The notes below the pieces were generated by a model that was not told where the DNA came from, made no database searches, and saw nothing but the letters and a program-made list of their open reading frames with translations. The position numbers and the translations under genes are program-made. From assembly GCF_040183065.1 (NCBI RefSeq), contig NC_091119.1, forward strand, positions 107,535,763 through 107,599,762: DNA of 64,000 nucleotides. Direction: 5' to 3'. This stretch comes from Periplaneta americana. Lineage: Eukaryota > Arthropoda > Insecta > Blattodea > Blattidae. Position 1 is the stretch's first letter. Each line of letters opens with the position of its first letter. Positions 1 to 64,000 of this stretch are shown piece by piece.

Positions 1-345
1 TTCTAAGTGTGCCTCTTCTTTGTTCTAAATGTGCTTCTTGTTCGTTCTAAATGTACCTCTTGCTCGTTTCGTTCTAAGTGTGCCTCTTGTTTGTTCTAAA
101 TGTGCTTCTTGTTCGTTCTAAATGTACTTCTTGTTTGTTCTAAATGTATCTCTTGTTCGTTCTAAATGTACCTCTTGTTCGTTCTTAATGTTCTCTTTGT
201 ACGTAAAATGCTTCTTGTTTGTTCTTGATATGAAAATTATTTGTTCTTAATGTGCCCCTTGTTGTTTTCTGATGTGTGCCTTCGTTCTTAATCTCCTTCT
301 TGTTCGTTATTAATATGTTCCATCTTCGTCCTGAATGTGTGCCAT
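1..345. repeat. 22-bp minisatellite, cut by the left window edge
   Basis: A tandem array whose unit reads roughly GTTCTAAATGTRCCTCTTGTTC. Units are clean over the first 200 bases and decay to the right. The array runs off the left edge, so its real length is unknown. Confidence 0.9.
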
Positions 346-1385
346 TAAATTAAAGAAAATCAGCATAATCTAAAACGAAAATTATAAAAATATTTATACA
401 ATTTTAAACTCAAAGCTGTCAATTCATAATGGGATACATATTTAATCATTCTGGACAAGACAACCACTTAGGTAGTCGTGAAAAAATTTGAAGCAGTGCT
501 TGAAAGAAATAGGAATTACGCCAGTTTATTTACTATTATGCAGATCTTCATTGGAAAAACACCCGTTTCTTTCATCCGATATCACCACTGGATTTCCTTT
601 TGTGAACTTAAGAGCCTTGGATATAATATGCGTCTGAAGTATCTGATCTCCAACTTCACGAGCCCGCGTCCGTGATAATATTCCTACAGGGACAATGGAC
701 TTGTTGAAAAGAACATTGCAAGAAACTTACTTCAGATTAAATGTCTTCAGCGCCTCTAATGTCTAACATAATTTCCTCTACTTTATGATGGCCTATGTTA
801 AATTATGAGAGGTTTCAACAGAACGAGGAGTATTTTTCATTAGAAAATAATTCCTGCGCTTGTAGTGTAAACCACTGATTCCCAAGTTTTGTGAGTGTGC
901 GACCCATTTTTGGATGGAACTTCAGCCTCTGACAACTCCACTATAGTACAGATTGATAACTCAATTTAAAAATCACAAATACCTGTAAAATCGCAAACAA
1001 CTCTAATTTTATTCAAGCCCAGTGGATACCATCCGAAGTATGACATTAAAACAACAGCTTTTTGAATACTTTCAGGAAGAAATTCAAACCAAATACGACA
1101 ATCACACATGGATATTGAATCCTTTGCGTTCACCTGGTTGACATTAAAAAATTAAGAAAAATTCATTGAAATTTGTACCTACTAGTGGAATGTTGAAACT
1201 ATACTCTTTCGCAGAGCGTTACCAGTTTTGCATTGAAATAATATCTCGAGTTTGCCCTCTTATTTATGCAAATGAAGTTCCTCGTGTGTGACTACCATCA
1301 AAACAAAAGTGAGGAATCTCCTTGAACTTCAAAATGATAATACTGTGTATGTGTGTCGAATACTTAGTTTAGATGACTCTTATTA
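346..1385. other. A+T-rich intergenic stretch, nothing recognised
   Basis: Downstream flank of the minus-strand gene. A 65-codon open frame at 478-675 has no family resemblance and no supporting context. I see no RNA gene, transposase or clear repeat boundary here. Confidence 0.5.
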
Positions 1386-1387
1386 CA

Positions 1388-1560
1388 GTTAGTGGCTCAG
1401 ACTGTAGCGTTCGGAGTTTGCATTCGGGAGATACAAGGTTCAAACCCCGTGGTTGACAAATTTGACTGATGTTTTTCAAGGTTTCTCTCAGTCACCAAGG
1501 CTAATGGCGAGTTGGAAATTTACATACCATGAATCATCACCGCGTTAATCACCAATATCA
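1388..1560 (+). repeat. tRNA-derived SINE fragment
   Basis: The left part resembles a tRNA: an A-box-like TAGTGGCTCAGACTGTAGCG followed about 35 bases later by the B-box-like AGGTTCAAACCCC. A non-tRNA body follows. This is the arrangement of a Pol III SINE head and not of a folded, functional tRNA. Confidence 0.6.
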
Positions 1561-1895
1561 TAAATATTAAAACAATTGTATGAACCTAAATCAATTGTAT
1601 GAACACGGCCATCTACAACATACGAAAAAGGAACAGAAACTCAACAGTAGTCAACGGCCTTCTGATATAACCAAAGATTTTACATACGCGATATGACCGT
1701 AGATGTTAAAGCGTGTATAAGTAAGAAACTAGTCAAATGTTATAATAACTTCAGTGAGACTGACAAGATGGTTGTGATGGGCAGACTAAGAATAAGGTTG
1801 TTTGTATGTGTTGTAAATGGTTGTTGGAAGAAGCACCTGAATCTGCTCAATCCCGATATCTAGTTTTCCCTGACCAATCATTTCTATCCCTCAGA

Positions 1896-1899
<4 letters not shown>

Positions 1900-1930
<31 letters not shown>
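1900..1930. repeat. Poly(T) tract
   Basis: About 28 uninterrupted T residues. It could be the A-tail of a retroposed element on the minus strand, but I cannot identify the body. Confidence 0.8.
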
Positions 1931-1932
<2 letters not shown>

Positions 1933-2144
1933 TATATCGAGGAAAAGGTAAAACGTAATGCTCATAATTACAACTGCTATGGAATATTAAGAGGTATTTG
2001 GTGAACCTGTCACCGCTTTTAAAATTTATAAAAACTCTTCTGTACATCATTTTCGAGGAATGTTTGAAACCAGCATGATGATGGCACTCACAAATTATCA
2101 CAAACAAAACTGTTCATCTCAACAAGATCCAAGGGAGTTCCAGA

Positions 2145-2300
2145 CAATCAAAAATTGTGGTTTGTGGGGAGTATTTTTATAAATAAACATGACTTTTCTA
2201 AATCAAAACGTATCTTGAAAAGGAAAACATGAACCAAAATTAATCCAGATTGTTTCCCATTGATTTTCTTGTGGAGGAAGAATAACTGTATGACGTAAAC
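2145..2300. repeat. Dispersed repeat shared with 9475-9605
   Basis: About 130 bases around the core AAAAGGAAAACATGAACCAA recur at 9475-9605 with scattered substitutions. At the second site the repeat leads directly into LINE reverse-transcriptase remnants, so it may be an internal part of the same LINE family. Confidence 0.7.
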
Positions 2301-3260
2301 TACAGGACTTACTAAATTGTATGCACTAGACTAACAATGATTCTGAAATTGACTGAAGTGATATAGGCCTAGTAATGCATTTAATATGGAAAACAATTGT
2401 GTTAATGACGTCAGTGAACAAGAACCATTGTACGAACCTAGATAACATTGTCCTTAATTTACAAGTTTAAATATTTCTCTAGATATAATTACCTGAATAA
2501 TTTAACAGAACTCATTATGGTTGAGTTTTCTTCTTTTTTTAATAATAATATTACGACATTTGGCACAATAGATTCATAATGTTCTAGTTATTTCAGCATT
2601 AACAACATTACATTGTAACTTTTGATTTGACCTCTTTTATTATTCATTGTGTTTACTAATTTCACTGTCTCTAATATATAAAGTTAATTTTAAAAAAGCT
2701 AAATGTAAATCTCTGCTAGTCCGTGACAGATACAAAGTGCACTGTTTTGCAACTAATATGCAAAGCTCGCCATGTCCAAACTTAATTATTCATTTATGCT
2801 AAAACTATGCAATAGATGTTAAAGTAATACGTTACATATGTTAAAGTAATAAAAAGTAAAGTAATGAAAATAATGATGCAGTTTAATAGCTAAGAAATTC
2901 ATTTGAAATGTTAGTGTGTTATTTGCATATTGAAACTCGTCGCTCTGATGCAAAATTGTATTACGAATAAAATGGACTAGCAAGTTTTACTATACCCCTC
3001 TTATTATGACGAGATTTCCTTCATACCTTGAAAGAAGTCTAATACTAAGATATGTGAAGATTCATAGTATAGTTCGACACTGACTCAAACACGTATTCAA
3101 TGAAATGACCTGTGTAAATTCATATTATTTTATTAAAATCATTCAATCAGAAATGTTAGTCAACTTCAATAAAAATTTTCTCGAGCGATCAATTTCCTTG
3201 ATGATTAATCAATATTTTCATTTATTTCCATTAAAAATCTGAGTATCCCTCAACATGGAT
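2301..3260. other. A+T-rich 3' flank of the host gene
   Basis: No coding potential, RNA gene or bounded repeat was recognised. It lies beyond the probable polyadenylation site of the minus-strand gene. Confidence 0.5.
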
Positions 3261-3263
3261 TGT

Positions 3264-3269
3264 TTTATT
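3264..3269 (-). promoter_or_regulatory. Candidate polyadenylation signal AATAAA
   Basis: Plus-strand TTTATT reads AATAAA on the coding strand, about 170 bases past the stop codon of the host gene. It is the first canonical hexamer I see after the stop. There is no independent proof of cleavage nearby. Confidence 0.45.
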
Positions 3270-3435
3270 CAGGATACAAATAATGTTTAAATACAAATCA
3301 ATTACATAAATACATCATACATATATTAGAAATTTTCATTTATAAACTGACACTCGAATACACAGACAAACTTAACAGGAACCTGAAAGTTGTTTCAATT
3401 ATAAAAAATAAATAAATAACAGAAATTCTCATGAT

Positions 3436-6400
3436 TTATGGCGCACCGTAATATTCTTCTTGATTATCTTTCGCTGTTTCATCCACATTGAAGTGATGCT
3501 CCGATATTTTAGCGAGGGTTGGCACTCTACTGACTACTGGCCTATGTGGTTCGGTGGAATATTGGCGTCCTATAGAATCGACATCATGCTGGTTGTCTCT
3601 GACTTCTGGAAGTAGCCTTCTTCCCATTGCATTAGCTCTGTAAGATAATCTCTCCTGCACTCCACTTGTAAGATATTCGTACTTCGCAATCTTCTCTAAA
3701 CAGCTTCGTGCAGGAATCAGTGGCGGTTTCCTCGCTCGATCGCCCATCACATTTACTTCCGTATGCCTCTCTAAGGATGGTGCATTACGATTTCCCACAC
3801 AAACCTGATTGCGTTGATATACACCGGTCTCTGGGTGGTGTTTCATAATGTTCGGTGCATCTACAGACCGCCTCTGATCTGCAATAACATTTTTGTTATA
3901 ATTCTTGGAACTTTTGTGGTATATCAAATTCTGTTCATATTGTTCTTCACTGAGTTTTGTATACTGGGAATCATCTCTATCATTGATTTGCTCTTCTGGT
4001 TTGTGTGAGATATGACAACTATCATCAACATGATTCTCTTCTGAGAGCTTATTTCTGTGGTATTTTAAATCGTTGAATTTGTTCCCACTTATGGAATGAC
4101 TTTTATATGTTGGATCTGGGATTCGAACCGTGATATTTTTTAACCTCAGTTGCTCTGTAGATTGTGAAGACTGATAATCGTGGGTCCCGAACGTCGTATT
4201 TCCACTCATGCTCACATTGATATGGACTGCCTGGTCATAATATTGTTCCCTGTGAGGTGTATTTTCTTCGGAAATCCCTAATAAACTCTCTTTAACTGTT
4301 TGCTCGGAATTTACTTTTTGGCAAATTGTGAAAGTTGCACCTCGATCCGTTACACTTCTCCGTTTCGCTTGGTCTGAAAATTCATTTTGGCATTTGACTT
4401 CATAGTTTTCACTCAATGTGTGCTTTGGCGGAACTGTTGCTTCCTGCCATTGACTTTGATAAGGAGAACCATTATTCTTTATATTGACAACATAATTCCT
4501 TTGTTTCTCGTCCTTTGAGATTTGACTTTCATTTGTTGCGACACATGTTCTCACGGCGTCACTGACATAACGGTGCGTAATTTCTTTCTTGGATTGTCTC
4601 TCAACACCATACACTTTTCGAGAAGTGTCCAAATCCTGTTCTAAATGTATGGAATCTTCATATGATCTTATTTTTTCGGCGTTTTTGATGTCAGTATTCT
4701 TTATATACGTTTTCTCTTCGTTCCTAAAGCGATGTCTAATTTTTTCTTGGATTTGTGTAGTAGAAGAATTCTGTCTCAGTAAATTATCCAAGTTCTGATC
4801 CGCACTGATTAATTGTTTATCTATAACTTGTTTAATGTTCCTATTTATTTCCTTTTTTAAATTTCTCTCTTCTTCGTCACTGAAGCGGCGCTCAATTTCT
4901 TTCTGGGATTGTCTGGTAGCACAGTACTGCCTTTGATAAGTGTTGGAATTCTGGTCTATATTTGCGACAGTCTTTTTTCTTGTCATTAGTTCCATATTTT
5001 GATTGGTATTTATTGCGATACCCGTTCTATCGCCCTCGTTGCTATAACGACGACAAATTTCTTCCTGGGTGTGTATAGTAGTAGGGTGCCGTCCTTGATA
5101 AGTAATGGGATCCTGAACTACCCTGTCAACAGTTTTATGTTCTAGTGTTTGTTCCAACGTTTGATTGGTTTTTGTTTCGACATCAGGTCTATCGCCGTCG
5201 TTGCTATTGCGACGATAAATTTCTCCCTGGGACTGCACAACCGAAGGGTGCCGTCCTTCATAGTTAATGAAATCCTGAGCTAAGTTGCAAGAATTGTTAT
5301 TCCATACAATTTGTTCTGAATTTTGATTGGTAATTCTTTCGACACTTGTTCTATCGCTACAAACACTTGTTATTGCTTTTTGTGTGTTTGTGGTAGCAGG
5401 ATACTGCCGTTGATAAGTGTTGGAATACTGATCAACATTGATGATATCCTTATTTTGTATCATTTGTTCTGAATATTTATTGTCGCTTGCTTTAACATCT
5501 ATTCTGCCTTCCTCGTTCATATAGTGGCGTCTAAGTCCTTTCTCGGTTTGTGTGGTAGTAGGGTACAATCTTCGACAAGTGTTGGAATCCTGACTTCTGT
5601 TAACAATATTGTTATTTCCTGCCATTTGTTCGAAGTTTCCTTTATTTGTTTTGACATCTGTTTGATCTACCTCGTTGCCATAACGGCATCTATCTTCTTC
5701 CTGTTGCTGTATTTCTGTGGTAGCAGAGCACACTCTTTGATAACTGTTGGAATTCTGACTTTCATTGACACTTATATTTCCCACCTCTTGTTCGAAACTT
5801 TGGCATTTATTCATTTCTTCACTCTTGACCTCACTTGTTGCTTGTTCATGAGGTTTGGAGGCATCTCTGTGTTCATTCCTACAAACGTCTTTCATTTTCA
5901 TCGATGAATATTGGGAAGGTCTCACAAACAAAAGTTCACTTACCGAGGTGTTTTTCTGTTTGATTGACTTTCTAAGTGTCATTTCGGATTGACTAATGAA
6001 ACTTTTATCACCCATATTTGAATATCTAACTGTCTTCTTTTCTTTATGAGGTAATTGAGACATCTCTTCTTCTCCTACGGCCTCATTTCCATTGACAATG
6101 CGTTTTGAAGACTTTTTTACGCAAGATTCTATGGGATTGCTTCTTTCTGTCATATTTGAATATTCGAACATGTATTGTGTTTCTTTTTTATAATCTTGAT
6201 CTCCGGTCTGTGTAATTTCTGCCTCACTTATTTTTCGATAAATTTCATCTGGAATCAAATTCATGGCCAAGTTTTCGTTTGAGATTTCATCCGGATACCC
6301 TCTTCTTTCCGGTTGATGCTTTTGATAGCATGTGGGAAATAAGTAATTTTTTATTTGTTGGTCACTAACCTTTTCTGAAGGTTGATTCTCAAAATATTTT

Positions 6401-6988
6401 AACATAATCAGTTTATCAACAACACCAGTATCGTCAAGTCTTTGGTTGCCACCCAGACTTTGCCTTGAAAGTATGTTCTGCATGTAAATGTATACCTTCT
6501 TTCCTGGGTGTTCAGACTTTGACTTTTCCAATCTGCTTCTAGTGCTAAGAGTTGACATCGAGTCTATATTTGAAGATGGTCGGTTGACAGTATCTGAACA
6601 ACTGCTTTCCTCTTCTCGCAACTTACGATATCCAGAAGAAGACAAGCTTCTAGAAACTCGACGCATTGTGACGCTGGATTTGGTCTCTCTGGTTTTGAAT
6701 TTATCATTGGTCATGCGTTGCTTGGGGCACGATCTCGTATGTTTCCGTCCTCTGACTGGCAGAAGCGTCAGATCGGTGTCCGATGAGCTTCTGGAGGTGT
6801 AATCGGCCCCAGCCTTTAGTCTCATGGACCTCATGAGTCTCTGTTCACTGGCCTCCACCTCCTCATCCGACCCTAGAATTATGCGAGCTTGAGGCGACCT
6901 GATCATGCGCAGCATGTTCTCCAGCTTGTCCTGCTGGGTAAGATGGCCATCCTTGAATGTCCTCAGCACGCTCTGGTACAAACCAAAT
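3436..6988 (-). CDS. Last exon: cytoplasmic tail of the TSP1/LamG/Ig membrane protein
   Basis: A 3,553-base terminal exon encoding 1,183 residues and the TAA stop. The acceptor is TTTTTGCATAG before ATTTGG; its single leading base completes the AAA codon left by the transmembrane exon, so the frame is continuous. The first 130 residues are a conserved-looking juxtamembrane region rich in acidic/basic helices and serine clusters. The middle (about 4450-5840) holds roughly eight degenerate repeats of 54 residues (162-bp period), each with motifs like YQRQYPATTxTQ, a basic/acidic RRYSNEGDR stretch and a short EQ linker. The last 120 residues are non-repetitive, contain RKPPLIPARS (an SH3-ligand-like proline motif) and end in EEYYGAP. 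Being after the membrane helix, the whole tail should be cytoplasmic. No catalytic domain is visible. It is hydrophilic and probably disordered, with many S/T/Y residues that could be phosphorylated (inference). Confidence 0.85.
4450..5840 (-). repeat. In-frame 162-bp tandem repeats in the cytoplasmic exon
   Basis: About eight units of 54 codons, most easily seen by the recurring plus-strand GTGGTAGTAGGGTAC-like blocks at 5390 and 5552. Divergence between units is substantial but the frame is kept throughout, which argues for translated and constrained sequence. Confidence 0.8.
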
Positions 6989-7870
6989 CTATGCAAAAAT
7001 ATGCATCAATCAAAATAAAAAGCAATCAAATCTCCGGATTATGATTTCTCATTTTACAAATCAATGATATTCTAACGGTTCTTCCGCATACGTCAACCTT
7101 TCCAAATGACAAGTAACCTATTGTGGTGCTTAACTGTTGGATCTGTTACTAAGACCTGTTCTCCAGATCTGACTCAGTAGCTTATAGTAACATATTCAAC
7201 AGAGAGGTTCCCCCTTTCCTTTATGATGAAGCCTTTATGTAGGTTCGAAACGTTCGATGTCTCTTCATCTATGACACGGTGCAAATACCCACAAATATTG
7301 CATCACATCATGAATATCTCAAATGATGCTTAAGGTAACACTGAGCAGCAGTGAACATATTTCACTAAGTAGGATGCATCTAATACAGATTTTAGTGCCT
7401 AATTGGATCCTAAAATCAGTTTCTTTCTACCAGAATTCAGTTTTATAGGAAATCATTTTTGAAGTTAATAACAATGTTTCTGGTGTAGTATTTCGCGATT
7501 ATATTGCTTTGAAATTGGGTATTAAAATAATGTAATAAAAATAATATAATATATTCATATCTACATACAGATGGCAAGGTCCTCAAGGATCCCTTAATTT
7601 CTACTTAATTTTCGAAACATTTTATACTTTCATTGCCCTCTAATTAAGGCACTGTAATTCGTTAAGGTAATTTTCTTATCAATCATTCCATCTTTCTTAG
7701 ATCAATCCTAAGCTCAAAACTAACCATTTGTTTTCCAGCCATCATTTTTTTATTATTAATTTCCTGAACCTCGAGCAGGTATTCGGTCGAACCGACATTA
7801 ATAAGTTTGCAATGTTATCTTATACGAAACGGTCACTCAACAGTTCTGCTGCTGTAATCACATTTATGGA
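6989..7870. other. Intron sequence, nothing specific recognised
   Basis: Left part of the intron between the transmembrane exon and the last exon. It is A+T-rich, with no bounded element before the hAT target-site duplication at 7873. Confidence 0.5.
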
Positions 7871-7880
7871 TACAGTAAGG

Positions 7881-8232
7881 CAGCCGTGGCGAAAATGCGA
7901 CTCACGAGCACATTGTGGTTCGCAATGATAGCTGTGCATTTCTCTTGCTTCTAACCTTCCCCAACCCCCATCCTCTCACTCACTGGAGTCAAACTCCGTT
8001 CCATTTCTATTTGTCTCTGACCTGCGAGTGGCATATGTCTCTCTCGAAACCATGTACTTCTACAACAACGAAAGTTTCAAGTAGGATGGGAGGACGCTTT
8101 TTATTTTTTGCTGCCAATATGATAAGAATATTAAATGTGTGATTTGTTCACGAGTATTACGAGGAAAACAGTTGTATAACATAAAACGGCATTATACTAC
8201 ATGTCAATCATGAAACATTAAAAGATTAAGTG

Positions 8233-8263
<31 letters not shown>

Positions 8264-8823
8264 CATCATCATCATCTCTGTACGTCGACCCTTTTTCAGC
8301 AGATATACAAATAATGCGGTTAGCTCTTCAATTTGAACTCACTGATTTACTATGTGATGTCAAATGAAAGCTAGATGTAAGGACCTGACAAATGTTGAAC
8401 TTTCAAATCTTTGCCAAAAAATAAATATCCGAAGCTTCGTTCTTTCGCTTGCTCTGTTAAAGCCATGTTCGCTACAACTTACGTTTGTGAAAAATTATTT
8501 TCAACAATGAAAATGCAGTAAGTGACATAATTCCTGATTTTGAAACTTTGTCGCAGAAACATTCTGAAGACAGTTAATTTTAGGTTGTGATACTGTTCAT
8601 TCAATGTTCATTTCTTTCTTCGTTACACGTACTAAACATTAGTTTGTAGCCTTGTACTATATAAAATTATATTTAAGTGCTTGACATAAGGAAAATGAAA
8701 ATCCGTTAATAAGTCAGACAGTTGCTTCACTTCCCCTTCGGGTGTCCGCCTTCCTCCATAGGTGGTATGCACGTTGCAAGTTACACAGTGACTCGGCGCA
8801 CGATTACATTTTCGCCACGGCTG
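7881..8823. mobile_element. hAT-type DNA transposon remnant, 943 bp
   Basis: Termini are inverted: CAGCCGTGGCGAAAATG at the left and its complement CATTTTCGCCACGGCTG at the right. Both ends are flanked by the perfect 8-bp direct repeat CAGTAAGG (7873-7880 and 8824-8831), the hallmark of hAT insertion. Around 8465-8520 a short plus-strand reading resembles the hAT dimerisation region (TTYVCEKLFSTMKM), broken by stops. It is a deleted, non-autonomous copy in an intron of the host gene. Confidence 0.9.
8234..8277. repeat. TTA/TCA trinucleotide microsatellite
   Basis: A run of TTATCATTA-type triplets grading into ATC repeats, inside the hAT remnant. Confidence 0.85.
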
Positions 8824-9474
8824 CAGTAAGGTCAATGTACATAATTTCAAAGTATCCGTAACTTTTGTGTTTATGTATGTATATATCGCTGATCTATACT
8901 ACCTTAACCATTGAATATCGTATTTTTTTACTTCAGATGTTACGTGAATACATCAATGAGTCCGATAATTTATGTGCGCGATAAATATGTATAAGACCAC
9001 TGGTAAAGAAATCATATGAACGATAGATTGAGTAAAATCTAAGTTACCCGCCACAAAGTTGCTTTTTAATAGGCAAATCCTTCGGTTTCCCAAATGGCTG
9101 TTTTCTCTAAGTCCAGCGCACGACATAATGCGTTGAGTTTCGTTGTTAGTTTGCACTGAGCCGGTGACACAATCTTTGCATAATGAATCTCAATTAGTGA
9201 GTTGTCTGAACTGTATTGAAAAAGACGTACTTTGAGCTATAGTAATATACACAATGCAACCACGCATTCTCCTCTTTCAAACGTAGTACAGAAGAACTTG
9301 TACGAGTTATGTTTACTGAAGAGTCGGTGGCGTTTTGATTTATATGAATATTCCTTATGCATAAAAAATTAACGATATGTTTGTTATCTAGACCTGGCGA
9401 CTGTTCTTAAATGCATTTCTTTTCTACATTAAGTTCTACAGAAATGAAAATTGAGATATAGATTTCTAGACAAT

Positions 9475-11250
9475 AGAAAATTGTGGTTTATAGGGAGTAT
9501 TTTTTCTAAACCAAAATATATCATGAAAAGGAAAACATGAACCAAAATTAATCCAGATTGTTTCCTATTGGCTTTCATGTGAAGGAAGAATAGCTGAATT
9601 TTTTATGCAATTTGGTTCAAAGGCAATATTAGCACTATAGCATTTTATAATCAAATATGGACAAAATCATTGCCGAAAAAGGCTCTTATTAACCCTGTTT
9701 TGAAAAAACAAAATCTTCCTAAGCTTATCACCTCTTGTCAAGCAGGTTTCAGGGAACTACTGCGATCAACAAATGAACAAGTCCTTTGCTTCAGCCAGAT
9801 ACAAGGGATTATTTCGACAAAAATAGCGGTATTAGCAAAACTTGACTTCCAAGCAGGTTATGGCTCAATTTAAAGACATAAATTAATTATTAAATAAGTT
9901 ATATTATCTAGGGATAAAGGACAATATGCTTCGCTAAATTTCGGATTTTATAACACTAAGATTCTATGCTATCAAACCTAATAATGCTATTCCTCCACAT
10001 AAGCAGCTACACAGAGGGTTACCACAAGATTTAGTACCCAGTAACATCATATTTAATATTTAAATCAATTATCTCCATTGAGTATATGAACAAAATAACA
10101 TTAAACTGCCATATTCGCTGATGATATAGTCTTGAGGATCTCTAAAAGAAGAGGACAATTATTTTTCGATTATTATTAACTAATGCTCAAAATTCATTGA
10201 CTTAGCCTAAAAGTAGTTCATAGACAACCTAATGATCATTAATGTCGAAAAACAAAATATAATTTGAATTATTCTCATTTCACAGAAAAAGACAGACATC
10301 ATTGTGCAATATGATAAAAGAGATTTATCATGAGCAAACAAAGGAAAATATCTTGGTATGATTTTTACAGTAAATAAACGTAGTAATACTATATAAATTC
10401 CATAATTGATAGAGGAGAAAATGGTTTACCCTCCTCAATAGTTAAGCGGCGAAAGATATGGGTGTTCATTGATAATTAACAACACTCATAAGACATAGAG
10501 TATGTCAAACGTATCGTTAAATATTGTGAGGAGAAACATTAATCACAGCGTCAAAACGTAGGCCTACCCTATAAAAATTAATATATTTCAATATCAGACC
10601 CTTTGATTGATTACTGGAGGGGTAAAAACAATTCTGCGAAGCTTATTAACCGATAACTTTGGTATATAAAAGAACAGGCAATAATACAATATGAATACTA
10701 ATAAAAATGTCAAATAGGCTATTCGTTAGAAAATTTTAGGGCCAGTTCATACACTGAGACACAAAAGAGTTTTATATATAAAACTCGTAAAAAATATAAA
10801 CGAACATTGATCCCATCCTGAAAAAGTATAATATTAAAGAATAACCTTCTAAGCCTTTTCAAGTTGGTCATAATTAATTTACATCCAACCCAGGATTTTA
10901 AAAATCTGAAGTTGGCAAAGTAATTATGAAAATTTTAACATTAGAAACTATTGAACTACATTATCCACATTAGGAGTGGTTACAAATCTATACGACTGAG
11001 TCCTTTTTTATCAAATCATAGGGGAAAAGGAAGTAGAGGAACATGCACTACTTCCTCCTTTTATCATTCAGAGTATTACGTTAGACTTCAATCACAAACT
11101 TGGATCAATATTTTCATTCCTTCACATGATACAGGGCTTCGCTCTTTCCTGTTTGTGGAATATTTACCATATTATCCCCGAGTAGATTCCCCCTGCAATA
11201 ATTCCACAAATTATCTATCATTATATCCCTACTTCAACTCAATGGATTGA
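9475..11250 (+). pseudogene. Degenerate LINE (reverse transcriptase and RNase H remnants)
   Basis: The left 130 bases duplicate 2145-2300. At 9670-9873 the translation keeps a reverse-transcriptase signature (QAGFRELLRSTNEQVL, later KLDFQAGYGSI). Near 10960-11030 another frame resembles the RNase H start (WLQIYTTES followed by a glycine-rich stretch). Stops and frameshifts lie between, so this is an old copy. It occupies most of the intron and is oriented opposite to the host gene. Confidence 0.65.
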
Positions 11251-11396
11251 GCCATATCAAACCAAGGCTTGTCGGAGTAGTACACTACTTGCCACCTACT
11301 GGAGACATCTATACAGCTAACTAAAAGAAAATAGGTTAATTCAGAAAGTAGTTGTTCTCAATAACTAGGTCTGTTGTGTTTCACAAGTAGTAGTAT

Positions 11397-11577
11397 CACA
11401 GTCTAGTATATACAGTCACGAAGCTCAATACGTAGTAAATATGCATCCATACATAGTTGCTAATCACTAGGATCGCTACTATCGCCTCATTACAGACAAT
11501 GCGAAATAGTACCGGCACAGTCTATTGTTCCTAGTACCCTCAACAACTCAAGCTTTGTGACTATATACTAGACTGTG
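11397..11577. mobile_element. 181-bp TIR element (MITE) with 7-bp target duplication
   Basis: Ends read CACAGTCTAGTATATA and, at the right, TATATACTAGACTGTG; internal TIR similarity extends to about 28 bases. Flanks are the direct repeat GTAGTAT (11390-11396 and 11578-11584). It has no coding capacity. A related, 3'-truncated copy lies at 61118-61280. Confidence 0.85.
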
Positions 11578-11668
11578 GTAGTATTCTAGCTCTCGTTCAG
11601 CATTAAAGCAGAACATGGTAATTTATCGGCACTAGCAGGTTGCAAGTGTCCTTAAATTCAATACTAAC

Positions 11669-11783
11669 TTTTCGTTCTTGTACCAGAACGTATCCACTAC
11701 TACATAGGTGACATAAAGGATGCATACAAGAACAGCAACCGCTCCCACGGCCTCCATGGCTTCTACGGGAACAGTATTGAATT
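11669..11783 (-). CDS. Transmembrane exon of the TSP1/LamG/Ig membrane protein
   Basis: A 115-base exon, too short for a simple open-frame scan. The acceptor is ATATTGTTGCAG before AATTC and the donor is GTTAGT after GAACGAAAA. It has two leading bases, 37 full codons and two trailing bases. The leading AA joins the G left by the Ig exon (GAA) and the trailing AA joins the A of the last exon (AAA). The peptide contains a hydrophobic helix, AVGAVAVLVCILYVTYVVVD, followed by the juxtamembrane stop-transfer residues TFWYKNEK. With TSP1, LamG and Ig domains before it and a charged tail after it, this makes the protein a type I single-pass membrane protein. Phase agreement on both sides and the helix make this a confident call despite its size. 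Confidence 0.9.
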
Positions 11784-11844
11784 CTGCAACAATATAAAAT
11801 GGGTGCTTGGCTTAGCAGTCAACTATAATACTCGAGTGTATCAG

Positions 11845-12702
11845 AACTCGACGACAAAACTTCAGGAATGGATCCTCATATAGAGAGAAGAAACAAAGTG
11901 TATTACAACATGGGTCCGAAAATGCATAATTACAGAGTTATCAGACTTACCAGTTGGGGCGCTCTATTCACGTATCACATTAAATGTTCAAAGTGATTCC
12001 TCGTGCCTAAATACAGGTTTCCGCTTGTTTTCGCATTGAGTGCCGAAGATGATCAAAAATGCCTGATGTAGTGCGTACTGTCTGACAGGCTGAAACAATG
12101 CGTGCGCGGAGAGTTTGTTCATCACGCACACCAATCGAATATATCAAAGATTTTAATTGTCCCCAAAGGTAAAAGTCCAGGGGATTTAAATCAGGGGAGC
12201 GCAGAGGCCAAGCAACTGGTCCACCTCTACCAATCCAGGGCAAACTGCGCGTTGAGTATCGTTCCTGATATAAGCGACGCGCTCTCAAAGCATTAACATC
12301 TGCCAAACCATACATGTAATGCATACACACAAGTTCTTCGTTTGTGTACATCACAGCAGACTGAAAATCACCGAAAACAAACTTCATTCAAACCAATCAG
12401 ATACGGCTACGTAAGTTGAGACTAAGGGAAATCATTTGCAGGTGCTAAGAGGCTAAGAGGTATTCAGGTTAACATAAATTTAATTCGTAATGTGAATATT
12501 CGTGTAACAATTGTAACCAAAGTTTCGCATTTTTGTCCAGCGATCAAGGCATGTCGGCATGCACTAACATTAATAAAAGTTCGGGTAACTCTGTAATTAT
12601 GCTTTTCCGGACCCATGTTGTAATATACTTTTTTCTTCTTTCTATATGAGGAATCCTTTCCTGAAGTTTTGTCGTCGAGTTTTGTACAGCCTGTATAATT
12701 GA
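11845..12702 (-). mobile_element. TIR element with DUF4817/mariner-like transposase remnant
   Basis: Inverted arms of about 110 bases bound the element: ACTCGACGACAAAACTTCAG at the left reappears in reverse complement near 12680. Between them, the minus-strand frame 12007-12387 (126 codons) joins an N-terminal helix-turn-helix region of the type called DUF4817 (YTNEELVCMHYMYGLADVNA) directly to the C-terminal catalytic block of a Tc1/mariner-type DDE transposase (VAWPLRSPDLNPLDFYLWG). The first catalytic aspartates are missing, so this is an internally deleted, inactive copy. Confidence 0.8.
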
Positions 12703-13332
12703 AGTGATAGGAATTAATTTATTGGAACAGGAAGTATGCTAGCTGTCATATTTTTATAACAGACGAAACAGAAAATAGTTTTGTGGGCGAATGAAGAATG
12801 TGGGTTAGAGAAAAGCTAGTACAGAACTGGCATATAGAGGAAGAACGGATTATTAAAAGAGATTGCTCCTGTAAAATGTCGTTTCAAGACCTATCCTTCC
12901 AAAGGAGTTAAGTGCCAATTTTTCAAATTTCATTCTTTTAAATCTAAGGGAAGTACATCCCCATGAAAATATTATACTAAATGAGCTCTGTCGTAGTTCA
13001 ACTGTGACTCATCGTCCGCCAAAAATGATGTCGGAGGCATTTCAACATAGGCTACATTTGGCAACATCTCAGAAAACTGTTTTCGGTGCTTAGCTACTTT
13101 GGAAAGATAAGTCTTCATTTGTTGTCGATAAATTGGCAACATGATCTCGGAGATAGTCTAGTAGAACTTATCTTGCCCGATCAGACATCTGTATGTCACT
13201 TTGTGACCCGACTATGTGATTTTTTATTACAGAGGAAGGCCCGAATGCTTTCACCGCAGTCTGAGGCTTATTTTGCTTACTCCCTTTAAATATGGATGGT
13301 TATATTAAGTCTGTAGTATCGCATTTCCCTAA

Positions 13333-13672
13333 ATATCGCGATTCACTGTTGGTGTCATCTATCGATTCAGCTACATAACACTTAGGTGCGACGGAGTTCG
13401 TCGCCCTGAAACTTCTGCAGTCTCCTTAGATCGATGCCACCTGTGTGCAAATCAAAGGTACTATATTCTGCTGCATCCTACATTAATCTAAAAACCGCAT
13501 TCTTAAAGATATAATGATTCATTATTTGGTGCCATTTATCGATTCAGCTACACATCACCCAGGTCCAACAGAGTCCGCTAAGAAAGCCCCTTCGTCCCCT
13601 GGGACTTCTGCAGCTTTCCCAGGTAGACGCCGTCTATATGCAAGTCATAGTACTACATCCTCAGTTAACGTG
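13333..13672. repeat. Tandem duplication, about 173-bp offset
   Basis: Two adjacent copies share ATCGATTCAGCTACA, then GACTTCTGCAG-like, then GTCTATATGCAAGTCA-like segments in the same order (13333-13506 and 13507-13672). Identity is moderate, so it is an old duplication. No coding content. Confidence 0.65.
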
Positions 13673-13684
13673 AAATAATTGAAA

Positions 13685-13880
13685 GATGATAGATGAAGTT
13701 ACAATTAATGAATGCGAGATGAGTCCGATGTTCAACGCCGAAAGTTACCGAGTAATTCTTCTTCGATTGGTCGACTCTAACTTCTACTAACCAGGATTTG
13801 AACCCGGGCTCTCTCATTTTACTGTCAGACATGCTAACCGTTATTTCACAGCAGTATACCGACAGTGCTTTAGACACTAT
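13685..13880 (-). repeat. tRNA-derived SINE, minus orientation
   Basis: On the minus strand an A-box-like segment (AACGGTTAGCATGTC) is followed by the B box GGGTTCAAATCC, then a body related to the SINE at 20762-21008 (GTAACTTTCGGCGTTGAAC). This makes it a diverged member of the same family. Confidence 0.65.
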
Positions 13881-13919
13881 TGACAACCCCAAGGTCAAAT
13901 AATCGATCCGACATCGGGA

Positions 13920-14000
13920 TGGGAATCCGGTGTGGCTTAATGGATAGAGCGTCAGCATGCAGAGCTGAAAACCCGGGTTCAAATCTCGGTGCCGGAGAGA
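13920..14000 (+). repeat. tRNA-like SINE head (Cys-like anticodon arm)
   Basis: GTGGCTTAATGGATAGAGCG matches an A box and CGGGTTCAAATC a B box. Between them CAGC/GCTG can pair around a loop whose centre would be GCA. Acceptor stem pairing is poor and SINE-like sequence follows, so I call it a SINE head and not a tRNA gene. Another tRNA-like stretch lies on the minus strand at about 14172-14250. Confidence 0.55.
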
Positions 14001-14384
14001 ATTTTTCTCTGTTGTACTCTTCCATCATCATATGATGACGCAGAATTTCTGGGCTGAAATATATGTACTTCGGTACATCGTAATATAATAAACCTTATGA
14101 TGTCGATTCTTTGGTTGCGACAGCTGTCATCTAACCTTTTATATTGTTTTTAATTATTAACGGAGAAAAATTAGCCCCGGCTACGCACTGGGCGCTCTAA
14201 CTACTGAGCTACGCTGAAGTTAAACCCGCAGCACCGGATTGAATCCTTCTCCTTTGGTTATTTTTCCCTTAGTGGCCTCAATAACAAATGGTAACAATCA
14301 CAGATAATTCTGTAGGACCAAAAAATTAATCTCTACATACATACACATATAACCTGTTACAAATTAACAACTGCTGGGACTCAC

Positions 14385-14699
14385 CTACTGCTGGGTCAAT
14401 GACGGTAACGCCGAACGCCACGTAGTTTCGTCCCTTTCCACCACTTAAACGATGCACCCAGCAAGTGAAGAAACCCTCGATTGTGTCGCGGCTAGGGTAT
14501 GACGCTGCCCTCAGGTGCGTCAGACTGCCATCGTCCGTTATACTGAAAGTGGCCTTACCAGAAGCCTTCACATGCAATGGCACGTCCAAGTGCAACCAGA
14601 ATGCCTCTTTCGTCTTGCTGCGTCCCTTGCCAGGGGGATTATAGAAGCAAGTCAGATTGAGTTGCTGGCCCAACAGCACTGGAATCTCCACATACTTGT
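14385..14699 (-). CDS. Ig-like domain exon of the membrane protein
   Basis: A 315-base exon with acceptor TTTCCTCATTCCAG before ACAAG and donor GTGAGT after GCAGTAG. The structure is two leading bases, 104 codons and one trailing base. The domain shows the Ig pattern: LNLTCFY (first cysteine), a tryptophan in EAFWLHLD about 19 residues later, and GFFTCWVH (second cysteine). It ends in VTVIDPAV just before the membrane exon, so it is the membrane-proximal extracellular domain. The upstream junction uses the GC donor at 27896. An exon with phase 1 on both sides is typical of shuffled extracellular domains. Confidence 0.85.
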
Positions 14700-14802
14700 C
14701 TGGAATGAGGAAAGAATGAGATGAATGCTGCAGCTAAAGAGATTCAGAGAGAAGCTGATTTTAATATTTTGAAATATTCAAAAAGAAATATACGTCATTT
14801 GT

Positions 14803-15196
14803 ACAGCAGTGGCAAAAATAACCGGACCGACCCTTGTAGCTGATTTCAGAACCTTGTTCACTCCAGAGCACGATAGACTGATAACTAAGACTTTTGTGGT
14901 TCAAATCCTACCTGGGAAGGAAACTTTTTTTGTTCCTTATTCAAATTTATTCCCAATACTTTTCGATTGTTGTTAAAATTCATGTTCTGGGAATAATAAT
15001 TTAATTAAGTAGTAAAATATCGCTGCAATCGAAAAGTATTGGGAATAAATTTGAGTAAGTAACAAAAAAAAGTTTCCTTTCCAGGCAGGATTCGAACCAC
15101 GAAAGTCTTAGTTACCAGTCTATGGTGCTCTGGAGTGAACAAGGCTCTGAAATCGGCTACAAGGGTCGGTCCGGGGTTTTTTTATGCCACTACTGT
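14803..15196. repeat. Long fold-back made of two tRNA-like SINEs in opposite orientation
   Basis: The left arm (14803-14965) and right arm (15024-15196) are near-perfect inverted copies. Shared blocks include GTTCACTCCAGAGCACGATAG and CAATACTTTTCGATTG. Each arm carries a B-box-like GGTTCAAATCC. The spacer is about 60 bases. It would form a stem of about 160 bp if transcribed with the intron. Confidence 0.85.
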
Positions 15197-15527
15197 ACAT
15201 CTCACTTCTTGGTATCGCTGTCTCATGTATAGTAAAGAGTTAGCAATGAGCATTGAGGTAAATAAGAGGTTTGTAACTTTCGACATCGTAAGGAGGTGAT
15301 ATGGTCAGCACCAAACTGCGAGAAAAAAGGGTATTGACAACAAAAATTGTACGAATGGGCCAATTCTAGTATTCTACGTGTGGGATTATTTAAAAGTCTG
15401 GAAAGATTATTTATTTTCACAAAATTATGTTTATGTTGTTTCGTTATTACTGATATGGTAAATAAAATTAATATATTTCAATCAGTTCTTGAAATAAATG
15501 CGAATTGGCGTTACTCAGTATCATAAT

Positions 15528-16458
15528 CAGGCTTCGAGACTTCGGACCCAATAGAGCAGTTCAGTGGGAAATGTGCATCACGGCGTACTGAGTATAGTGG
15601 TAAAGCGTACAGTGGGTGGGGGTACTATAGAATGAATGCCAACAAATACGCAAAGAAAAACGCTCTGGATTTGAAGGTTCTGATGAATAATTTGGTTTTC
15701 ATACGAACCTATTTCCAAACTGTAGCTGAAATTATTACACGGTTAGAAACGTCAGAGCAAGAGATGCCGGAAGCCCTCAAATTAATTGAGGAAATGACAC
15801 AGAGAATTAATGAGACACCAAGTACACCGGTTACTGAACGTGTAAAACAGAAGTGGAAATCAATTTTATGTAAAAATAACGGATATGTAACATTGTGTAA
15901 TATAAACAGCAAATTAGTGGACACAGAGTCACCCGAGAATAAAGGACTGTATCTTAGAGACTGCAATGATGTTAGGTTTCTTCGTTTTGCTCCTATCACG
16001 TCATGCGACGTAGAGCGCAGCTTTTCACAGTACAAACTATGTTTGGCAGATTAGCGAAAAATATTTACGTTTGAGACACTGAAAATTTATCTTGTAGTAC
16101 ATTGCAATTCGGTGCTGTAACTGCACTTCCTAAAGACAACCAATAGGATAAATGAAGAAATTAAAATTGCTACATTTTTATTTCCACCATTAACACTGTG
16201 TATAATTATTAAACAAAAATGCTTATAAAAGACAGGAGAATAAATACTTTTCACATTCTTTTGATATTGTCATTGTGTAATGTATATTTACTTTCAGAAT
16301 GTACATATGTGTGTGTTTCCCCATACTACCGTACTCTACTCTAAATAGCAACGTTGTTACCTCACCACATCTCTACCTTTCACTACCTGCAGCTAGTCAA
16401 CAACCTATAGTATATGCACAGTAAACTTATTGTAGCGGGTCCCAAGTCTCGAAGCCTG
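15528..16458 (+). mobile_element. hAT-type element, 931 bp, with C-terminal transposase ORF
   Basis: TIRs are CAGGCTTCGAGACTTCGGAC at the left and, read inward from the right, CAGGCTTCGAGACTTGGGAC. The flanks carry the perfect 8-bp duplication ATCATAAT (15520-15527, 16459-16466). The 140-codon frame 15632-16054 ends with FAPITSCDVERSFSQYK, the hAT dimerisation motif. The N-terminal zinc finger and DDE core are absent, so it is a deletion derivative that could move only with help from another copy. Confidence 0.92.
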
Positions 16459-17481
16459 ATCATAATGAATGCAACAGAGATTGTTCCTGCATACTGACAA
16501 GATTCAGAACTGTAAATAGATCGAGGTACGGACTCTGCAAATCGTCGTCATTGTAAAAACGTTTCAAGGAATTTCGTAAGGTTTTCTTCTGACTGCTGTT
16601 ACTCCCTAGAAGAGGAACTACTGACAGGAGAAAAAATGACGACCATACCTTAATATTTCGAAATTAGTTTGTAGCAGAATAAACCTCATTATTTTTCCAT
16701 AAACTTACTTCTTAACAAAGTTAGAGGACTTTCAAGCGTTTCTTGAATTTGAATATCCCTATAGATTACTTTGTTTAATAATGTAGTAAACAGCCTTATA
16801 AAATAACCCGCGAAATGTGAAATAACATGATTTAAATTTTGGAGCTTCTCTAATGCACAATTATTCAAATTACTTTCACTAACATAGATTTATTTCACAC
16901 TAACATAGATTTATTTCAATTACAATAAAGTACTCGTATGAGAAAACACAAAACGTATGGAACAGAATCTCTCCATATGATTTGGTGACCAACACAGTGC
17001 AGTATAACCTCTATTATCCATGGTAATGAAGGGGATGGACTGAACGGTCGATCGAAAAAATCGGATAATCCGTATCATGGAATATTTTGTAATTTACTCC
17101 ATGGTCTTGTATTTAACTCGCTAGGTAGTGGATCAAAAGTTCACTAATAAAGTCTGGTTGTCAACGACGGGTTTTCAATGGGCAAGGAAGCTTTTTGTAA
17201 TGACTGTCTCAGGAAGATAGAAATAAAGAAGGTCTCATGTTATAGATTTACATTCTTTTTACACTTTATCCTTGTTTTTTTTATTAAATCGTGCAGTTGT
17301 AACTCCAATCTCGTATTCCGATGCGAAATGAGTCACAATTTATCTTTCTCAAACCATTAAATTATTTAATTATTTCCATTTTTTTTTTCGATATTTAGCA
17401 CAACACGTTTTCTGTTAACATCCGCGGAAGACATTTTATATACAGGTTATTATACAGAACGGCAATTCGAACAGTAGACAT

Positions 17482-19328
17482 CAGTGGCGGCTCGTGAACT
17501 TGTGTATTGGGAGAGCTGCAGTAGATTTCGGTACATACAAATTTCACTTCTTGATACCATTACTAATAAGTATAGGACAAAAATAAATGCACTACATATC
17601 GAAAAACCAAAACTTCCTGACTTAGTTGGGAGATGTCTGTGGGACCATTTGCTAATCCCTAAGAAAAACTAATACCATCGATTTCAGTCTGAATTTCAGA
17701 TCGGCAGACACTCAACTTACAATCTACCAGTTCATTCTGAATTGTCTTAGAATAACCTTAAACAGTGGCATGTTCCAAATGATTTTTGAGAGGCTCGTTT
17801 AGATTACTCACGAACTGTAGCAACCCACGAAACACATGAGGGTTCTTAGAAATCGTTTTTTCATGTCCACTAAGGGGAAATTCATATTGGCCACAAAATT
17901 TGATACAATCAATATTTTTTTAAAAATAATTTCACTATTTTTTCTCACTTCTTGATTATGTTCGAGAATTCTTGTTCTGTTCGTTTCACTTAATTGCACA
18001 GCAGTATGAGTTGCGTAACATAGCCAATGAAACAACATTTCTCAGGTGAGACTGCGAAGATTCGTGCATTTTGCTTTTTAGGGGCAAATGTCCTAAATCT
18101 GTCACACAACTCCTAGTCCATGCAGCATCACCACCGAAGAGGAGGCAAAGAAAACAAAATACAGATTTTTTTTTGTTCACATCCACGTAACCACAAATGC
18201 TTAGCGTAAATTTCATTGTCATACTTCCTTACATAGCCTATATGCACTATTTCGGCTGTATGAATCTTAAGTAGGGGAGAGTCGGGTAGTATCGGACATC
18301 GGGTAATATCGGACAGTGAGTTTCTTTCATCTACCACACGATGATAGTACCTGATTGACATGGTTATGTTTCAGTAATGTCGCATAGAGAAACGTAACAA
18401 TGTCATTCAGGTACTACCATATGGTGGTAGATGAAAAAAACGCACCGTCCGATACTACCCGATGTCCGATAATACCCGACTCTCCCCTAAGATTTAAATC
18501 GGGTAACGGACGACCTTTTAATTTCACTTCATTACATCAATATTCTCCGCAAGGGAAAGTTGAGAAAAATAAAATTAATATTCTGTAATTCACACACACT
18601 CATGCTTACAGATTTGCACTGGTTAAGTTACGGTATTAAGACGTCACATCAAAGCAACACTCAGATATACTGATGGTCAACAATTTTCTAAAACTGGAAA
18701 AGAAGTCTCTTTCGTATTTTACGTGCTATATCAAAAGGATTCTACTCGTGCAATCATTTTGAGTTAAGGCAAATATTAGGTTCTGCTAGAGGCTGGATAT
18801 ATACGTAATAATAAGGCAAAAGAGAATATTAATTTCGTTATATTAACTCGATAAGATTCTACAACAATAAGTATGTGAAAAGAAAATAAAAATTTTGTCA
18901 TTAAGTTTCAAGGGAATAGAGAATCCATTTGACGCAGCATTACAATAGCGGTGTGGGAGGAGAGGGAAGATCCCTTGTGGCCTGGCTCTGCAAGCCACTG
19001 CAGCGAGATATAGGTTTTAAACAGCGGCAGTATCCCTCTGCTTCTCTTCACCTATCTACCCCCTGACCATGCAAGACACACTCTATGAGCTGACCACCCT
19101 GCAGATCCTAGGACGACTTTGAATGCAGTGTCAATTCCAATACAGTTGACGCGCAAAAAGATTATGCATAAGATAATAGTACATATTCCCGGCCAGATGA
19201 AATATAAAGCAATTTACCAATAAAATCTGTAACAATTCTTCTACAAATTAAAATAAATATTATTTTTATTTTCCTGTCAAAGCAGGGAGTGTTGCAGCTC
19301 CGCAGCTCTTATGGACGAGCCGCCCCTG
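17482..19328 (-). mobile_element. hAT-type element, 1,847 bp, nested in the Tigger-like copy
   Basis: The left end is CAGTGGCGGCTCGTGAAC and the right end, read inward, CAGGGGCGGCTCGTCC. The 8-bp duplication GTAGACAT is perfect at 17474-17481 and 19329-19336. The minus-strand frame 17808-18038 has the pattern of a TTF/ZMYM-type hAT transposase (HNQEVRKNSEIIFKKILIVS). The rest is broken. It shares the CAGTGGCGGCT terminus with the element at 22586-23437. Confidence 0.9.
18275..18488. mobile_element. Palindromic MITE, TA-flanked, nested in the hAT
   Basis: Long inverted arms start TAGGGGAGAGTCGGGTA and end in the complement CCCGACTCTCCCCTA. Arms of about 85 bases continue through CGGACATCGGGTA and a CATCTACCAC block with few mismatches. 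The TA at each end fits a TA target duplication. Short minus and plus open frames over it mirror one another, as expected for a palindrome. Confidence 0.88.
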
Positions 19329-19520
19329 GTAGACATGCTGTGTAACGATAAAGACTTGTAATAACACTCTCTAACAAAACATATGTAGAGCCTACTAATA
19401 TGATGTATAAAACAGTACTTCATGTAAGTTATTTATTTCTGAAGAAAAAAGAGCGAGAAATAGACAGTCGGATAATCCGCCAATCGGTTAATAGGATGAC
19501 GGATATTCGGAGTTCTACTG

Positions 19521-20437
19521 TATTTGAAAAGGCTCTTGCCGGCTTGTCCGAAGGAAATGAATACAGGATGCGTGTGACAGTCCTACATGACATTCAGTGC
19601 TGTTTTGGAATGATAATACAAAATTGCAATAATGCAGCAAGGAACAAAGGACTAAAGGAACAGTCTTGACCTTGTAAGTCTTTACTCTCAAGCCATTATT
19701 GGCCTTACAATTTGTGGAGGGTGTTTCCTACCCCAGCCCCAGATATTGATTGTCGCAATTGGGAGTTAGCGTACCAGTGGGCCTCCAAATCCCACCCCCG
19801 TATCAATCTTCGAGAGTGCAGTTCCCATTTCCCAGCCCTCTTCTTCCCTCTCTCCATTCCATTAACAAAGGCACATTACAGATGGAGCCACCAAATTCGA
19901 TACCTGCGCCTCGCGAGACCTGACAACGAACCCGCTGGACCTCAGCAATACTTCACAAAATGTACGCATCACCTAACACAGGCGCAGATGTGCGTTTATA
20001 CTGCAAAGTTCAATCTGCGATAGTCAGTTGCTATCAAGTGGGGTGCGAATGCATAACACCGACCACAGGCAGAGACTCCTGAAGAGAGTGCTAGAAAAAT
20101 GAAGCCCGTTTATACATACAAAATCGTACCTGCGCTTTTCCATTTCGCAAACATTCGCTCTATTGACGAAGACAACCAGCCGTCTGATTATACTGCATTA
20201 GAATTGGAACACATTTTCATATGAGGAGTAATCTTCTAAAATAAGTGACACTACTTGATTTTTGTGTGTCTTAGGATATCTCACATTGTAAAACCGTTTC
20301 GGGCCTTCCAAAAGTTTTTGAGCCTCCGTAAAAGTCTTCAGAATTCTCGAAACATTGCTACAATATGATTTACTTTCGCATCAGAGACTGCTGTAATCTC
20401 ACATAGCTTGCAGAGACATCTGTTGGTGCGCAGCAAG
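19521..20437. other. Intron stretch, nothing bounded
   Basis: Includes a G+C-richer part (19700-19930) with short open frames that look like no family I know. No termini or RNA signature were seen. Confidence 0.4.
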
Positions 20438-20439
20438 AA

Positions 20440-20487
<48 letters not shown>

Positions 20488-20498
20488 GTTATTATTTA
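20438..20498. repeat. (ATT)n microsatellite
   Basis: About 20 ATT units, adjoining the LINE 3' fragment. Similar ATT tracts occur at 20711-20762 and 21010-21056, the last grading into ATC repeats to 21077. Confidence 0.95.
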
Positions 20499-20707
20499 CT
20501 TACTTACAAATGGCTTTTAAGGAACCCGAAGGTTCATTGCCGCCCTCGCATAAGCCCGCCATCGGTCCCTATCCTGTGCAAGATTAATCCACTCTCTATC
20601 ATCATATCCCATTTCCCTCAAATCTATTTTAATATTATCCTCCCATCTACGTCTCGGCCATCCCAAAGGTATTTTCCCTCCGGCCTCCCAACTAACACTT
20701 TATATGG

Positions 20708-20712
<5 letters not shown>
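20499..20712 (-). pseudogene. LINE 3'-end fragment, same family as 26660-27095
   Basis: On the minus strand it encodes the same terminal block as 26660-27080 (GRPRRRWED-like, then AYVRAAMNLRVP-like) and ends in the identical 3' tail, AAAGCCATTTGTAAGTAAGT. Only about 210 bases remain. (ATT)n lies on both sides. Confidence 0.8.
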
Positions 20713-20761
<49 letters not shown>

Positions 20762-21008
20762 TTAGTAGGTTATTTTACGACGCTTTATCAACATCTTAGG
20801 TTATTTAGCGTCTGAATGAGATGAAGATGATAATGCCGGCGAAATGAGTCCGGGGTCCAGCACCGAAAGTTACCCAGCATTTGTCATACTGGGTTGAGGG
20901 ACAACCCCGGAAAAAACTTCAACCAGGTAACTTGCCCCGACGGGAATCGAACCCGGGCCACCTGGTTTCACGGCTAGCCGCGCTAGCCATTACATCACAG
21001 GTGTGGAC
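20762..21008 (-). repeat. Cockroach-type tRNA-derived SINE, near full length
   Basis: Read on the minus strand, the tRNA-like head has an A box around GTAATGGCTAGCGCG and the B box GGGTTCGATTCC. The body includes GGGTAACTTTCGGTGCTGGAC and the 3' part ends with the GCGTCGTAAAATAACC block. Copies of the family occur at 48590-48840 and 52380-52540, and a diverged one at 13685-13880. Confidence 0.85.
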
Positions 21009-21053
<45 letters not shown>

Positions 21054-22035
21054 CATCATCATCATCATCATCATCATTCAAATGTCAGATCTATAACATA
21101 GTTGTTACACTAATCTACTGGTACCCCTAGCTTCCCAGTATCAGTATTCAGTATCCATTTATTAGTTGTCAAGAGATTTGTACACAAGTTTCTGACATTG
21201 TTAAAGACTTAAAATTACAAATTAGTAACAGTATATTAAAATTATGCATAATAACCAAGGTGTGAATTAAAATTTCAAATGATGGAGATAGAATCCTAGA
21301 TAGAGAATATCATACATAAAATTATTATTATCCTCATTCGATACGGCTCAACGCTTGGTCGCACTGAGTTGCTTGTCTTGCATCTTGATCATAATAATAA
21401 TTATATCCATGAGCAGGCTTAAGATAAGATGTGTAATTCCCAAGTCATTTATTGTTGTCAGCTTGCCGGTGATGATAAGACATCAATATTATTTTCTTTG
21501 CTTACTTTATACTGTACTTTATAAAGTATACTTGTATTAAAACAATTATATTCCGTGAGGGGGATAGAAGTTATCCCTAGCAGGGATGTTAATAGAGGGG
21601 GATAACTTTCCAACAGGGGTGAATCCTCCCATCCCCCCCCCCCATTAATTCGCACCCTGATAATAACTAAAATTAAATATTTCAATGAAATACAAAATGA
21701 CGAAGAATAATAACTAGGGATCAAGTTTTGTCCCACGAGGCTGCTAGATTAAGTATTACTGGAGTTTTTAATTGGACTACGCGCGTCCTATACAAGCGAA
21801 GTGCAATTTGTTTGGACAGAATAAAACATGAACAAAACAGTTACACTAATATTTACAATTTAAATTATTTACACTATGTACACTAGAATACGCTATTTTT
21901 ACTATTTACACTGCCATAAAGAATGTACGCTTACATTGACCCCACATTATCGACACTTTCATGTACAGTGTTGCGTATTGTAATACAAGGTATTTTATTT
22001 AATAATACTATAGCCTACTTATTTTGTAAATACTG

Positions 22036-22145
22036 TAACTTTTATTACAAAACAAGAATGCAATTCTATTATTTCAACAGTAATTACTTTCTACAATTTA
22101 GTTTAAGTAATAGAATTACATTCTTGTTTTGTAATAAAAGTTACA
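22036..22145. repeat. Inverted repeat, about 35-base arms
   Basis: AACTTTTATTACAAAACAAG at the left recurs as its complement CTTGTTTTGTAATAAAAGTT at the right, with the arms extending through GAATGCAATTCTATTA. The loop is about 40 bases. It is followed at 22150-22200 by a tRNA-like minus-strand segment with the B box GGGTTCGAATCCC, suggesting a SINE junction. Confidence 0.75.
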
Positions 22146-22520
22146 CTGGTGTCAGAAGTGGGATTCGAACCCACGCCAACAAAGTGGACTGCAAATCTTA
22201 ACTATTGTTCACAAAGCACTATTTACAAAACAGAACTGTCAGTTCTCAGTTCACAGGTCGTTTGCCTTAGCTAGTTCTTCTAGCTCGGTCACTCAAGTTC
22301 ACAGTATCTCGAACCCAAGACCTTCAGAGACAGTCCACTGAACTTCGAACTCAGGTCCCCCAACTGCGGTCCACTGCACTCAAACTCAGGACTTCGGACG
22401 CTCACACAGCTGCGGACACACTCAAGTCGAACTCCGGTCTCGAAGCTGGCTTCACTGCTACACAAGACTGGCTGACTTGCTGTCCACCGACTATAACAAA
22501 CTGCCCAAGTTCACTCGCGT
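22146..22520 (-). repeat. SINE-like stretch with tRNA-like head and repetitive body
   Basis: After the tRNA-like head, 22240-22520 is rich in CTCAAGTTCAC and GTCCACTG-like repeats with no open frame. I treat it as the body of a longer retroposon. The boundaries are approximate. Confidence 0.4.
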
Positions 22521-22585
22521 GTCGTAATTTATAACCAAACCATAGTTACGAGAAAATATGATGCTCGAAATTTCTACTTCTACAG

Positions 22586-23437
22586 CAGTGGCGGCTGGTG
22601 GTTTGAAAATATGGTGGTGCACAATGGATATCGAAGAGGAGTTAAACATATTTTACTTTAAAGTTTAAAATCGTGTATACCTGAGGGCGTATACATATAA
22701 AGCTAATTTATATGCAATTAATAAGTAAAATTACTAAATACAAGCATACTTATTTATACAGAAAGTCCAAAAGTGGAAGGGGTCATTGGCGGAGCTCTCT
22801 ATATTGCGATTTACCCTCATGAAAAACATTTGAGCACAAAATCGCCATCAGAATGCTACCAAGTACCAAGTGCAACGTTTTCGTTCATAATATTCAAATG
22901 CAGCTTTCGTAGGTTGTCGGGAGATACCCGCACTTATTGTCAGAACGACAACTCTTAGAACTTTAAAGCAAAATACAAGCTCCTTTATGTATCGTGCCGT
23001 TTGTGTGCATGTAGGTTGAGAAAGTAATATGCGACTGTTCGTTGCACAAGCGGAATGAATACATTATTCATGCTTATTACTTCGGACAAATGTCTAGTTG
23101 AAACAGATACTTTCCAGTGAATTTAGTTTCTTCTACACTGACGTTGGTGTCCATGTCAGGGAGTGCGACAAACCGTTCTCAATGAGGAAAGCAGTAGACC
23201 ACGCCTCTAACCCCCTGTCCCCGCATTAGCCGAACTACCTTCCCTAGATTTTCAACATCTCTGCAAACCAAAAGGCTCGGAGGCTCCTACAGACGTACAT
23301 AACAAGACGCCAGCTGCAGATAGTCTTGAATGAAAATTGTAAAATTAAATTAAATTTTTAATAGTACCAAAGCCGGGAGATTAGCAACATTACTGGAGGG
23401 TGTACAAACCTGCAACCCCCTTGAGAAGCCGCCACTG
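22586..23437. mobile_element. hAT-type element, 852 bp
   Basis: The left end is CAGTGGCGGCTGGTGG and the right end GAGAAGCCGCCACTG. The perfect 8-bp duplication TTCTACAG occupies 22578-22585 and 23438-23445. No transposase frame is visible. The first 11 bases match the termini of the 17482-19328 element, so both belong to one family. Confidence 0.9.
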
Positions 23438-23445
23438 TTCTACAG

Positions 23446-23665
23446 ACTTCGGGACGATTCTGTTCGGGGGGTTCGTCCCCCCCTTCACTTCGCACAGCGA
23501 AGCACCACCAGCTTTGCGTCCCCCCTTTGCCTCGCGAAGTAGTGCACCTCCCCTTGCCCTCTCGGCATGCAGACTTCCCCTTACGTCCGCCATACCGAAG
23601 TGACCAACGTTTCGTCTCCCGCGCGCCCTGTCGGACACGCGTTCGAATCCCGACGCAGCTGTCAC
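23446..23665 (+). repeat. G+C-rich stretch ending in a tRNA-like B box
   Basis: Short overlapping frames on both strands reflect high G+C only. Near 23640-23655 GCGTTCGAATCCC resembles a B box, so this is likely a SINE or tRNA relic. Confidence 0.4.
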
Positions 23666-24125
23666 AATACTGTATAATAATATGTTTGATCATTGTAACC
23701 CTACATTATTTATGATAATGTAAATAGTAAAAGTAGCCTATTCTAGTGTACATAATGTAAAGGGTCTGTCAGATATTGACTACTTTCAAAACCTGATTGA
23801 TGTAATCCGGGTTCGGTCCTGAAAAACCAGCCAGACAATTTAACTGCTACCAAATTGACAGCAAATATTTTCCCACGTTGCTGCATGGTTTTGAACAATC
23901 CGCTACCGGTATTGTATCATTCCTAAGTAACGCATTAATTTATTCATCGCTGTTATGTGAAGAGGAACTTGCTACACAGAACTGCCGTGCACACTTCCTT
24001 AGTAGCAAAACCCTTGCATGAAATAGCCTTGTAATGCATGATACTCACAAGTAATTGCTATACCTGGATGCAAATTGAAATGGCGTGACTTATTCTCCAG
24101 TATTAAGGTTCAATGAAAGAGAATA

Positions 24126-24127
<2 letters not shown>

Positions 24128-24172
<45 letters not shown>
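24128..24172. repeat. (TC)n microsatellite
   Basis: About 20 TC dinucleotides without interruption. Confidence 0.95.
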
Positions 24173-24974
24173 ACTGCAACTACTGTACACGAACATGAAT
24201 AGAAAACACGGCTATAGACACTCCAATTTAATATTCCAATTGCAGGTTGTAACCATACATCCAGCATGTGCAAGAAGTGAGGTCAATGAGTTGATTCACA
24301 GTTCCTCAATACATGTTTTACACAAATCATATAGTTTATTTTCTTTAACTATTATTTCAGAGACATACATAAGCATTTAATACACATCCAAATAATGAGG
24401 TTAACTTTCCTTTTCCTGGATTGCACAGAAAAGGTATTCTTTATAATTCCAAAGTAAGACATTTGACTACATATTTTGCGCTTTTAAGTAAATGTATGTA
24501 ATCTATTTTCAAAGGTTTACATTTCGGATGAAAATTTCAATAATATCACAGACTTTACTGACACATTAGAATACAAATGGAGAAATCCAATGATCTGAGT
24601 ATTTGATAAATTAATTAGTTTCCATAAAATATGTGTTTATTGTACTAATTTCTGATATAATTTTTCTGTTATGATTATTTTGGGAGATCTCGATACTTTT
24701 AAGAAAAGTAGCCATTGCCAGCACTGGTCCTAGTGAAAAAAAAAATCGAATTACATGCGATCTTGTTGACTGTGTTTTCAATCTCTGTGTAAGTGAATCT
24801 CGTGACTTCAATTTGTGTTTTTCGTTCACAGAAGGCAATAAACACAATAAAATATGTGACTTACACTTTTCTTTTCGGTCATGAAATGTAATATACCATA
24901 TTTATTTTATTGTACTTTGACTGGATGTGCGTGATATTAGAGATTCACAAATTACTGTATATATAATTTCAAGG

Positions 24975-25275
24975 GAAAAATTGTTAAGTGGCCGGGTATC
25001 GATCCCGGGATCCTTCGCTTAGTGCACGAATGCTCCACATTCGTTACTGTAGGTAAGTTAACAGAAACCCACAACTTAAGGCACACAGAATTGTGTGCAC
25101 TCAAAGTTAGGTTTCAGGCATCTTGTCAACCCATTTGAGTCGTGTGGATATAAAGGGAAGAATTGTGACAGTGTCGCGTATAGTTCCTGGGTTAGCTCAG
25201 TCGGTAGAGCATTCGTGCGCTAAGCGAAGGGTCCCGGGATCGATAACCGGCCCCGGAACAACTTTTCCTTTGAAA
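24975..25275. repeat. Pair of inverted tRNA-like SINE copies
   Basis: Plus strand 25187-25275 has the A box TTAGCTCAGTCGGTAGAGC and B-box-like GGGATCGATA. The minus-strand copy at 24975-25045 repeats GAGCATTCGTGC, AAGCGAAGGATCCCGGGATC and the following CAA..TTTTCC..TTGAAATTAT body. The two face opposite ways about 140 bases apart. The anticodon loop of the plus copy lacks the usual T before the anticodon, arguing against a working tRNA. Confidence 0.75.
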
Positions 25276-26384
25276 TTATTTAAACCTGCTTCACAGGGAG
25301 CTTATACCCGGAAGCCAGATTTGCATATTGTATATATATTTTACAGGTTAGTGAAGGCGTCAAAGTGATTACTCTCAAACAATTATCTTTGTTTCGAGTG
25401 TGCTGTTATCTTTTGAATAAAGTGTATCTCGGGGAGATTTTGACACTATATTTTGGGAAGATCTCAACATGTGTTGACTTTTACCTGATTTCGCTTGTGG
25501 TCCTTCTGGACGACTGTCTCTATCAAACTTTATGTGTTTTTGGTCTTGGAGCTTTTTAGTGCCACTTTATTTTTATGTCTATTTTTCTCCCTGTGTATCT
25601 GTCTGCATGTATGAAACTACTTATCTTCCACTCAACCAATCTTAGCTAAACTTTATATTTTAATTTCATTGATATCGGACAAATAGGAAAAGGCACAACT
25701 CTCGATACAAACAAGAAAGATCAATTGGTTCGGCATATCCTTCGCTTTCATTCGAAAGGCTATATGTTATTAATGACGTAAAAGAATTGACATCCTGACG
25801 TACTGTAGGATAACATGTTTGAGTACGATCTGGTTCTAGCCGAAAATTGATGTGAAAGAAGAAGACATTACCACTCCTTCAAAAACACTACAAACAGCAT
25901 CTGCACAAGTACATTTAGACTTGTCTAATTCCTCACCTACTGATACTTCCTTTGAATAACAGTTGCTAGTTCCGCTGCTAACACATCCGTCTGGTGGCGA
26001 AAGTGTAAGAAAACTGAAAGACTCAAACTATAATAACTATAGGGAACAGATGAAAGAGAGTAAACAATAAAAAGAAGTTAGGCTTTCCTACAGATGGAAA
26101 GTCTAATGCTCAGCGTGTAGGGGACGGGAGCTAGTTCATCAATCTGGACAATACAAAAAAATCTATTGTGCCGCGTGTAGTGGATATTACTACGATGACA
26201 ATGCTAAATTATCATTACTGCCCTGAAGTTAATGCATTTGCACTTTTTCGAGGAGTTATAATTTCATGCTATTGAATTATAAGAATCATTAGTATGAGTA
26301 TTTAAGCTTATAAAATCATTTTTTACATGTACTACGGGACTACGACATTTCGATGTGTCTATTTCTGAAACAGTGAAGTCCATA

Positions 26385-26560
26385 ACTTGGACTGGCTCCC
26401 AGACTTCTCAAATGTCAAACCAATTGAGCACCTGTGGAATATTATTTTAAGTCATGTTCTACAGCTGGCTACACATACATGTAGCGCCTACTACAGATCA
26501 CCATACAAGCAACGTGTTTGAAAATCCCTTCACAGGTCTGTAGATACACCTTGTGAAATC
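26385..26560 (+). pseudogene. Tc1-like transposase C-terminal fragment
   Basis: The plus-strand reading LPDFSNVKPIEHLWNII preserves the Tc1 motif around the last catalytic residue (usually SPDLNPIEHLWD). Downstream residues keep the expected ending region with a stop. No upstream domain or TIRs were found. Confidence 0.65.
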
Positions 26561-26659
26561 CATGTCACGACAGGTACTTGCCGTTATGCAGGCGAAAGGC
26601 AATCAAACACAGTGTTAGGTAGATGACCATGATTCAATGTGTGCTTATTTTATGATAAG

Positions 26660-27095
26660 AATGACTTGGACTCTCACTCTGAGAGAGGAACATAGGTTCA
26701 GGGTGTTTGAGAATAAGGTGCTAAGGAAAATATTTGGGGCTAAGCGGGATGAAGTTACAGGAGAATGGAGAAAGTTACACAACACAGAACTGCACGCATT
26801 GTATTCTTCACCTGACATAATTAGGAACATTAAATCCAGACGTTTGAGATGGGCAGGGCATGTAGCACGTATGGGCGAATCCAGAAATGCATATAGAGTG
26901 TTAGTTGGGAGACCGGAGGGAAAAAGACCTTTAGGGAGGCCGAGACGTAGATGGGAGGATAATATTAAAATGGATTTGAGGGAGGTGGGGTATGATGATA
27001 GAGACTGGATTAATCTTGCTCAGGATAGGGACCGCTGGCGGGCTTATGTGAGGGCGGCAATGAACCTTCGGGTTCCTTAAAAGCCATTTGTAAGT
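26660..27095 (+). pseudogene. LINE reverse-transcriptase C-terminal fragment with 3' tail
   Basis: The open frame 26637-27080 (147 codons) carries the C-terminal block of a cockroach LINE: FRVFENKVLRKIFG, RRLRWAGHVARMGESRN, GRPEGKRPLGRPRRRWED and AYVRAAMNLRVP before the stop. The 3' tail AAAGCCATTTGTAAGTAAGT follows, identical to the tail of the copy at 20499-20712. It is a 5'-truncated insertion and probably recent, as the remaining frame is intact. Confidence 0.85.
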
Positions 27096-27111
27096 AAGTA
27101 TGACAAGTAGC

Positions 27112-27340
27112 CACCGGCGTAGCTCAGTCGACTGAGGCGCTTGCATGTCGATCTGGAGTTGCGCTCGGAAGTGGGTTCGAATCACGTTTGGGCTGATTAT
27201 CTAGTTGAGTTTTTCCTAAGATTTCCCCAAAAATAAGGCGAATGTCAGGTAATCTATGGTGAATCCTCGACCTCATATCGCCAAATGCCATCTCGCCTAA
27301 CATCAATCGCATCAACACTAACACACTCCAGGTACTACTT
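27112..27340 (+). repeat. Second tRNA-derived SINE family, near full length
   Basis: The head has A box GTAGCTCAGTCGACTGAGGC and B box GGGTTCGAATC. The body contains TTTCCCCAAAAATAAGGCGA and TCGCCAAATGCCATCTCGCC. I recall this type as very common in Periplaneta sequence (memory, not a search). It follows the LINE tail at 27095 by 17 bases. Confidence 0.8.
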
Positions 27341-27890
27341 TGTATGTGTGTCTGTGTGAAACATATAATATGTACAATTATAACAGATTACCAATAAGTA
27401 ATCTATAACACGGCATTATACTAATATAGTTTAATCCTGTCATTAAAATTAAATGTAATATAAAATTAATAAAATAATTACCCAAAAATAAAAACGTAGT
27501 CACACAATGGATGGGGTTTAAAGATCCGCTGTAACTTTTCCTCTTAATCGTTTCCAACTCAACTAGTTGGTCAGATATGAAGCCCCTACTGGTGCCAAAG
27601 GGTAAGATATCGTGCTGGTTGGTAATAATGGACTCTTCCCCAGGAAGCAGTAGCCAGTAAGCTTTAAGCGATGGCGGCGAATATGTGGAATGATGGTAAA
27701 AGGAAAGTATCTAGGAAGACTCTGGCCAGAACCACCTTTACCCACCACAAACTCATCTTCACAAGCATTGCAGTCTCCATTGTGCGCATCTGACGCTCTA
27801 CCCACTGGGAGAACGATGTGTCTAATTCACTAATTGCGACTAAAAATTTTGACGATTTACTTTACGATCTTACAATGCTAACTTCGTGGA
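27341..27890. other. Intron sequence, nothing specific
   Basis: The minus-strand frame at 27563-27805 has no recognisable domain. A possible tRNA-like remnant near 27760-27830 is too weak to call. Confidence 0.4.
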
Positions 27891-27895
27891 CTTGC

Positions 27896-28052
27896 CTGCG
27901 ATGCTGGCCGTGTGAGAAGAAAACTTGAAGCCACTGTCCTGCACTCTCGGGAGAGCATCAAGGTCCTCGGCGGTACCATCCACCGCCAGGTATCCTAACA
28001 CGCCCGTCAGGGGATCCAGCATCACGCCCGGATCCTCCTTCTTCAGCTGCGT
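27896..28052 (-). CDS. Linker exon between LamG and Ig domains; GC donor
   Basis: A 157-base exon with acceptor AATTCCACACAG before ACGCAGCTG and phase 0 at its start. It ends in GCATCGCAG followed by GCAAGTCC, a GC-AG intron donor with otherwise perfect consensus. One trailing base joins the AC of the Ig exon to make GAC. The peptide (TQLKKEDPGVMLDPLTGVLG at the start, ending HTASIA) has no domain I recognise and is probably the interdomain linker after the second LamG domain. An alternative acceptor six bases downstream would also keep the frame. Confidence 0.8.
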
Positions 28053-28089
28053 CTGTGTGGAATTTTGAAGTGTAGCACATTTTACTTTG

Positions 28090-28200
28090 ACTTTCGCCAT
28101 ACGTCAGACACGATTCACTTTACATGTATGTCACCACGCACATACATACATGTGCACACGCACACGTGCACACACAGACAGTACGTACATACACGGTCAT
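28090..28200. repeat. CA/CATA-rich simple sequence
   Basis: Alternating CACA and CATACATA runs directly upstream of the linker exon. Confidence 0.7.
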
Positions 28201-28214
28201 CTAACAATCTAAAT

Positions 28215-29525
28215 ATAAACTGCTTAAAAGAAGTTGTAACAATCAGGCAGAACAGATAGCAATCCTAAAGGCACAAGAGCAAATACAATTACAAAGTCTA
28301 CAGTTAACAAAAGAGGCACAGAAGATGCAATGGTTAACACTGACAGCAGTCGCGTCTGTGGCTCAAGTGCTAGATCAGTGGTCTTCTTCGCAAAGGTTTT
28401 TTTTCTCGGGTTACTCCCGTTTCCTTTATCGTTCCAAGAATACTCTTCATTTCCCCCTCATTTCATACATAATCTGCAATAGTAAAAATAGGCTGGGATG
28501 AAGCCTGGGGGTAATACGGGCTTTCGATGCTGATATAGGAAGGGCTTGGGGCTCCGGGGACCCTTCAGGCTTATCAGGCTGCTCGTATGAGGACGGAACC
28601 TGGCTCTATCAGGGGCTGAGGCAGGATGGCCCACCTGTAAACTTCGGTTTCACGAATGCTACCCAGGCTACCTGTCGGACTTGGACAATCGTTGTATATA
28701 CAGGACGCACAATGGGCCAAAGCGTGTAGCGTGTCTAAGTGTATGGATCCTTCTCATCAAGCAAGTCAGCCAGCCAACACTGACAGCAAAGTAACCTTGG
28801 ACACATTGCAGAACAGAAACAAACACAACCTAATCACAGAAAATATAAGGAAAGAACTAATGAAGCTGGAGGGACAGTGTTTTAGGTGCATACGTGCAAA
28901 CCTATTTGCCTGTTTTTAGTGCATATGAATCGGCCCTCTAAATATAAAATACCGAGAAATACAGTAATAACAGAAGAGAAAGAGAAAAGCTTAATAAAAT
29001 GGCAAGAACAGAGAACTAACTCAATTAGAGAAGGAATAAGCAAATTATTCTTCGTATCAGTTTTTATTTTCTCGCTACGAGGACGGGAGTGGAACAACCC
29101 ATGCAACATATTGTGCGTCCCCTGGGATGAGTAGCATTCCCCCCCCGACCCCACCTACGCCGCACTGACCTAATCGCCAACACCCTTACGACCAGTCCCT
29201 GACATCCTTCAAACTCGTGTACCATTCTACCCCAACAGCCTCACCCACATTTTCCTCCTCAACGGTCTGAGGTGTAAGCCTCCTCTCCCGCGGGAGAGGA
29301 GTGGGTTCCCCCGTTGATCGCCAACTATCACTTCTGGATATATCTATGGAGGCCGGCCGAGAGAATCAGCAGCTTCCGAGGGCCACGCTGGCGCGATCTC
29401 AAAACCAAGTAAGACAACCAGAAATGAAGATGAAAGGATGATAAGGGAGGAAAGGAAGTGGCGAGAATGAACGGGGTTGCAAGCGCCTGATAAAGTTACC
29501 TGATACTCATCCATAGGAGTGAGGG
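28215..29525 (+). pseudogene. Degenerate LINE fragment(s)
   Basis: Plus-strand readings such as QAEQIAILKAQEQIQLQSLQ (28235-28300) and TLDTLQNRNKHNLITENIRK (28795-28855) resemble helical linker segments of cockroach LINE proteins. After the SINE at 29530-29642 a related C-terminal reading (CPCRLQEEQTINHIILKCSQ) appears at 29735-29800, as in the zinc-knuckle tail of LINE ORF2. Frames are broken. The assignment to one element is tentative. A perfect 20-bp palindrome sits at 29281-29300. Confidence 0.45.
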
Positions 29526-29529
29526 AAAA

Positions 29530-29645
29530 ATCTCGAAGAAAACCACATCCGGCAACTTGTCAGGAATCGAACCCTGGCCCGCTGGGTTCGGGAGCGAAGA
29601 CGCTACCATGAGACCACAGCGGTGGACTTCCCATCAGTTAAAGAA
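29530..29645 (-). repeat. tRNA-derived SINE fragment, minus orientation
   Basis: On the minus strand the A-box-like GGTCTCATGGTAGCG is followed by CAGGGTTCGATTCC, a near-canonical B box. Confidence 0.7.
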
Positions 29646-29843
29646 AGATTAAAGTTAAAGTCACCTGTCGGAGCCGAATGTACTGCTACCGTAACGCCAC
29701 AGATTCAACATTATTCCACATTGAATATAATTGCCCTTGCAGACTACAAGAAGAACAGACAATCAATCATATAATCTTAAAATGCTCCCAACTAGAAGAG
29801 AAAATGAAAGATGAATTATACAAGCTTGATTAATGCGTAGAGG

Positions 29844-31733
29844 CACTGCCATCGTGATCTAATACAGGCCGTAAGGCAGACCACGTGACTCGCTTAACAG
29901 CTGATCGCGAAGGGCGGTCTTTCAACCATATGAATTAGTTGCAGTGCATGAAGAATAACATATATTTCTCTGAAATGCAGTGTAATTGCGTCAGTAAAAT
30001 TTTAAACAGTGATTGTGAGACACTTGAGACACAATTTACTTACAATTTAAGGTATAATATTGTTTTTGGTGTGAAAATTACGTTGTTGCAGGCAAAGTTC
30101 GTATGTGTAATACCTGCCTTTATTTCGATTAAATATTGCGCCCTTACGTGGTTAAGTGAAATTTTGGTCTTATAAACAGTAGGCTAAATATGTGTAATAA
30201 TATATACGTGAAAGTGAAACCTTGACTGGCATGTAAAGTAAGTTGTGATTAGACCTAAGTGCAGCGTTACCGATGTTACTCTTGTCTAATCCATTATTGT
30301 TAGTTTACCGTATTTGTCTTATTAAATTTAAATTATTGCGCCCTTTTTGTTTGTGAATAACCTACATTATACGAGTAAATAATACGACGTTTGATAATAT
30401 ACACAATTTGAACTAAAAACGAGATAGATATAGTATATTACGAAAAATTATACCCTATAGTTTTCATTACTGTTACAGTATCTAGAATTGTAATTAGTTG
30501 AAATAAAGCACTCATGCTTCATTACGAAATTCTTGCACATTCATTTATGCAGGTTTCAACAATTTTCAGTTGCATCGCACGCATATTTTAATGTGTTGAA
30601 GTTATAGGTTATGTTTATTCTATCAGTACTTGCCTTATTTCCATATTCGCAATTATGCATTATAATTAAGCATAATGCTACGTATAACTTATAAATGCAA
30701 TTTGTCTACACTTCAATTGTATTTATTCGTTTCATACGGTACTCCAGTTTGAAGTCTGATTAGTTTAATATGTTACTAGGGCTAAACTAGCGCTGAGGTA
30801 GTTCCCTTCGTATTCATACATACATCTTGCATATACAAATTAGTTCGGTTCGTTCAGGATTTTAATATGCCTTGCTTATAGGATCAAATGCATCTCCACA
30901 AAAAATAAATTCAACTCTTTTCAGTTCAGAAATTACCGAAACTATACCTCAGCACTACTAAGTAATATAACGGATGTACATTTCATAGGAGGGACTGTGG
31001 TGAATTTTCTACCTATAAGTAAGGACGGTAACCGTGTTCTGAAGTTTATCCTAAAAATATATTCTTCTTTATTAAATCTCAAAACAGTTTTCGTTCTCAA
31101 CTTAAGCCTAAAATACTGACGCAGATAGGTTATGTTAACATGGTAAATTCTGTTCACATAAAAATAACACAGTTTTATTTATTATTCCTGCCACATTATG
31201 CAACACATAAATGGAACTTATGCACATATTACATTGAATAAAAATTTAATTGTATTATTTATTTGTTCCCTGCTATACTGGGTTGTAATGAATTGTATTT
31301 ATCTAACCTACCAGATTAACACACAACTGTACATACACTAATTTCATAGGAGGGACTGTGGTAAATTATGTACCTACAAGTAAGGAAGGTAGATGTGCTA
31401 AATTAAAATCACAATATAAATAATTCTTCTTTATTAAATCTCAAAATAGCTTCCATTCCAAACTTAAAATGTTGATGCAACCAGGTTATGTTACCATGTA
31501 AAATTCCGTTCACATTAAAAATAACACAGTTTTGTAATTATTTCTGCAACATATTATGCAATAAGAAGTGTGAAGGGGTCTTATACATACATTACACTAA
31601 ATAAAATTGAGCGCCGACACGCTATAAAGTAATATATTTCACTCAGCTCCGTATACTCAAATAGAAAAGCCCGACTCATCGAGTGACGTCACACAACCTG
31701 CATTACGGCCTGGTCTAGATCACGATGGCAGTG
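29844..31733. mobile_element. 1.9-kb TIR element with 7-bp target duplication
   Basis: The left end is CACTGCCATCGTGATCTA and the right end its complement TAGATCACGATGGCAGTG. TIR similarity continues through AGGCCGTAA for about 35 bases. The direct repeat GTAGAGG flanks both ends (29837-29843, 31734-31740). No transposase frame is visible. The end CAC and the GTAG-initial 7-bp duplication resemble the small element at 11397-11577. An internal tandem duplication is listed separately. Confidence 0.85.
30980..31605. repeat. Direct duplication of about 260 bp inside the TIR element
   Basis: 30980-31245 and 31342-31605 share the start TTCATAGGAGGGACTGTGGT, a TTCTTCTTTATTAAATCTCA block and an AAAATAACACAGTTTT block in the same order, offset by about 361 bases. 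The copies differ by small indels and substitutions. Confidence 0.85.
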
Positions 31734-31907
31734 GTAGAGGTCAAACTTGGCCTTCATCATTTGAGCAGTTCACAATAAATTACTGTACCTAAAAAGCTTT
31801 ACAAAATATGTAATACCTATAGACTTTAGCAAAATATAATAACAATCCAAATTAGAAGATAATGCCTTAAGGAAGTTTGTAAACTAAAAAGTAAAACCTT
31901 ACAAAAA

Positions 31908-32164
31908 TATATGAAGAGTCCACTGCAATAAAATGATGGATGTCATTTGGAATAATTTTTCAGGAGAAGCAATTGAAAGTTTGAAATGCTTAGCGCTCAA
32001 AGCTTAACTGTGATTTTCCGATCATTTCTGGACAATGACTATTAGTGTTAATACCATATAACTCTCTACGTACATTCTATATGTCTTAAGCTATGCATTG
32101 ACAGTCTTGGTTCATTTTCGACAAGAAAGTGACATCCATCATTCTTGCAGTGGACTCTTCATAT
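31908..32164. mobile_element. MITE of about 257 bp, TA-flanked
   Basis: TGAAGAGTCCACTGCAATAA at the left and its near-complement TTCTTGCAGTGGACTCTTCA at the right; arms of about 38 bases including GATGGATGTCA. TATA occurs at both outer sides, consistent with a TA duplication. No coding content. Confidence 0.85.
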
Positions 32165-32289
32165 ATGTTGGCAATAACTGATTCTAAAATAATTGGAAGC
32201 CAATTAGCCTATTAATCAAATTATTGTAAATGTCAAGTAAAATGCTATAAATTGTATGTAACCTTAAATAAATAAATAAATTTCTAAAT

Positions 32290-32840
32290 TATAGACATCA
32301 GCTCAAAGAATTTTGAGTGACCACAAGGGTCCTGAATACAATAAACATGTATAATAATGTGATGTGATACATTAAAGAAAAAAGAAAGTTAATTGTTGAA
32401 GGCAAATATAAGTTGATTAATTGAAATAGAGATGATGATGTAATATTTGAAGAGAATCCTTGATAATATTTATAAGAATAGACATTACAGAATCAAAAGG
32501 AATGTGAAGTTCCTTAAGATAATTCCATGTGAATTTTGTGATTGAACCTCTACTGCCAAACAGCAAACCAATGACGGACCATTGTTTAAGAGGGACGTTG
32601 TACTTTTGAGAAAGATACGGCAGACAAGGTTCATATATGGACTTCTTCTCAATATCAACCTCGGTGGCCTGATTTAGGTTTCTTTCGAAACGGATAGTAG
32701 GGTCAAGAACAAGAGCCCGTTTTAAGCGTCCGTTGATAGCAATAGTGTTTGCCCGTCTAAAAGAACCATCTGATGATACACAATGTACTTCCTCATGAAT
32801 TTCCCAATTTAAAGTTTTTAACGATGTCGCCAAAGCATGT
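32290..32840 (-). pseudogene. LINE C-terminal fragment (possible restriction-like endonuclease region)
   Basis: The minus-strand frame 32417-32833 (138 codons) contains HEEVHCVSSDGSFRRANTIA, LDPTIRFE and WSVIGLLFGSRGSITKF. I recall this order from the C-terminus of non-LTR retrotransposons that use a restriction-like endonuclease. The frame starts inside the family, so it is 5'-truncated. Clade assignment is inference. Confidence 0.6.
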
Positions 32841-33010
32841 CGTACACGATGATGTCTAGCATTGATCAGCAGCTCGCCTTTGGGGCATTATCTTAATGCA
32901 ATGCATGTAGTACACTTATAGACTATTCTGAGTAAAAAAAAAGTTGTTATAAACATTTATCCAATTTGGGATAGGTATGGAGTTACAGCTGTTTAAATGA
33001 TACACATAAC

Positions 33011-33993
33011 TAGAGCCCTGCCTTTAGTCACTTTGGATACAAGTTAGGTATAAGTCGAGCATTTCTAACCTCGCTGTGTACAGAGAACCCTGTCAATCAA
33101 AACAGTGCAAGCAGCGGCGAATCAGTCTCCTCGGTACTGTACTGTGTATTTACATCTTGCGTCTCTGTGTGTACGTTGTGAACAGTGGGTACGATATATT
33201 TTACAGTAGTCATGCGACAAATTATTATTTTGTAAGACTCAATAAGAATAAACTATTTATTTTAAGTCAAACAAATATTTTTTACAATAAATATATTGCA
33301 ATTACATACAGTAGACGTCATACAGGTTGGAATTATTAGTTGAAAAGACATACATCTCATTAAACAAAACTATATCTTCTATGAACTTTACGAGCGTCTA
33401 TGAATTACAACGAATTATCATAAACATTTTTAGATTCCCTTACGCGAGCTACCACATTTTCATAGCAGGGCAGTAAATGATAGCTACGTAATGTTGTTAC
33501 ACAAGGAAGTTTTCTTTCTGTATATTTTTCCATGAATTCTTGAAAGTGACTATCTTCGACCTTTTCAAATGGAATATCCGCTAATATCAACATTTTACAC
33601 AAGTCATTGTAAAATTCAGACCGATTAGCGGGAAAGTCGGAAGTGGAAAGCGCGTTTCCATGCTTTGTGGACAATTCTTTTACAAGTGTAACATGTGTTT
33701 TCGTGTTGAAATTTTTCTCTATAAAACGCCGTTTGTAGGTTTTTATTTCTATGTTGCATATCTTACAGAAAATGTTTTCTTCTTCCTGCATGAAATACTC
33801 GTTACCAAATTCTTCTATTAGAGTACTGATCGTCAAATGCCTACCTTCGGTTTGTTTTGGCGTGTTGACCGCGTACTTCATTCACTGAACAGCACTGTAC
33901 AGATTAGGTGTGATGCCACGGAGCTATACTCCTTATACACGTGCAGTGCTGCGGTTTGCTTGGAGCATTTAGGTGACCAAAGGCAGAACTCTA
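33011..33993 (-). mobile_element. hAT-type element, 983 bp, carrying a BED/CGGBP1-like ORF
   Basis: TIRs are TAGAGCCCTGCCTTTAGTCA at the left and, read inward from the right, TAGAGTTCTGCCTTTGGTCA. The 8-bp duplication CACATAAC is perfect (33003-33010 and 33994-34001). One minus-strand ORF (33405-33881) fills its centre. The element lacks the DDE core and looks like a non-autonomous derivative. Confidence 0.92.
33405..33881 (-). CDS. BED-type zinc-finger protein, CGGBP1-like, inside a hAT element
   Basis: 158 codons from ATG (MKYAVNTPKQTEGRHL) to a stop, uninterrupted. Residues about 38-64 have the C2H-type pattern FCKICN, then KNFNTKTHVTLV, as in BED/CGG-binding fingers derived from hAT transposases. 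The C-terminal half is helical (RSEFYNDLCKMLILADIPFE) and matches the post-finger region of CGGBP1-like proteins. The catalytic core is absent. It would bind DNA, possibly the element's own ends; that is inference. Whether it is expressed cannot be told. It sits in an intron of the host gene, in the same orientation. Confidence 0.6.
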   Translation of the reverse strand: MKYAVNTPKQTEGRHLTISTLIEEFGNEYFMQEEENIFCKICNIEIKTYKRRFIEKNFNTKTHVTLVKELSTKHGNALSTSDFPANRSEFYNDLCKMLILADIPFEKVEDSHFQEFMEKYTERKLPCVTTLRSYHLLPCYENVVARVRESKNVYDNSL

Positions 33994-34069
33994 CACATAA
34001 CAAACCTTACAAACGCCATGAAAGAACGAGAAATGACTAAGTAATACCATTGACTATGTACAAAGGAAT

Positions 34070-34552
34070 ACTACGTGTAGCTCTTCTGAGATCGTATGAG
34101 GGCAGCACTGTTTATGATGGATGTAGAGAAACAGCTGTTTATAGTCATCAGATATGACATCGGATTCTCCGAACGATTGATCGGCAGCTGTGATCACGTC
34201 CATTGGTCACCAAGGTCCCTAGACCTTACTCCTGTCGATTTTTGTCTGTGGAAGTGATATGAAAAGCGAAGTGTACAAAATCAAAATAAACACAAAAGGC
34301 CGTATTCATAGACATTTTTAGCGCGGGTTTTCGGTGGATTATCAGAGTTTTTCGAATTCATAAACCAGTGTTAGCGATAGGATATGATTTGAATTCTGTA
34401 CTAGTAACCAGTGGATAGCCGGGGCTAGTTTAGTACTCTCGTAGCGCGTGCTGCGAAATGTCTATGAATACCACCCATCGAGACGAATTTGTCGCTCGCA
34501 TTATGAATAGTGCTGCCCTCATAACAGAATGACAATATGAACTCAGAAGAGC
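34070..34552. mobile_element. TIR element with mariner-like fragment and nested MITE
   Basis: GTAGCTCTTCTGAGATCGTA and ATGAGGGCAGCACT at the left recur in reverse complement at 34505-34552. Between them, 34195-34265 reads like the tail of a mariner transposase (LDLTPVDFCLW, usually PDLTPLDFFLWG). The MITE 34302-34477 is inserted downstream of this. Confidence 0.7.
34302..34477. mobile_element. MITE with GTATTCATAGACATTT termini
   Basis: GTATTCATAGACATTT at the left and AAATGTCTATGAATAC at the right. Interior GCGCGGG/CGTAGCGCG segments are also partly palindromic. A second copy, inverted, is at 49822-49980. Confidence 0.85.
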
Positions 34553-34784
34553 AATACTTAGCCTACTGTTTTTTAACAAAGCGGAAAAGTATATTGAACT
34601 GTTTAAATTATTTATGCCATGTAAATAAACAACAAATATAATCGTTGTCGCATGACTTTCCTTCTTGCTGGCAATCCATCCAGAGAGAAAGGAATGATAT
34701 TGTTATTGTGATATGAGTGAATGATTTACTGCAAGTGCGTTCGTACTGTATGTCAGCTATAGAGCTGACGCACCACAGCAATAC

Positions 34785-35159
34785 TCTTAGCTGGAAATTC
34801 TCTACAATGTTACTTGACCGTGCCTCGATATCTCCGGAGACGTCCCCGATGACCATGTTACCACTGCAGGCCAAGGCGTCCAAGGAGGTGTTGTCAGGCA
34901 GAATCAGAGCGACGCGAGCGTCTCCGTTCACCGATAGACCCAGATCGCCGTCTTTCAGCGAGTGAACCAGCACCACATGCAGCCACTTGCCAGGCAGAAC
35001 CTCAACAGTACTCTCCGCATCGGAGCTGTTACCGCCCATCCGGACACTGAGACGCACGCGGCCGCCCACCAGCGCCGCCATCAGATGGTCCCCACGTGCC
35101 GAACCGGGCACGAACAGTAACAATGCGTTCTGGTCCTCAGGCTTCACAGCCAACTCCAC
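34785..35159 (-). CDS. Second half of LamG-like domain 2
   Basis: A 375-base exon, phase 0 at both ends, 125 codons. The acceptor is TATTCTGTAG before GTGGAG. It begins VELAVKPEDQNALLLFV (the LamG strand that reads 'A..LF.' in the family), continues with a glycine/arginine segment, GKWLHVVLVHS (the WH-V signature near the domain middle), then LSVNGDARV and a closing NFQLR. The previous exon ends DNWQ, so joining gives a normal LamG N-terminal strand order. The donor I choose is GTATTG after CTAAGA, which is weak; it is preferred because it gives the phase needed by the next exon and keeps the closing strand. Extracellular, probably ligand- or carbohydrate-binding by family. Confidence 0.85.
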
Positions 35160-35199
35160 CTACAGAATACAAGATATACCGGCACTCATAGTAAAGCAA

Positions 35200-35985
35200 C
35201 GAAATAAAGTAAAGGCAAACAATAAGAGCGGAAGGAAAATATGGAAGAAATATAAATGAAGATAAATAATAAGAAGAGAAATGAAAAACAAAGGAAACAA
35301 AAAGCAGAAATGGAGAAACAAAGGAAAATAAAAGAAGCGACAAGCATAAGAGAGAAAGATAAGACAAATAAGGAAAGAAATAAAAAAGAGAGAAATGGCG
35401 AAAGGGCGCAAAAAAAGAAACAAATGAAGAAATCGGAATGAAAACAAAATGAGTAGGAGAATAAGTCAAACATAAAAGAATATAGGGGAGAAAAGAAAAA
35501 TTAAAGAAAGCTAGGATTGAAAAAAGAAACAAAGGAAGGAAAGATTAATGGGAAAAAGGAAGGACAAGAAAAGGAAACAAAAAAGAAATGAAGAAACGAA
35601 ACAAAGGAACGGAAGATGAAGGGGAAAAAAGAAAGGAAAGAGAAAGGAAATAAAAGAAGGAATGAAAAAACGAAACAAAGGAAGGGAAGTTTAAGGGAAA
35701 AGAAGAAAAGAAAAGAGAAACAAAACAAGGAGTGAAAAAACGAAAAAGGGCAGGGATGATTAAGGGAAATGGAAGGAAAGATAAAAGGAAAAATAAATAC
35801 AATGGACACAAAAGAAATAACAGAAAACGAAAGAAAGAAATATACATAGGTAGATAGGTGGGTAGATACGTGGGCAGGCAGACAGGCAGGCAGGAAGGAA
35901 GATAGGTGGGTAGGTGGATAGATAGCTGGATAGATAGGTGGACGGAGGACGGACGGACAGACAGACAAACAGACAGACAGCTAGA
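35200..35985. repeat. Purine-rich low-complexity tract with GATA/GACA end
   Basis: About 650 bases are nearly all A and G on the plus strand (GAAAGG, AAAGAAAC-type words), then 35850-35985 becomes GGTAGATA/GACAGGCAG tetranucleotide repeats. Overlapping long frames on the minus strand (to 155 codons, F/S/L only) are translation of pyrimidine sequence and not genes. Confidence 0.9.
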
Positions 35986-36380
35986 AGACAAATGAAAACG
36001 ATAGAAAAGCTATAGGCCTAGTAGAAATAAAAAAGAAAGAGGATCTTATGAAAAGAAAGGAAAAACGGAGAAAGTTGAAAAAGCAGTATGAGAAGAAAGA
36101 AAACAAAGCTTAACTAATCCAAGGAATAATCATTGGAACAATAATTTTTATTCGATGTCATCCCAAAACTATAGTCTGTGACTAGAATCTTCGGAAAATT
36201 AGAAGGGAAACAAACACTCTTCCGGACGTGGTACTGGAAGTAGGCTGTAGGTTTATAGTGTATTACTCAAAGTTTTGCAGTAATTGCCTAAAACATTGGC
36301 TTAGAAATTATTACAGTAGTGTGACACTCAAGGAAGGACCTAGGTCAACCAGCCGGCTGCGTCACTTTCACGTGCCTCAA
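35986..36380. other. Intron sequence, nothing specific
   Basis: The purine bias fades by about 36110. No bounded element was seen before the SINE-like repeat. Confidence 0.4.
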
Positions 36381-36384
36381 AAGA

Positions 36385-36535
36385 TCATCCAACCAAAAGT
36401 GATTCCTCTAGCCGTTATATCTGGTTTCCTTAATCGCATTTCGTTATCTATCGTAGCTCCACTAGTTTATCATGATGCTGGGTGCACACCAGTTCCATAT
36501 ACTGGCCGAAATTTCATGTGAAAATTTCTCCACTC
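36385..36535. repeat. SINE-like repeat shared with 54190-54345
   Basis: Shares GATTCCTCTAGCCGTTATAT, a CATGATGCTGGGTGCACACC block and a CACTGG/ACTGGCCGA block with 54190-54345 in the same order. The tRNA-like end present at the second site is missing here. Confidence 0.75.
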
Positions 36536-36861
36536 ATCAAACATTCTGTAACGCGAGTCGTAGGCATGGTATGTTAGACTATGGCGCTATGGTGCAGGCC
36601 TACTAGGAGTAAATTATCAGTTGGATCCTTTGTAATCGTAGCAACATCAGTTCACAGCATCATCATTTCAAATTATTTTTACAGCCAATGTCATACGTCA
36701 TAGACAGTTCAGTGTAATGATTTAATGAGACCCATGACGAGCTGAATAGCGAGAACAGATCATTGGCGCATTCGGAATGTCAATGATAGTCCAAGAATTA
36801 AGACAAAATCTGCCGCTCCGGAGATGGAATATCTGTACCGTAGTTACAAGTGTTCACTTAC

Positions 36862-37008
36862 CTGCCAGTTGTCGGGGTTGGCTGGGCAGGGCACTCGGAT
36901 CGTCTCCTTGCCGACTAGATGAACGAAGCCCTCTTCCTTGTCGGCCACCTGGTACGTGGCGCTGGAAGTAGAGTAGGGTGCAGCACCTACCTGCTGCGAC
37001 ACGTCTCC
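36862..37008 (-). CDS. First half of LamG-like domain 2
   Basis: A 147-base exon of 49 codons, phase 0 at both ends. The acceptor is AAAATCTCAG before GGAGAC and the donor is a strong GTAAGT after AACTGGCAG. The peptide has GFVHLVGKETIRVPCPAN and ends in PDNWQ; followed by the next exon (VELAVKPED) it forms a LamG-like start. The codon usage is G+C-rich compared with the A+T-rich intron on both sides, supporting coding function. Confidence 0.85.
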
Positions 37009-37048
37009 CTGAGATTTTAGCGTCATTCATAAATGTTAGTCACCATGT

Positions 37049-37051
<3 letters not shown>

Positions 37052-37086
<35 letters not shown>

Positions 37087-37205
37087 GGAATTTTGGAAAA
37101 TGAAAATGCTGATGTTTTGGCTAAGAAGGGTAGTACAGCTATTTACAGACCTGTTGCTAAATCTACATTTCATTCTGTAAAGCGACTCATTAAATTCTGT
37201 GCCCT
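37052..37205 (+). pseudogene. (TA)n joined to a LINE RNase H fragment
   Basis: A run of about 16 TA units ends at 37084 and is followed at once by a reading GILENENADVLAKKGSTAIYR, then PVAKSTFHSVKRLIK. This is the RNase H C-terminal region and the following linker of the LINE found intact-looking at 62835-62985. The fragment is truncated at both ends. Confidence 0.75.
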
Positions 37206-37419
37206 GGGGCAAGACAATGGTAAGTGCCAATATGGATCATATATGAATGAAACCACTTTTTGAATGTTGCTTTGTTCTACTGTCTATGTACGTAATTTGT
37301 TTTGTCATATCTGCCATCTATGAAGATTGTGAGAACAATTTGAAAATAGAGACACCATTTCACTTCAGTCAAGATAGTGATAATCGCCATTCGTGTTGTG
37401 AAAATGGCTCCTATTAGGA

Positions 37420-37815
37420 AGAAGTTATTGTTGCAAGGAAAAATAATGAGTCAAAATGAACAACATCATCCACAGGGGATGCTAAAAGTGGTTCTGAATA
37501 TGAACAAGTGCTTTTAACGAGAGAAAGGGGAAAAAAGACAACGAAGAAACGAGGAAACGAGAACGTAAGAAAACGAGTAAACTACAAAAAAAAAGGATAA
37601 AACTTATAGAGCTAAAATATAGGGATAATACAGAGGACAAAATAGAGGGAAAATATATGACAAATTAGTGGTAAAATAGAGGAGAAAATAGAATAGGAAG
37701 AGGTTATTGTTTCAAGAAGAAATAATGAGTCCAAATGAAGGACCATCAACCACAGGGGATGCTAAAAGTGGTTCTGAATATGAACCAAATACTTTAAACG
37801 AGAGAAAGAGGGAAA
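37420..37815. repeat. Direct duplication, about 279-bp offset
   Basis: 37420-37530 and 37700-37810 share GGGGATGCTAAAAGTGGTTC, TGAATATGAAC and ACGAGAGAAAG blocks in order. The separating sequence is A/G-rich. Confidence 0.8.
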
Positions 37816-38440
37816 AAGACAACAAATAAACGAGAAAGGGAGAAAACGAGTAAACTAAAAATGGATAAAACGAATACAGAGAAAATAGAGGTAATAGAGA
37901 ACAAAATTGGGGGAAAATAGAGGACTAATTAGTGGTAAAATATGGACAAAATATGGAGAAAATTTAGGGAAAAATTAGAGAAAATAGAAAAAACAGCGAA
38001 AATGTAGAGGAAGTAGAGGAGAAATTAGAGGGAAAATTGAGGAGAAAATATAGCCAATACTAAGAAGAAAATAGAGTTAAAATAGAGGGGAAATAGAGGA
38101 GAAATTAACGATAATCCCTGAATTTTTACTTCTATTTCTTCATTTTCTGCTAATTTTCGTCTCCATTTTCTCTTTGTTTTTCCCTCTGTTATCAAGTCTA
38201 TTTTCTCCTATTTTCCCTCTATTTTCCGCTTTATTTTCCCCTCATTTTCTCATCTATTCTCTCCCCTTTTCTTCTCTGTTTTTCCTCTATTTTTCCAGTA
38301 TTATTCCTCTATTTGCTTCTGCATTTTTCCTCGACTTTCTACTCTACTTGCTCCTCTGTTTTCTTCTCCACTTTCTATATTAACCCTCAATTTTCCTCTA
38401 TATTATTCCCTCTATTTTCTTTCTGTTTTTTCTCTATTAA
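37815..38440. repeat. Purine tract followed by its pyrimidine complement (imperfect giant hairpin)
   Basis: 37815-38105 is built of AAAATAGAGG/GAGAAAATAG words; 38130-38440 of CTATTTTCC/TTTTCTCCT words. The second half is essentially a degenerate inverted copy of the first, with about 25 bases between. Plus-strand open frames across the second half are simple-sequence artefacts. Confidence 0.8.
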
Positions 38441-38454
38441 ATTAAATAATTATG

Positions 38455-38690
38455 TTTCATTTAACGTTGCTCGCAACTGCCGAGGTTATAACAGCGTCGC
38501 CGGATGTGCCGGAATTTTGTCCCGCAGGAGTTCTTTTACATGCCAGTAAATCTACTGACATGAGCCTGTCGTATTTAAGCACACTTAAATGTAATCGACT
38601 TGGCCCAGGATCGAACCCGCAACCTCGGGCATATAAGGCCAGCGCTATACCAACTACGCCAACCAGGCCAACTTTGGCCAACTTATGAAT
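38455..38690 (-). repeat. Third tRNA-derived SINE family, near full length
   Basis: On the minus strand the tRNA-like head (GTTGGCGTAGTTGGTATAGC as A box, GCGGGTTCGATCC as B box) precedes a body with TACTGGCATGTAAAAGAACT-type sequence and ends in the AACGTTAAATGAAACATAA block. It lies just after the pyrimidine tract. Confidence 0.8.
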
Positions 38691-38699
38691 AACCCTGAA

Positions 38700-39285
38700 A
38701 AGTTAGACTAAAGGCTGAATACCTTAGATAAAAATCTCATTTTCGTAAAATCTCATACTTTTGCACTTCGTGGAACCTACTGTACATATAACAATGTCCA
38801 ATTTTAATTTGCCTGTAATGCACTAACTCTGAGGTTATTGGGGTTCATTCAAGTTGTCCTCTATCTTTGTATTTTCTGTCTATTGCAATAGTAGTCTGAA
38901 TAAAATATAGTTATAATTTCATAATCAGTTACATCGCAAAAATGCATTGTCTCACTATCTGCATTCCTACTGTTTCGTGATTTCAGTAATGGAAGCTTAC
39001 GCAGCTTGAATTAATTAAAGATACTCATATGTAAAAGATAAAGTCAAGATGTCTTTCATCGGCATGAGTGTCAATAAGGTAGCGTGGTGATTTTATAGGC
39101 TTGCATGTCCTTCCTCAGGTAAGGAAATAGTTTGTTTTCAATGCAAATACATCGTGTCCCGCTTAGAGGGATCGAGAAATAAATGCTCATCACTTAATAC
39201 CAGATAAAAATATTGTTGTGATTTACATCTGACAAAATAGAGAAACTGTCCAGGTTTACGCAACAAAGTCTGAAAACGTAACTTT
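38700..39285. other. Intron sequence, nothing specific
   Basis: Unremarkable A+T-rich sequence with no bounded element or frame worth calling. Confidence 0.4.
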
Positions 39286-39289
39286 CGTT

Positions 39290-39720
39290 TGTTTGTTGCT
39301 AAAACAAGTCTGGCGCCATTTTATAGGAGAACACGTCATAGTCAACATGTGGACATCAGAAAGTTCAGTGTGTGCTATGGCTAGCAGAAGAAAAATCTAT
39401 TACGCGAGTACAACGCCGTGTTCATCATACATGGAGAGGTGGATCGGAAGACGAGGACCAGTTGCCTGGCCAATCAGGTCACCCGATCTGACCTCCTTGG
39501 GCTTGTTTTCTGAGGCTTTGTGAAGGATGCTGTGTACTAAAGAAGCAGAGCTAACACTTTGGAGGAACTAAGACAACGCATCACAAATGCAGCTGCGCTA
39601 GTGACTCCACAAATGCTACAGAACACTTGGCGGGAGGTTGAATACCGTCGTTTAGATGTCTGCAGAGCAACTCAAGGCTCACACATCGAGTTGAATTCAG
39701 CATTCTCCGAAACTCGGAGA
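39290..39720 (+). pseudogene. Mariner-like (DUF4817-family) transposase C-terminal pseudogene
   Basis: The reading ERWIGRRGPVAWPIRSPDL (39430-39490), then after a frameshift LEELRQRITNAAALVTPQML and VEYRRLDVCRATQGSHIE (39559-39690). This is the same family as 12007-12387 but from a different copy. The catalytic context SPDL is kept, the following LDFFLWG is corrupted. No TIRs were assigned. Confidence 0.75.
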
Positions 39721-39854
39721 GTTTTTACATCAAGTTATGTAAAAAGTTATATTAATAAACCATTATTTACACTTGAAATTATCACTTCTTTCTCGATTCC
39801 TCTAAGTGGGACTCGGTGTACTAACAACAATGTACATCACAAAACACTAATACT

Positions 39855-40620
39855 CAGGCGCGGTTCGTGGTTTCAAGATTAGGGGAGGCTCTCAAGTACC
39901 AAAGTGATGATGACAAGAAAAAAACGCACAAATGAGGGGTGCTCTGCAATAACAAGGTATGTGTAAGAAGTGGGTGTTTGGCAGTAAGTAAAAGTAACAT
40001 TGTTTTCATTAACAAAGAAAGGCCTTTGCAAATCTGCGTTTTTAAATTGGTATTATTGATAGTTCATATGTCTAAGTTTCATGTATTACCCGTCAAAATC
40101 TCTTTACTGGATTTGTTATTTTGATACATTAATTGTGGCGACTATACCTTGTTATTGCAGAGCACCCTTCAAATGTTGGTAATATTAAAATGTTATATGA
40201 TGCAGGCTTATCTTAATTTATAATTTTGTAGATAAAGTGAGCTCTCCTCCCCTTGTGATTAATCACGAACTCGTTGAAATTTGGTGATGTCAGCAATTGC
40301 TTTTCCATCGAACACTTTGCAAGCGCAACAAAGTCTGCCTTTTTCATTGTACTTCGCGTGAAAGTTTTTATCCTTTTCAGAGTTGAAAAACAACGTTCAG
40401 TTTCTCCAGTAGTCATTGGTATTGCGACAATTATCAGTAGCAGTTTTACAGTTTCGGGTAAAAGTTCCAAAAGATTATTTTCATAACTGCAGTTCAGTAG
40501 CGCTAATGCACCAGACGCATTTCCGAACTCAGTTTTGTTGTACAACACATTTAGTTCATTGCGCAGTTCGCACCAGTAAATCACTCAGCCGCGTTATACA
40601 GACCCATATTAAAATTTCTA
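39855..40620 (-). pseudogene. hAT transposase C-terminal remnant, interrupted by a MITE
   Basis: The minus-strand frame 40213-40584 (123 codons) has AIPMTTGETERCFSTLKRIK, the hAT dimerisation motif, followed by TRSTM and the usual short tail. The left end CAGGCGCGGTTCGTGG (39855) looks like a hAT terminus of the CAGNGGCGG type. I could not find a matching right end, and the catalytic core upstream is missing. Confidence 0.65.
39935..40169. mobile_element. 235-bp MITE inside the hAT remnant
   Basis: GGGTGCTCTGCAATAACAAG at the left and CTTGTTATTGCAGAGCACCC at the right are perfect complements. CAAATG flanks both sides (39929-39934 and 40170-40175), a likely 6-bp target duplication. No coding content. 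Confidence 0.88.
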
Positions 40621-41153
40621 GTATAAACTTTCTTGTTATTTCTTAATATAATGTTACATGACTTAACCTGATGTTGTTCCACCTGAGGTAAAAATTAGTA
40701 TCTATGCAGATGATATGGGCTACGAACAATGATCCAAATAAAACATTCTACCTCGTTAAACTAAAAGTTTAAATATCTCCCAACAATTATATAATTACAT
40801 CAGTGATAAATTAAAATTGAAATAAAAACTCTTTGGAAGCGCCATAACCATATGTTCTTCTGTGCAACTTGGTGTGGGGTGGAGTGATTGGTACTTTTCT
40901 ACTGGCCTCAGACTTTCTCTTAAAGCAAGCTTGCTATAGCCTAATGTGTTCACTATATCGTATCTAATTTTGAATAGAAAACACGGTAAGGATTTTTTCA
41001 TAGTTATAGGGAAGATACGGTGTTTAAAAATGTGTTATAAATAAGAATAATCCTGAGATACTTTTTCTAGAATTTTTTTAGAGAAAGCTCTGCCTTAGAA
41101 CCTATGCCCACGATCCGCGCCTTCTAATACTACAAGAAATAATAGCGTTTCAC

Positions 41154-41406
41154 CTGCAGGGCCTCCCTGCGTAGGCGCAGTGGACTGTAGTTCAATGTGA
41201 TCTGCTGAATCTGTCCCTTGAAGCGCTCGCCAACTCGCATTGTTTGGTCCAGCTGAGGTAACACAGGCTCGCAGTTGAAATGCGCATGCGCTCGCTCCGG
41301 CGTGTCGTCCACTCGCAGCGTTATTGCTGTGCCTTCCACCGTGAATAAGACATTGTGCCATTCCGCCATCTGCGCATTCAGTTCCACGACATCATTACTA
41401 ACAACC
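41154..41406 (-). CDS. Second half of LamG-like domain 1
   Basis: Ends in CTGCAG before GTGAAA (phase 0). The peptide has AEWHNVLFTVEG (the LamG WH-V signature), ITLRVDDT, a cysteine in FNCEPVLP and closes with FKGQIQQITLNYSPLRL, the conserved F.G.I....L ending of LamG. Two acceptors are possible (GTGAG before G-GTT at 41406, or GTTAG before T-AAT at 41397). Both leave one extra leading base, which does not fit the phase-0 donor of the upstream exon at 45203. Either a small exon of 3n+2 bases is missing, or there is a one-base error or mutation. The domain call is firm; the 5' junction is not. Confidence 0.75.
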
Positions 41407-41462
41407 CTCACAAAATAAAAGGGTCAGAGCCAGTAACATTACATCAGAATTAATGTCATAAA

Positions 41463-44400
41463 GTGAATAATATGTTCAGGACTATTAGCCTGATATCGCA
41501 CTCGGGGAAGATTCTCTTTCGAATACTGAATCGGCGTTTATATTCTAAGATGGAAGGACAGTTGGAAGAAGAACAGTTTGGCTTCAGGAAAGGAAAACGT
41601 ACAAGAGATGCAATTGGATTACTACGAACAATCGGCGAAAGATACCTAGAGAAGAATAAAGAAGTGTAGCCTATATAGTATTTGTGGACCTACAAAAGGA
41701 ATTTGACAGAGTGGATTGAAACAAACTGATGGACATTCTCAAGAAAATAAGTGTGGATTGGAAAGATAGGAGACTGTTCAGTAATCTATATAAGGTAATT
41801 CCGGGAGAGATGCCCCACGGGGAGAGTCGCCCCACCCTCCTTTTCTCCTTATCTCAAAACCTCTAAGGAATCGAACTTGGGACCATTTGTTTAATTCGTA
41901 TACGACCCTCGAAGGCAAGCAGTGCAATCTTTGTGATGGTTTTTTTGTTTGTGAAAAGTGAATAGAAAAAGAAAGTGCTGTTTTTCGTAAGCTTTGTTAT
42001 AATATTTATAATTTTTCAAATTTCGTAATTGGGATAATGGCTATGTATATGTTGCTTAATCCAATATATTTGACAAGTACATGCATTATACTCCATTCTA
42101 AAAAAAAATGAAGTATTTGTCCATTACGGTTACCCTTAAATACATAAGGCGTATTGGTCATGCTAAAGGGAGAGATGCCCCACCTGTTTGAGGGAGAGAC
42201 GCCCCACCTACTTAAGAGTGATATTACCGTACATAACTAATTATTATTAGTGTCCTTGCTGCATTTATTGGAATTTTAATTGAATTATTATATTAGAATA
42301 GAATTATTATATATTAGAGGCCAATAATTTTTAAAGGATGACCAAAACTTTCTAGAGGATCACATATTTTCAAGAGGTGTCCAAAGTTGAAATCCATGAA
42401 CATTTTAAGGAATACCGGTATTCTAAATTAGTTGCAGCGAAATTTTCAATAGGTGTCCAAAGTTGAGGGCCTTCAAAATTTTAAGGGATGTCCAAAGTTG
42501 TGTTTGAAAGACACATTTCACGACCAAACGTTAGTCAATGCAATCCCAGAGATTTCTTCAATCTTACTGTAACTTCTTGGGGAATTGGGAATTGATGAAG
42601 CATCGCATTGTTATGGAATTGTTTAGAGAACAATCCACCGACTGAAATCTAGTGGAGTCTTCAAGAAACATCCAATGGCTGAATTCTTCCTAGAGCGAAA
42701 CCTTGAGTTACTTGTCAGGCAGTCAGAAGGATCATCCATCTCTCTGAAGAGGTAAAGGTATGTCGAGACAAGAAGTCAAGCAGTATTTTGACCTACTGGA
42801 AACAACTCTATGTGAACGCAATTTGTAGGAAAGCCATATAAAATAGAGGAAAGTGGCATCCAGCTAAACAAATTTACAAGGAAAAGTGGTTGAGAAAAAG
42901 GGATCCAAAGATGTTCTAGTCCTAACTTCAAGCGACAAAGGTGGAAGTGATTCTGTCATAACATGTTGCAATTCGGAGGGAACATTTCTTCCACCGGCCA
43001 TGTTTGAGAAGAAAAATGGAAGTTTTTGACGGATTCCTAGCAGAAACGCGGGTTTATATGAATCCAAAGTCGTCCTATGTTCCATCAGAATTATTTATGA
43101 AGCAATGGAAGGAACATTTTACTCCAAGAAAGAATCCTGGCAAGATTCTCTTAATTTTGGATGAACATTCAGCACATTTAGGTAACATAAAAAGCTAGAA
43201 TGAGGATAATGAATCACAATTGTTTGCCTACCAACCTATGCAACTCAGGCACTTCAATCTCCTGATCGCTCACATTTTAAGTCCCTGAAGCATTATTTCA
43301 AGAAGAGAATCACAGCAATGGATTGCTTATAAAAAGCAAGCCTTACTATCCATCTAGAAAACTGTACAAATGCTGGGTTGGTAGTAATAGAGAGGTCATT
43401 TGGATTTCGAGCCAGAGGTTTCTATGCTTTCAATCCAGATGCAGTTCCTGAGCACCTCTTCAGTATTTATGATGCACCAATCAACAACACAGCTGTAAGA
43501 ATTCCTTTCTGTGCCTCTTCAGGAAATCTCAAAGAAAAGAAAACTATCGGCTAAAAGTTCTAATGATAACGGTATAAAAAGTTGTAATTTCGGCTCAATT
43601 GCCACAATGGCAAATTCAGCGACAGCGTCTCCTTTCAAATCCCTTCATGAAATAAACTATGTGCCAGCAATATCTTTTGCTGTGAGCAAAAGAAAGCGAC
43701 CGGTAGAACGCGTTACATGTGGAGGTAAAAATGGAAACACCATTTATGAAAGCCTCCCAGTTCCAAAAAGCTCAAAGTCAAATTCTTCAAAATCTAGTAG
43801 ATATAGAAGACACTTTTGGAGAAAATATGAAAAGAGTGTCGTGAAATGAAACAAAGTAGATAGTTCATACTTTGTTGAGTGCCTTGAAAATTATTATCAA
43901 ATGAAGGACGTTGTTGATTGGATTCAGTGACTTTCCTGCAAGAAGTTGCGTAACATGTGGGCTAAGTGCCATATGTGTGGTCGCACTGAAAAACGAGCTC
44001 AGAAAATGAACTTATTGCAAAAATAAAATAAGCAACATTATTTAGAGTGTTATTTATCAAATTAATAGATTAATTTGGGAATTACCACAGTGGGGCATCT
44101 CTCCCCTATATGTGTGTATATTACAGTGATATCGTATCTGATTAATTTTTATTTTACCACTTATTGTGTACGAATGATCGACTGTTTCATATTTTACACA
44201 AACCTTTAATGTATTTCACTTGCTATAACACACGAATAAAATATCTGCTTTGGTTTGTTAAATTTTTAAACGATTAAAATCCTTAAGTGGGGCAACTCTC
44301 CCGGAATTACCTTATGAAACAACGAGCCAAAGTCAGGATAGGAGAAGAAATGTCTGAAGGAAGCGAAATAGGGAGAGAAGTACGTCAAGGATGCCCTTTA

Positions 44401-45000
44401 TCATCTGCCTTGTTCAACATCTACTTGGAGGATTTAGTGAAAAACTGTTTTCAGAACATGGGAGGAGGAAGAAGAATAAAGAGCAAAAGATTTACTGATG
44501 ATTTAGCGTTGTTAGCAAAAGAGGAGACGATACTAATGGATATGCTACTGGAGCTAAATGACAGCTGTGAGCAATATGGGATGAAAATAAATGCAAACAA
44601 GACGAAGATCATGGTTGTCGGAAGAAAAATAAAGAAGGTAAACTTGCGAATTCTAAATGTTGCAGTAGAGCAGGGGTGGATATGTGAATATGGAGAAGAA
44701 TTGAGCGTGTGAAGTGAACAGACAGAAAAAGAAATGAAGTTGTGTTGGAAAGAGTGGGTGAAGAAAGAATGATGCTGAAACTGAACAGAAAGAGAAAAAG
44801 GAATTAGTTGGATCACTGGTTGAGAAGAAACTGCATACTGAAGGATGCACTGGAAGGAATGGTGATCGGAAGAAGAGTTCGGGGCAGAAGAAGATATCAG
44901 ATGATAGGCGACTTTAAGATATGTGAATCATATGCGGAGACTAAGAGGAAGGCAGAACATAGGAAATATTGGAGAATGCTGGGATTGCAGTGAAGGACCT
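41463..45000 (+). pseudogene. LINE reverse transcriptase, split by a pogo-like insertion
   Basis: The left part (41463-41790) encodes FRTISLISHSGKILFRILNR and EEEQFGFRKGKRTRDAIGLL of the RT fingers, then a stop/frameshift. The right part (44315-45000) encodes REVRQGCPLSSALFNIYLED, KRFTDDLALLAKEE (the family's F/YADD box, with Ala changed to Thr), QYGMKINANKTKIMV, and after another break DHWLRRNCILKDALEGMVIG and the C-terminal end. The pogo-like element 41793-44312 sits between two codons; removing it and one TA restores the frame there. The LINE ends in TATG/TTTA microsatellites. Confidence 0.85.
41793..44312 (+). mobile_element. Pogo/jerky-like DNA transposon, 2,520 bp, defective
   Basis: TIRs start AGGTAATTCCGGGAGAG and end CTCTCCCGGAATTACCT, with TA at 41791-41792 and 44313-44314. 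Around 42900-43195 plus-strand readings resemble a pogo-type DDE_1 transposase (SSDKGGSDSVIT, then MNPKSSYVPSELFMKQW and GKILLILDEHSAH, where the D of LILDEHSAH is a catalytic aspartate). Frame 43511-43849 is the basic C-terminal region. Stops and frameshifts make it non-functional. GGGGCATCTCTCCC-type motifs recur internally near 42175-42205 and 44093. Confidence 0.85.
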
Positions 45001-45014
45001 GCCCATGGGCAGAA

Positions 45015-45071
45015 CACGTATGTATGTATGTATGTATGTATGTATGTATGTATGTATGTATGTATGTGTAT

Positions 45072-45106
<35 letters not shown>

Positions 45107-45146
45107 TCTATTTATTTATTTATTTACTTATTTATTTATTTATTTA
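45015..45146. repeat. (TATG)n then (TTTA)n microsatellites
   Basis: About 13 TATG units to 45066 followed by about 20 TTTA units with few changes. They directly follow the LINE 3' end, so may derive from its tail. Confidence 0.95.
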
Positions 45147-45202
45147 AGATAAATTCAGCCACTAAAAATCTCGCTGACTCTTTTATTATTAAATGAACTC
45201 AC

Positions 45203-45462
45203 CTGAAGTTTGTCTGTACTAACAGTTGCGGCGGCGCAGCCCGACACCAGAGCGCTCAACACCAGAAAGCCGCCCTCCAGCGACAGTGTCACATAATCGC
45301 ATCCAGGCCCCATGCAGGTGTCGTGATAGCGGTGCACGAGCACACCAAACGAACTAAGTGGCAGGAAGCGCAAGTACATATGCAGTAGACGCGACGGACG
45401 GCCAGACGACGTGTAGAGCAGCGCACCGTTCCCCGTCAGAGTCACCACCTCGTGCGTCTTCA
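45203..45462 (-). CDS. First half of LamG-like domain 1
   Basis: A 260-base exon with acceptor TATGGCGCAG before TGAAG and a perfect GTGAGT donor after CTTCAG. Two leading bases (TG) join the G left by the third TSP1 exon to make GTG; 86 codons follow. The peptide runs from KTHEVVTLTGNGALLYTS through FGVLVHRYHDTCMGPGCDYV to LEGGFLVLSALVSGCAAA, with the LamG alternation of strands and four cysteines. High G+C against A+T-rich flanks supports coding function. Confidence 0.85.
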
Positions 45463-45714
45463 CTGCGCCATACAGATCCGTCATAATTATGTTAATAGGT
45501 GAATGATAATGATAGAGCGGATCGAATATCGGGACGGGACTTATCTAAAGATGATTTATCCTTGTAAGAACAGGATTGAATGAAAACTGAACCCTGATTC
45601 CTATCTTGAGCAGTCGTTCGCTTTCTGACTTCGTCACGACTGAAACACTTGCTGTTAGAGTATTTCCATGACTCATCTCTATACAAACGCGTGTTGCCTT
45701 GTCATTGATTTGCC

Positions 45715-47985
45715 ATGGAAATGTCACCTTACAGAGATTCCATGACAATTGTTATTTTCATTGCCTTACAGAGATGTCGTGGAAATATGTTTCATCTTCT
45801 AACCAATTTGCAATGGAAATGTGTTTCATTCCTCACTAAGTTACCATGGAAATATGTTTCATCGTACCGACTTTCCATGGAAGTGTGTTTTATTTCCTCA
45901 TTAAAATGTATTTTTCAACCAAATTTCTACCAGGGAAATATATGTTTGATTGCCTCACTAATGTGTGTTTCACTGTCTAACCAAATTTACGTGAAAATAT
46001 GTTTCATGTTCTCACCAACTTTCCAAGTAAATGTGTGCTTCATTGTTGCCATGGAAATATGTGTTTCAATGATCTACTCACTGTCATATAAACACGTCTT
46101 TCACATTGCACTGAGTTGTCATGGATAAGTATGTTTCATTTACTCGACAAGTTGATATGTAAATGTATATATTTTGTATGAAAATTTACTCGTCTCACTG
46201 ACGTTTCTTAGGAATGTGTTTACTTTCTCACTGAGTTGCCATAGAAAGGAGTGTTTCCAATTCTCTCCAAATTAGCCGAAAATGTACGTTTCATTGCCTT
46301 GTCGAATTGCTATAGGAATATAACTTTCATTGCTTCAGTAAGTTGCAATGGAAATGTGTGTTTCATTTCTTGCCTGAGATAACATGCCAATGTGTGTTTC
46401 ATTGTCTCATCGACTTTCCATGGAAATGTGCGTTTTATTGTATCACCAACTTGCTATGGGAATGTAACTTTCACTGTTTCAGTAAGTTGCAATGGAAATG
46501 TGCGTTTCATTTCCTACCTAAGTTAACATGGAAATCTGTGTTTCATTATCTCACCGACTTGCTATGGGAAATATAACTTTCTTTGTTTCACTAGGTTGCA
46601 ATACAATTACGCGCTTCATTACCTGCCTGAGTTAGGATGAAATGTGTGTTTCATTGTCTAACCAACTTGCCATGGAAATGTGCGTTTCATTTTCTGCCTC
46701 AGTTAACATGGAAATCTGTGTTTCAATGTCTCACCGACTTGCTACGGAAATGTAACTTCCCTTGTTTCACTAAGTTGCAATAGAAATGTGCGTTTCATTA
46801 CCTGCCTGAGTTAGCATGGAAATGTGTGTTTCATTGTCTAAAGCCTGGTTCAGACGGTGCTAGTTTCTGTGATGGATTCCAAGGTGGCTGCACTGATGGC
46901 TGCCCACCGTGCTCACTGGCTGGCTCCCGTGTTGCCTACGATGATGGTAGTTGTTCACACGGAGCTGGCTCTTTTCACAGTTCAAATTGGAAAATCATCT
47001 GCTGTTTCATCTGTTGCCAACACTCATGGTCAAAAAGAAACTAAACCGTGAGTGGAAAACAACTAAAGTCCTACATTAACAGTAGTAAATGTCGTAATAA
47101 AGTAATTAAGCCATAAGTGCAAAACAGCTAAAGTCCGATATTTAATTGTCGTTTCTTAGAAACTAACGAATGTAGAAAAAAACAGGTTTAGTTGAAAAAC
47201 AACGAACATGGCGACATGGTTTCAGTGGTGATATTATATGATCATCTTTGTTTTCCAGCCTGCAAACCATCACGAAAAATAGCAAGGAACCTACCCCCGA
47301 AATCCAGCAAGCTAGCCATCCACGGAGCCACCAGAGCGCATTACTCCCGGCAAGTGACCACGCAGGCTACCCATCCGCGCAGCCACCTTGAAATCCATCA
47401 CAGAAACACGCACTGTCTGAACCAGGCTTTACCGACTTGCCATGAAAATGTGTATTTCATTGTATCACCGACTTGCTATGGGAATGTAACTCTCAGTGTT
47501 TTAGTAAGTTTCAATGGAAATGTGCATTTCATTTCCTGCCTAAGTTAACATGGAAATCTGTGATTCATTGTCTCACTGACTTGCTATGGGAATGTAACTT
47601 TCATTGTTTCACTAAGTTGCAATAGAAATGTGCGTTTCATTACCTGCCTGAATTACCCTGGAAATGTCTACATGGAAATGTCTGTTTCATTATCTCACCA
47701 GCTTGTTATGGGAATGTGACTTCCATTGTGTCAGTAAGTTGTAATGGAAATGTGCGTTTTATTTCCTGCCTGAGTTAACATGGAAATGTGTGTTTCATTG
47801 TCTCATCGGCTTGCTATGGAATGTAACTTCCACTGCTTTAGTAAGTGGCAATGGAAATGTGCGTTTCATTTCCTGTGAGTTAACATGGAAATGTGTGTTT
47901 CATTATCTCACCGACTTGCTATGGAAATTCGTGTTGTCTCAACTCGTGAAGTTACAATATTGAAATATGTGTTGTTTTATCAAGT
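45715..47985. repeat. Degenerate minisatellite, 36-39 bp sub-unit, about 2.3 kb
   Basis: The sub-unit is like CATGGAAATGTGTGTTTCATT followed by GTCTCACCGACTTGC. Sub-units group into a higher-order repeat of about 150 bp (…ACTTGCTATGGGAATG-TAAC… then …TTTCAGTAAGTTGCAATGG…). It is interrupted at 46841-47429 by a TIR element. Many short open frames on the plus strand reflect the repeat and not genes. Confidence 0.88.
46841..47429. mobile_element. TA-flanked TIR element, 589 bp, inside the minisatellite
   Basis: The left end AAGCCTGGTTCAGACGGTGC and the right end GCACTGTCTGAACCAGGCTT; arms extend about 50 bases through GTGATGGATT-CAAGGTGGCTGC. TA duplicates at 46839-46840 and 47430-47431. The interior has no transposase. 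The first bases resemble those of the element at 50633-50858 (AAGGCTGGTCCA). Confidence 0.9.
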
Positions 47986-48133
47986 TACCATGAAACCGAC
48001 AATACGTTTTGCTTTAATGATAAGAAACATACTTCGTCTTGACTCACCGAATTTCCAGATAAACATGTGTTGTCTTGTGTCTGAATTGCCTTGGCAACGA
48101 ATGTTACCTCGACTCACCGTGTTCGCAAGTTAC

Positions 48134-48304
48134 CTGCGCAAGGTCGCTCGAAGCAGTGGCGCACCTCGGTGACGAGTCCGGAGCAAGGGTTGCCGGAGCC
48201 CTGAGGCGGGGGCGCGCTGCAAGTCCTGCTCCGGGCCTGGGCGCCCAGACCGCATTCCGCCGAGCAGGAACTCCACACTTGCCACGAAGACCAACCACCA
48301 TCCA
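48134..48304 (-). CDS. Third TSP1 repeat exon
   Basis: A 171-base exon with acceptor TTTATGGTGTAG before TGGATGG and donor GTAACT after TTGCGCAG; two leading bases, 56 codons, one trailing base. It encodes a complete thrombospondin type-1 repeat: DGGWSSWQVWSSCSAECGLG (tryptophan ladder and the CSxxCG motif), then RSRTCSAPPP, NPCSG, TEVRHC and FERPC, giving six cysteines in the normal order. TSP1 repeats bind glycosaminoglycans and receptors outside the cell and are often C-mannosylated on the tryptophans and O-fucosylated at CSxxCG (family knowledge). The phase 1/phase 1 exon is standard for shuffled TSP1 modules. Confidence 0.93.
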
Positions 48305-48589
48305 CTACACCATAAAATACGGATGATACCAGATATCTCAGAAATAGGCCTACTGTAAATTTGGCAATCCTATGTTCAGTAAGCTTCTCTCATCAAAGTA
48401 CACACACGGTGACAATAATAATTAAAGTATTACATTTCGAACGCCGGCTTGTTTGCTCACGAGTTGTTTTTTTTTTATTTTCATGAAACATTTATGCTCG
48501 AGAGTCAGTTAGAAAAAATCTTACGGAAATTTCAACATCTACTTTCATTACATGCTTAGCAACGGCAATGAGTTAGTTTATTTTATTTT

Positions 48590-48842
48590 TTTAGTAGTTT
48601 ATTTTACGACGCTGTATCAACATCTGAGGTCATTTAGCGTCTGAATGAGATGAAGGTGATAATGCCGGTGAAATGAGTCCGGGGTCCAGCACCGAAAGTT
48701 ACCCAGCATTTGCTCATATTGGGTTGAGGAAAAACCCCGGATAAAACCTCAACCAGTAACTTGCCCCGACATGGAATCGAACCCGGGCCACCTGGTTTCG
48801 CGGCCAGACGCGCTAACCGTGTCCACAGGTGTAGACGCAATG
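48590..48842 (-). repeat. tRNA-derived SINE, same family as 20762-21008
   Basis: Carries the minus-strand B box GGGTTCGATTCC, GTAACTTTCGGTGCTGGACC and the AAATAAACTAC/GCGTCGTAAAATAA tail block. Nearly full length. Confidence 0.85.
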
Positions 48843-48849
48843 AGTTAGT

Positions 48850-49055
48850 CACAATGTGCTGACGTCCTTATTTAGCAACGGATCAGACTAGTGTATTGGC
48901 ATATTGTTTGCTAGAAGGATAGACTTACTTTCTTGCATGAATTACATTTCTTATTTCTCTTATCATAGACCCGTACTAGCGGCTCTCCAACAAACCAATT
49001 TAGATTAAAGGAAATACAGTAATATTCTATTATAAAAACTTGTATAGATAGTATA
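48850..49055. other. Intron sequence, nothing specific
   Basis: Short unremarkable stretch between the SINE and the fold-back element. Confidence 0.4.
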
Positions 49056-49058
49056 TCT

Positions 49059-49312
49059 GTCGTCGATTTGCAAAAGAGGACATGTCCAAAATAACAAAGT
49101 GTTGGAAAATCGCAAAAACTATAATTAAGTTAAGAAATTAAAATGTTCATTTATTTTTTCTAATTAGATCACTATGGGTACATACATTCATGATCAATGA
49201 ACATTTTAATTTTTAAGTCTATTATGTTTTTTTTTTTTTTTTTTTTTTTTTTGCGATTTCCCAACACTTTGTCATTTTGGACGTGTCCCCTTTTGCAAAT
49301 CGACGACAGATA
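49059..49312. mobile_element. Fold-back MITE with about 100-base arms
   Basis: ATCTGTCGTCGATTTGCAAA at the left and TTTGCAAATCGACGACAGAT at the right are perfect complements. Arms continue through AACAAAGTGTTGG and AAATTAAAATGTTCATT. TATA flanks both sides. A run of about 31 T lies in the right arm. Confidence 0.88.
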
Positions 49313-49820
49313 TATTCAAGAAAAAATAACGTAAAAACAATAATTACTAATTAATAAAACATAGAAATTGGATTAAATTTATTCACTCTCATATTCACAA
49401 TCCTTATAAATAAGAACAAGTTCTTTAGAAACATAAATATCGCAATAACTCCCAACAGAGAACATAAACGTTTCAAGCAATTACAGGGATCCTATAAACC
49501 TCCTGTCACTTTTTTTTTAAATGTTAGTATGAAATTGTCGTATACTGTGCCAGAAACAAAAAATGATCTGACTCTTGATCCTTACAGAGCACGATTCACA
49601 CTACAACGATTTGACAACGGTATTCAATCCAGTATTATTTTAATAGGAAGGTACTTCACAACTAACGCAAAAATAAAGAAAAATTAATCTGAAACTAATA
49701 TCACATTAATGCCCAAGAGTCATTATTAAACAAACGCGATACAGTACAACCCCAATTATGACAATTAATCGCAAGTATTCCGATAGCTCTGTGCTAGCGT
49801 GCTTGCTCGCAGACTAGAGT
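49313..49820. other. Intron sequence, nothing specific
   Basis: A+T-rich, no bounded element or coding signal. Confidence 0.4.
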
Positions 49821-49821
49821 G

Positions 49822-49980
49822 CTATTCATAGACATTTCGCTAGCCCGCGCTACGAGCGTGCTAAACTGCCCCGGCTATCGACTGGTTACTTGAACAGGAT
49901 TCATTGCTTTATGAATACGAAAAACGTTAGTTCGCTGATCATCCACCGGAAGACAGCACTAAGAATGTCTATGAATACTG
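49822..49980. mobile_element. MITE, second copy of the 34302-34477 family
   Basis: GCTATTCATAGACATTTCGC at the left and AATGTCTATGAATAC at the right. The interior (GCCCGCGCTACGAG, CCCCGGCTATCGACTGGTTA) matches the other copy in opposite orientation. Confidence 0.85.
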
Positions 49981-50632
49981 CCCTATAAGTTCAAAGTTCG
50001 GGTACTGTCGCGGAGTTATTTTTTAATTAATTATCCAGGTTAATTTCGTTTACCATCATTCTATTTTACTGTACGATTTATAAATACTCATCTATTATTA
50101 AGGATAGATCAATTTTTGTCGCCTCTTTTCAACTGCCTTTCGGGTTACGACGAAAATCGATGTAAAATTAATATCAGTAACTGCCAAAGCGACCTCGTGT
50201 GTGTCACTGCTTTGGAGCACTGAACATGCGCAATGCGTTGAAACTGGAACTTGGAAAATTCAAACGGGCCATTTTTTTTCTGGAACTGTACGCTTGCTCA
50301 GCGCTAAAGTGAGAATTTATAATTCCGCGAACTCGGATTTGATTCCTGGCTTTGACTGAAGTAACCTACTCGTGGTGCAAAAATTGGAGAATCAGAGTCT
50401 CTCATTCCACCCGCATTTTTCATTGTTATCCTACTATTTCCTTCATGTCATGTTATCAAGAACTTTTGTTTTAGAATTAGGTGTATTAGCTTCGGTGATG
50501 CCAAATAGAAATAGCCTACCAGTTACTGCTCCTCTATTCAACGTTCAAGACTGTTTCCCGGTTCCGGACGAAGCCGCTGTCCGCTCGAGGTATATATTCC
50601 CGGCCAAAATATCTACCGACAGAGAACGAGTA

Positions 50633-50858
50633 AAGGCTGGTCCACAATAAACCGGAAACGGAAACGAGAACGGAAATATTGTTAAAATAAATGTATTTAA
50701 ATGTCAATATTCAAAATTAATTTTCACGTTCCCGTTCCCGGGTTCGGTAACATTTTCGTTAACTGTGAATGCTCACATTTAAATACATTTATTTTAACAA
50801 TATTTCCGTTCTCGTTCTCGTTGTCGTTTCCGTTTCCGATTTATTGTGGACCACCCTT
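50633..50858. mobile_element. Fold-back MITE, 226 bp, TA-flanked
   Basis: AAGGCTGGTCCACAATAAAC at the left; the right arm ends TTTATTGTGGACCACCCTT. Arms of about 75 bases include GGAAACGGAAACGAGAACGG and AAATATTGTTAAAATAAATG. TA lies at 50631-50632 and 50859-50860. Confidence 0.92.
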
Positions 50859-51069
50859 TATTCTGACTTCACTAAAATCCGCGGGATAAACATTCTGGTC
50901 GGGGGCAACTCGCATTACATCCCGTTGGTGTTTTATGGAACGTTCTATTTATTTAGTGTCAGTAAGGTCGCTGACTCATCTCATTCCTAACTGCGGCAGT
51001 AGTACACTTAAAAGATATGCCTGTATGGTCTACATGCCGAAAAACATTCGTCTGCGTCTTCTGTACACT

Positions 51070-52790
51070 TAGGGGAAGCTATTGTACCTAGGGACAAGTT
51101 GTACCTGGCGACATTCGGTTTATTTTCAAGGTTATGTGGAGAATTTTTGTTTTCGCAGTTGACCACTCTAATTTCATCATTCAGCTGTTCTGTGAATGAT
51201 TTAATTTTTGTTGAAGCAATTTGGAGAGATTTTATTTTTAAAAATCTGTTTTTGAACCTGAAACGTAAGTAATTTTTAAATTAATGAAATATTATAATTA
51301 ATTCTTTACATACACGATTAAAAACTTAAATCTATATTTTTAAACCCTGTTGTTCTAGCTACGAATCCATGTGTTATTGGCTTGTTTTCCTAACATCAGT
51401 ATTGAAAACTTGCTGAGATTTATTTTACCGATTCCTCATGTACCTAGGGACGGTGTACCTGGGGACAACTGCCTTGAGGTGAACCTCGTTATATTTTAAA
51501 TATTTTTAAAATAATAAATGAGTAATCAAAAATAGTATTCAGCAATGACTTTTATGGGGTTTCAGCTTCAGTCGAAATGCCACACAGAAAATTAAAAACC
51601 AAGAGACAAACCCCGACAAAGCTAAATTATTCTCCTCCCAGGAAAAGAATAATTCGTAATCATTAAAAAGGAAAGACAAGTGCTTTAACAGATACGCCAG
51701 AGAAAACCGATATAGAAGAAAGAAAAAGAAAGTTGAGTCAGAAGAGAAATGTGATGGATAAAGTTCAGAAACGGAAGAAGTTGAAGCCACAAGTTCTGTT
51801 TCCAGATCGGATAATTCAGAAGAAACTGCAAATGAGCCGAGGAATGTGTTAGTGCTAATGATAATGATGATGAAGATTCCATTTCAACTGTAAATGACAC
51901 TGAGTTGATTGTTCAAGCGAATTTAGAAGAAACAAGAGAAGAAAATTTTGTTCTCATTTGTGTGGCAGGAAAGAGAGACTAATCATAAATTTTTTGTCGG
52001 TAGAATTTGTAAGAAGATTTGTGAAACAAAATTTGAAGTTCAGTATCTAAAGAAGTTTGTCATATTTAATTATTTATTTATTTTACATGATGAGCAATCA
52101 GAATTTTTTGACCTTCCTTCAGAGGATATTGTGATCAAACTTCATTCATTTAATTGGAAAGCCTAATATTGTTTTCTGTCAAGAAAATTGAGAATTATTT
52201 TAAAACCTTAAACTCAGAAAGATTATCGCTATTGTTATTACATTAAATTTAAAGGCAAAACCTATCATTAATAATAATTAGAAAACAGTAAATTGTCTGT
52301 ATTTTGTATAATTATAAACTTAATAAATATCAGTTACATTAATATTATGTTGAACCAAGTCCCAAGGTATGTCATCCTAGTAGGTTTCTTTTTAGTAAAT
52401 TATTTTACGACGCTTTTATCAACAGCTCAGGTTATTTAGCGTCTGAATGAGGTGAAGTTGATAATCCCGGTGAAATGAGTCCGGGGTCCAGCACCGAAAG
52501 TTACCCAGCACTTGTTCATATTGGGTTGAGGGAAAACCCCATGTCATCCTATGTCCCAAGGTACACGACTCTGTGTCCCAAGGTATATCACCCTTATGTA
52601 CCTAGGGACAGGCACTTTAAAAAAATTTTAAAAATGTACACGAAAAATTATTTAATTAAAACTTTTTTTTTCAAGATACTATACACTTCAAAGATACTGT
52701 AGTTAATAATAAAACGTTATAAAACTTGTACAAAAATTAAAAAAATTGAAATTTAAGAAACTGGCCCTAGGCACAACAGCTTCCCCTACT
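51070..52790 (+). mobile_element. Pogo-like transposon remnant with TAGGGGAAGC termini
   Basis: The left end is TAGGGGAAGCTATTGTACCT, and the right end, read inward, TAGGGGAAGCTGTTGTGCCT. ACCTAGGGACA-type words recur inside both ends. At 51935-52160 the plus-strand reading FFVGRICKKICETKFEVQYL resembles the C-terminal region of a pogo/Tigger-type transposase. The rest is degraded and a SINE is inserted at 52380-52540. Confidence 0.75.
52380..52540 (-). repeat. SINE insertion with 11-bp target duplication
   Basis: A truncated copy of the 20762-21008 family (tail and body only; the tRNA-like head is missing). The flanking direct repeat ATGTCATCCTA at 52369-52379 and 52541-52551 is perfect, showing that the truncated copy is itself the unit that inserted. 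Confidence 0.92.
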
Positions 52791-52840
52791 TACGGACACA
52801 TACACACAAGTCCTACCGTTCGCTACTTACTAGAACACAC

Positions 52841-52945
52841 CTGAACAGTCTTTCCTCTGGCACTCCTCTGTCTCCTGCCCGGGTCCTGAACACATACTGC
52901 TGTCGAGAGCACGCAGGGGTCGCTGCGCCTCGCTGCCAAGTGATT
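52841..52945 (-). CDS. Second half of the split TSP1 repeat
   Basis: A 105-base exon missed by ORF-length filters. The acceptor is TATCTTGGTTACAG before AATCAC and the donor is GTGTGT after TGTTCAG; two leading bases, 34 codons, one trailing base. Joined to the G of the giant exon it gives GAA. The peptide ends MCSGPGQETEECQRKDCS: the C-terminal half of a TSP1 repeat with cysteines 4, 5 and 6 (the usual C-G....E...C....C pattern). The first three cysteines are at the start of the giant exon (60400-60520 on the plus strand), so the two exons together make one TSP1 domain with a very long loop. Confidence 0.88.
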
Positions 52946-52949
52946 CTGT

Positions 52950-53270
52950 AACCAAGATACGTGATTCACCCAACTGCTACATTACACCATCCATTAAAAT
53001 ACGTAGTACATAGTGATATCTGTTGCTTGGTGGCTAACGCCTTCAAATTTGGTAATTTAGAACATCCTAAATTCTTTAGTCTGCCAGCGTGAAGAATTCA
53101 CTTCTGAAATCACGGTACATGTAATGGGGAATTCAGCACCCACAATGATAGGATAGACGCGGAAGATGACAAGGAGAGATTCATTTTGACATGAACAACA
53201 AATTGTAAGTGAATTTTATTTACAATCCTCTCATTCAGGGACAAAAATTTGTGTGCAACAATTTCTTCTT
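52950..53270. other. Intron sequence, nothing specific
   Basis: Unremarkable sequence between the short TSP1 exon and the inverted repeat at 53274. Confidence 0.4.
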
Positions 53271-53273
53271 GGG

Positions 53274-53472
53274 TTCTCAGCCAGGTGAGTTGGATTGTTG
53301 TTTCCAAGCTTTCGATGACTAGCTCTACCATCTTCTTCAAGGATTCAAGTGCGGTGGGATCATGTCTACCGGCTAGGCATAGTCCTACGGCACTTCAGTC
53401 CCTGAAGAAGATGGCAGAGCTAGTCATCGGAAGCCTGGAAGCAACAATCCAACTCACCTGACTGAGAATCCG
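53274..53472. repeat. Inverted repeat, about 65-base arms
   Basis: TTCTCAGCCAGGTGAGTTGG and GATGACTAGCTCTACCATCT at the left recur in reverse complement at 53405-53472. The loop is about 65 bases. Possibly two oppositely oriented copies of a short repeat. Confidence 0.8.
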
Positions 53473-53689
53473 AGAAGAATAAATTATTACACATCCAACG
53501 CCGGGAAAGTCTCAAATCCTAAAAATTGTTTATATTTTTATGCGACACGGGACTCGTATTATTATTTATCTTTCGACGATATTCATGAAAATAATCGTAT
53601 CGCATTGTAGATTAATTGTGCTGAGCCAGCTTTGAACTTGAGACCTCGTCTCTAATAGCAGGCATCGTAGGCCTAACCATCAGACTACC

Positions 53690-53731
<42 letters not shown>
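53690..53731. repeat. (AAT)n microsatellite
   Basis: About 13 AAT units at the 5' side of the SINE head. Confidence 0.95.
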
Positions 53732-53732
<1 letters not shown>

Positions 53733-53733
<1 letters not shown>

Positions 53734-53940
53734 CCAGTCTCATGGTCTAGTGGTCAGAAATTCTGGCTATAGTTCATGAAGTCCCGGGTTCGATTCCCGG
53801 TTCAATCACAGGAATTTTTCCTTAAATTCGACTATTTCCTTCGATTATTCCTGTGTTCGTACATGGTCTGGAATTTACGTTAAGTTTAGATTTAAGACCT
53901 CTTCTGGCACCACATAATCATAATCATCCTATCATATCAT
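53733..53940 (+). repeat. tRNA-derived SINE, plus orientation
   Basis: A box TGGTCTAGTGGTCAG and B box GGGTTCGATTCCCGG are close to consensus, with a body containing TTCGATTATTCCTGTGTTCG and ending in ATAATCATAATCATCC. The acceptor stem is not paired, so it is not a functional tRNA. Confidence 0.8.
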
Positions 53941-54176
53941 CGGGGTAATGTAACTCCGCCTTCCAGACGTCCCAACCTCTAAAGTGGGTTACAACTAAGC
54001 CACTGCCAGGAGAGGAGACCAGAAATGTCGAAAAGACAACCTGGTGGCATTGATAAAAAAAAGTAGTAATAATCAAATCATCATTCGTGACACGACACTC
54101 ATGGAGGACTAAGGCCCAACCGACAGCTGTCCTCACGTCCACATGCCTTAGCAGAGGTGAACGATCATCCAACAAG

Positions 54177-54400
54177 AACGTGTGGTCAGTACAATGATTC
54201 CTTCAGTCGTTATAGCTGGTTTACGAAACCGGATTTTGCTACGTATCATAACTCCCCAAATTCATCACGATGCTGGGTGGGCACCAGTCCCAAACACTGG
54301 TCGATTTTTTTACAAAAATTCCTTCCCCATGAGGACTCGAACCAGAACTCATTCCGTGATGCGAGTTGAGGAACGATGCCTTACACCCCGACGGCGCAGG
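54177..54400 (-). repeat. SINE-like repeat with tRNA-like end, shared with 36385-36535
   Basis: Contains the blocks shared with 36385-36535, then a minus-strand tRNA-like segment with B-box-like GTTCTGGTTCGAGTCC. This copy retains the head that the other lacks. Confidence 0.75.
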
Positions 54401-54472
54401 ACAAGGATTACATAAAATGTTTTATGTAATTTTGTGTGCACTGCATACATCTCTAGCGCATAAAATACATTA

Positions 54473-54778
54473 AAATTGAAGGAAATGTACTACAGTTCTA
54501 TGAGCACTTTTTATGTCTATTGAGTTTCTTAATTATACATGATTCGGGAATGCTTCCTCATCTTCAGTGATATCAAGACAAAGTGGTTCCAGATATTTGA
54601 ACTGTGTTCCTGCGTAGCATGATGTGAACTGAACACGCAGGAACACAGTTAAAATATCTGGAACCACTTTGTCTTGATATCACTGAAAATGGGGAAGCAT
54701 TCCCCGAAACATGTATGATTAAGAAGCTCAACAGACATAAAAAGTGTCCATACAACTGTACTATATTTCCTTCAATTC
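54473..54778. mobile_element. Fold-back element with about 145-base arms
   Basis: AATTGAAGGAAATGTACTAC at the left is complemented by TATATTTCCTTCAATT at the right. The arms continue almost without break to GTTCCTGCGTAG/GAACACGCAGGAACAC at the centre, with a loop of about 15 bases. Nothing coding. Transcribed, it would be a nearly complete hairpin. Confidence 0.92.
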
Positions 54779-54789
54779 TAATTTATTTT

Positions 54790-55690
54790 ATCGATTTTAT
54801 GAACACTGTAACAAAAATTTGGCCAAAAATGTGTATTTTATCATTGATTAGGCATAGTTTTTAGTTGCGTTGTTTGGAATTACAACTATTCTTGAGTAAG
54901 TTTTTCCCCCCACACCAGAAAACAATGGCCTTGCCTCTGCTAAATGAATTGGCTTTATTCAGTGTTACTGTCAATGTAGTAGACACTAATCGAGCTTACT
55001 GAGACGATTTAGAACTCTAAATGGATTAAGGTATGGTTCCTGCAATTTACCGTCATTGTGGAAGTTTGTAAAAAATTGAAGAGACAATTTCGTGACAGAT
55101 AAAAAAATGTTGTGATAGACCAAAATCCGTAGAAAACGGTGTGAATACTGAGATGGTTTCACACACGGTCCAGACAAAGTTCAAAATGTGGAACATGCAG
55201 TGTGAATCAAGTTCCGAGGCGACAAAAGATGAGCTATTATGGCGTATTCTTAAAAATTAGTTTATACCTGCTACGCAGCGGAAAAAGAGTGATATTTGAA
55301 ATTCTCCGCTACTCTGACAAACAGTGTGCATACATTGGAATCGAACTGTACCTATTTGGGGAGGGCGGACGTGTATATGGTTTGATTTCATAAACAAACC
55401 ACTACTCAAGCAGCTTTAACTGCTCTCTTTTCATAGCCCGTTATAACATTCATTTACATTGAAAATCGACATTAACACAAACACGTGATTTTGTATCGTA
55501 GGCCTCTGCTTGACAGTTATTTACAGTGTTGCCGACCCAAGGCTCCAGCTTTCTATGTAGATGGCTCTGGATATTTCCTTGAAAACAATACTGTGTCTTA
55601 AAATCAATCTGGCCTATTTTTAACAAGAAAATAGAACATCGACTGATGGTCACATAATCATGTATTAGTAAGGAACTCTTAGTAGACCTA
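54790..55690. other. Intron sequence, nothing specific
   Basis: A+T-rich, unbounded. Short open frames at 54986-55177, 55202-55393 and 55450-55653 match no family I know. Confidence 0.4.
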
Positions 55691-55698
55691 CCACTTAC

Positions 55699-58600
55699 CA
55701 GAATACATAGAAAGGTCCAATTCCTTATCCAGTGTATTCTCTGGTTCCTCTATCTTCTCATTCATCCAGTTTTCTGGTTTCCTGACCTCTTTATTTAACC
55801 TGTTCTCTTGTTTCTTCATCTTCTCATCCATCACGATCTCTGGTCTCTTCATTTCCTTTGCTGGTTCCTTCATTTCTTTGTGAGTCTTATTCGCTGGTCT
55901 TTTGACCTTCTCGTTCATTATGTTCTCCACTTCCTTAACATTCTCACGTGTCTTGTTATCTGATTTCTTAACAGTTTTGTTTCCTGGTTTCCTATCCTCC
56001 TTATTCAACCTGTTCTTTTGTTTCTTCATCTTCTCATCCAGCACGATCTTTGGTTTCATCATTTTCTTTGCTGCTCTATTATTTGCTTTCTTCATTTCCT
56101 TGTGAATCCTGTTCTCTGGTGTTTTGACCTTATCATTTGTTTTGTTATCCAGTTTCTTATCATCTTCATGTGTTCTGTTCTCTGATTTCTCAACAGTTTT
56201 GTTTCCTGGTTTCCTCACGTCTTTATTCAACCTGTTCTCTTCTTTCTTCATCTTTTCATTCATCATGATCTCTGGTTTCTTCATTTCGTTTGCAGTTCTG
56301 TTATCTGGTTTCTTAATTTCCTTGTGAATCCTGTTCGCTGGTCTTTTGACTTTCACCTTTATTCTGTTCTCTAGTTTCTTAACAGTCTCGTGTGTCCTGT
56401 TATCTGAATTCTTAACAGTTTTGTTTTCTGATTTCCTGTCCTCCTTATTCAACCTGTTTTCTTGCTTCTTTATCTTCTCATCCATCACGATCTCTGGTCT
56501 CTTCATTTCGTTTGCTGCTCTATTATCTTCTTCTTTCATTTCCTTGTGAATCCTGTTCTCTGGTATTTTGACCTTATCGTTTATTTTGTTATCTAGTTTC
56601 TTACCATCTTCATGTGTTCTGTTCCCTGATTTCTCAACAGTTTTGTTTTCTGGTATCCTCACGTCCCTATTCAACCTGTTGTCTTGCTTCTTTATCTTCT
56701 CATCCATCATGTTCTTTGGTTTATTAATTTCCTTTTCTGTTCTGTAACCTAGTTCTTTCATTTCCTCTTGAGTCCTGTTCTCTGGTGTCTTCACTTTTTC
56801 GTTTGCATTGTTCTCTAATTTCTTACCATCCGCATGTGTCCTGTTACCTGATTTTAAAACAGTTTTATTTCCCGGTTTTCTCATCTCGTTAGTGAACCTG
56901 TTCTCTTGTTTCTTTATCTTTCCATCCATCATGATATCTGGTTTCTTCATTTTATTATCTGTTTTGTTTTCTGCTTCCTGCATTTCCTTTTCAGTTCTGT
57001 TATCTGTCAATTCTTTGCGAACCCTATTCTCTGGTGTCTTGAACTCAGTTTTTTTGTTCTCTAGTTTCTTACCATCCCCATGTGATCTATCATCGGATTT
57101 CTCAACCGTTTTATTTCCTGGTTTCCTTACCTCCTTGTTCAACATATTCTGCTGTTTCTTCATCTTCTCGTCCATCATGATCTCTGGTTTTTTCATTTCA
57201 TTATCTATTTTGTTGTCTACTTTCTTCATTTTCATGTGTATCCTGTTCTCTGGTGTCTTGACCTTTCCATTTGTTTTGTTCTTTACTTTCATAACACCCC
57301 CATGTGTCCTGTTCTCTAGGTTTTCAATTGTTTTATTTTCTGATTTTCTTACTTCCCTATTCAATATGCTCTCTTGCTCTTTCATCTTCTCATTCATTAC
57401 GATCTCTGGTTTCTTCATTTCTTTATCTGTTCTGTTGTCTACTTTAATTTCTTTGTGAATTCTGCTCTCTGGTATCTTTATCTTCTTACCGTCCTCATTT
57501 GTGCTGTTCTCTAGTTTCTCAACCGTTTTGTTTCCTGGTTTTCTCACTTCCTTATTCAAACTATTCTTTTGTTCCTTCATCTTCTCATTTATCACGGTCT
57601 CTGGTTTCTTCATTTCTTTACCAGTTCTATTGTCTGTTTTCTTTATTTCTTTGTGAATAATGTTGTCTGGTGTCTTGACTTTCTTGTCATGCTCATGAGT
57701 CCTCTTCTCTAGTTCCTCAACTGTTTTGTTTCCTGGATTCCTCACTTCCTTCTTCAACCTGTTTTCTTCTTCCTTAATCATCTTACTCATCACTATCTTT
57801 GGTTTCTTCATTTCCTTATCTATTCTTTCATCCACTTTCTTCATTTTCTTTTCTGTTATGTTATCTGGTACCTTTTTCATCGTTTTATTTGTGCTGTTCT
57901 CTCGTTTCTTACCATCCTCATCTGTCTTCTCCGGTTTCTTATCCGATTTGTTTCCTACTTTCTTCAACTTATCATTTATGTTCTCTGATTTCTCTATTTC
58001 CTTATTTGTCTTGTCTCCTGTTTTATCTACGTAATTATTCGTCATGCTGTCTCGTTTTTTCATCTCTTCCGTTCTTATATCAGGTTTCTTTATCTCCTTA
58101 TCAGTTTTGATCACTGGTTTGATAGACATCTTAACCGTGTTATTCTCTGACTTTTTTGCCCCATCCTTTCCTAACTCTATTTTCGTCACCTTCTCAATTA
58201 TCCTGTTCTTTGATTTTTTCTCCTCCTCATGCGTCCTGTTCTCTGTTTTCTTCACCTCATCCATCCTTTTCTTTGATTTATTCACCAACTTATCTGTCAT
58301 GTTCCCTGTTTTATTCACCTCAAGAATTGTGATATGGGGTATCTGTACTCCATTATTCATTGTACTCTGTGGTTTCATCATCTCTTTAATCGCCTTGTTC
58401 TCTGGTTCCTTCATCTCCTTATCCGTCCTCATCTCTGGTTTCTTCCCCTCTTCCATATACCTACGAGGTTTCGTCACCTCATCTATCCTCTTTTCTGATA
58501 TCTTCACCTCCTCACGTGTTATTTTTTCTGTTTCATTTAGCTCAACCATCCTGTTCTCATGTTTCTTTACTCCACTATTCATCCTGAACTGTGGTTCCTT

Positions 58601-60522
58601 AATATCGTTATCCATTATGACATCTGCTTTCTTTTCTCTCTTAATTCTCCTCTTATCTGATACATCTATTTCGTTCATTCTGACTTCTGGTTTTTCCATT
58701 CTCTTGCACTTTCTGATCTGTGGTTTCATGACCTCTTTAATGAACTTTATCTTTGGTTTCTCTATCTCCATGATCATTCGGTTTTTTGGTTCCTCTTCGT
58801 CACCCATTCTCATGTCTGATTTTTCTGCCTTTTTCATTCTCCTGTTCCGTGATGACACTATTTCGTTCATTCTCACTTCAGGTTTTTCAACTCGCTTACA
58901 CATTCTGATCTGTGGTTTCATGATATATTTAAAAAGCTTTATCTCTGGTTTCTTTACCTCCATAACCATCCTGTTTTGTGGTACCTCCTTGTCACTCATC
59001 CTCACGTCTGATTTTCTCGCCTTCTTGATTATCCTGTTCTCCGATATATCTATTTCGTTTATCCTGACTTCTGGTTTTTCCATTCTCTTACACTTTCTGA
59101 TCTGTGGTTTCATGACTTCTTTAATAAACTTTATTTCTGGTTTCTCTACCTCCATGATCATCCTGTTTTTTGGTTCGTCCTCGTCACTCATCCTCATGTC
59201 TGATTTTTCTGCTTTTTTAATTCTTCTGTTCCCTGATAACTCTATTTCGTTCATCCTGACTTCACGTTTTACCACTCGCTTACACATTCTGTTTTGTGGT
59301 TTCACAATAAGCTTTATCTCTGGTTTCTCTACTTCCATGACCATTCTGTTCTTCATTTTGTCCTTATCCATCCTAAAGTTTGGTTTTCCCGCCTTCTTAA
59401 TTATTCCTTTCGTTTGTTTCTCCAAATCATTACTTTTCCTGTCTGGTTTCTCTATTTCTTTAAACATCCCATTCTGTAGCTTCTCTACCCCATTCTCACC
59501 TATGTTCAATTTCTTCACCCCCTTATTCCTATTTACTCTGATCTGTGGTTTCATCGCCTCCGTAATAATTATCTCTCGACTCTTCATATCCACGTTGTGC
59601 TTTGACTTCTCCATCTCATCCATCCGTATATCTGGCTTTTTCACCTCCTTAATGATCCTATTCTTTAGTTTGTCAACGTCATCCATCCTGTCCTCAGTCT
59701 TTTTTATCTTCCCATTTATTCTGATCTGCGGTTCCATCACCTCTTTACTCGCCTTTGTACTTGTTTTCTTCACCTCCTTAACCACCCTATTTTCTGGTTT
59801 CTCTATTTCATTCATCCTAAAATCTGGTTTGAGAGTCTTCTCATTCTTACTATGCCATGGCTTCTTCATCCGTTCTATCCTGATTTCTGGTTCCTCTAGC
59901 CCCTTAATCATTTTGTAATTTGGTCTCTCTATCTCTCCCATCCTGGTGTGCGGTTCCTGCACCTTCTTAACTATTCCGTTCTTTTCTTTCTCTACCTTAT
60001 CCATCCTGACCTCTGTCTTCTCCAATTTCTTAATCACCCCTTCCTTTTCTTTCTCTATCTTATCCTTCCTCATCTCCGGTTTCTTCACTTCCTCTGTCAA
60101 TCTGTTCTTTGTTTTATCCATCTTCATATACATTCTGGTTTTTGGTTTATCCCAATTACCCACGATGATGTCCGTTTTCTCCATCTCTTTAAGCATTCCG
60201 TTCTCTTTTCCTATCTCTTTAATCATACTATTTTCTGATTTCTCCATATTCTTGTTCTTATTTTCTTCTGATTTCTTTACCTCCTCATTCATATGGTTCT
60301 CATGTTCTCTTATCTCCCTACCCTTCCTGCTATCTTGTTTTCTTAATTCACCCATCCCATATTTTGCTTCCTCCAACTTAAGACGTCTCTGCCAGCTATT
60401 TATTTCCTCATTATCTTCCCTTTTTTCTGGTTTCTTCAGACACTCCCTTCGCCTCCATCTGATGCCTGGTCCACATTGCACATTGCAATCAGACCACTTG
60501 GCCCAATTGGACCAAACTCCAT
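55699..60522 (-). CDS. Giant exon: first half of a TSP1 repeat plus about 1,570-residue charged tandem repeats
   Basis: A single 4,824-base exon: acceptor TTTTTGTTACAG before ATGGAG, donor GTAAGT after TATTCTG; two leading bases, 1,607 codons, one trailing base. It opens with DGVWSNWAKWSDCNVQCGPG and RRREC: the tryptophan ladder and first three cysteines of a TSP1 repeat. The rest is low-complexity K/E/P/N/M-rich sequence built from an 11-13-residue theme (KKPENRMxKEV). In the middle, four units of 64 residues (exact 192-bp spacing: 58713, 58905, 59097, 59289) carry MKPQIRKCKRMEKPEVR, each with one cysteine except where changed. Towards the end are about nine units of 65-74 residues (222-bp spacing among the last ones) with MKKPEIVMxEKMKKQENRLN and GNKTVEKSENRTH, rich in N-x-T glycosylation sequons. 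No catalytic or membrane segment. Because TSP1 closes in the next exon, this is an insertion in a TSP1 loop facing the extracellular side. Confidence 0.88.
55760..57850 (-). repeat. In-frame tandem repeats, 222-bp class, about nine units
   Basis: Plus-strand CAGTTTTGTTTCCTGG-type blocks occur at about 55975, 56197, 56419 and further upstream, 222 bases apart for the most similar units and somewhat shorter (about 195-220) in the older ones. Each unit encodes K-P-E-rich text with two to four N-x-T/S sequons. Confidence 0.85.
58620..59380 (-). repeat. In-frame tandem repeats, 192-bp class, four units
   Basis: CTGATCTGTGGTTTCATGA-type blocks at 58713, 58905 and 59097 and the diverged one at 59289 lie exactly 192 bases apart. 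Alternate units are more alike (first and third; second and fourth), suggesting duplication of a 384-bp dimer. Confidence 0.85.
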
Positions 60523-60733
60523 CTGTAACAAAAAGAGCACTCAATCGAACTGCAATATTTCATGTAAAGTGAAATAGACAGAGTGTCTTGTTTTTATCGC
60601 TATTCCGTAACATAAGAATCATATACAACTAACATATATTGGTCTAGAACGACTTAACAAGACTTTTACTCTTCAATTTATTGTAACCTAATTAATAACG
60701 CGCATAAAATTAACTCGGTAACTACTTGCTCAC

Positions 60734-60913
60734 TCTGTCTCGGCGCGCAGGCTACCCCAGTGCAGTCCTTTTTCTCCATGGTGGATCCCTTACACAACAG
60801 ATCGGGAGTGGAAGGTGTTGGGTTAGTACAGTTTCGTCGCCTGTACTTGCTGCCCAGACCACAAATGGCACTGCAGGGCGACCAGGCACTCCACTGAGTC
60901 CAGCCACCACGAA
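60734..60913 (-). CDS. First TSP1 repeat exon in the window
   Basis: A 180-base exon: acceptor GAAAGAATGTTTCAG before TTCGTGG; two leading bases, 59 codons, one trailing base. It encodes GGWTQWSAWSPCSAICGLGS, KYRRRNC, DLLCKG and KKDCTGVAC: all six cysteines and the tryptophan ladder of a complete thrombospondin type-1 repeat. I choose the donor GTGAGC after CCGAGACAGA, because it gives phase 1 for the next exon; joining makes AAT (Asn) before GVWSNW. A GTAGCC donor further upstream would break the frame. Two leading bases show that at least one more exon lies upstream, outside or near the window edge; no signal peptide or start codon was found. Confidence 0.9.
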
Positions 60914-61117
60914 CTGAAACATTCTTTCTCTACTTTTTACTTCGCTCGATGTACAAGAGAAGGCCTCATGGCCTTATCTACACCACAATGAATAAACACG
61001 AAGATGATGTCCCAACAGAAAAGGTCAATATTCTGGGATATCATAATATCGGCCATTTTGGACGAAAATCGATATGAATAATATGTGGTCTATACCAAAC
61101 CGTTGTCGAGATAAACC
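60914..61117. other. Intron sequence upstream of the first visible exon
   Basis: Nothing specific. The upstream intron of the gene begins here and continues past the window end as far as I can see. Confidence 0.4.
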
Positions 61118-61280
61118 AGAGTCTAGTATATACAGTCACGAACCTCAATACGTAGGGAATATGCATCCATAGATAGTTGCTAACCACTAGGGTCACTACT
61201 ATCGCCTGATCACAATGCGAAATAGTACCGGCACAGTCTATTATTCCTAGTACTCTCAATTCAAACTTCGTGACTGTGAT
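61118..61280. mobile_element. Truncated second copy of the 11397-11577 MITE
   Basis: GTCTAGTATATACAGTCACG, then ATATGCATCCAT, TAGTTGCTAA and GCGAAATAGTACCGGCACAG match the first copy in order. The right TIR breaks off after CTTCGTGACTGTG. Confidence 0.85.
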
Positions 61281-61814
61281 AGAGCTGTTTGAATGTAGAC
61301 GTTACATTCTTAATCATAACATGGCCAACATTGAATAAGTTTATAATTAAATTCACGTTTAACATTACTTTTATACAGCAATTCCTTTGTTTTTTAGAAC
61401 TTTGAACATGTATTTATATTAGGCGATTGTCATTATGGCCATGACTAAAGTCCATCCACTGTTAATATGATCCTAACATAAACAAACCCCAATTGCATCC
61501 TTCCGCCATTCGCGCCGTAATTACTATCACATTGACAGGGAGCACGTGTGAAGTGAATTATGGCATGTGATGTAAGTACGGTACGCAGTATATTAGCGTA
61601 ATAAACGAAGTAAAATACAATGTGACGTACTCTATATAGAATTAGTTACTATTAATAGTATTAATAGTAGTAAGAGGTTTAGTCAGTAATTTAAGGGGTT
61701 AGGTACAGCTTAAAGCAGTAAAATTTTGGAAATATTTAACATGTTTGTCCTCCATTACTGTATTTTGTACAATAATGAAAATTAGTATGTGTAAAACACT
61801 GCCCTTCTGCTATA

Positions 61815-61816
<2 letters not shown>

Positions 61817-61860
<44 letters not shown>
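61817..61860. repeat. (TA)n microsatellite
   Basis: About 22 uninterrupted TA units immediately before the LINE fragment. Confidence 0.97.
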
Positions 61861-61865
<5 letters not shown>

Positions 61866-62985
61866 CCAAATATCTTGGAGTTATTTTCGATAGTAAATTA
61901 ACATGGAGCAACCATTTGAAATACATTTCTGAAAAAGCTCGTAAAAGATTCTCCCTTCTAAAAAGACTAGCAGGAAAGAAATGGGGATGCTCTAGGAATA
62001 CTTTGAACACTACATACAAAATGTTTATACAGCCAGTGCTGATATACTGCGGAGAAATTTTAATTACTTCACCTTTCATAAACGACATAGAATATGTTCA
62101 AAACCAAGCTCTCAGACTCATTACTGGTGGAATCAAAACAACCCCAATAGATTCTATGAGATTCCTCACTAATATTAACAGTATCAAAATGACAATAGAA
62201 TATAAAGCACTGATTCAATATGAAAAACTTATCAGATTACCAGGAAACAATTGGCATTCATACAGTCCTCTCTGTAGATTGAAAACTCAAAAAAGTTTCA
62301 TATCCATTGTTCAAGAATTAAAACAGAAAATCAATATCCCGAATTTAAAATAAAACTTACAAATTAAACCAAACCCTTTAACTCTATTAAATATAGAATA
62401 TAATCTAAATTTAACAGAAGAAATACTGAAATCAGAAGTAAACATTGAAATACTGAAACAATTGTCTTTAGAGACAATTAATGTTAGGTACCCTCCACAA
62501 AACTGGCTTCATTTATACACCGACGGATCCTTGATCTCCAGAGAACAAGGTGCCGGTGCAGGTGTTACGTGCTGTCTCTTCTCACTTTATAGATCACTTG
62601 GATATGGAACAACAAGTTTTGATGGAGAAATCATTGCAATAAGTGAATGTCTCAGGAATCTTCTATGCCACATAAATAAATTTAGGAATGCAGTTATATT
62701 GTCAGACTCCAAAGCAGCTATTCTATCAATCGTCTCTAAACACACACCTTCATCTCAAACAGCAGAAATAACTAAAATGCTCTCTCAATTAATATCACTC
62801 AATAAAAGAATTGTATTCCAATGGATACATCCCATTGTGGAATCCTGGGAAACGAGAATGCAGATGCTTTAGCAAAGAAGGGCAGCACTGCTACTTACAG
62901 ACCTGTTACTAAATCTACGTATTACTCTGTGAAAAGATTTATTAAATCTACATACTTAGACTTCAACAAACAAAATTTGTTACAC
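61861..62985 (+). pseudogene. LINE fragment: end of reverse transcriptase plus RNase H
   Basis: It starts abruptly after (TA)n with KSKYLGVIFDSKLTWSNHLK, the thumb region of a non-LTR reverse transcriptase, and runs to 62353. RNase H follows (62462-62990), with the four acidic residues in place: the D in YTDGS, the E in DGEIIAI, the D in LSDSKAA and the D in NENADALAKKG. A stop near 62353 and a frameshift near 62830 break the reading, so it is a pseudogene. RNase H in a non-LTR element points to an I/R1-like or related clade (inference). The match to 37085-37205 ends at almost the same place (62950-62985). Confidence 0.8.
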
Positions 62986-63184
62986 AGTATATTATATACG
63001 CAGTACAAGTACGCCATAATTTTAAAAAGTTTAGATTTGCAACACTTACCTTTTATTCCGATTCCGGAAGTGGTTCTAATCGGAAGTGGTTCTATCCTAT
63101 CCGTATCTGTATAATTTTCAGTTCTTTCGTCACTATCACTACAGCTGCTTTCGTCACCAAGACTGTTTACTAATTTATCAACAA

Positions 63185-63720
63185 GAGTAGGTCTATCACT
63201 CAAAATTGTCCAGCTCCCAGAACAAAGCTTCTTCTTTCATAACGTGTTCGATGCATTTCTTCCAGCCATCTGCAGTCACATGTTTAATTGGCTCCTCAGT
63301 CAAGACCTCGACATCTCTAATCTTGAACGTTGTGTTGCGCTGTCTAACATAACCCTTCACCTGATTCCATATCATTTCTATAGTCATTTAATAAACAATG
63401 ACAAGGAGGCAGTCGCTGCACTGTCATGTTAGCCTGTAGCGCAAGAGAATCCACAATATATTTTCCTCTCGACTTATTCGCTAAAGTTCATCTTTTACTA
63501 TGTTTTTATTACACGGAATAGTTTGCTTCAATTCAGGCAATAATGTCATTTTTTAACCACGACCTATTTGGTAGCCGATCAGCTTTAACGCTATGAGAAG
63601 GAGCATTGTCCATGATTATCACACTATTGGGTTCGAGTTTCGGCAACAGTTTGGCGACAGAGCAACAAAAGACCCAGCCAGCACTTTCATCCATTTTGTT
63701 GCATCACAAGCGACTGAAGT
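63185..63720 (-). pseudogene. IS630/Tc1-type DDE transposase C-terminal remnant
   Basis: The minus-strand reading from about 63690 shows CDATKWMKVLAG and, after frame changes, VIIMDNAPSHSVKADRLPN (catalytic D), then near 63385 IEMIWNQVKGYVRQRN (end of the E-containing helix) and ALFWELDNFE before the stop. Several frameshifts. Termini were not found, and the left part may lie within the sequence around 63000-63185. Confidence 0.75.
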
Positions 63721-64000
63721 GCTGTCGCCCTCAAATATATCATGCATAGGCCTATGCAATAAACTATTTTAAGTTGTAAGTATTGATCTCAGAGTTATAG
63801 GTACATTTTATAATCATTTCTGTGTTTTGGATATTATTATTTCAGTTGCGGATGAATAACAAGTATATTCAGGAGACATGTTTTTAATTTAATGACGGGA
63901 TCTACTTTTTTCGCGCGCTTATTGCTTATACATTGTGCTTCGGCGTCATAACCAGAAACGCGAGCTGGCCACATGCAGGGACGTCGCTAGGGAGGTGCGA
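63721..64000. other. Right-edge sequence, nothing specific
   Basis: No exon of the host gene and no bounded repeat recognised before the window ends. Confidence 0.4.

Follow-up and report, generated by a model that had tools for sequence, protein, structure and literature searches.

In the 64-kb window analysed here (the whole stretch of DNA under study, from Periplaneta americana, GCF_040183065.1, NC_091119.1), a gene on the minus strand carries a TSP1 repeat, TSR3, that is interrupted between its third and fourth cysteines by a long tandem repeat. The Cys3-Cys4 loop was probably filled by in-frame amplification, and some transcripts at least probably encode the resulting insertion of roughly 1,600 residues, which would form a charged arm.

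The gene looks intact and corresponds to a single-pass membrane protein of insects, so far uncharacterized, with four TSP1 repeats, two LamG-like domains, an Ig-like domain, a TM segment and a tail. Searches of the window with four insect orthologues (tblastn) gave collinear matches from TSR2 to the C terminus, and searches with the N-terminal parts of orthologues placed the exons containing TSR1 just outside the window. Domain order and exons are collinear from TSR1 to the C terminus, with the TM exon recognized by eye. From the TM exon and the collinearity of the gene, the protein is predicted to sit at the cell surface. Known insect proteins of this kind are Timema P0011, Blattella P0008 (C0J52_12564), Anabrus P0007, Schistocerca LOC126335308 and Bombyx mandarina LOC114245334.

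Features of the TSP1-LamG-Ig-TM gene in the window (position 1 is the first base of the window)
Feature	Position	Strand	Remarks
Exon A: TSR2, complete TSP1 repeat	60734..60913	-	11-residue Cys3-Cys4 loop
Exon B: TSR3 head (WxxWxxW, Cys1-3), then repeat array	55699..60522	-	1,607 codons without a stop
Repeat array within exon B	55718..60406	-	mostly 10/11-residue units
Higher-order units of ~64 aa	58634-59329		
Higher-order units of ~74 aa	55700-57808		
Exon C: TSR3 tail, Cys4-6	52841..52945	-	
Exon D: TSR4, complete TSP1 repeat	48134..48304	-	11-residue loop
LamG-like domain 1, part one	45188..45466, edges approximate	-	orthologue alignment
LamG-like domain 1, part two	41142..41372, edges approximate	-	orthologue alignment
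Exon separating the LamG-like domains	36859..36993, edges approximate	-	orthologue alignment
LamG-like domain 2	34818..35159, edges approximate	-	orthologue alignment
Conserved exon preceding the Ig-like domain	27873..28064, edges approximate	-	orthologue alignment
Ig-like domain exon	14386..14706, edges approximate	-	named by eye, orthologue alignment; no Ig match in Pfam
Open frame with candidate TM exon	11634..11811	-	by eye resembles the TM segment of Schistocerca P0116
Cytoplasmic-tail exon	6835..6993, edges approximate	-	orthologue alignment
C-terminal end	3448..3537	-	30 residues, 60% identity to the Timema C terminus

The initial annotation had assigned the first three cysteines of a TSP1 repeat to the start of exon B and the last three, in correct phase, to exon C, and both assignments hold. 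With residues 17-48 of its open frame, the start of exon B matches the Pfam profile TSP_1 at E 6e-07; this head covers profile positions 1-32 of 49 and shows the WxxWxxW motif of strand A and the CGxG motif. Exon C alone gives no Pfam match; it aligns with the Cys4-6 half of TSR3 in Blattella, Timema and Anabrus (tblastn), and when the repeat is removed and both halves are fused, the match to TSP_1 has an E of 5.1e-09. The join between exons B and C is phase 1 and its translation is free of stops. Splice sites (exon boundary shown by a slash) are GTTACAG/ and CTG/GTAAGT for exon B and GTTACAG/ and CAG/GTGTGT for exon C, while the phase-1 donor of exon A (A/GTGAGC) is weak. Exons A to D joined give 1,759 codons with no stop. 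As had been described, the frame of exon B stays open through 4.8 kb; the other two sense frames contain 187 and 173 stops and the antisense frames 77, 40 and 11.

The distance from Cys3 to Cys4 in TSR3 is 1,598 residues, in contrast to the 50-60 residues of a whole compact TSP1 repeat, and about 1,563 of the 1,598 belong to the repeat, in line with the earlier reading that everything between the halves is repeat. Orthologues carry both halves together, which places the insertion in the Cys3-Cys4 loop of one TSP1, the third of four. At the level of sequence, two halves of a single TSP1 repeat with a repeat insertion in one loop are confirmed. The growth itself stands, but its proposed size of about 30-fold was derived from whole domains; measured by loop, TSR3 has roughly 145 times the standard length of 11 residues and 32-53 times the length of the loops measured in polyneopteran orthologues.

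A comparison of loop length among orthologues had been proposed as a check. The TSR3 loop has 15-50 residues in all 18 measured records (15 in Lepidoptera, 30 in Blattella, 37 in Timema, 46 in Anabrus and 50 in Schistocerca), and the loops of TSR1, TSR2 and TSR4 have 11 residues in 52 of 52, both sets of records including isoforms and congeners. The insect orthologues resemble the locus in domain order, collinear exons, 11-residue loops in the other three TSRs and a longer loop in TSR3, but they have no repeat array. Since the TSR3 loop is longer and variable in relatives, the loop that grew 30-fold or more appears to be one that was already free to vary. The annotated loop of 30 residues in Blattella, another cockroach, counts against the translated insertion favoured here, although repeats may have been lost from that gene model. 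No orthologue with a longer loop was found among the 52 public proteins listed by a search that also missed Timema P0011, and no termite orthologue was found among the matches listed (in one list, the best 120 of 269). Two further relatives with TSP1 and LamG domains, one from a clam (P0065), the other from a sea urchin (P0130), were left out of the loop counts; some of their TSP1 loops have 4, 7, 10 and 18 residues, with domain-jumping values set aside. A wider loop survey, whose large values arise from such jumps, and an alignment with nested rows were set aside as well.

The array is diverged, with a unit consensus of about KKPENRMNKEV. A cyclic profile cuts the repeat stretch into 156 segments, 126 of which have 10 or 11 residues. 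Charged residues make up 48% of the array, and the net charge is positive. LEA proteins carry 11-residue charged repeats rich in Lys and Glu. The array shares with them an 11-residue unit rich in these residues, but it differs in being extracellular by gene context, in having proline in many units and shorter units interspersed, and in its N-glycan sequons. When a 435-aa part of the array was searched against the 3.23-Gb genome of the species, the sole match among the 97 scored of 1,699 candidates was exon B, and within that scope an arrival of the array from another genomic site was rejected. There is a hint that the array may have arisen from the start of the loop itself. On the unit profile, where the units average 26.0 and none falls below 13.5, the loop start KKPEKREDNEE has a score of 17.8. 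Its first 18 bp differ by 2-3 mismatches from 14 sites of the array, and no site in the remaining window comes that near. It is only a hint because the score of the Blattella counterpart of the loop start is 1.6 and that of a stretch of P0020 with no relation to it is as high as 17.2.

Substitutions within the array are structured by codon. Differences from the unit consensus at codon positions 1/2/3 number 78/81/147 in ten copies and 23/14/31 in a second set of four. Median dN/dS is 0.32 (45 pairs) and 0.30 (6 pairs), although these pairs, like the sequons discussed below, are not independent because repeat copies share a history. Four non-coding arrays of the window, in contrast, are flat by codon position (15/13/13, 25/19/20, 39/34/34 and 17/16/13). 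The third-position excess and dN/dS near 0.3, unlike these four arrays, indicate that the array evolved as protein, and such constraint says that it is presumably translated at least sometimes. Neutral simulation of the 74-aa block gave 11.9 (sd 3.4) stops with none of 2000 runs stop-free, against 0 observed. For the 64-aa block, with 3.4 stops expected, 2.6% of runs stop-free and 0 observed, the absence of stops as sole argument is weak.

The array contains 35 N-glycan sequons where 14.1 (sd 3.3) are expected, a number reached by none of 1000 dipeptide shuffles. In its first half the excess is not clear (6 against 2.9 expected; equalled by 53 of 1000 shuffles). An NKT sequon is retained in 9 of 10 copies, and its N and T codons carry silent changes. 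Two AlphaFold runs on the array gave mean pLDDT of 44.5 and 45.2 from inputs of only 3 and 2 rows. A stable folded solenoid was considered and set aside, with pLDDT low throughout both models, a value that is uninformative at 3 and 2 rows. These low-confidence models agree with disorder, and the insertion may, as previously suggested, protrude from the cell surface as a flexible segment.

It is possible, though we lean against it, that the main mRNA is spliced from a donor close to the start of exon B, so that the loop has 47-57 residues and the repeat is a rare or tissue-specific extension; this would be compatible with the amplified, sometimes translated loop favoured here. Two weak phase-compatible donors lie directly behind the head, after 171 and 201 exon bases, with scores of 0.8 and 2.4 (exon A donor, 0.9), and would give stop-free loops of 47 or 57 residues, close to Anabrus (46) and Schistocerca (50). 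Among the best seven cryptic donors of exon B, six share the phase of the true donor and four are the recurring motif ATG/GTAAGA; five cryptic donors, one scoring 6.42 and four 5.47, rank above the true ones of exon C (5.31) and exon D (5.12), and later in-phase donors could yield a ladder of loop lengths. The true exon B donor (6.95), however, exceeds every cryptic one, and the constraint on the array points to translation at least sometimes. An inner intron is unlikely because just one AG in exon B is preceded by a tract of at least 60% pyrimidine.

Cleavage of the loop at a shared Lys-Arg near its start, leaving an arm with one free end that disulfides keep attached, is improbable. KR occurs at loop positions 5-7 in the locus, Blattella, Timema, Anabrus and Schistocerca, but it is missing from the lepidopteran loops examined, two adjacent basic residues count for little in a loop so rich in lysine, and R-X-K/R-R is absent there, the three instances in exon B lying in strand B and at two array places. 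We give very little weight to exon B serving at times as the last exon, which would yield a protein without membrane anchor in which TSR1, TSR2 and one half of TSR3 are followed by the repeat. The frame does continue through the donor to a TAG three codons on (55688-55690), and positions 54959 and 54787 carry an AATAAA or ATTAAA motif; such motifs are, however, common by chance in A+T-rich DNA, the donor at 55699 is strong, and Cys3 would be left unpaired. Least credible is that nothing is coded past the head and that a purine-rich minisatellite is open by chance, like intronic arrays elsewhere. At L015 (contig C6), an array rich in pyrimidines precedes a TSP1 exon and has three frames open for more than 200 codons, but exon B has a single open sense frame and codon-structured substitutions that are absent from the four non-coding arrays.

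Under the favoured reading, a 30/33-bp unit would have multiplied in tandem and in frame until it filled the loop between strands B and C, 192- and 222-bp higher-order units would have been amplified in turn, and the product would be translated in at least some transcripts. In group 1 TSRs, Cys3 pairs with Cys4. Passages of the TSR literature that were available name the Cys2-Cys6 disulfide alone. We infer that the TSR3 fold is kept and that a putative Cys3-Cys4 disulfide clamps the loop ends, so that the array would hang out as a closed, strongly charged, partly N-glycosylated and mostly disordered arm. Its role may be that of a spacer or brush, and it may also bind polyanionic matrix or glycans near the receptor weakly. 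More speculatively, a small disulfide-locked extracellular domain would tolerate a closed loop of some 1,600 residues, enlarged on the spot by repeat amplification where the domain naturally varies; selection would have tuned it into a charged bristle on the surface, with a regular N-glycan array in its distal half and a length that in-phase donors could set.

Among the titles listed from the open-licence literature, we found no comparable TSP1 insertion and no publication on this insect protein. Properdin TSR6 has an ordered index-finger insert of 31 residues, termed an 'unusual large insert' (PMC10087229). Like TSR3, it is enlarged by residues added between strands B and C, and those of properdin protrude and are used in binding; it differs from the repeat of about 1,600 residues in being short and ordered, and the available parts of that paper do not mention repeats (PMC10087229). 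If true, the present case would measure how much extra chain one loop of the TSP1 fold can accept, would be a clear case of repeats growing within a folded domain and not in a linker between domains, and would mean that a receptor-like insect protein, itself uncharacterized, bears a very long and charged arm that may be glycosylated. Loop lengths at this one orthologous position form the series 15, 30, 37, 46, 50 and 1,598, and growth by in-frame amplification is therefore testable in other cockroaches and termites.

A protein search (50 matches listed) retrieved insect proteins with TSP1 repeats and LamG-like domains, together with an Ig-like part recognized by alignment. Relatives among the listed matches come from Blattella (P0008), Timema (P0011, P0013) and Anabrus (P0007). 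Eleven relatives are of the lepidopteran kind (P0016–P0021 and P0023–P0027; five named Lepidoptera and six nameless). A second protein search (the best 120 of 269 matches) further yielded Schistocerca (three isoforms) and three additional Timema proteins. A tblastn search of four relatives against the window gave collinear minus-strand pieces spanning TSR2 (60914) through the C terminus (3448), and TSR1 and its linker are located 7.5–9.5 kb past the window end. By eye, a candidate TM exon is like that of Schistocerca. The gene appears intact, with some exon edges approximate. Beside exon A, on the opposite strand, open frames look by eye like pieces of a non-LTR retrotransposon with an RNase-H-like stretch. 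Two other open frames have a common GPVAWP.RSPDL motif, noted by eye, which we take to resemble that of mariner-type transposases. Elsewhere in the genome, locus L014, named by eye as ADAMTS-like, encodes a protease motif and TSP1 repeats in a single 1,105-codon open frame; it may be a retrocopy or else a gene with few introns.

Features of the window and of two other loci in the same genome
Feature	Position	Strand	Remarks
Exon B	60522-55699	minus	4,824 bases; preceded by GTTACAG, followed by GTAAGT; phase 1 at both ends
64-aa block	58634-59329		in exon B
74-aa block	55700-57808		in exon B
Exon C	52945-52841	minus	105 bases; Cys4-6 of TSR3
Candidate TM exon	~11811-11634
Retrotransposon-like frames	61703-63432	plus
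36-bp-unit arrays	46307-47935		intron after exon D
GPVAWP.RSPDL frame	39233-39520	plus
GPVAWP.RSPDL frame	12010-12387	minus
L014	G000:C12:152342500-152350500
L015	G000:C6:164500-167200

The TSR3 head was identified in exon B by Pfam TSP_1 (E 6e-07; open-frame residues 17–48, profile 1–32 of 49, including Cys1–3), while exon C searched alone against Pfam gave no match. Complete TSP1 repeats flank TSR3, with TSR2 in exon A upstream and TSR4 in exon D downstream. The initial annotation held that Cys1–3 and Cys4–6 lie in successive exons joined in phase, and that the frame stays open for 4.8 kb. Both statements hold, as exons A, B, C and D join into 1,759 codons without a stop (the exon A donor is weak, score 0.91), and exon B alone has 1,607 whole stop-free codons. 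Its other frames carry 187 and 173 (sense) and 77, 40 and 11 (antisense) stops. The insertion it proposed in one TSP1 loop, about 1,570 residues, lies between Cys3 and Cys4 of TSR3, which are 1,598 residues apart.

From residue 38 onward, a cyclic 11-state profile divides the array into 156 segments, of which 126 are 10 or 11 residues long; the consensus is about K-K-P-E-N-R-M-N-K-E-V. Strict 11/10 alternation is found in residues 134–250 and becomes looser beyond. Autocorrelation peaks include 11, 21, 22, 64 and 74, and TRF reported units of 192, 198 and 222 bp (match 76–80%). The array contains 28% Lys+Arg and 20% Asp+Glu (net +0.087 per residue), with charges more evenly mixed than in shuffles; all four of its cysteines fall within the 64-aa block. 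The top hydrophobic period is 3.52 in residues 60–400 and 3.70 in 884–1600, both in the amphipathic-helix range, and 5.3 in the two middle blocks; the prolines of many units argue against long helices.

Codon-level evidence indicates that the array is coding. Departures from the unit consensus at the three codon positions number 78/81/147 in the 74-aa block (10 copies) and 23/14/31 in the 64-aa block (4 copies), compared with 15/13/13, 25/19/20, 39/34/34 and 17/16/13 in four non-coding arrays within the window. Between copies, dN/dS has a median of 0.32 over 45 pairs in the 74-aa block and of 0.30 over 6 pairs in the 64-aa block, the two blocks to which the test applies; pairs are non-independent through shared copy history. 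When equal numbers and kinds of changes were placed at random (2000 runs), the 74-aa block acquired a mean of 11.9 stops and was never stop-free, and the 64-aa block acquired 3.4 and was stop-free in 2.6% of runs; neither has any stop. Codon-position bias, low dN/dS and absent stops together indicate that the array has been maintained as protein since its copies diverged.

N-glycan sequons are also enriched: the array has 35, whereas shuffles that preserve dipeptides average 14.1 (sd 3.3), and none of 1000 reaches 35. The second half of the array holds 29 (13.4 expected; 0/1000) and the first half 6 (2.9 expected; 53/1000). An NKT sequon is retained in nine of ten 74-aa copies, although its N and T codons have undergone synonymous changes.

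The Cys3–Cys4 loop is 11 residues in all 52 TSR1, TSR2 and TSR4 repeats measured in relatives, and likewise in TSR2 and TSR4 of the window. The TSR3 loop exceeds 11 in 18/18 records (Timema P0110, P0111 and P0133, which are without a TSR3 head, were excluded), reaching 15 in the 11 lepidopteran-kind proteins and 37 in two Timema. Among other Blattodea and Orthoptera it is 30 (Blattella), 46 (Anabrus) and 50 (Schistocerca, three isoforms from one gene). All the lengths in relatives come from gene models, so individual values may be wrong. The loop described here far exceeds every TSP1 loop in the records measured. Since only TSR3 is longer and variable in relatives, the insertion occupies the one already-free loop of the protein. 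A Lys-Arg pair close to the loop start is common to the window and the polyneopteran sequences.

Group-1 TSR pairing includes Cys3–Cys4, and by this pairing a disulfide would close the array into a loop. Two structure predictions, from 3 and 2 sequences, have low confidence throughout, in line with a disordered array. Most likely the array would serve as a spacer or brush that is charged, carries some glycans and binds polyanions weakly. The review PMC10087229 describes three strands in the TSP1 repeat, B paired with C. In properdin TSR6 these two strands are separated by an insert of 31 residues, which the review calls unusually large and which takes part in binding. By analogy with properdin TSR6, the array would exit TSR3 between the same strands, although with 1,598 residues rather than 31.

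Could the array be an assembly artefact, or the loop be shortened by splicing? The P. americana assembly PAMFEO1_priV1 is described in PMC12774602 as 3.23 Gb in 91 scaffolds from HiFi reads, and three-unit stretches of the array share 52–59% identity; because of the HiFi reads and the widely differing repeat copies, an artefact is unlikely. A 435-residue array query found no match in the genome besides exon B (97 of 1,699 candidates scored). As for splicing, exon B contains 161 GT, and by a donor matrix its cryptic donors score at most 6.42, below the true donor (6.95), but five exceed the true donors of exons C (5.31) and D (5.12). Six of the seven best are in the right phase. Two further in-phase donors, both weak, lie 171 and 201 bases into the exon, and their use would leave stop-free loops of 47 and 57 residues. 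Donor choice may therefore shorten the loop, whereas excision of an inner intron is unlikely, given a single acceptor-like site inside exon B.

Other repeats were observed. The intron after exon D contains tandem arrays of 36-bp units with longer higher-order periods, and the tested stretches are without codon structure. At L015, a pyrimidine-rich minisatellite precedes a TSP1 exon and is open for >200 codons in three frames, in contrast to exon B; it is probably intronic.
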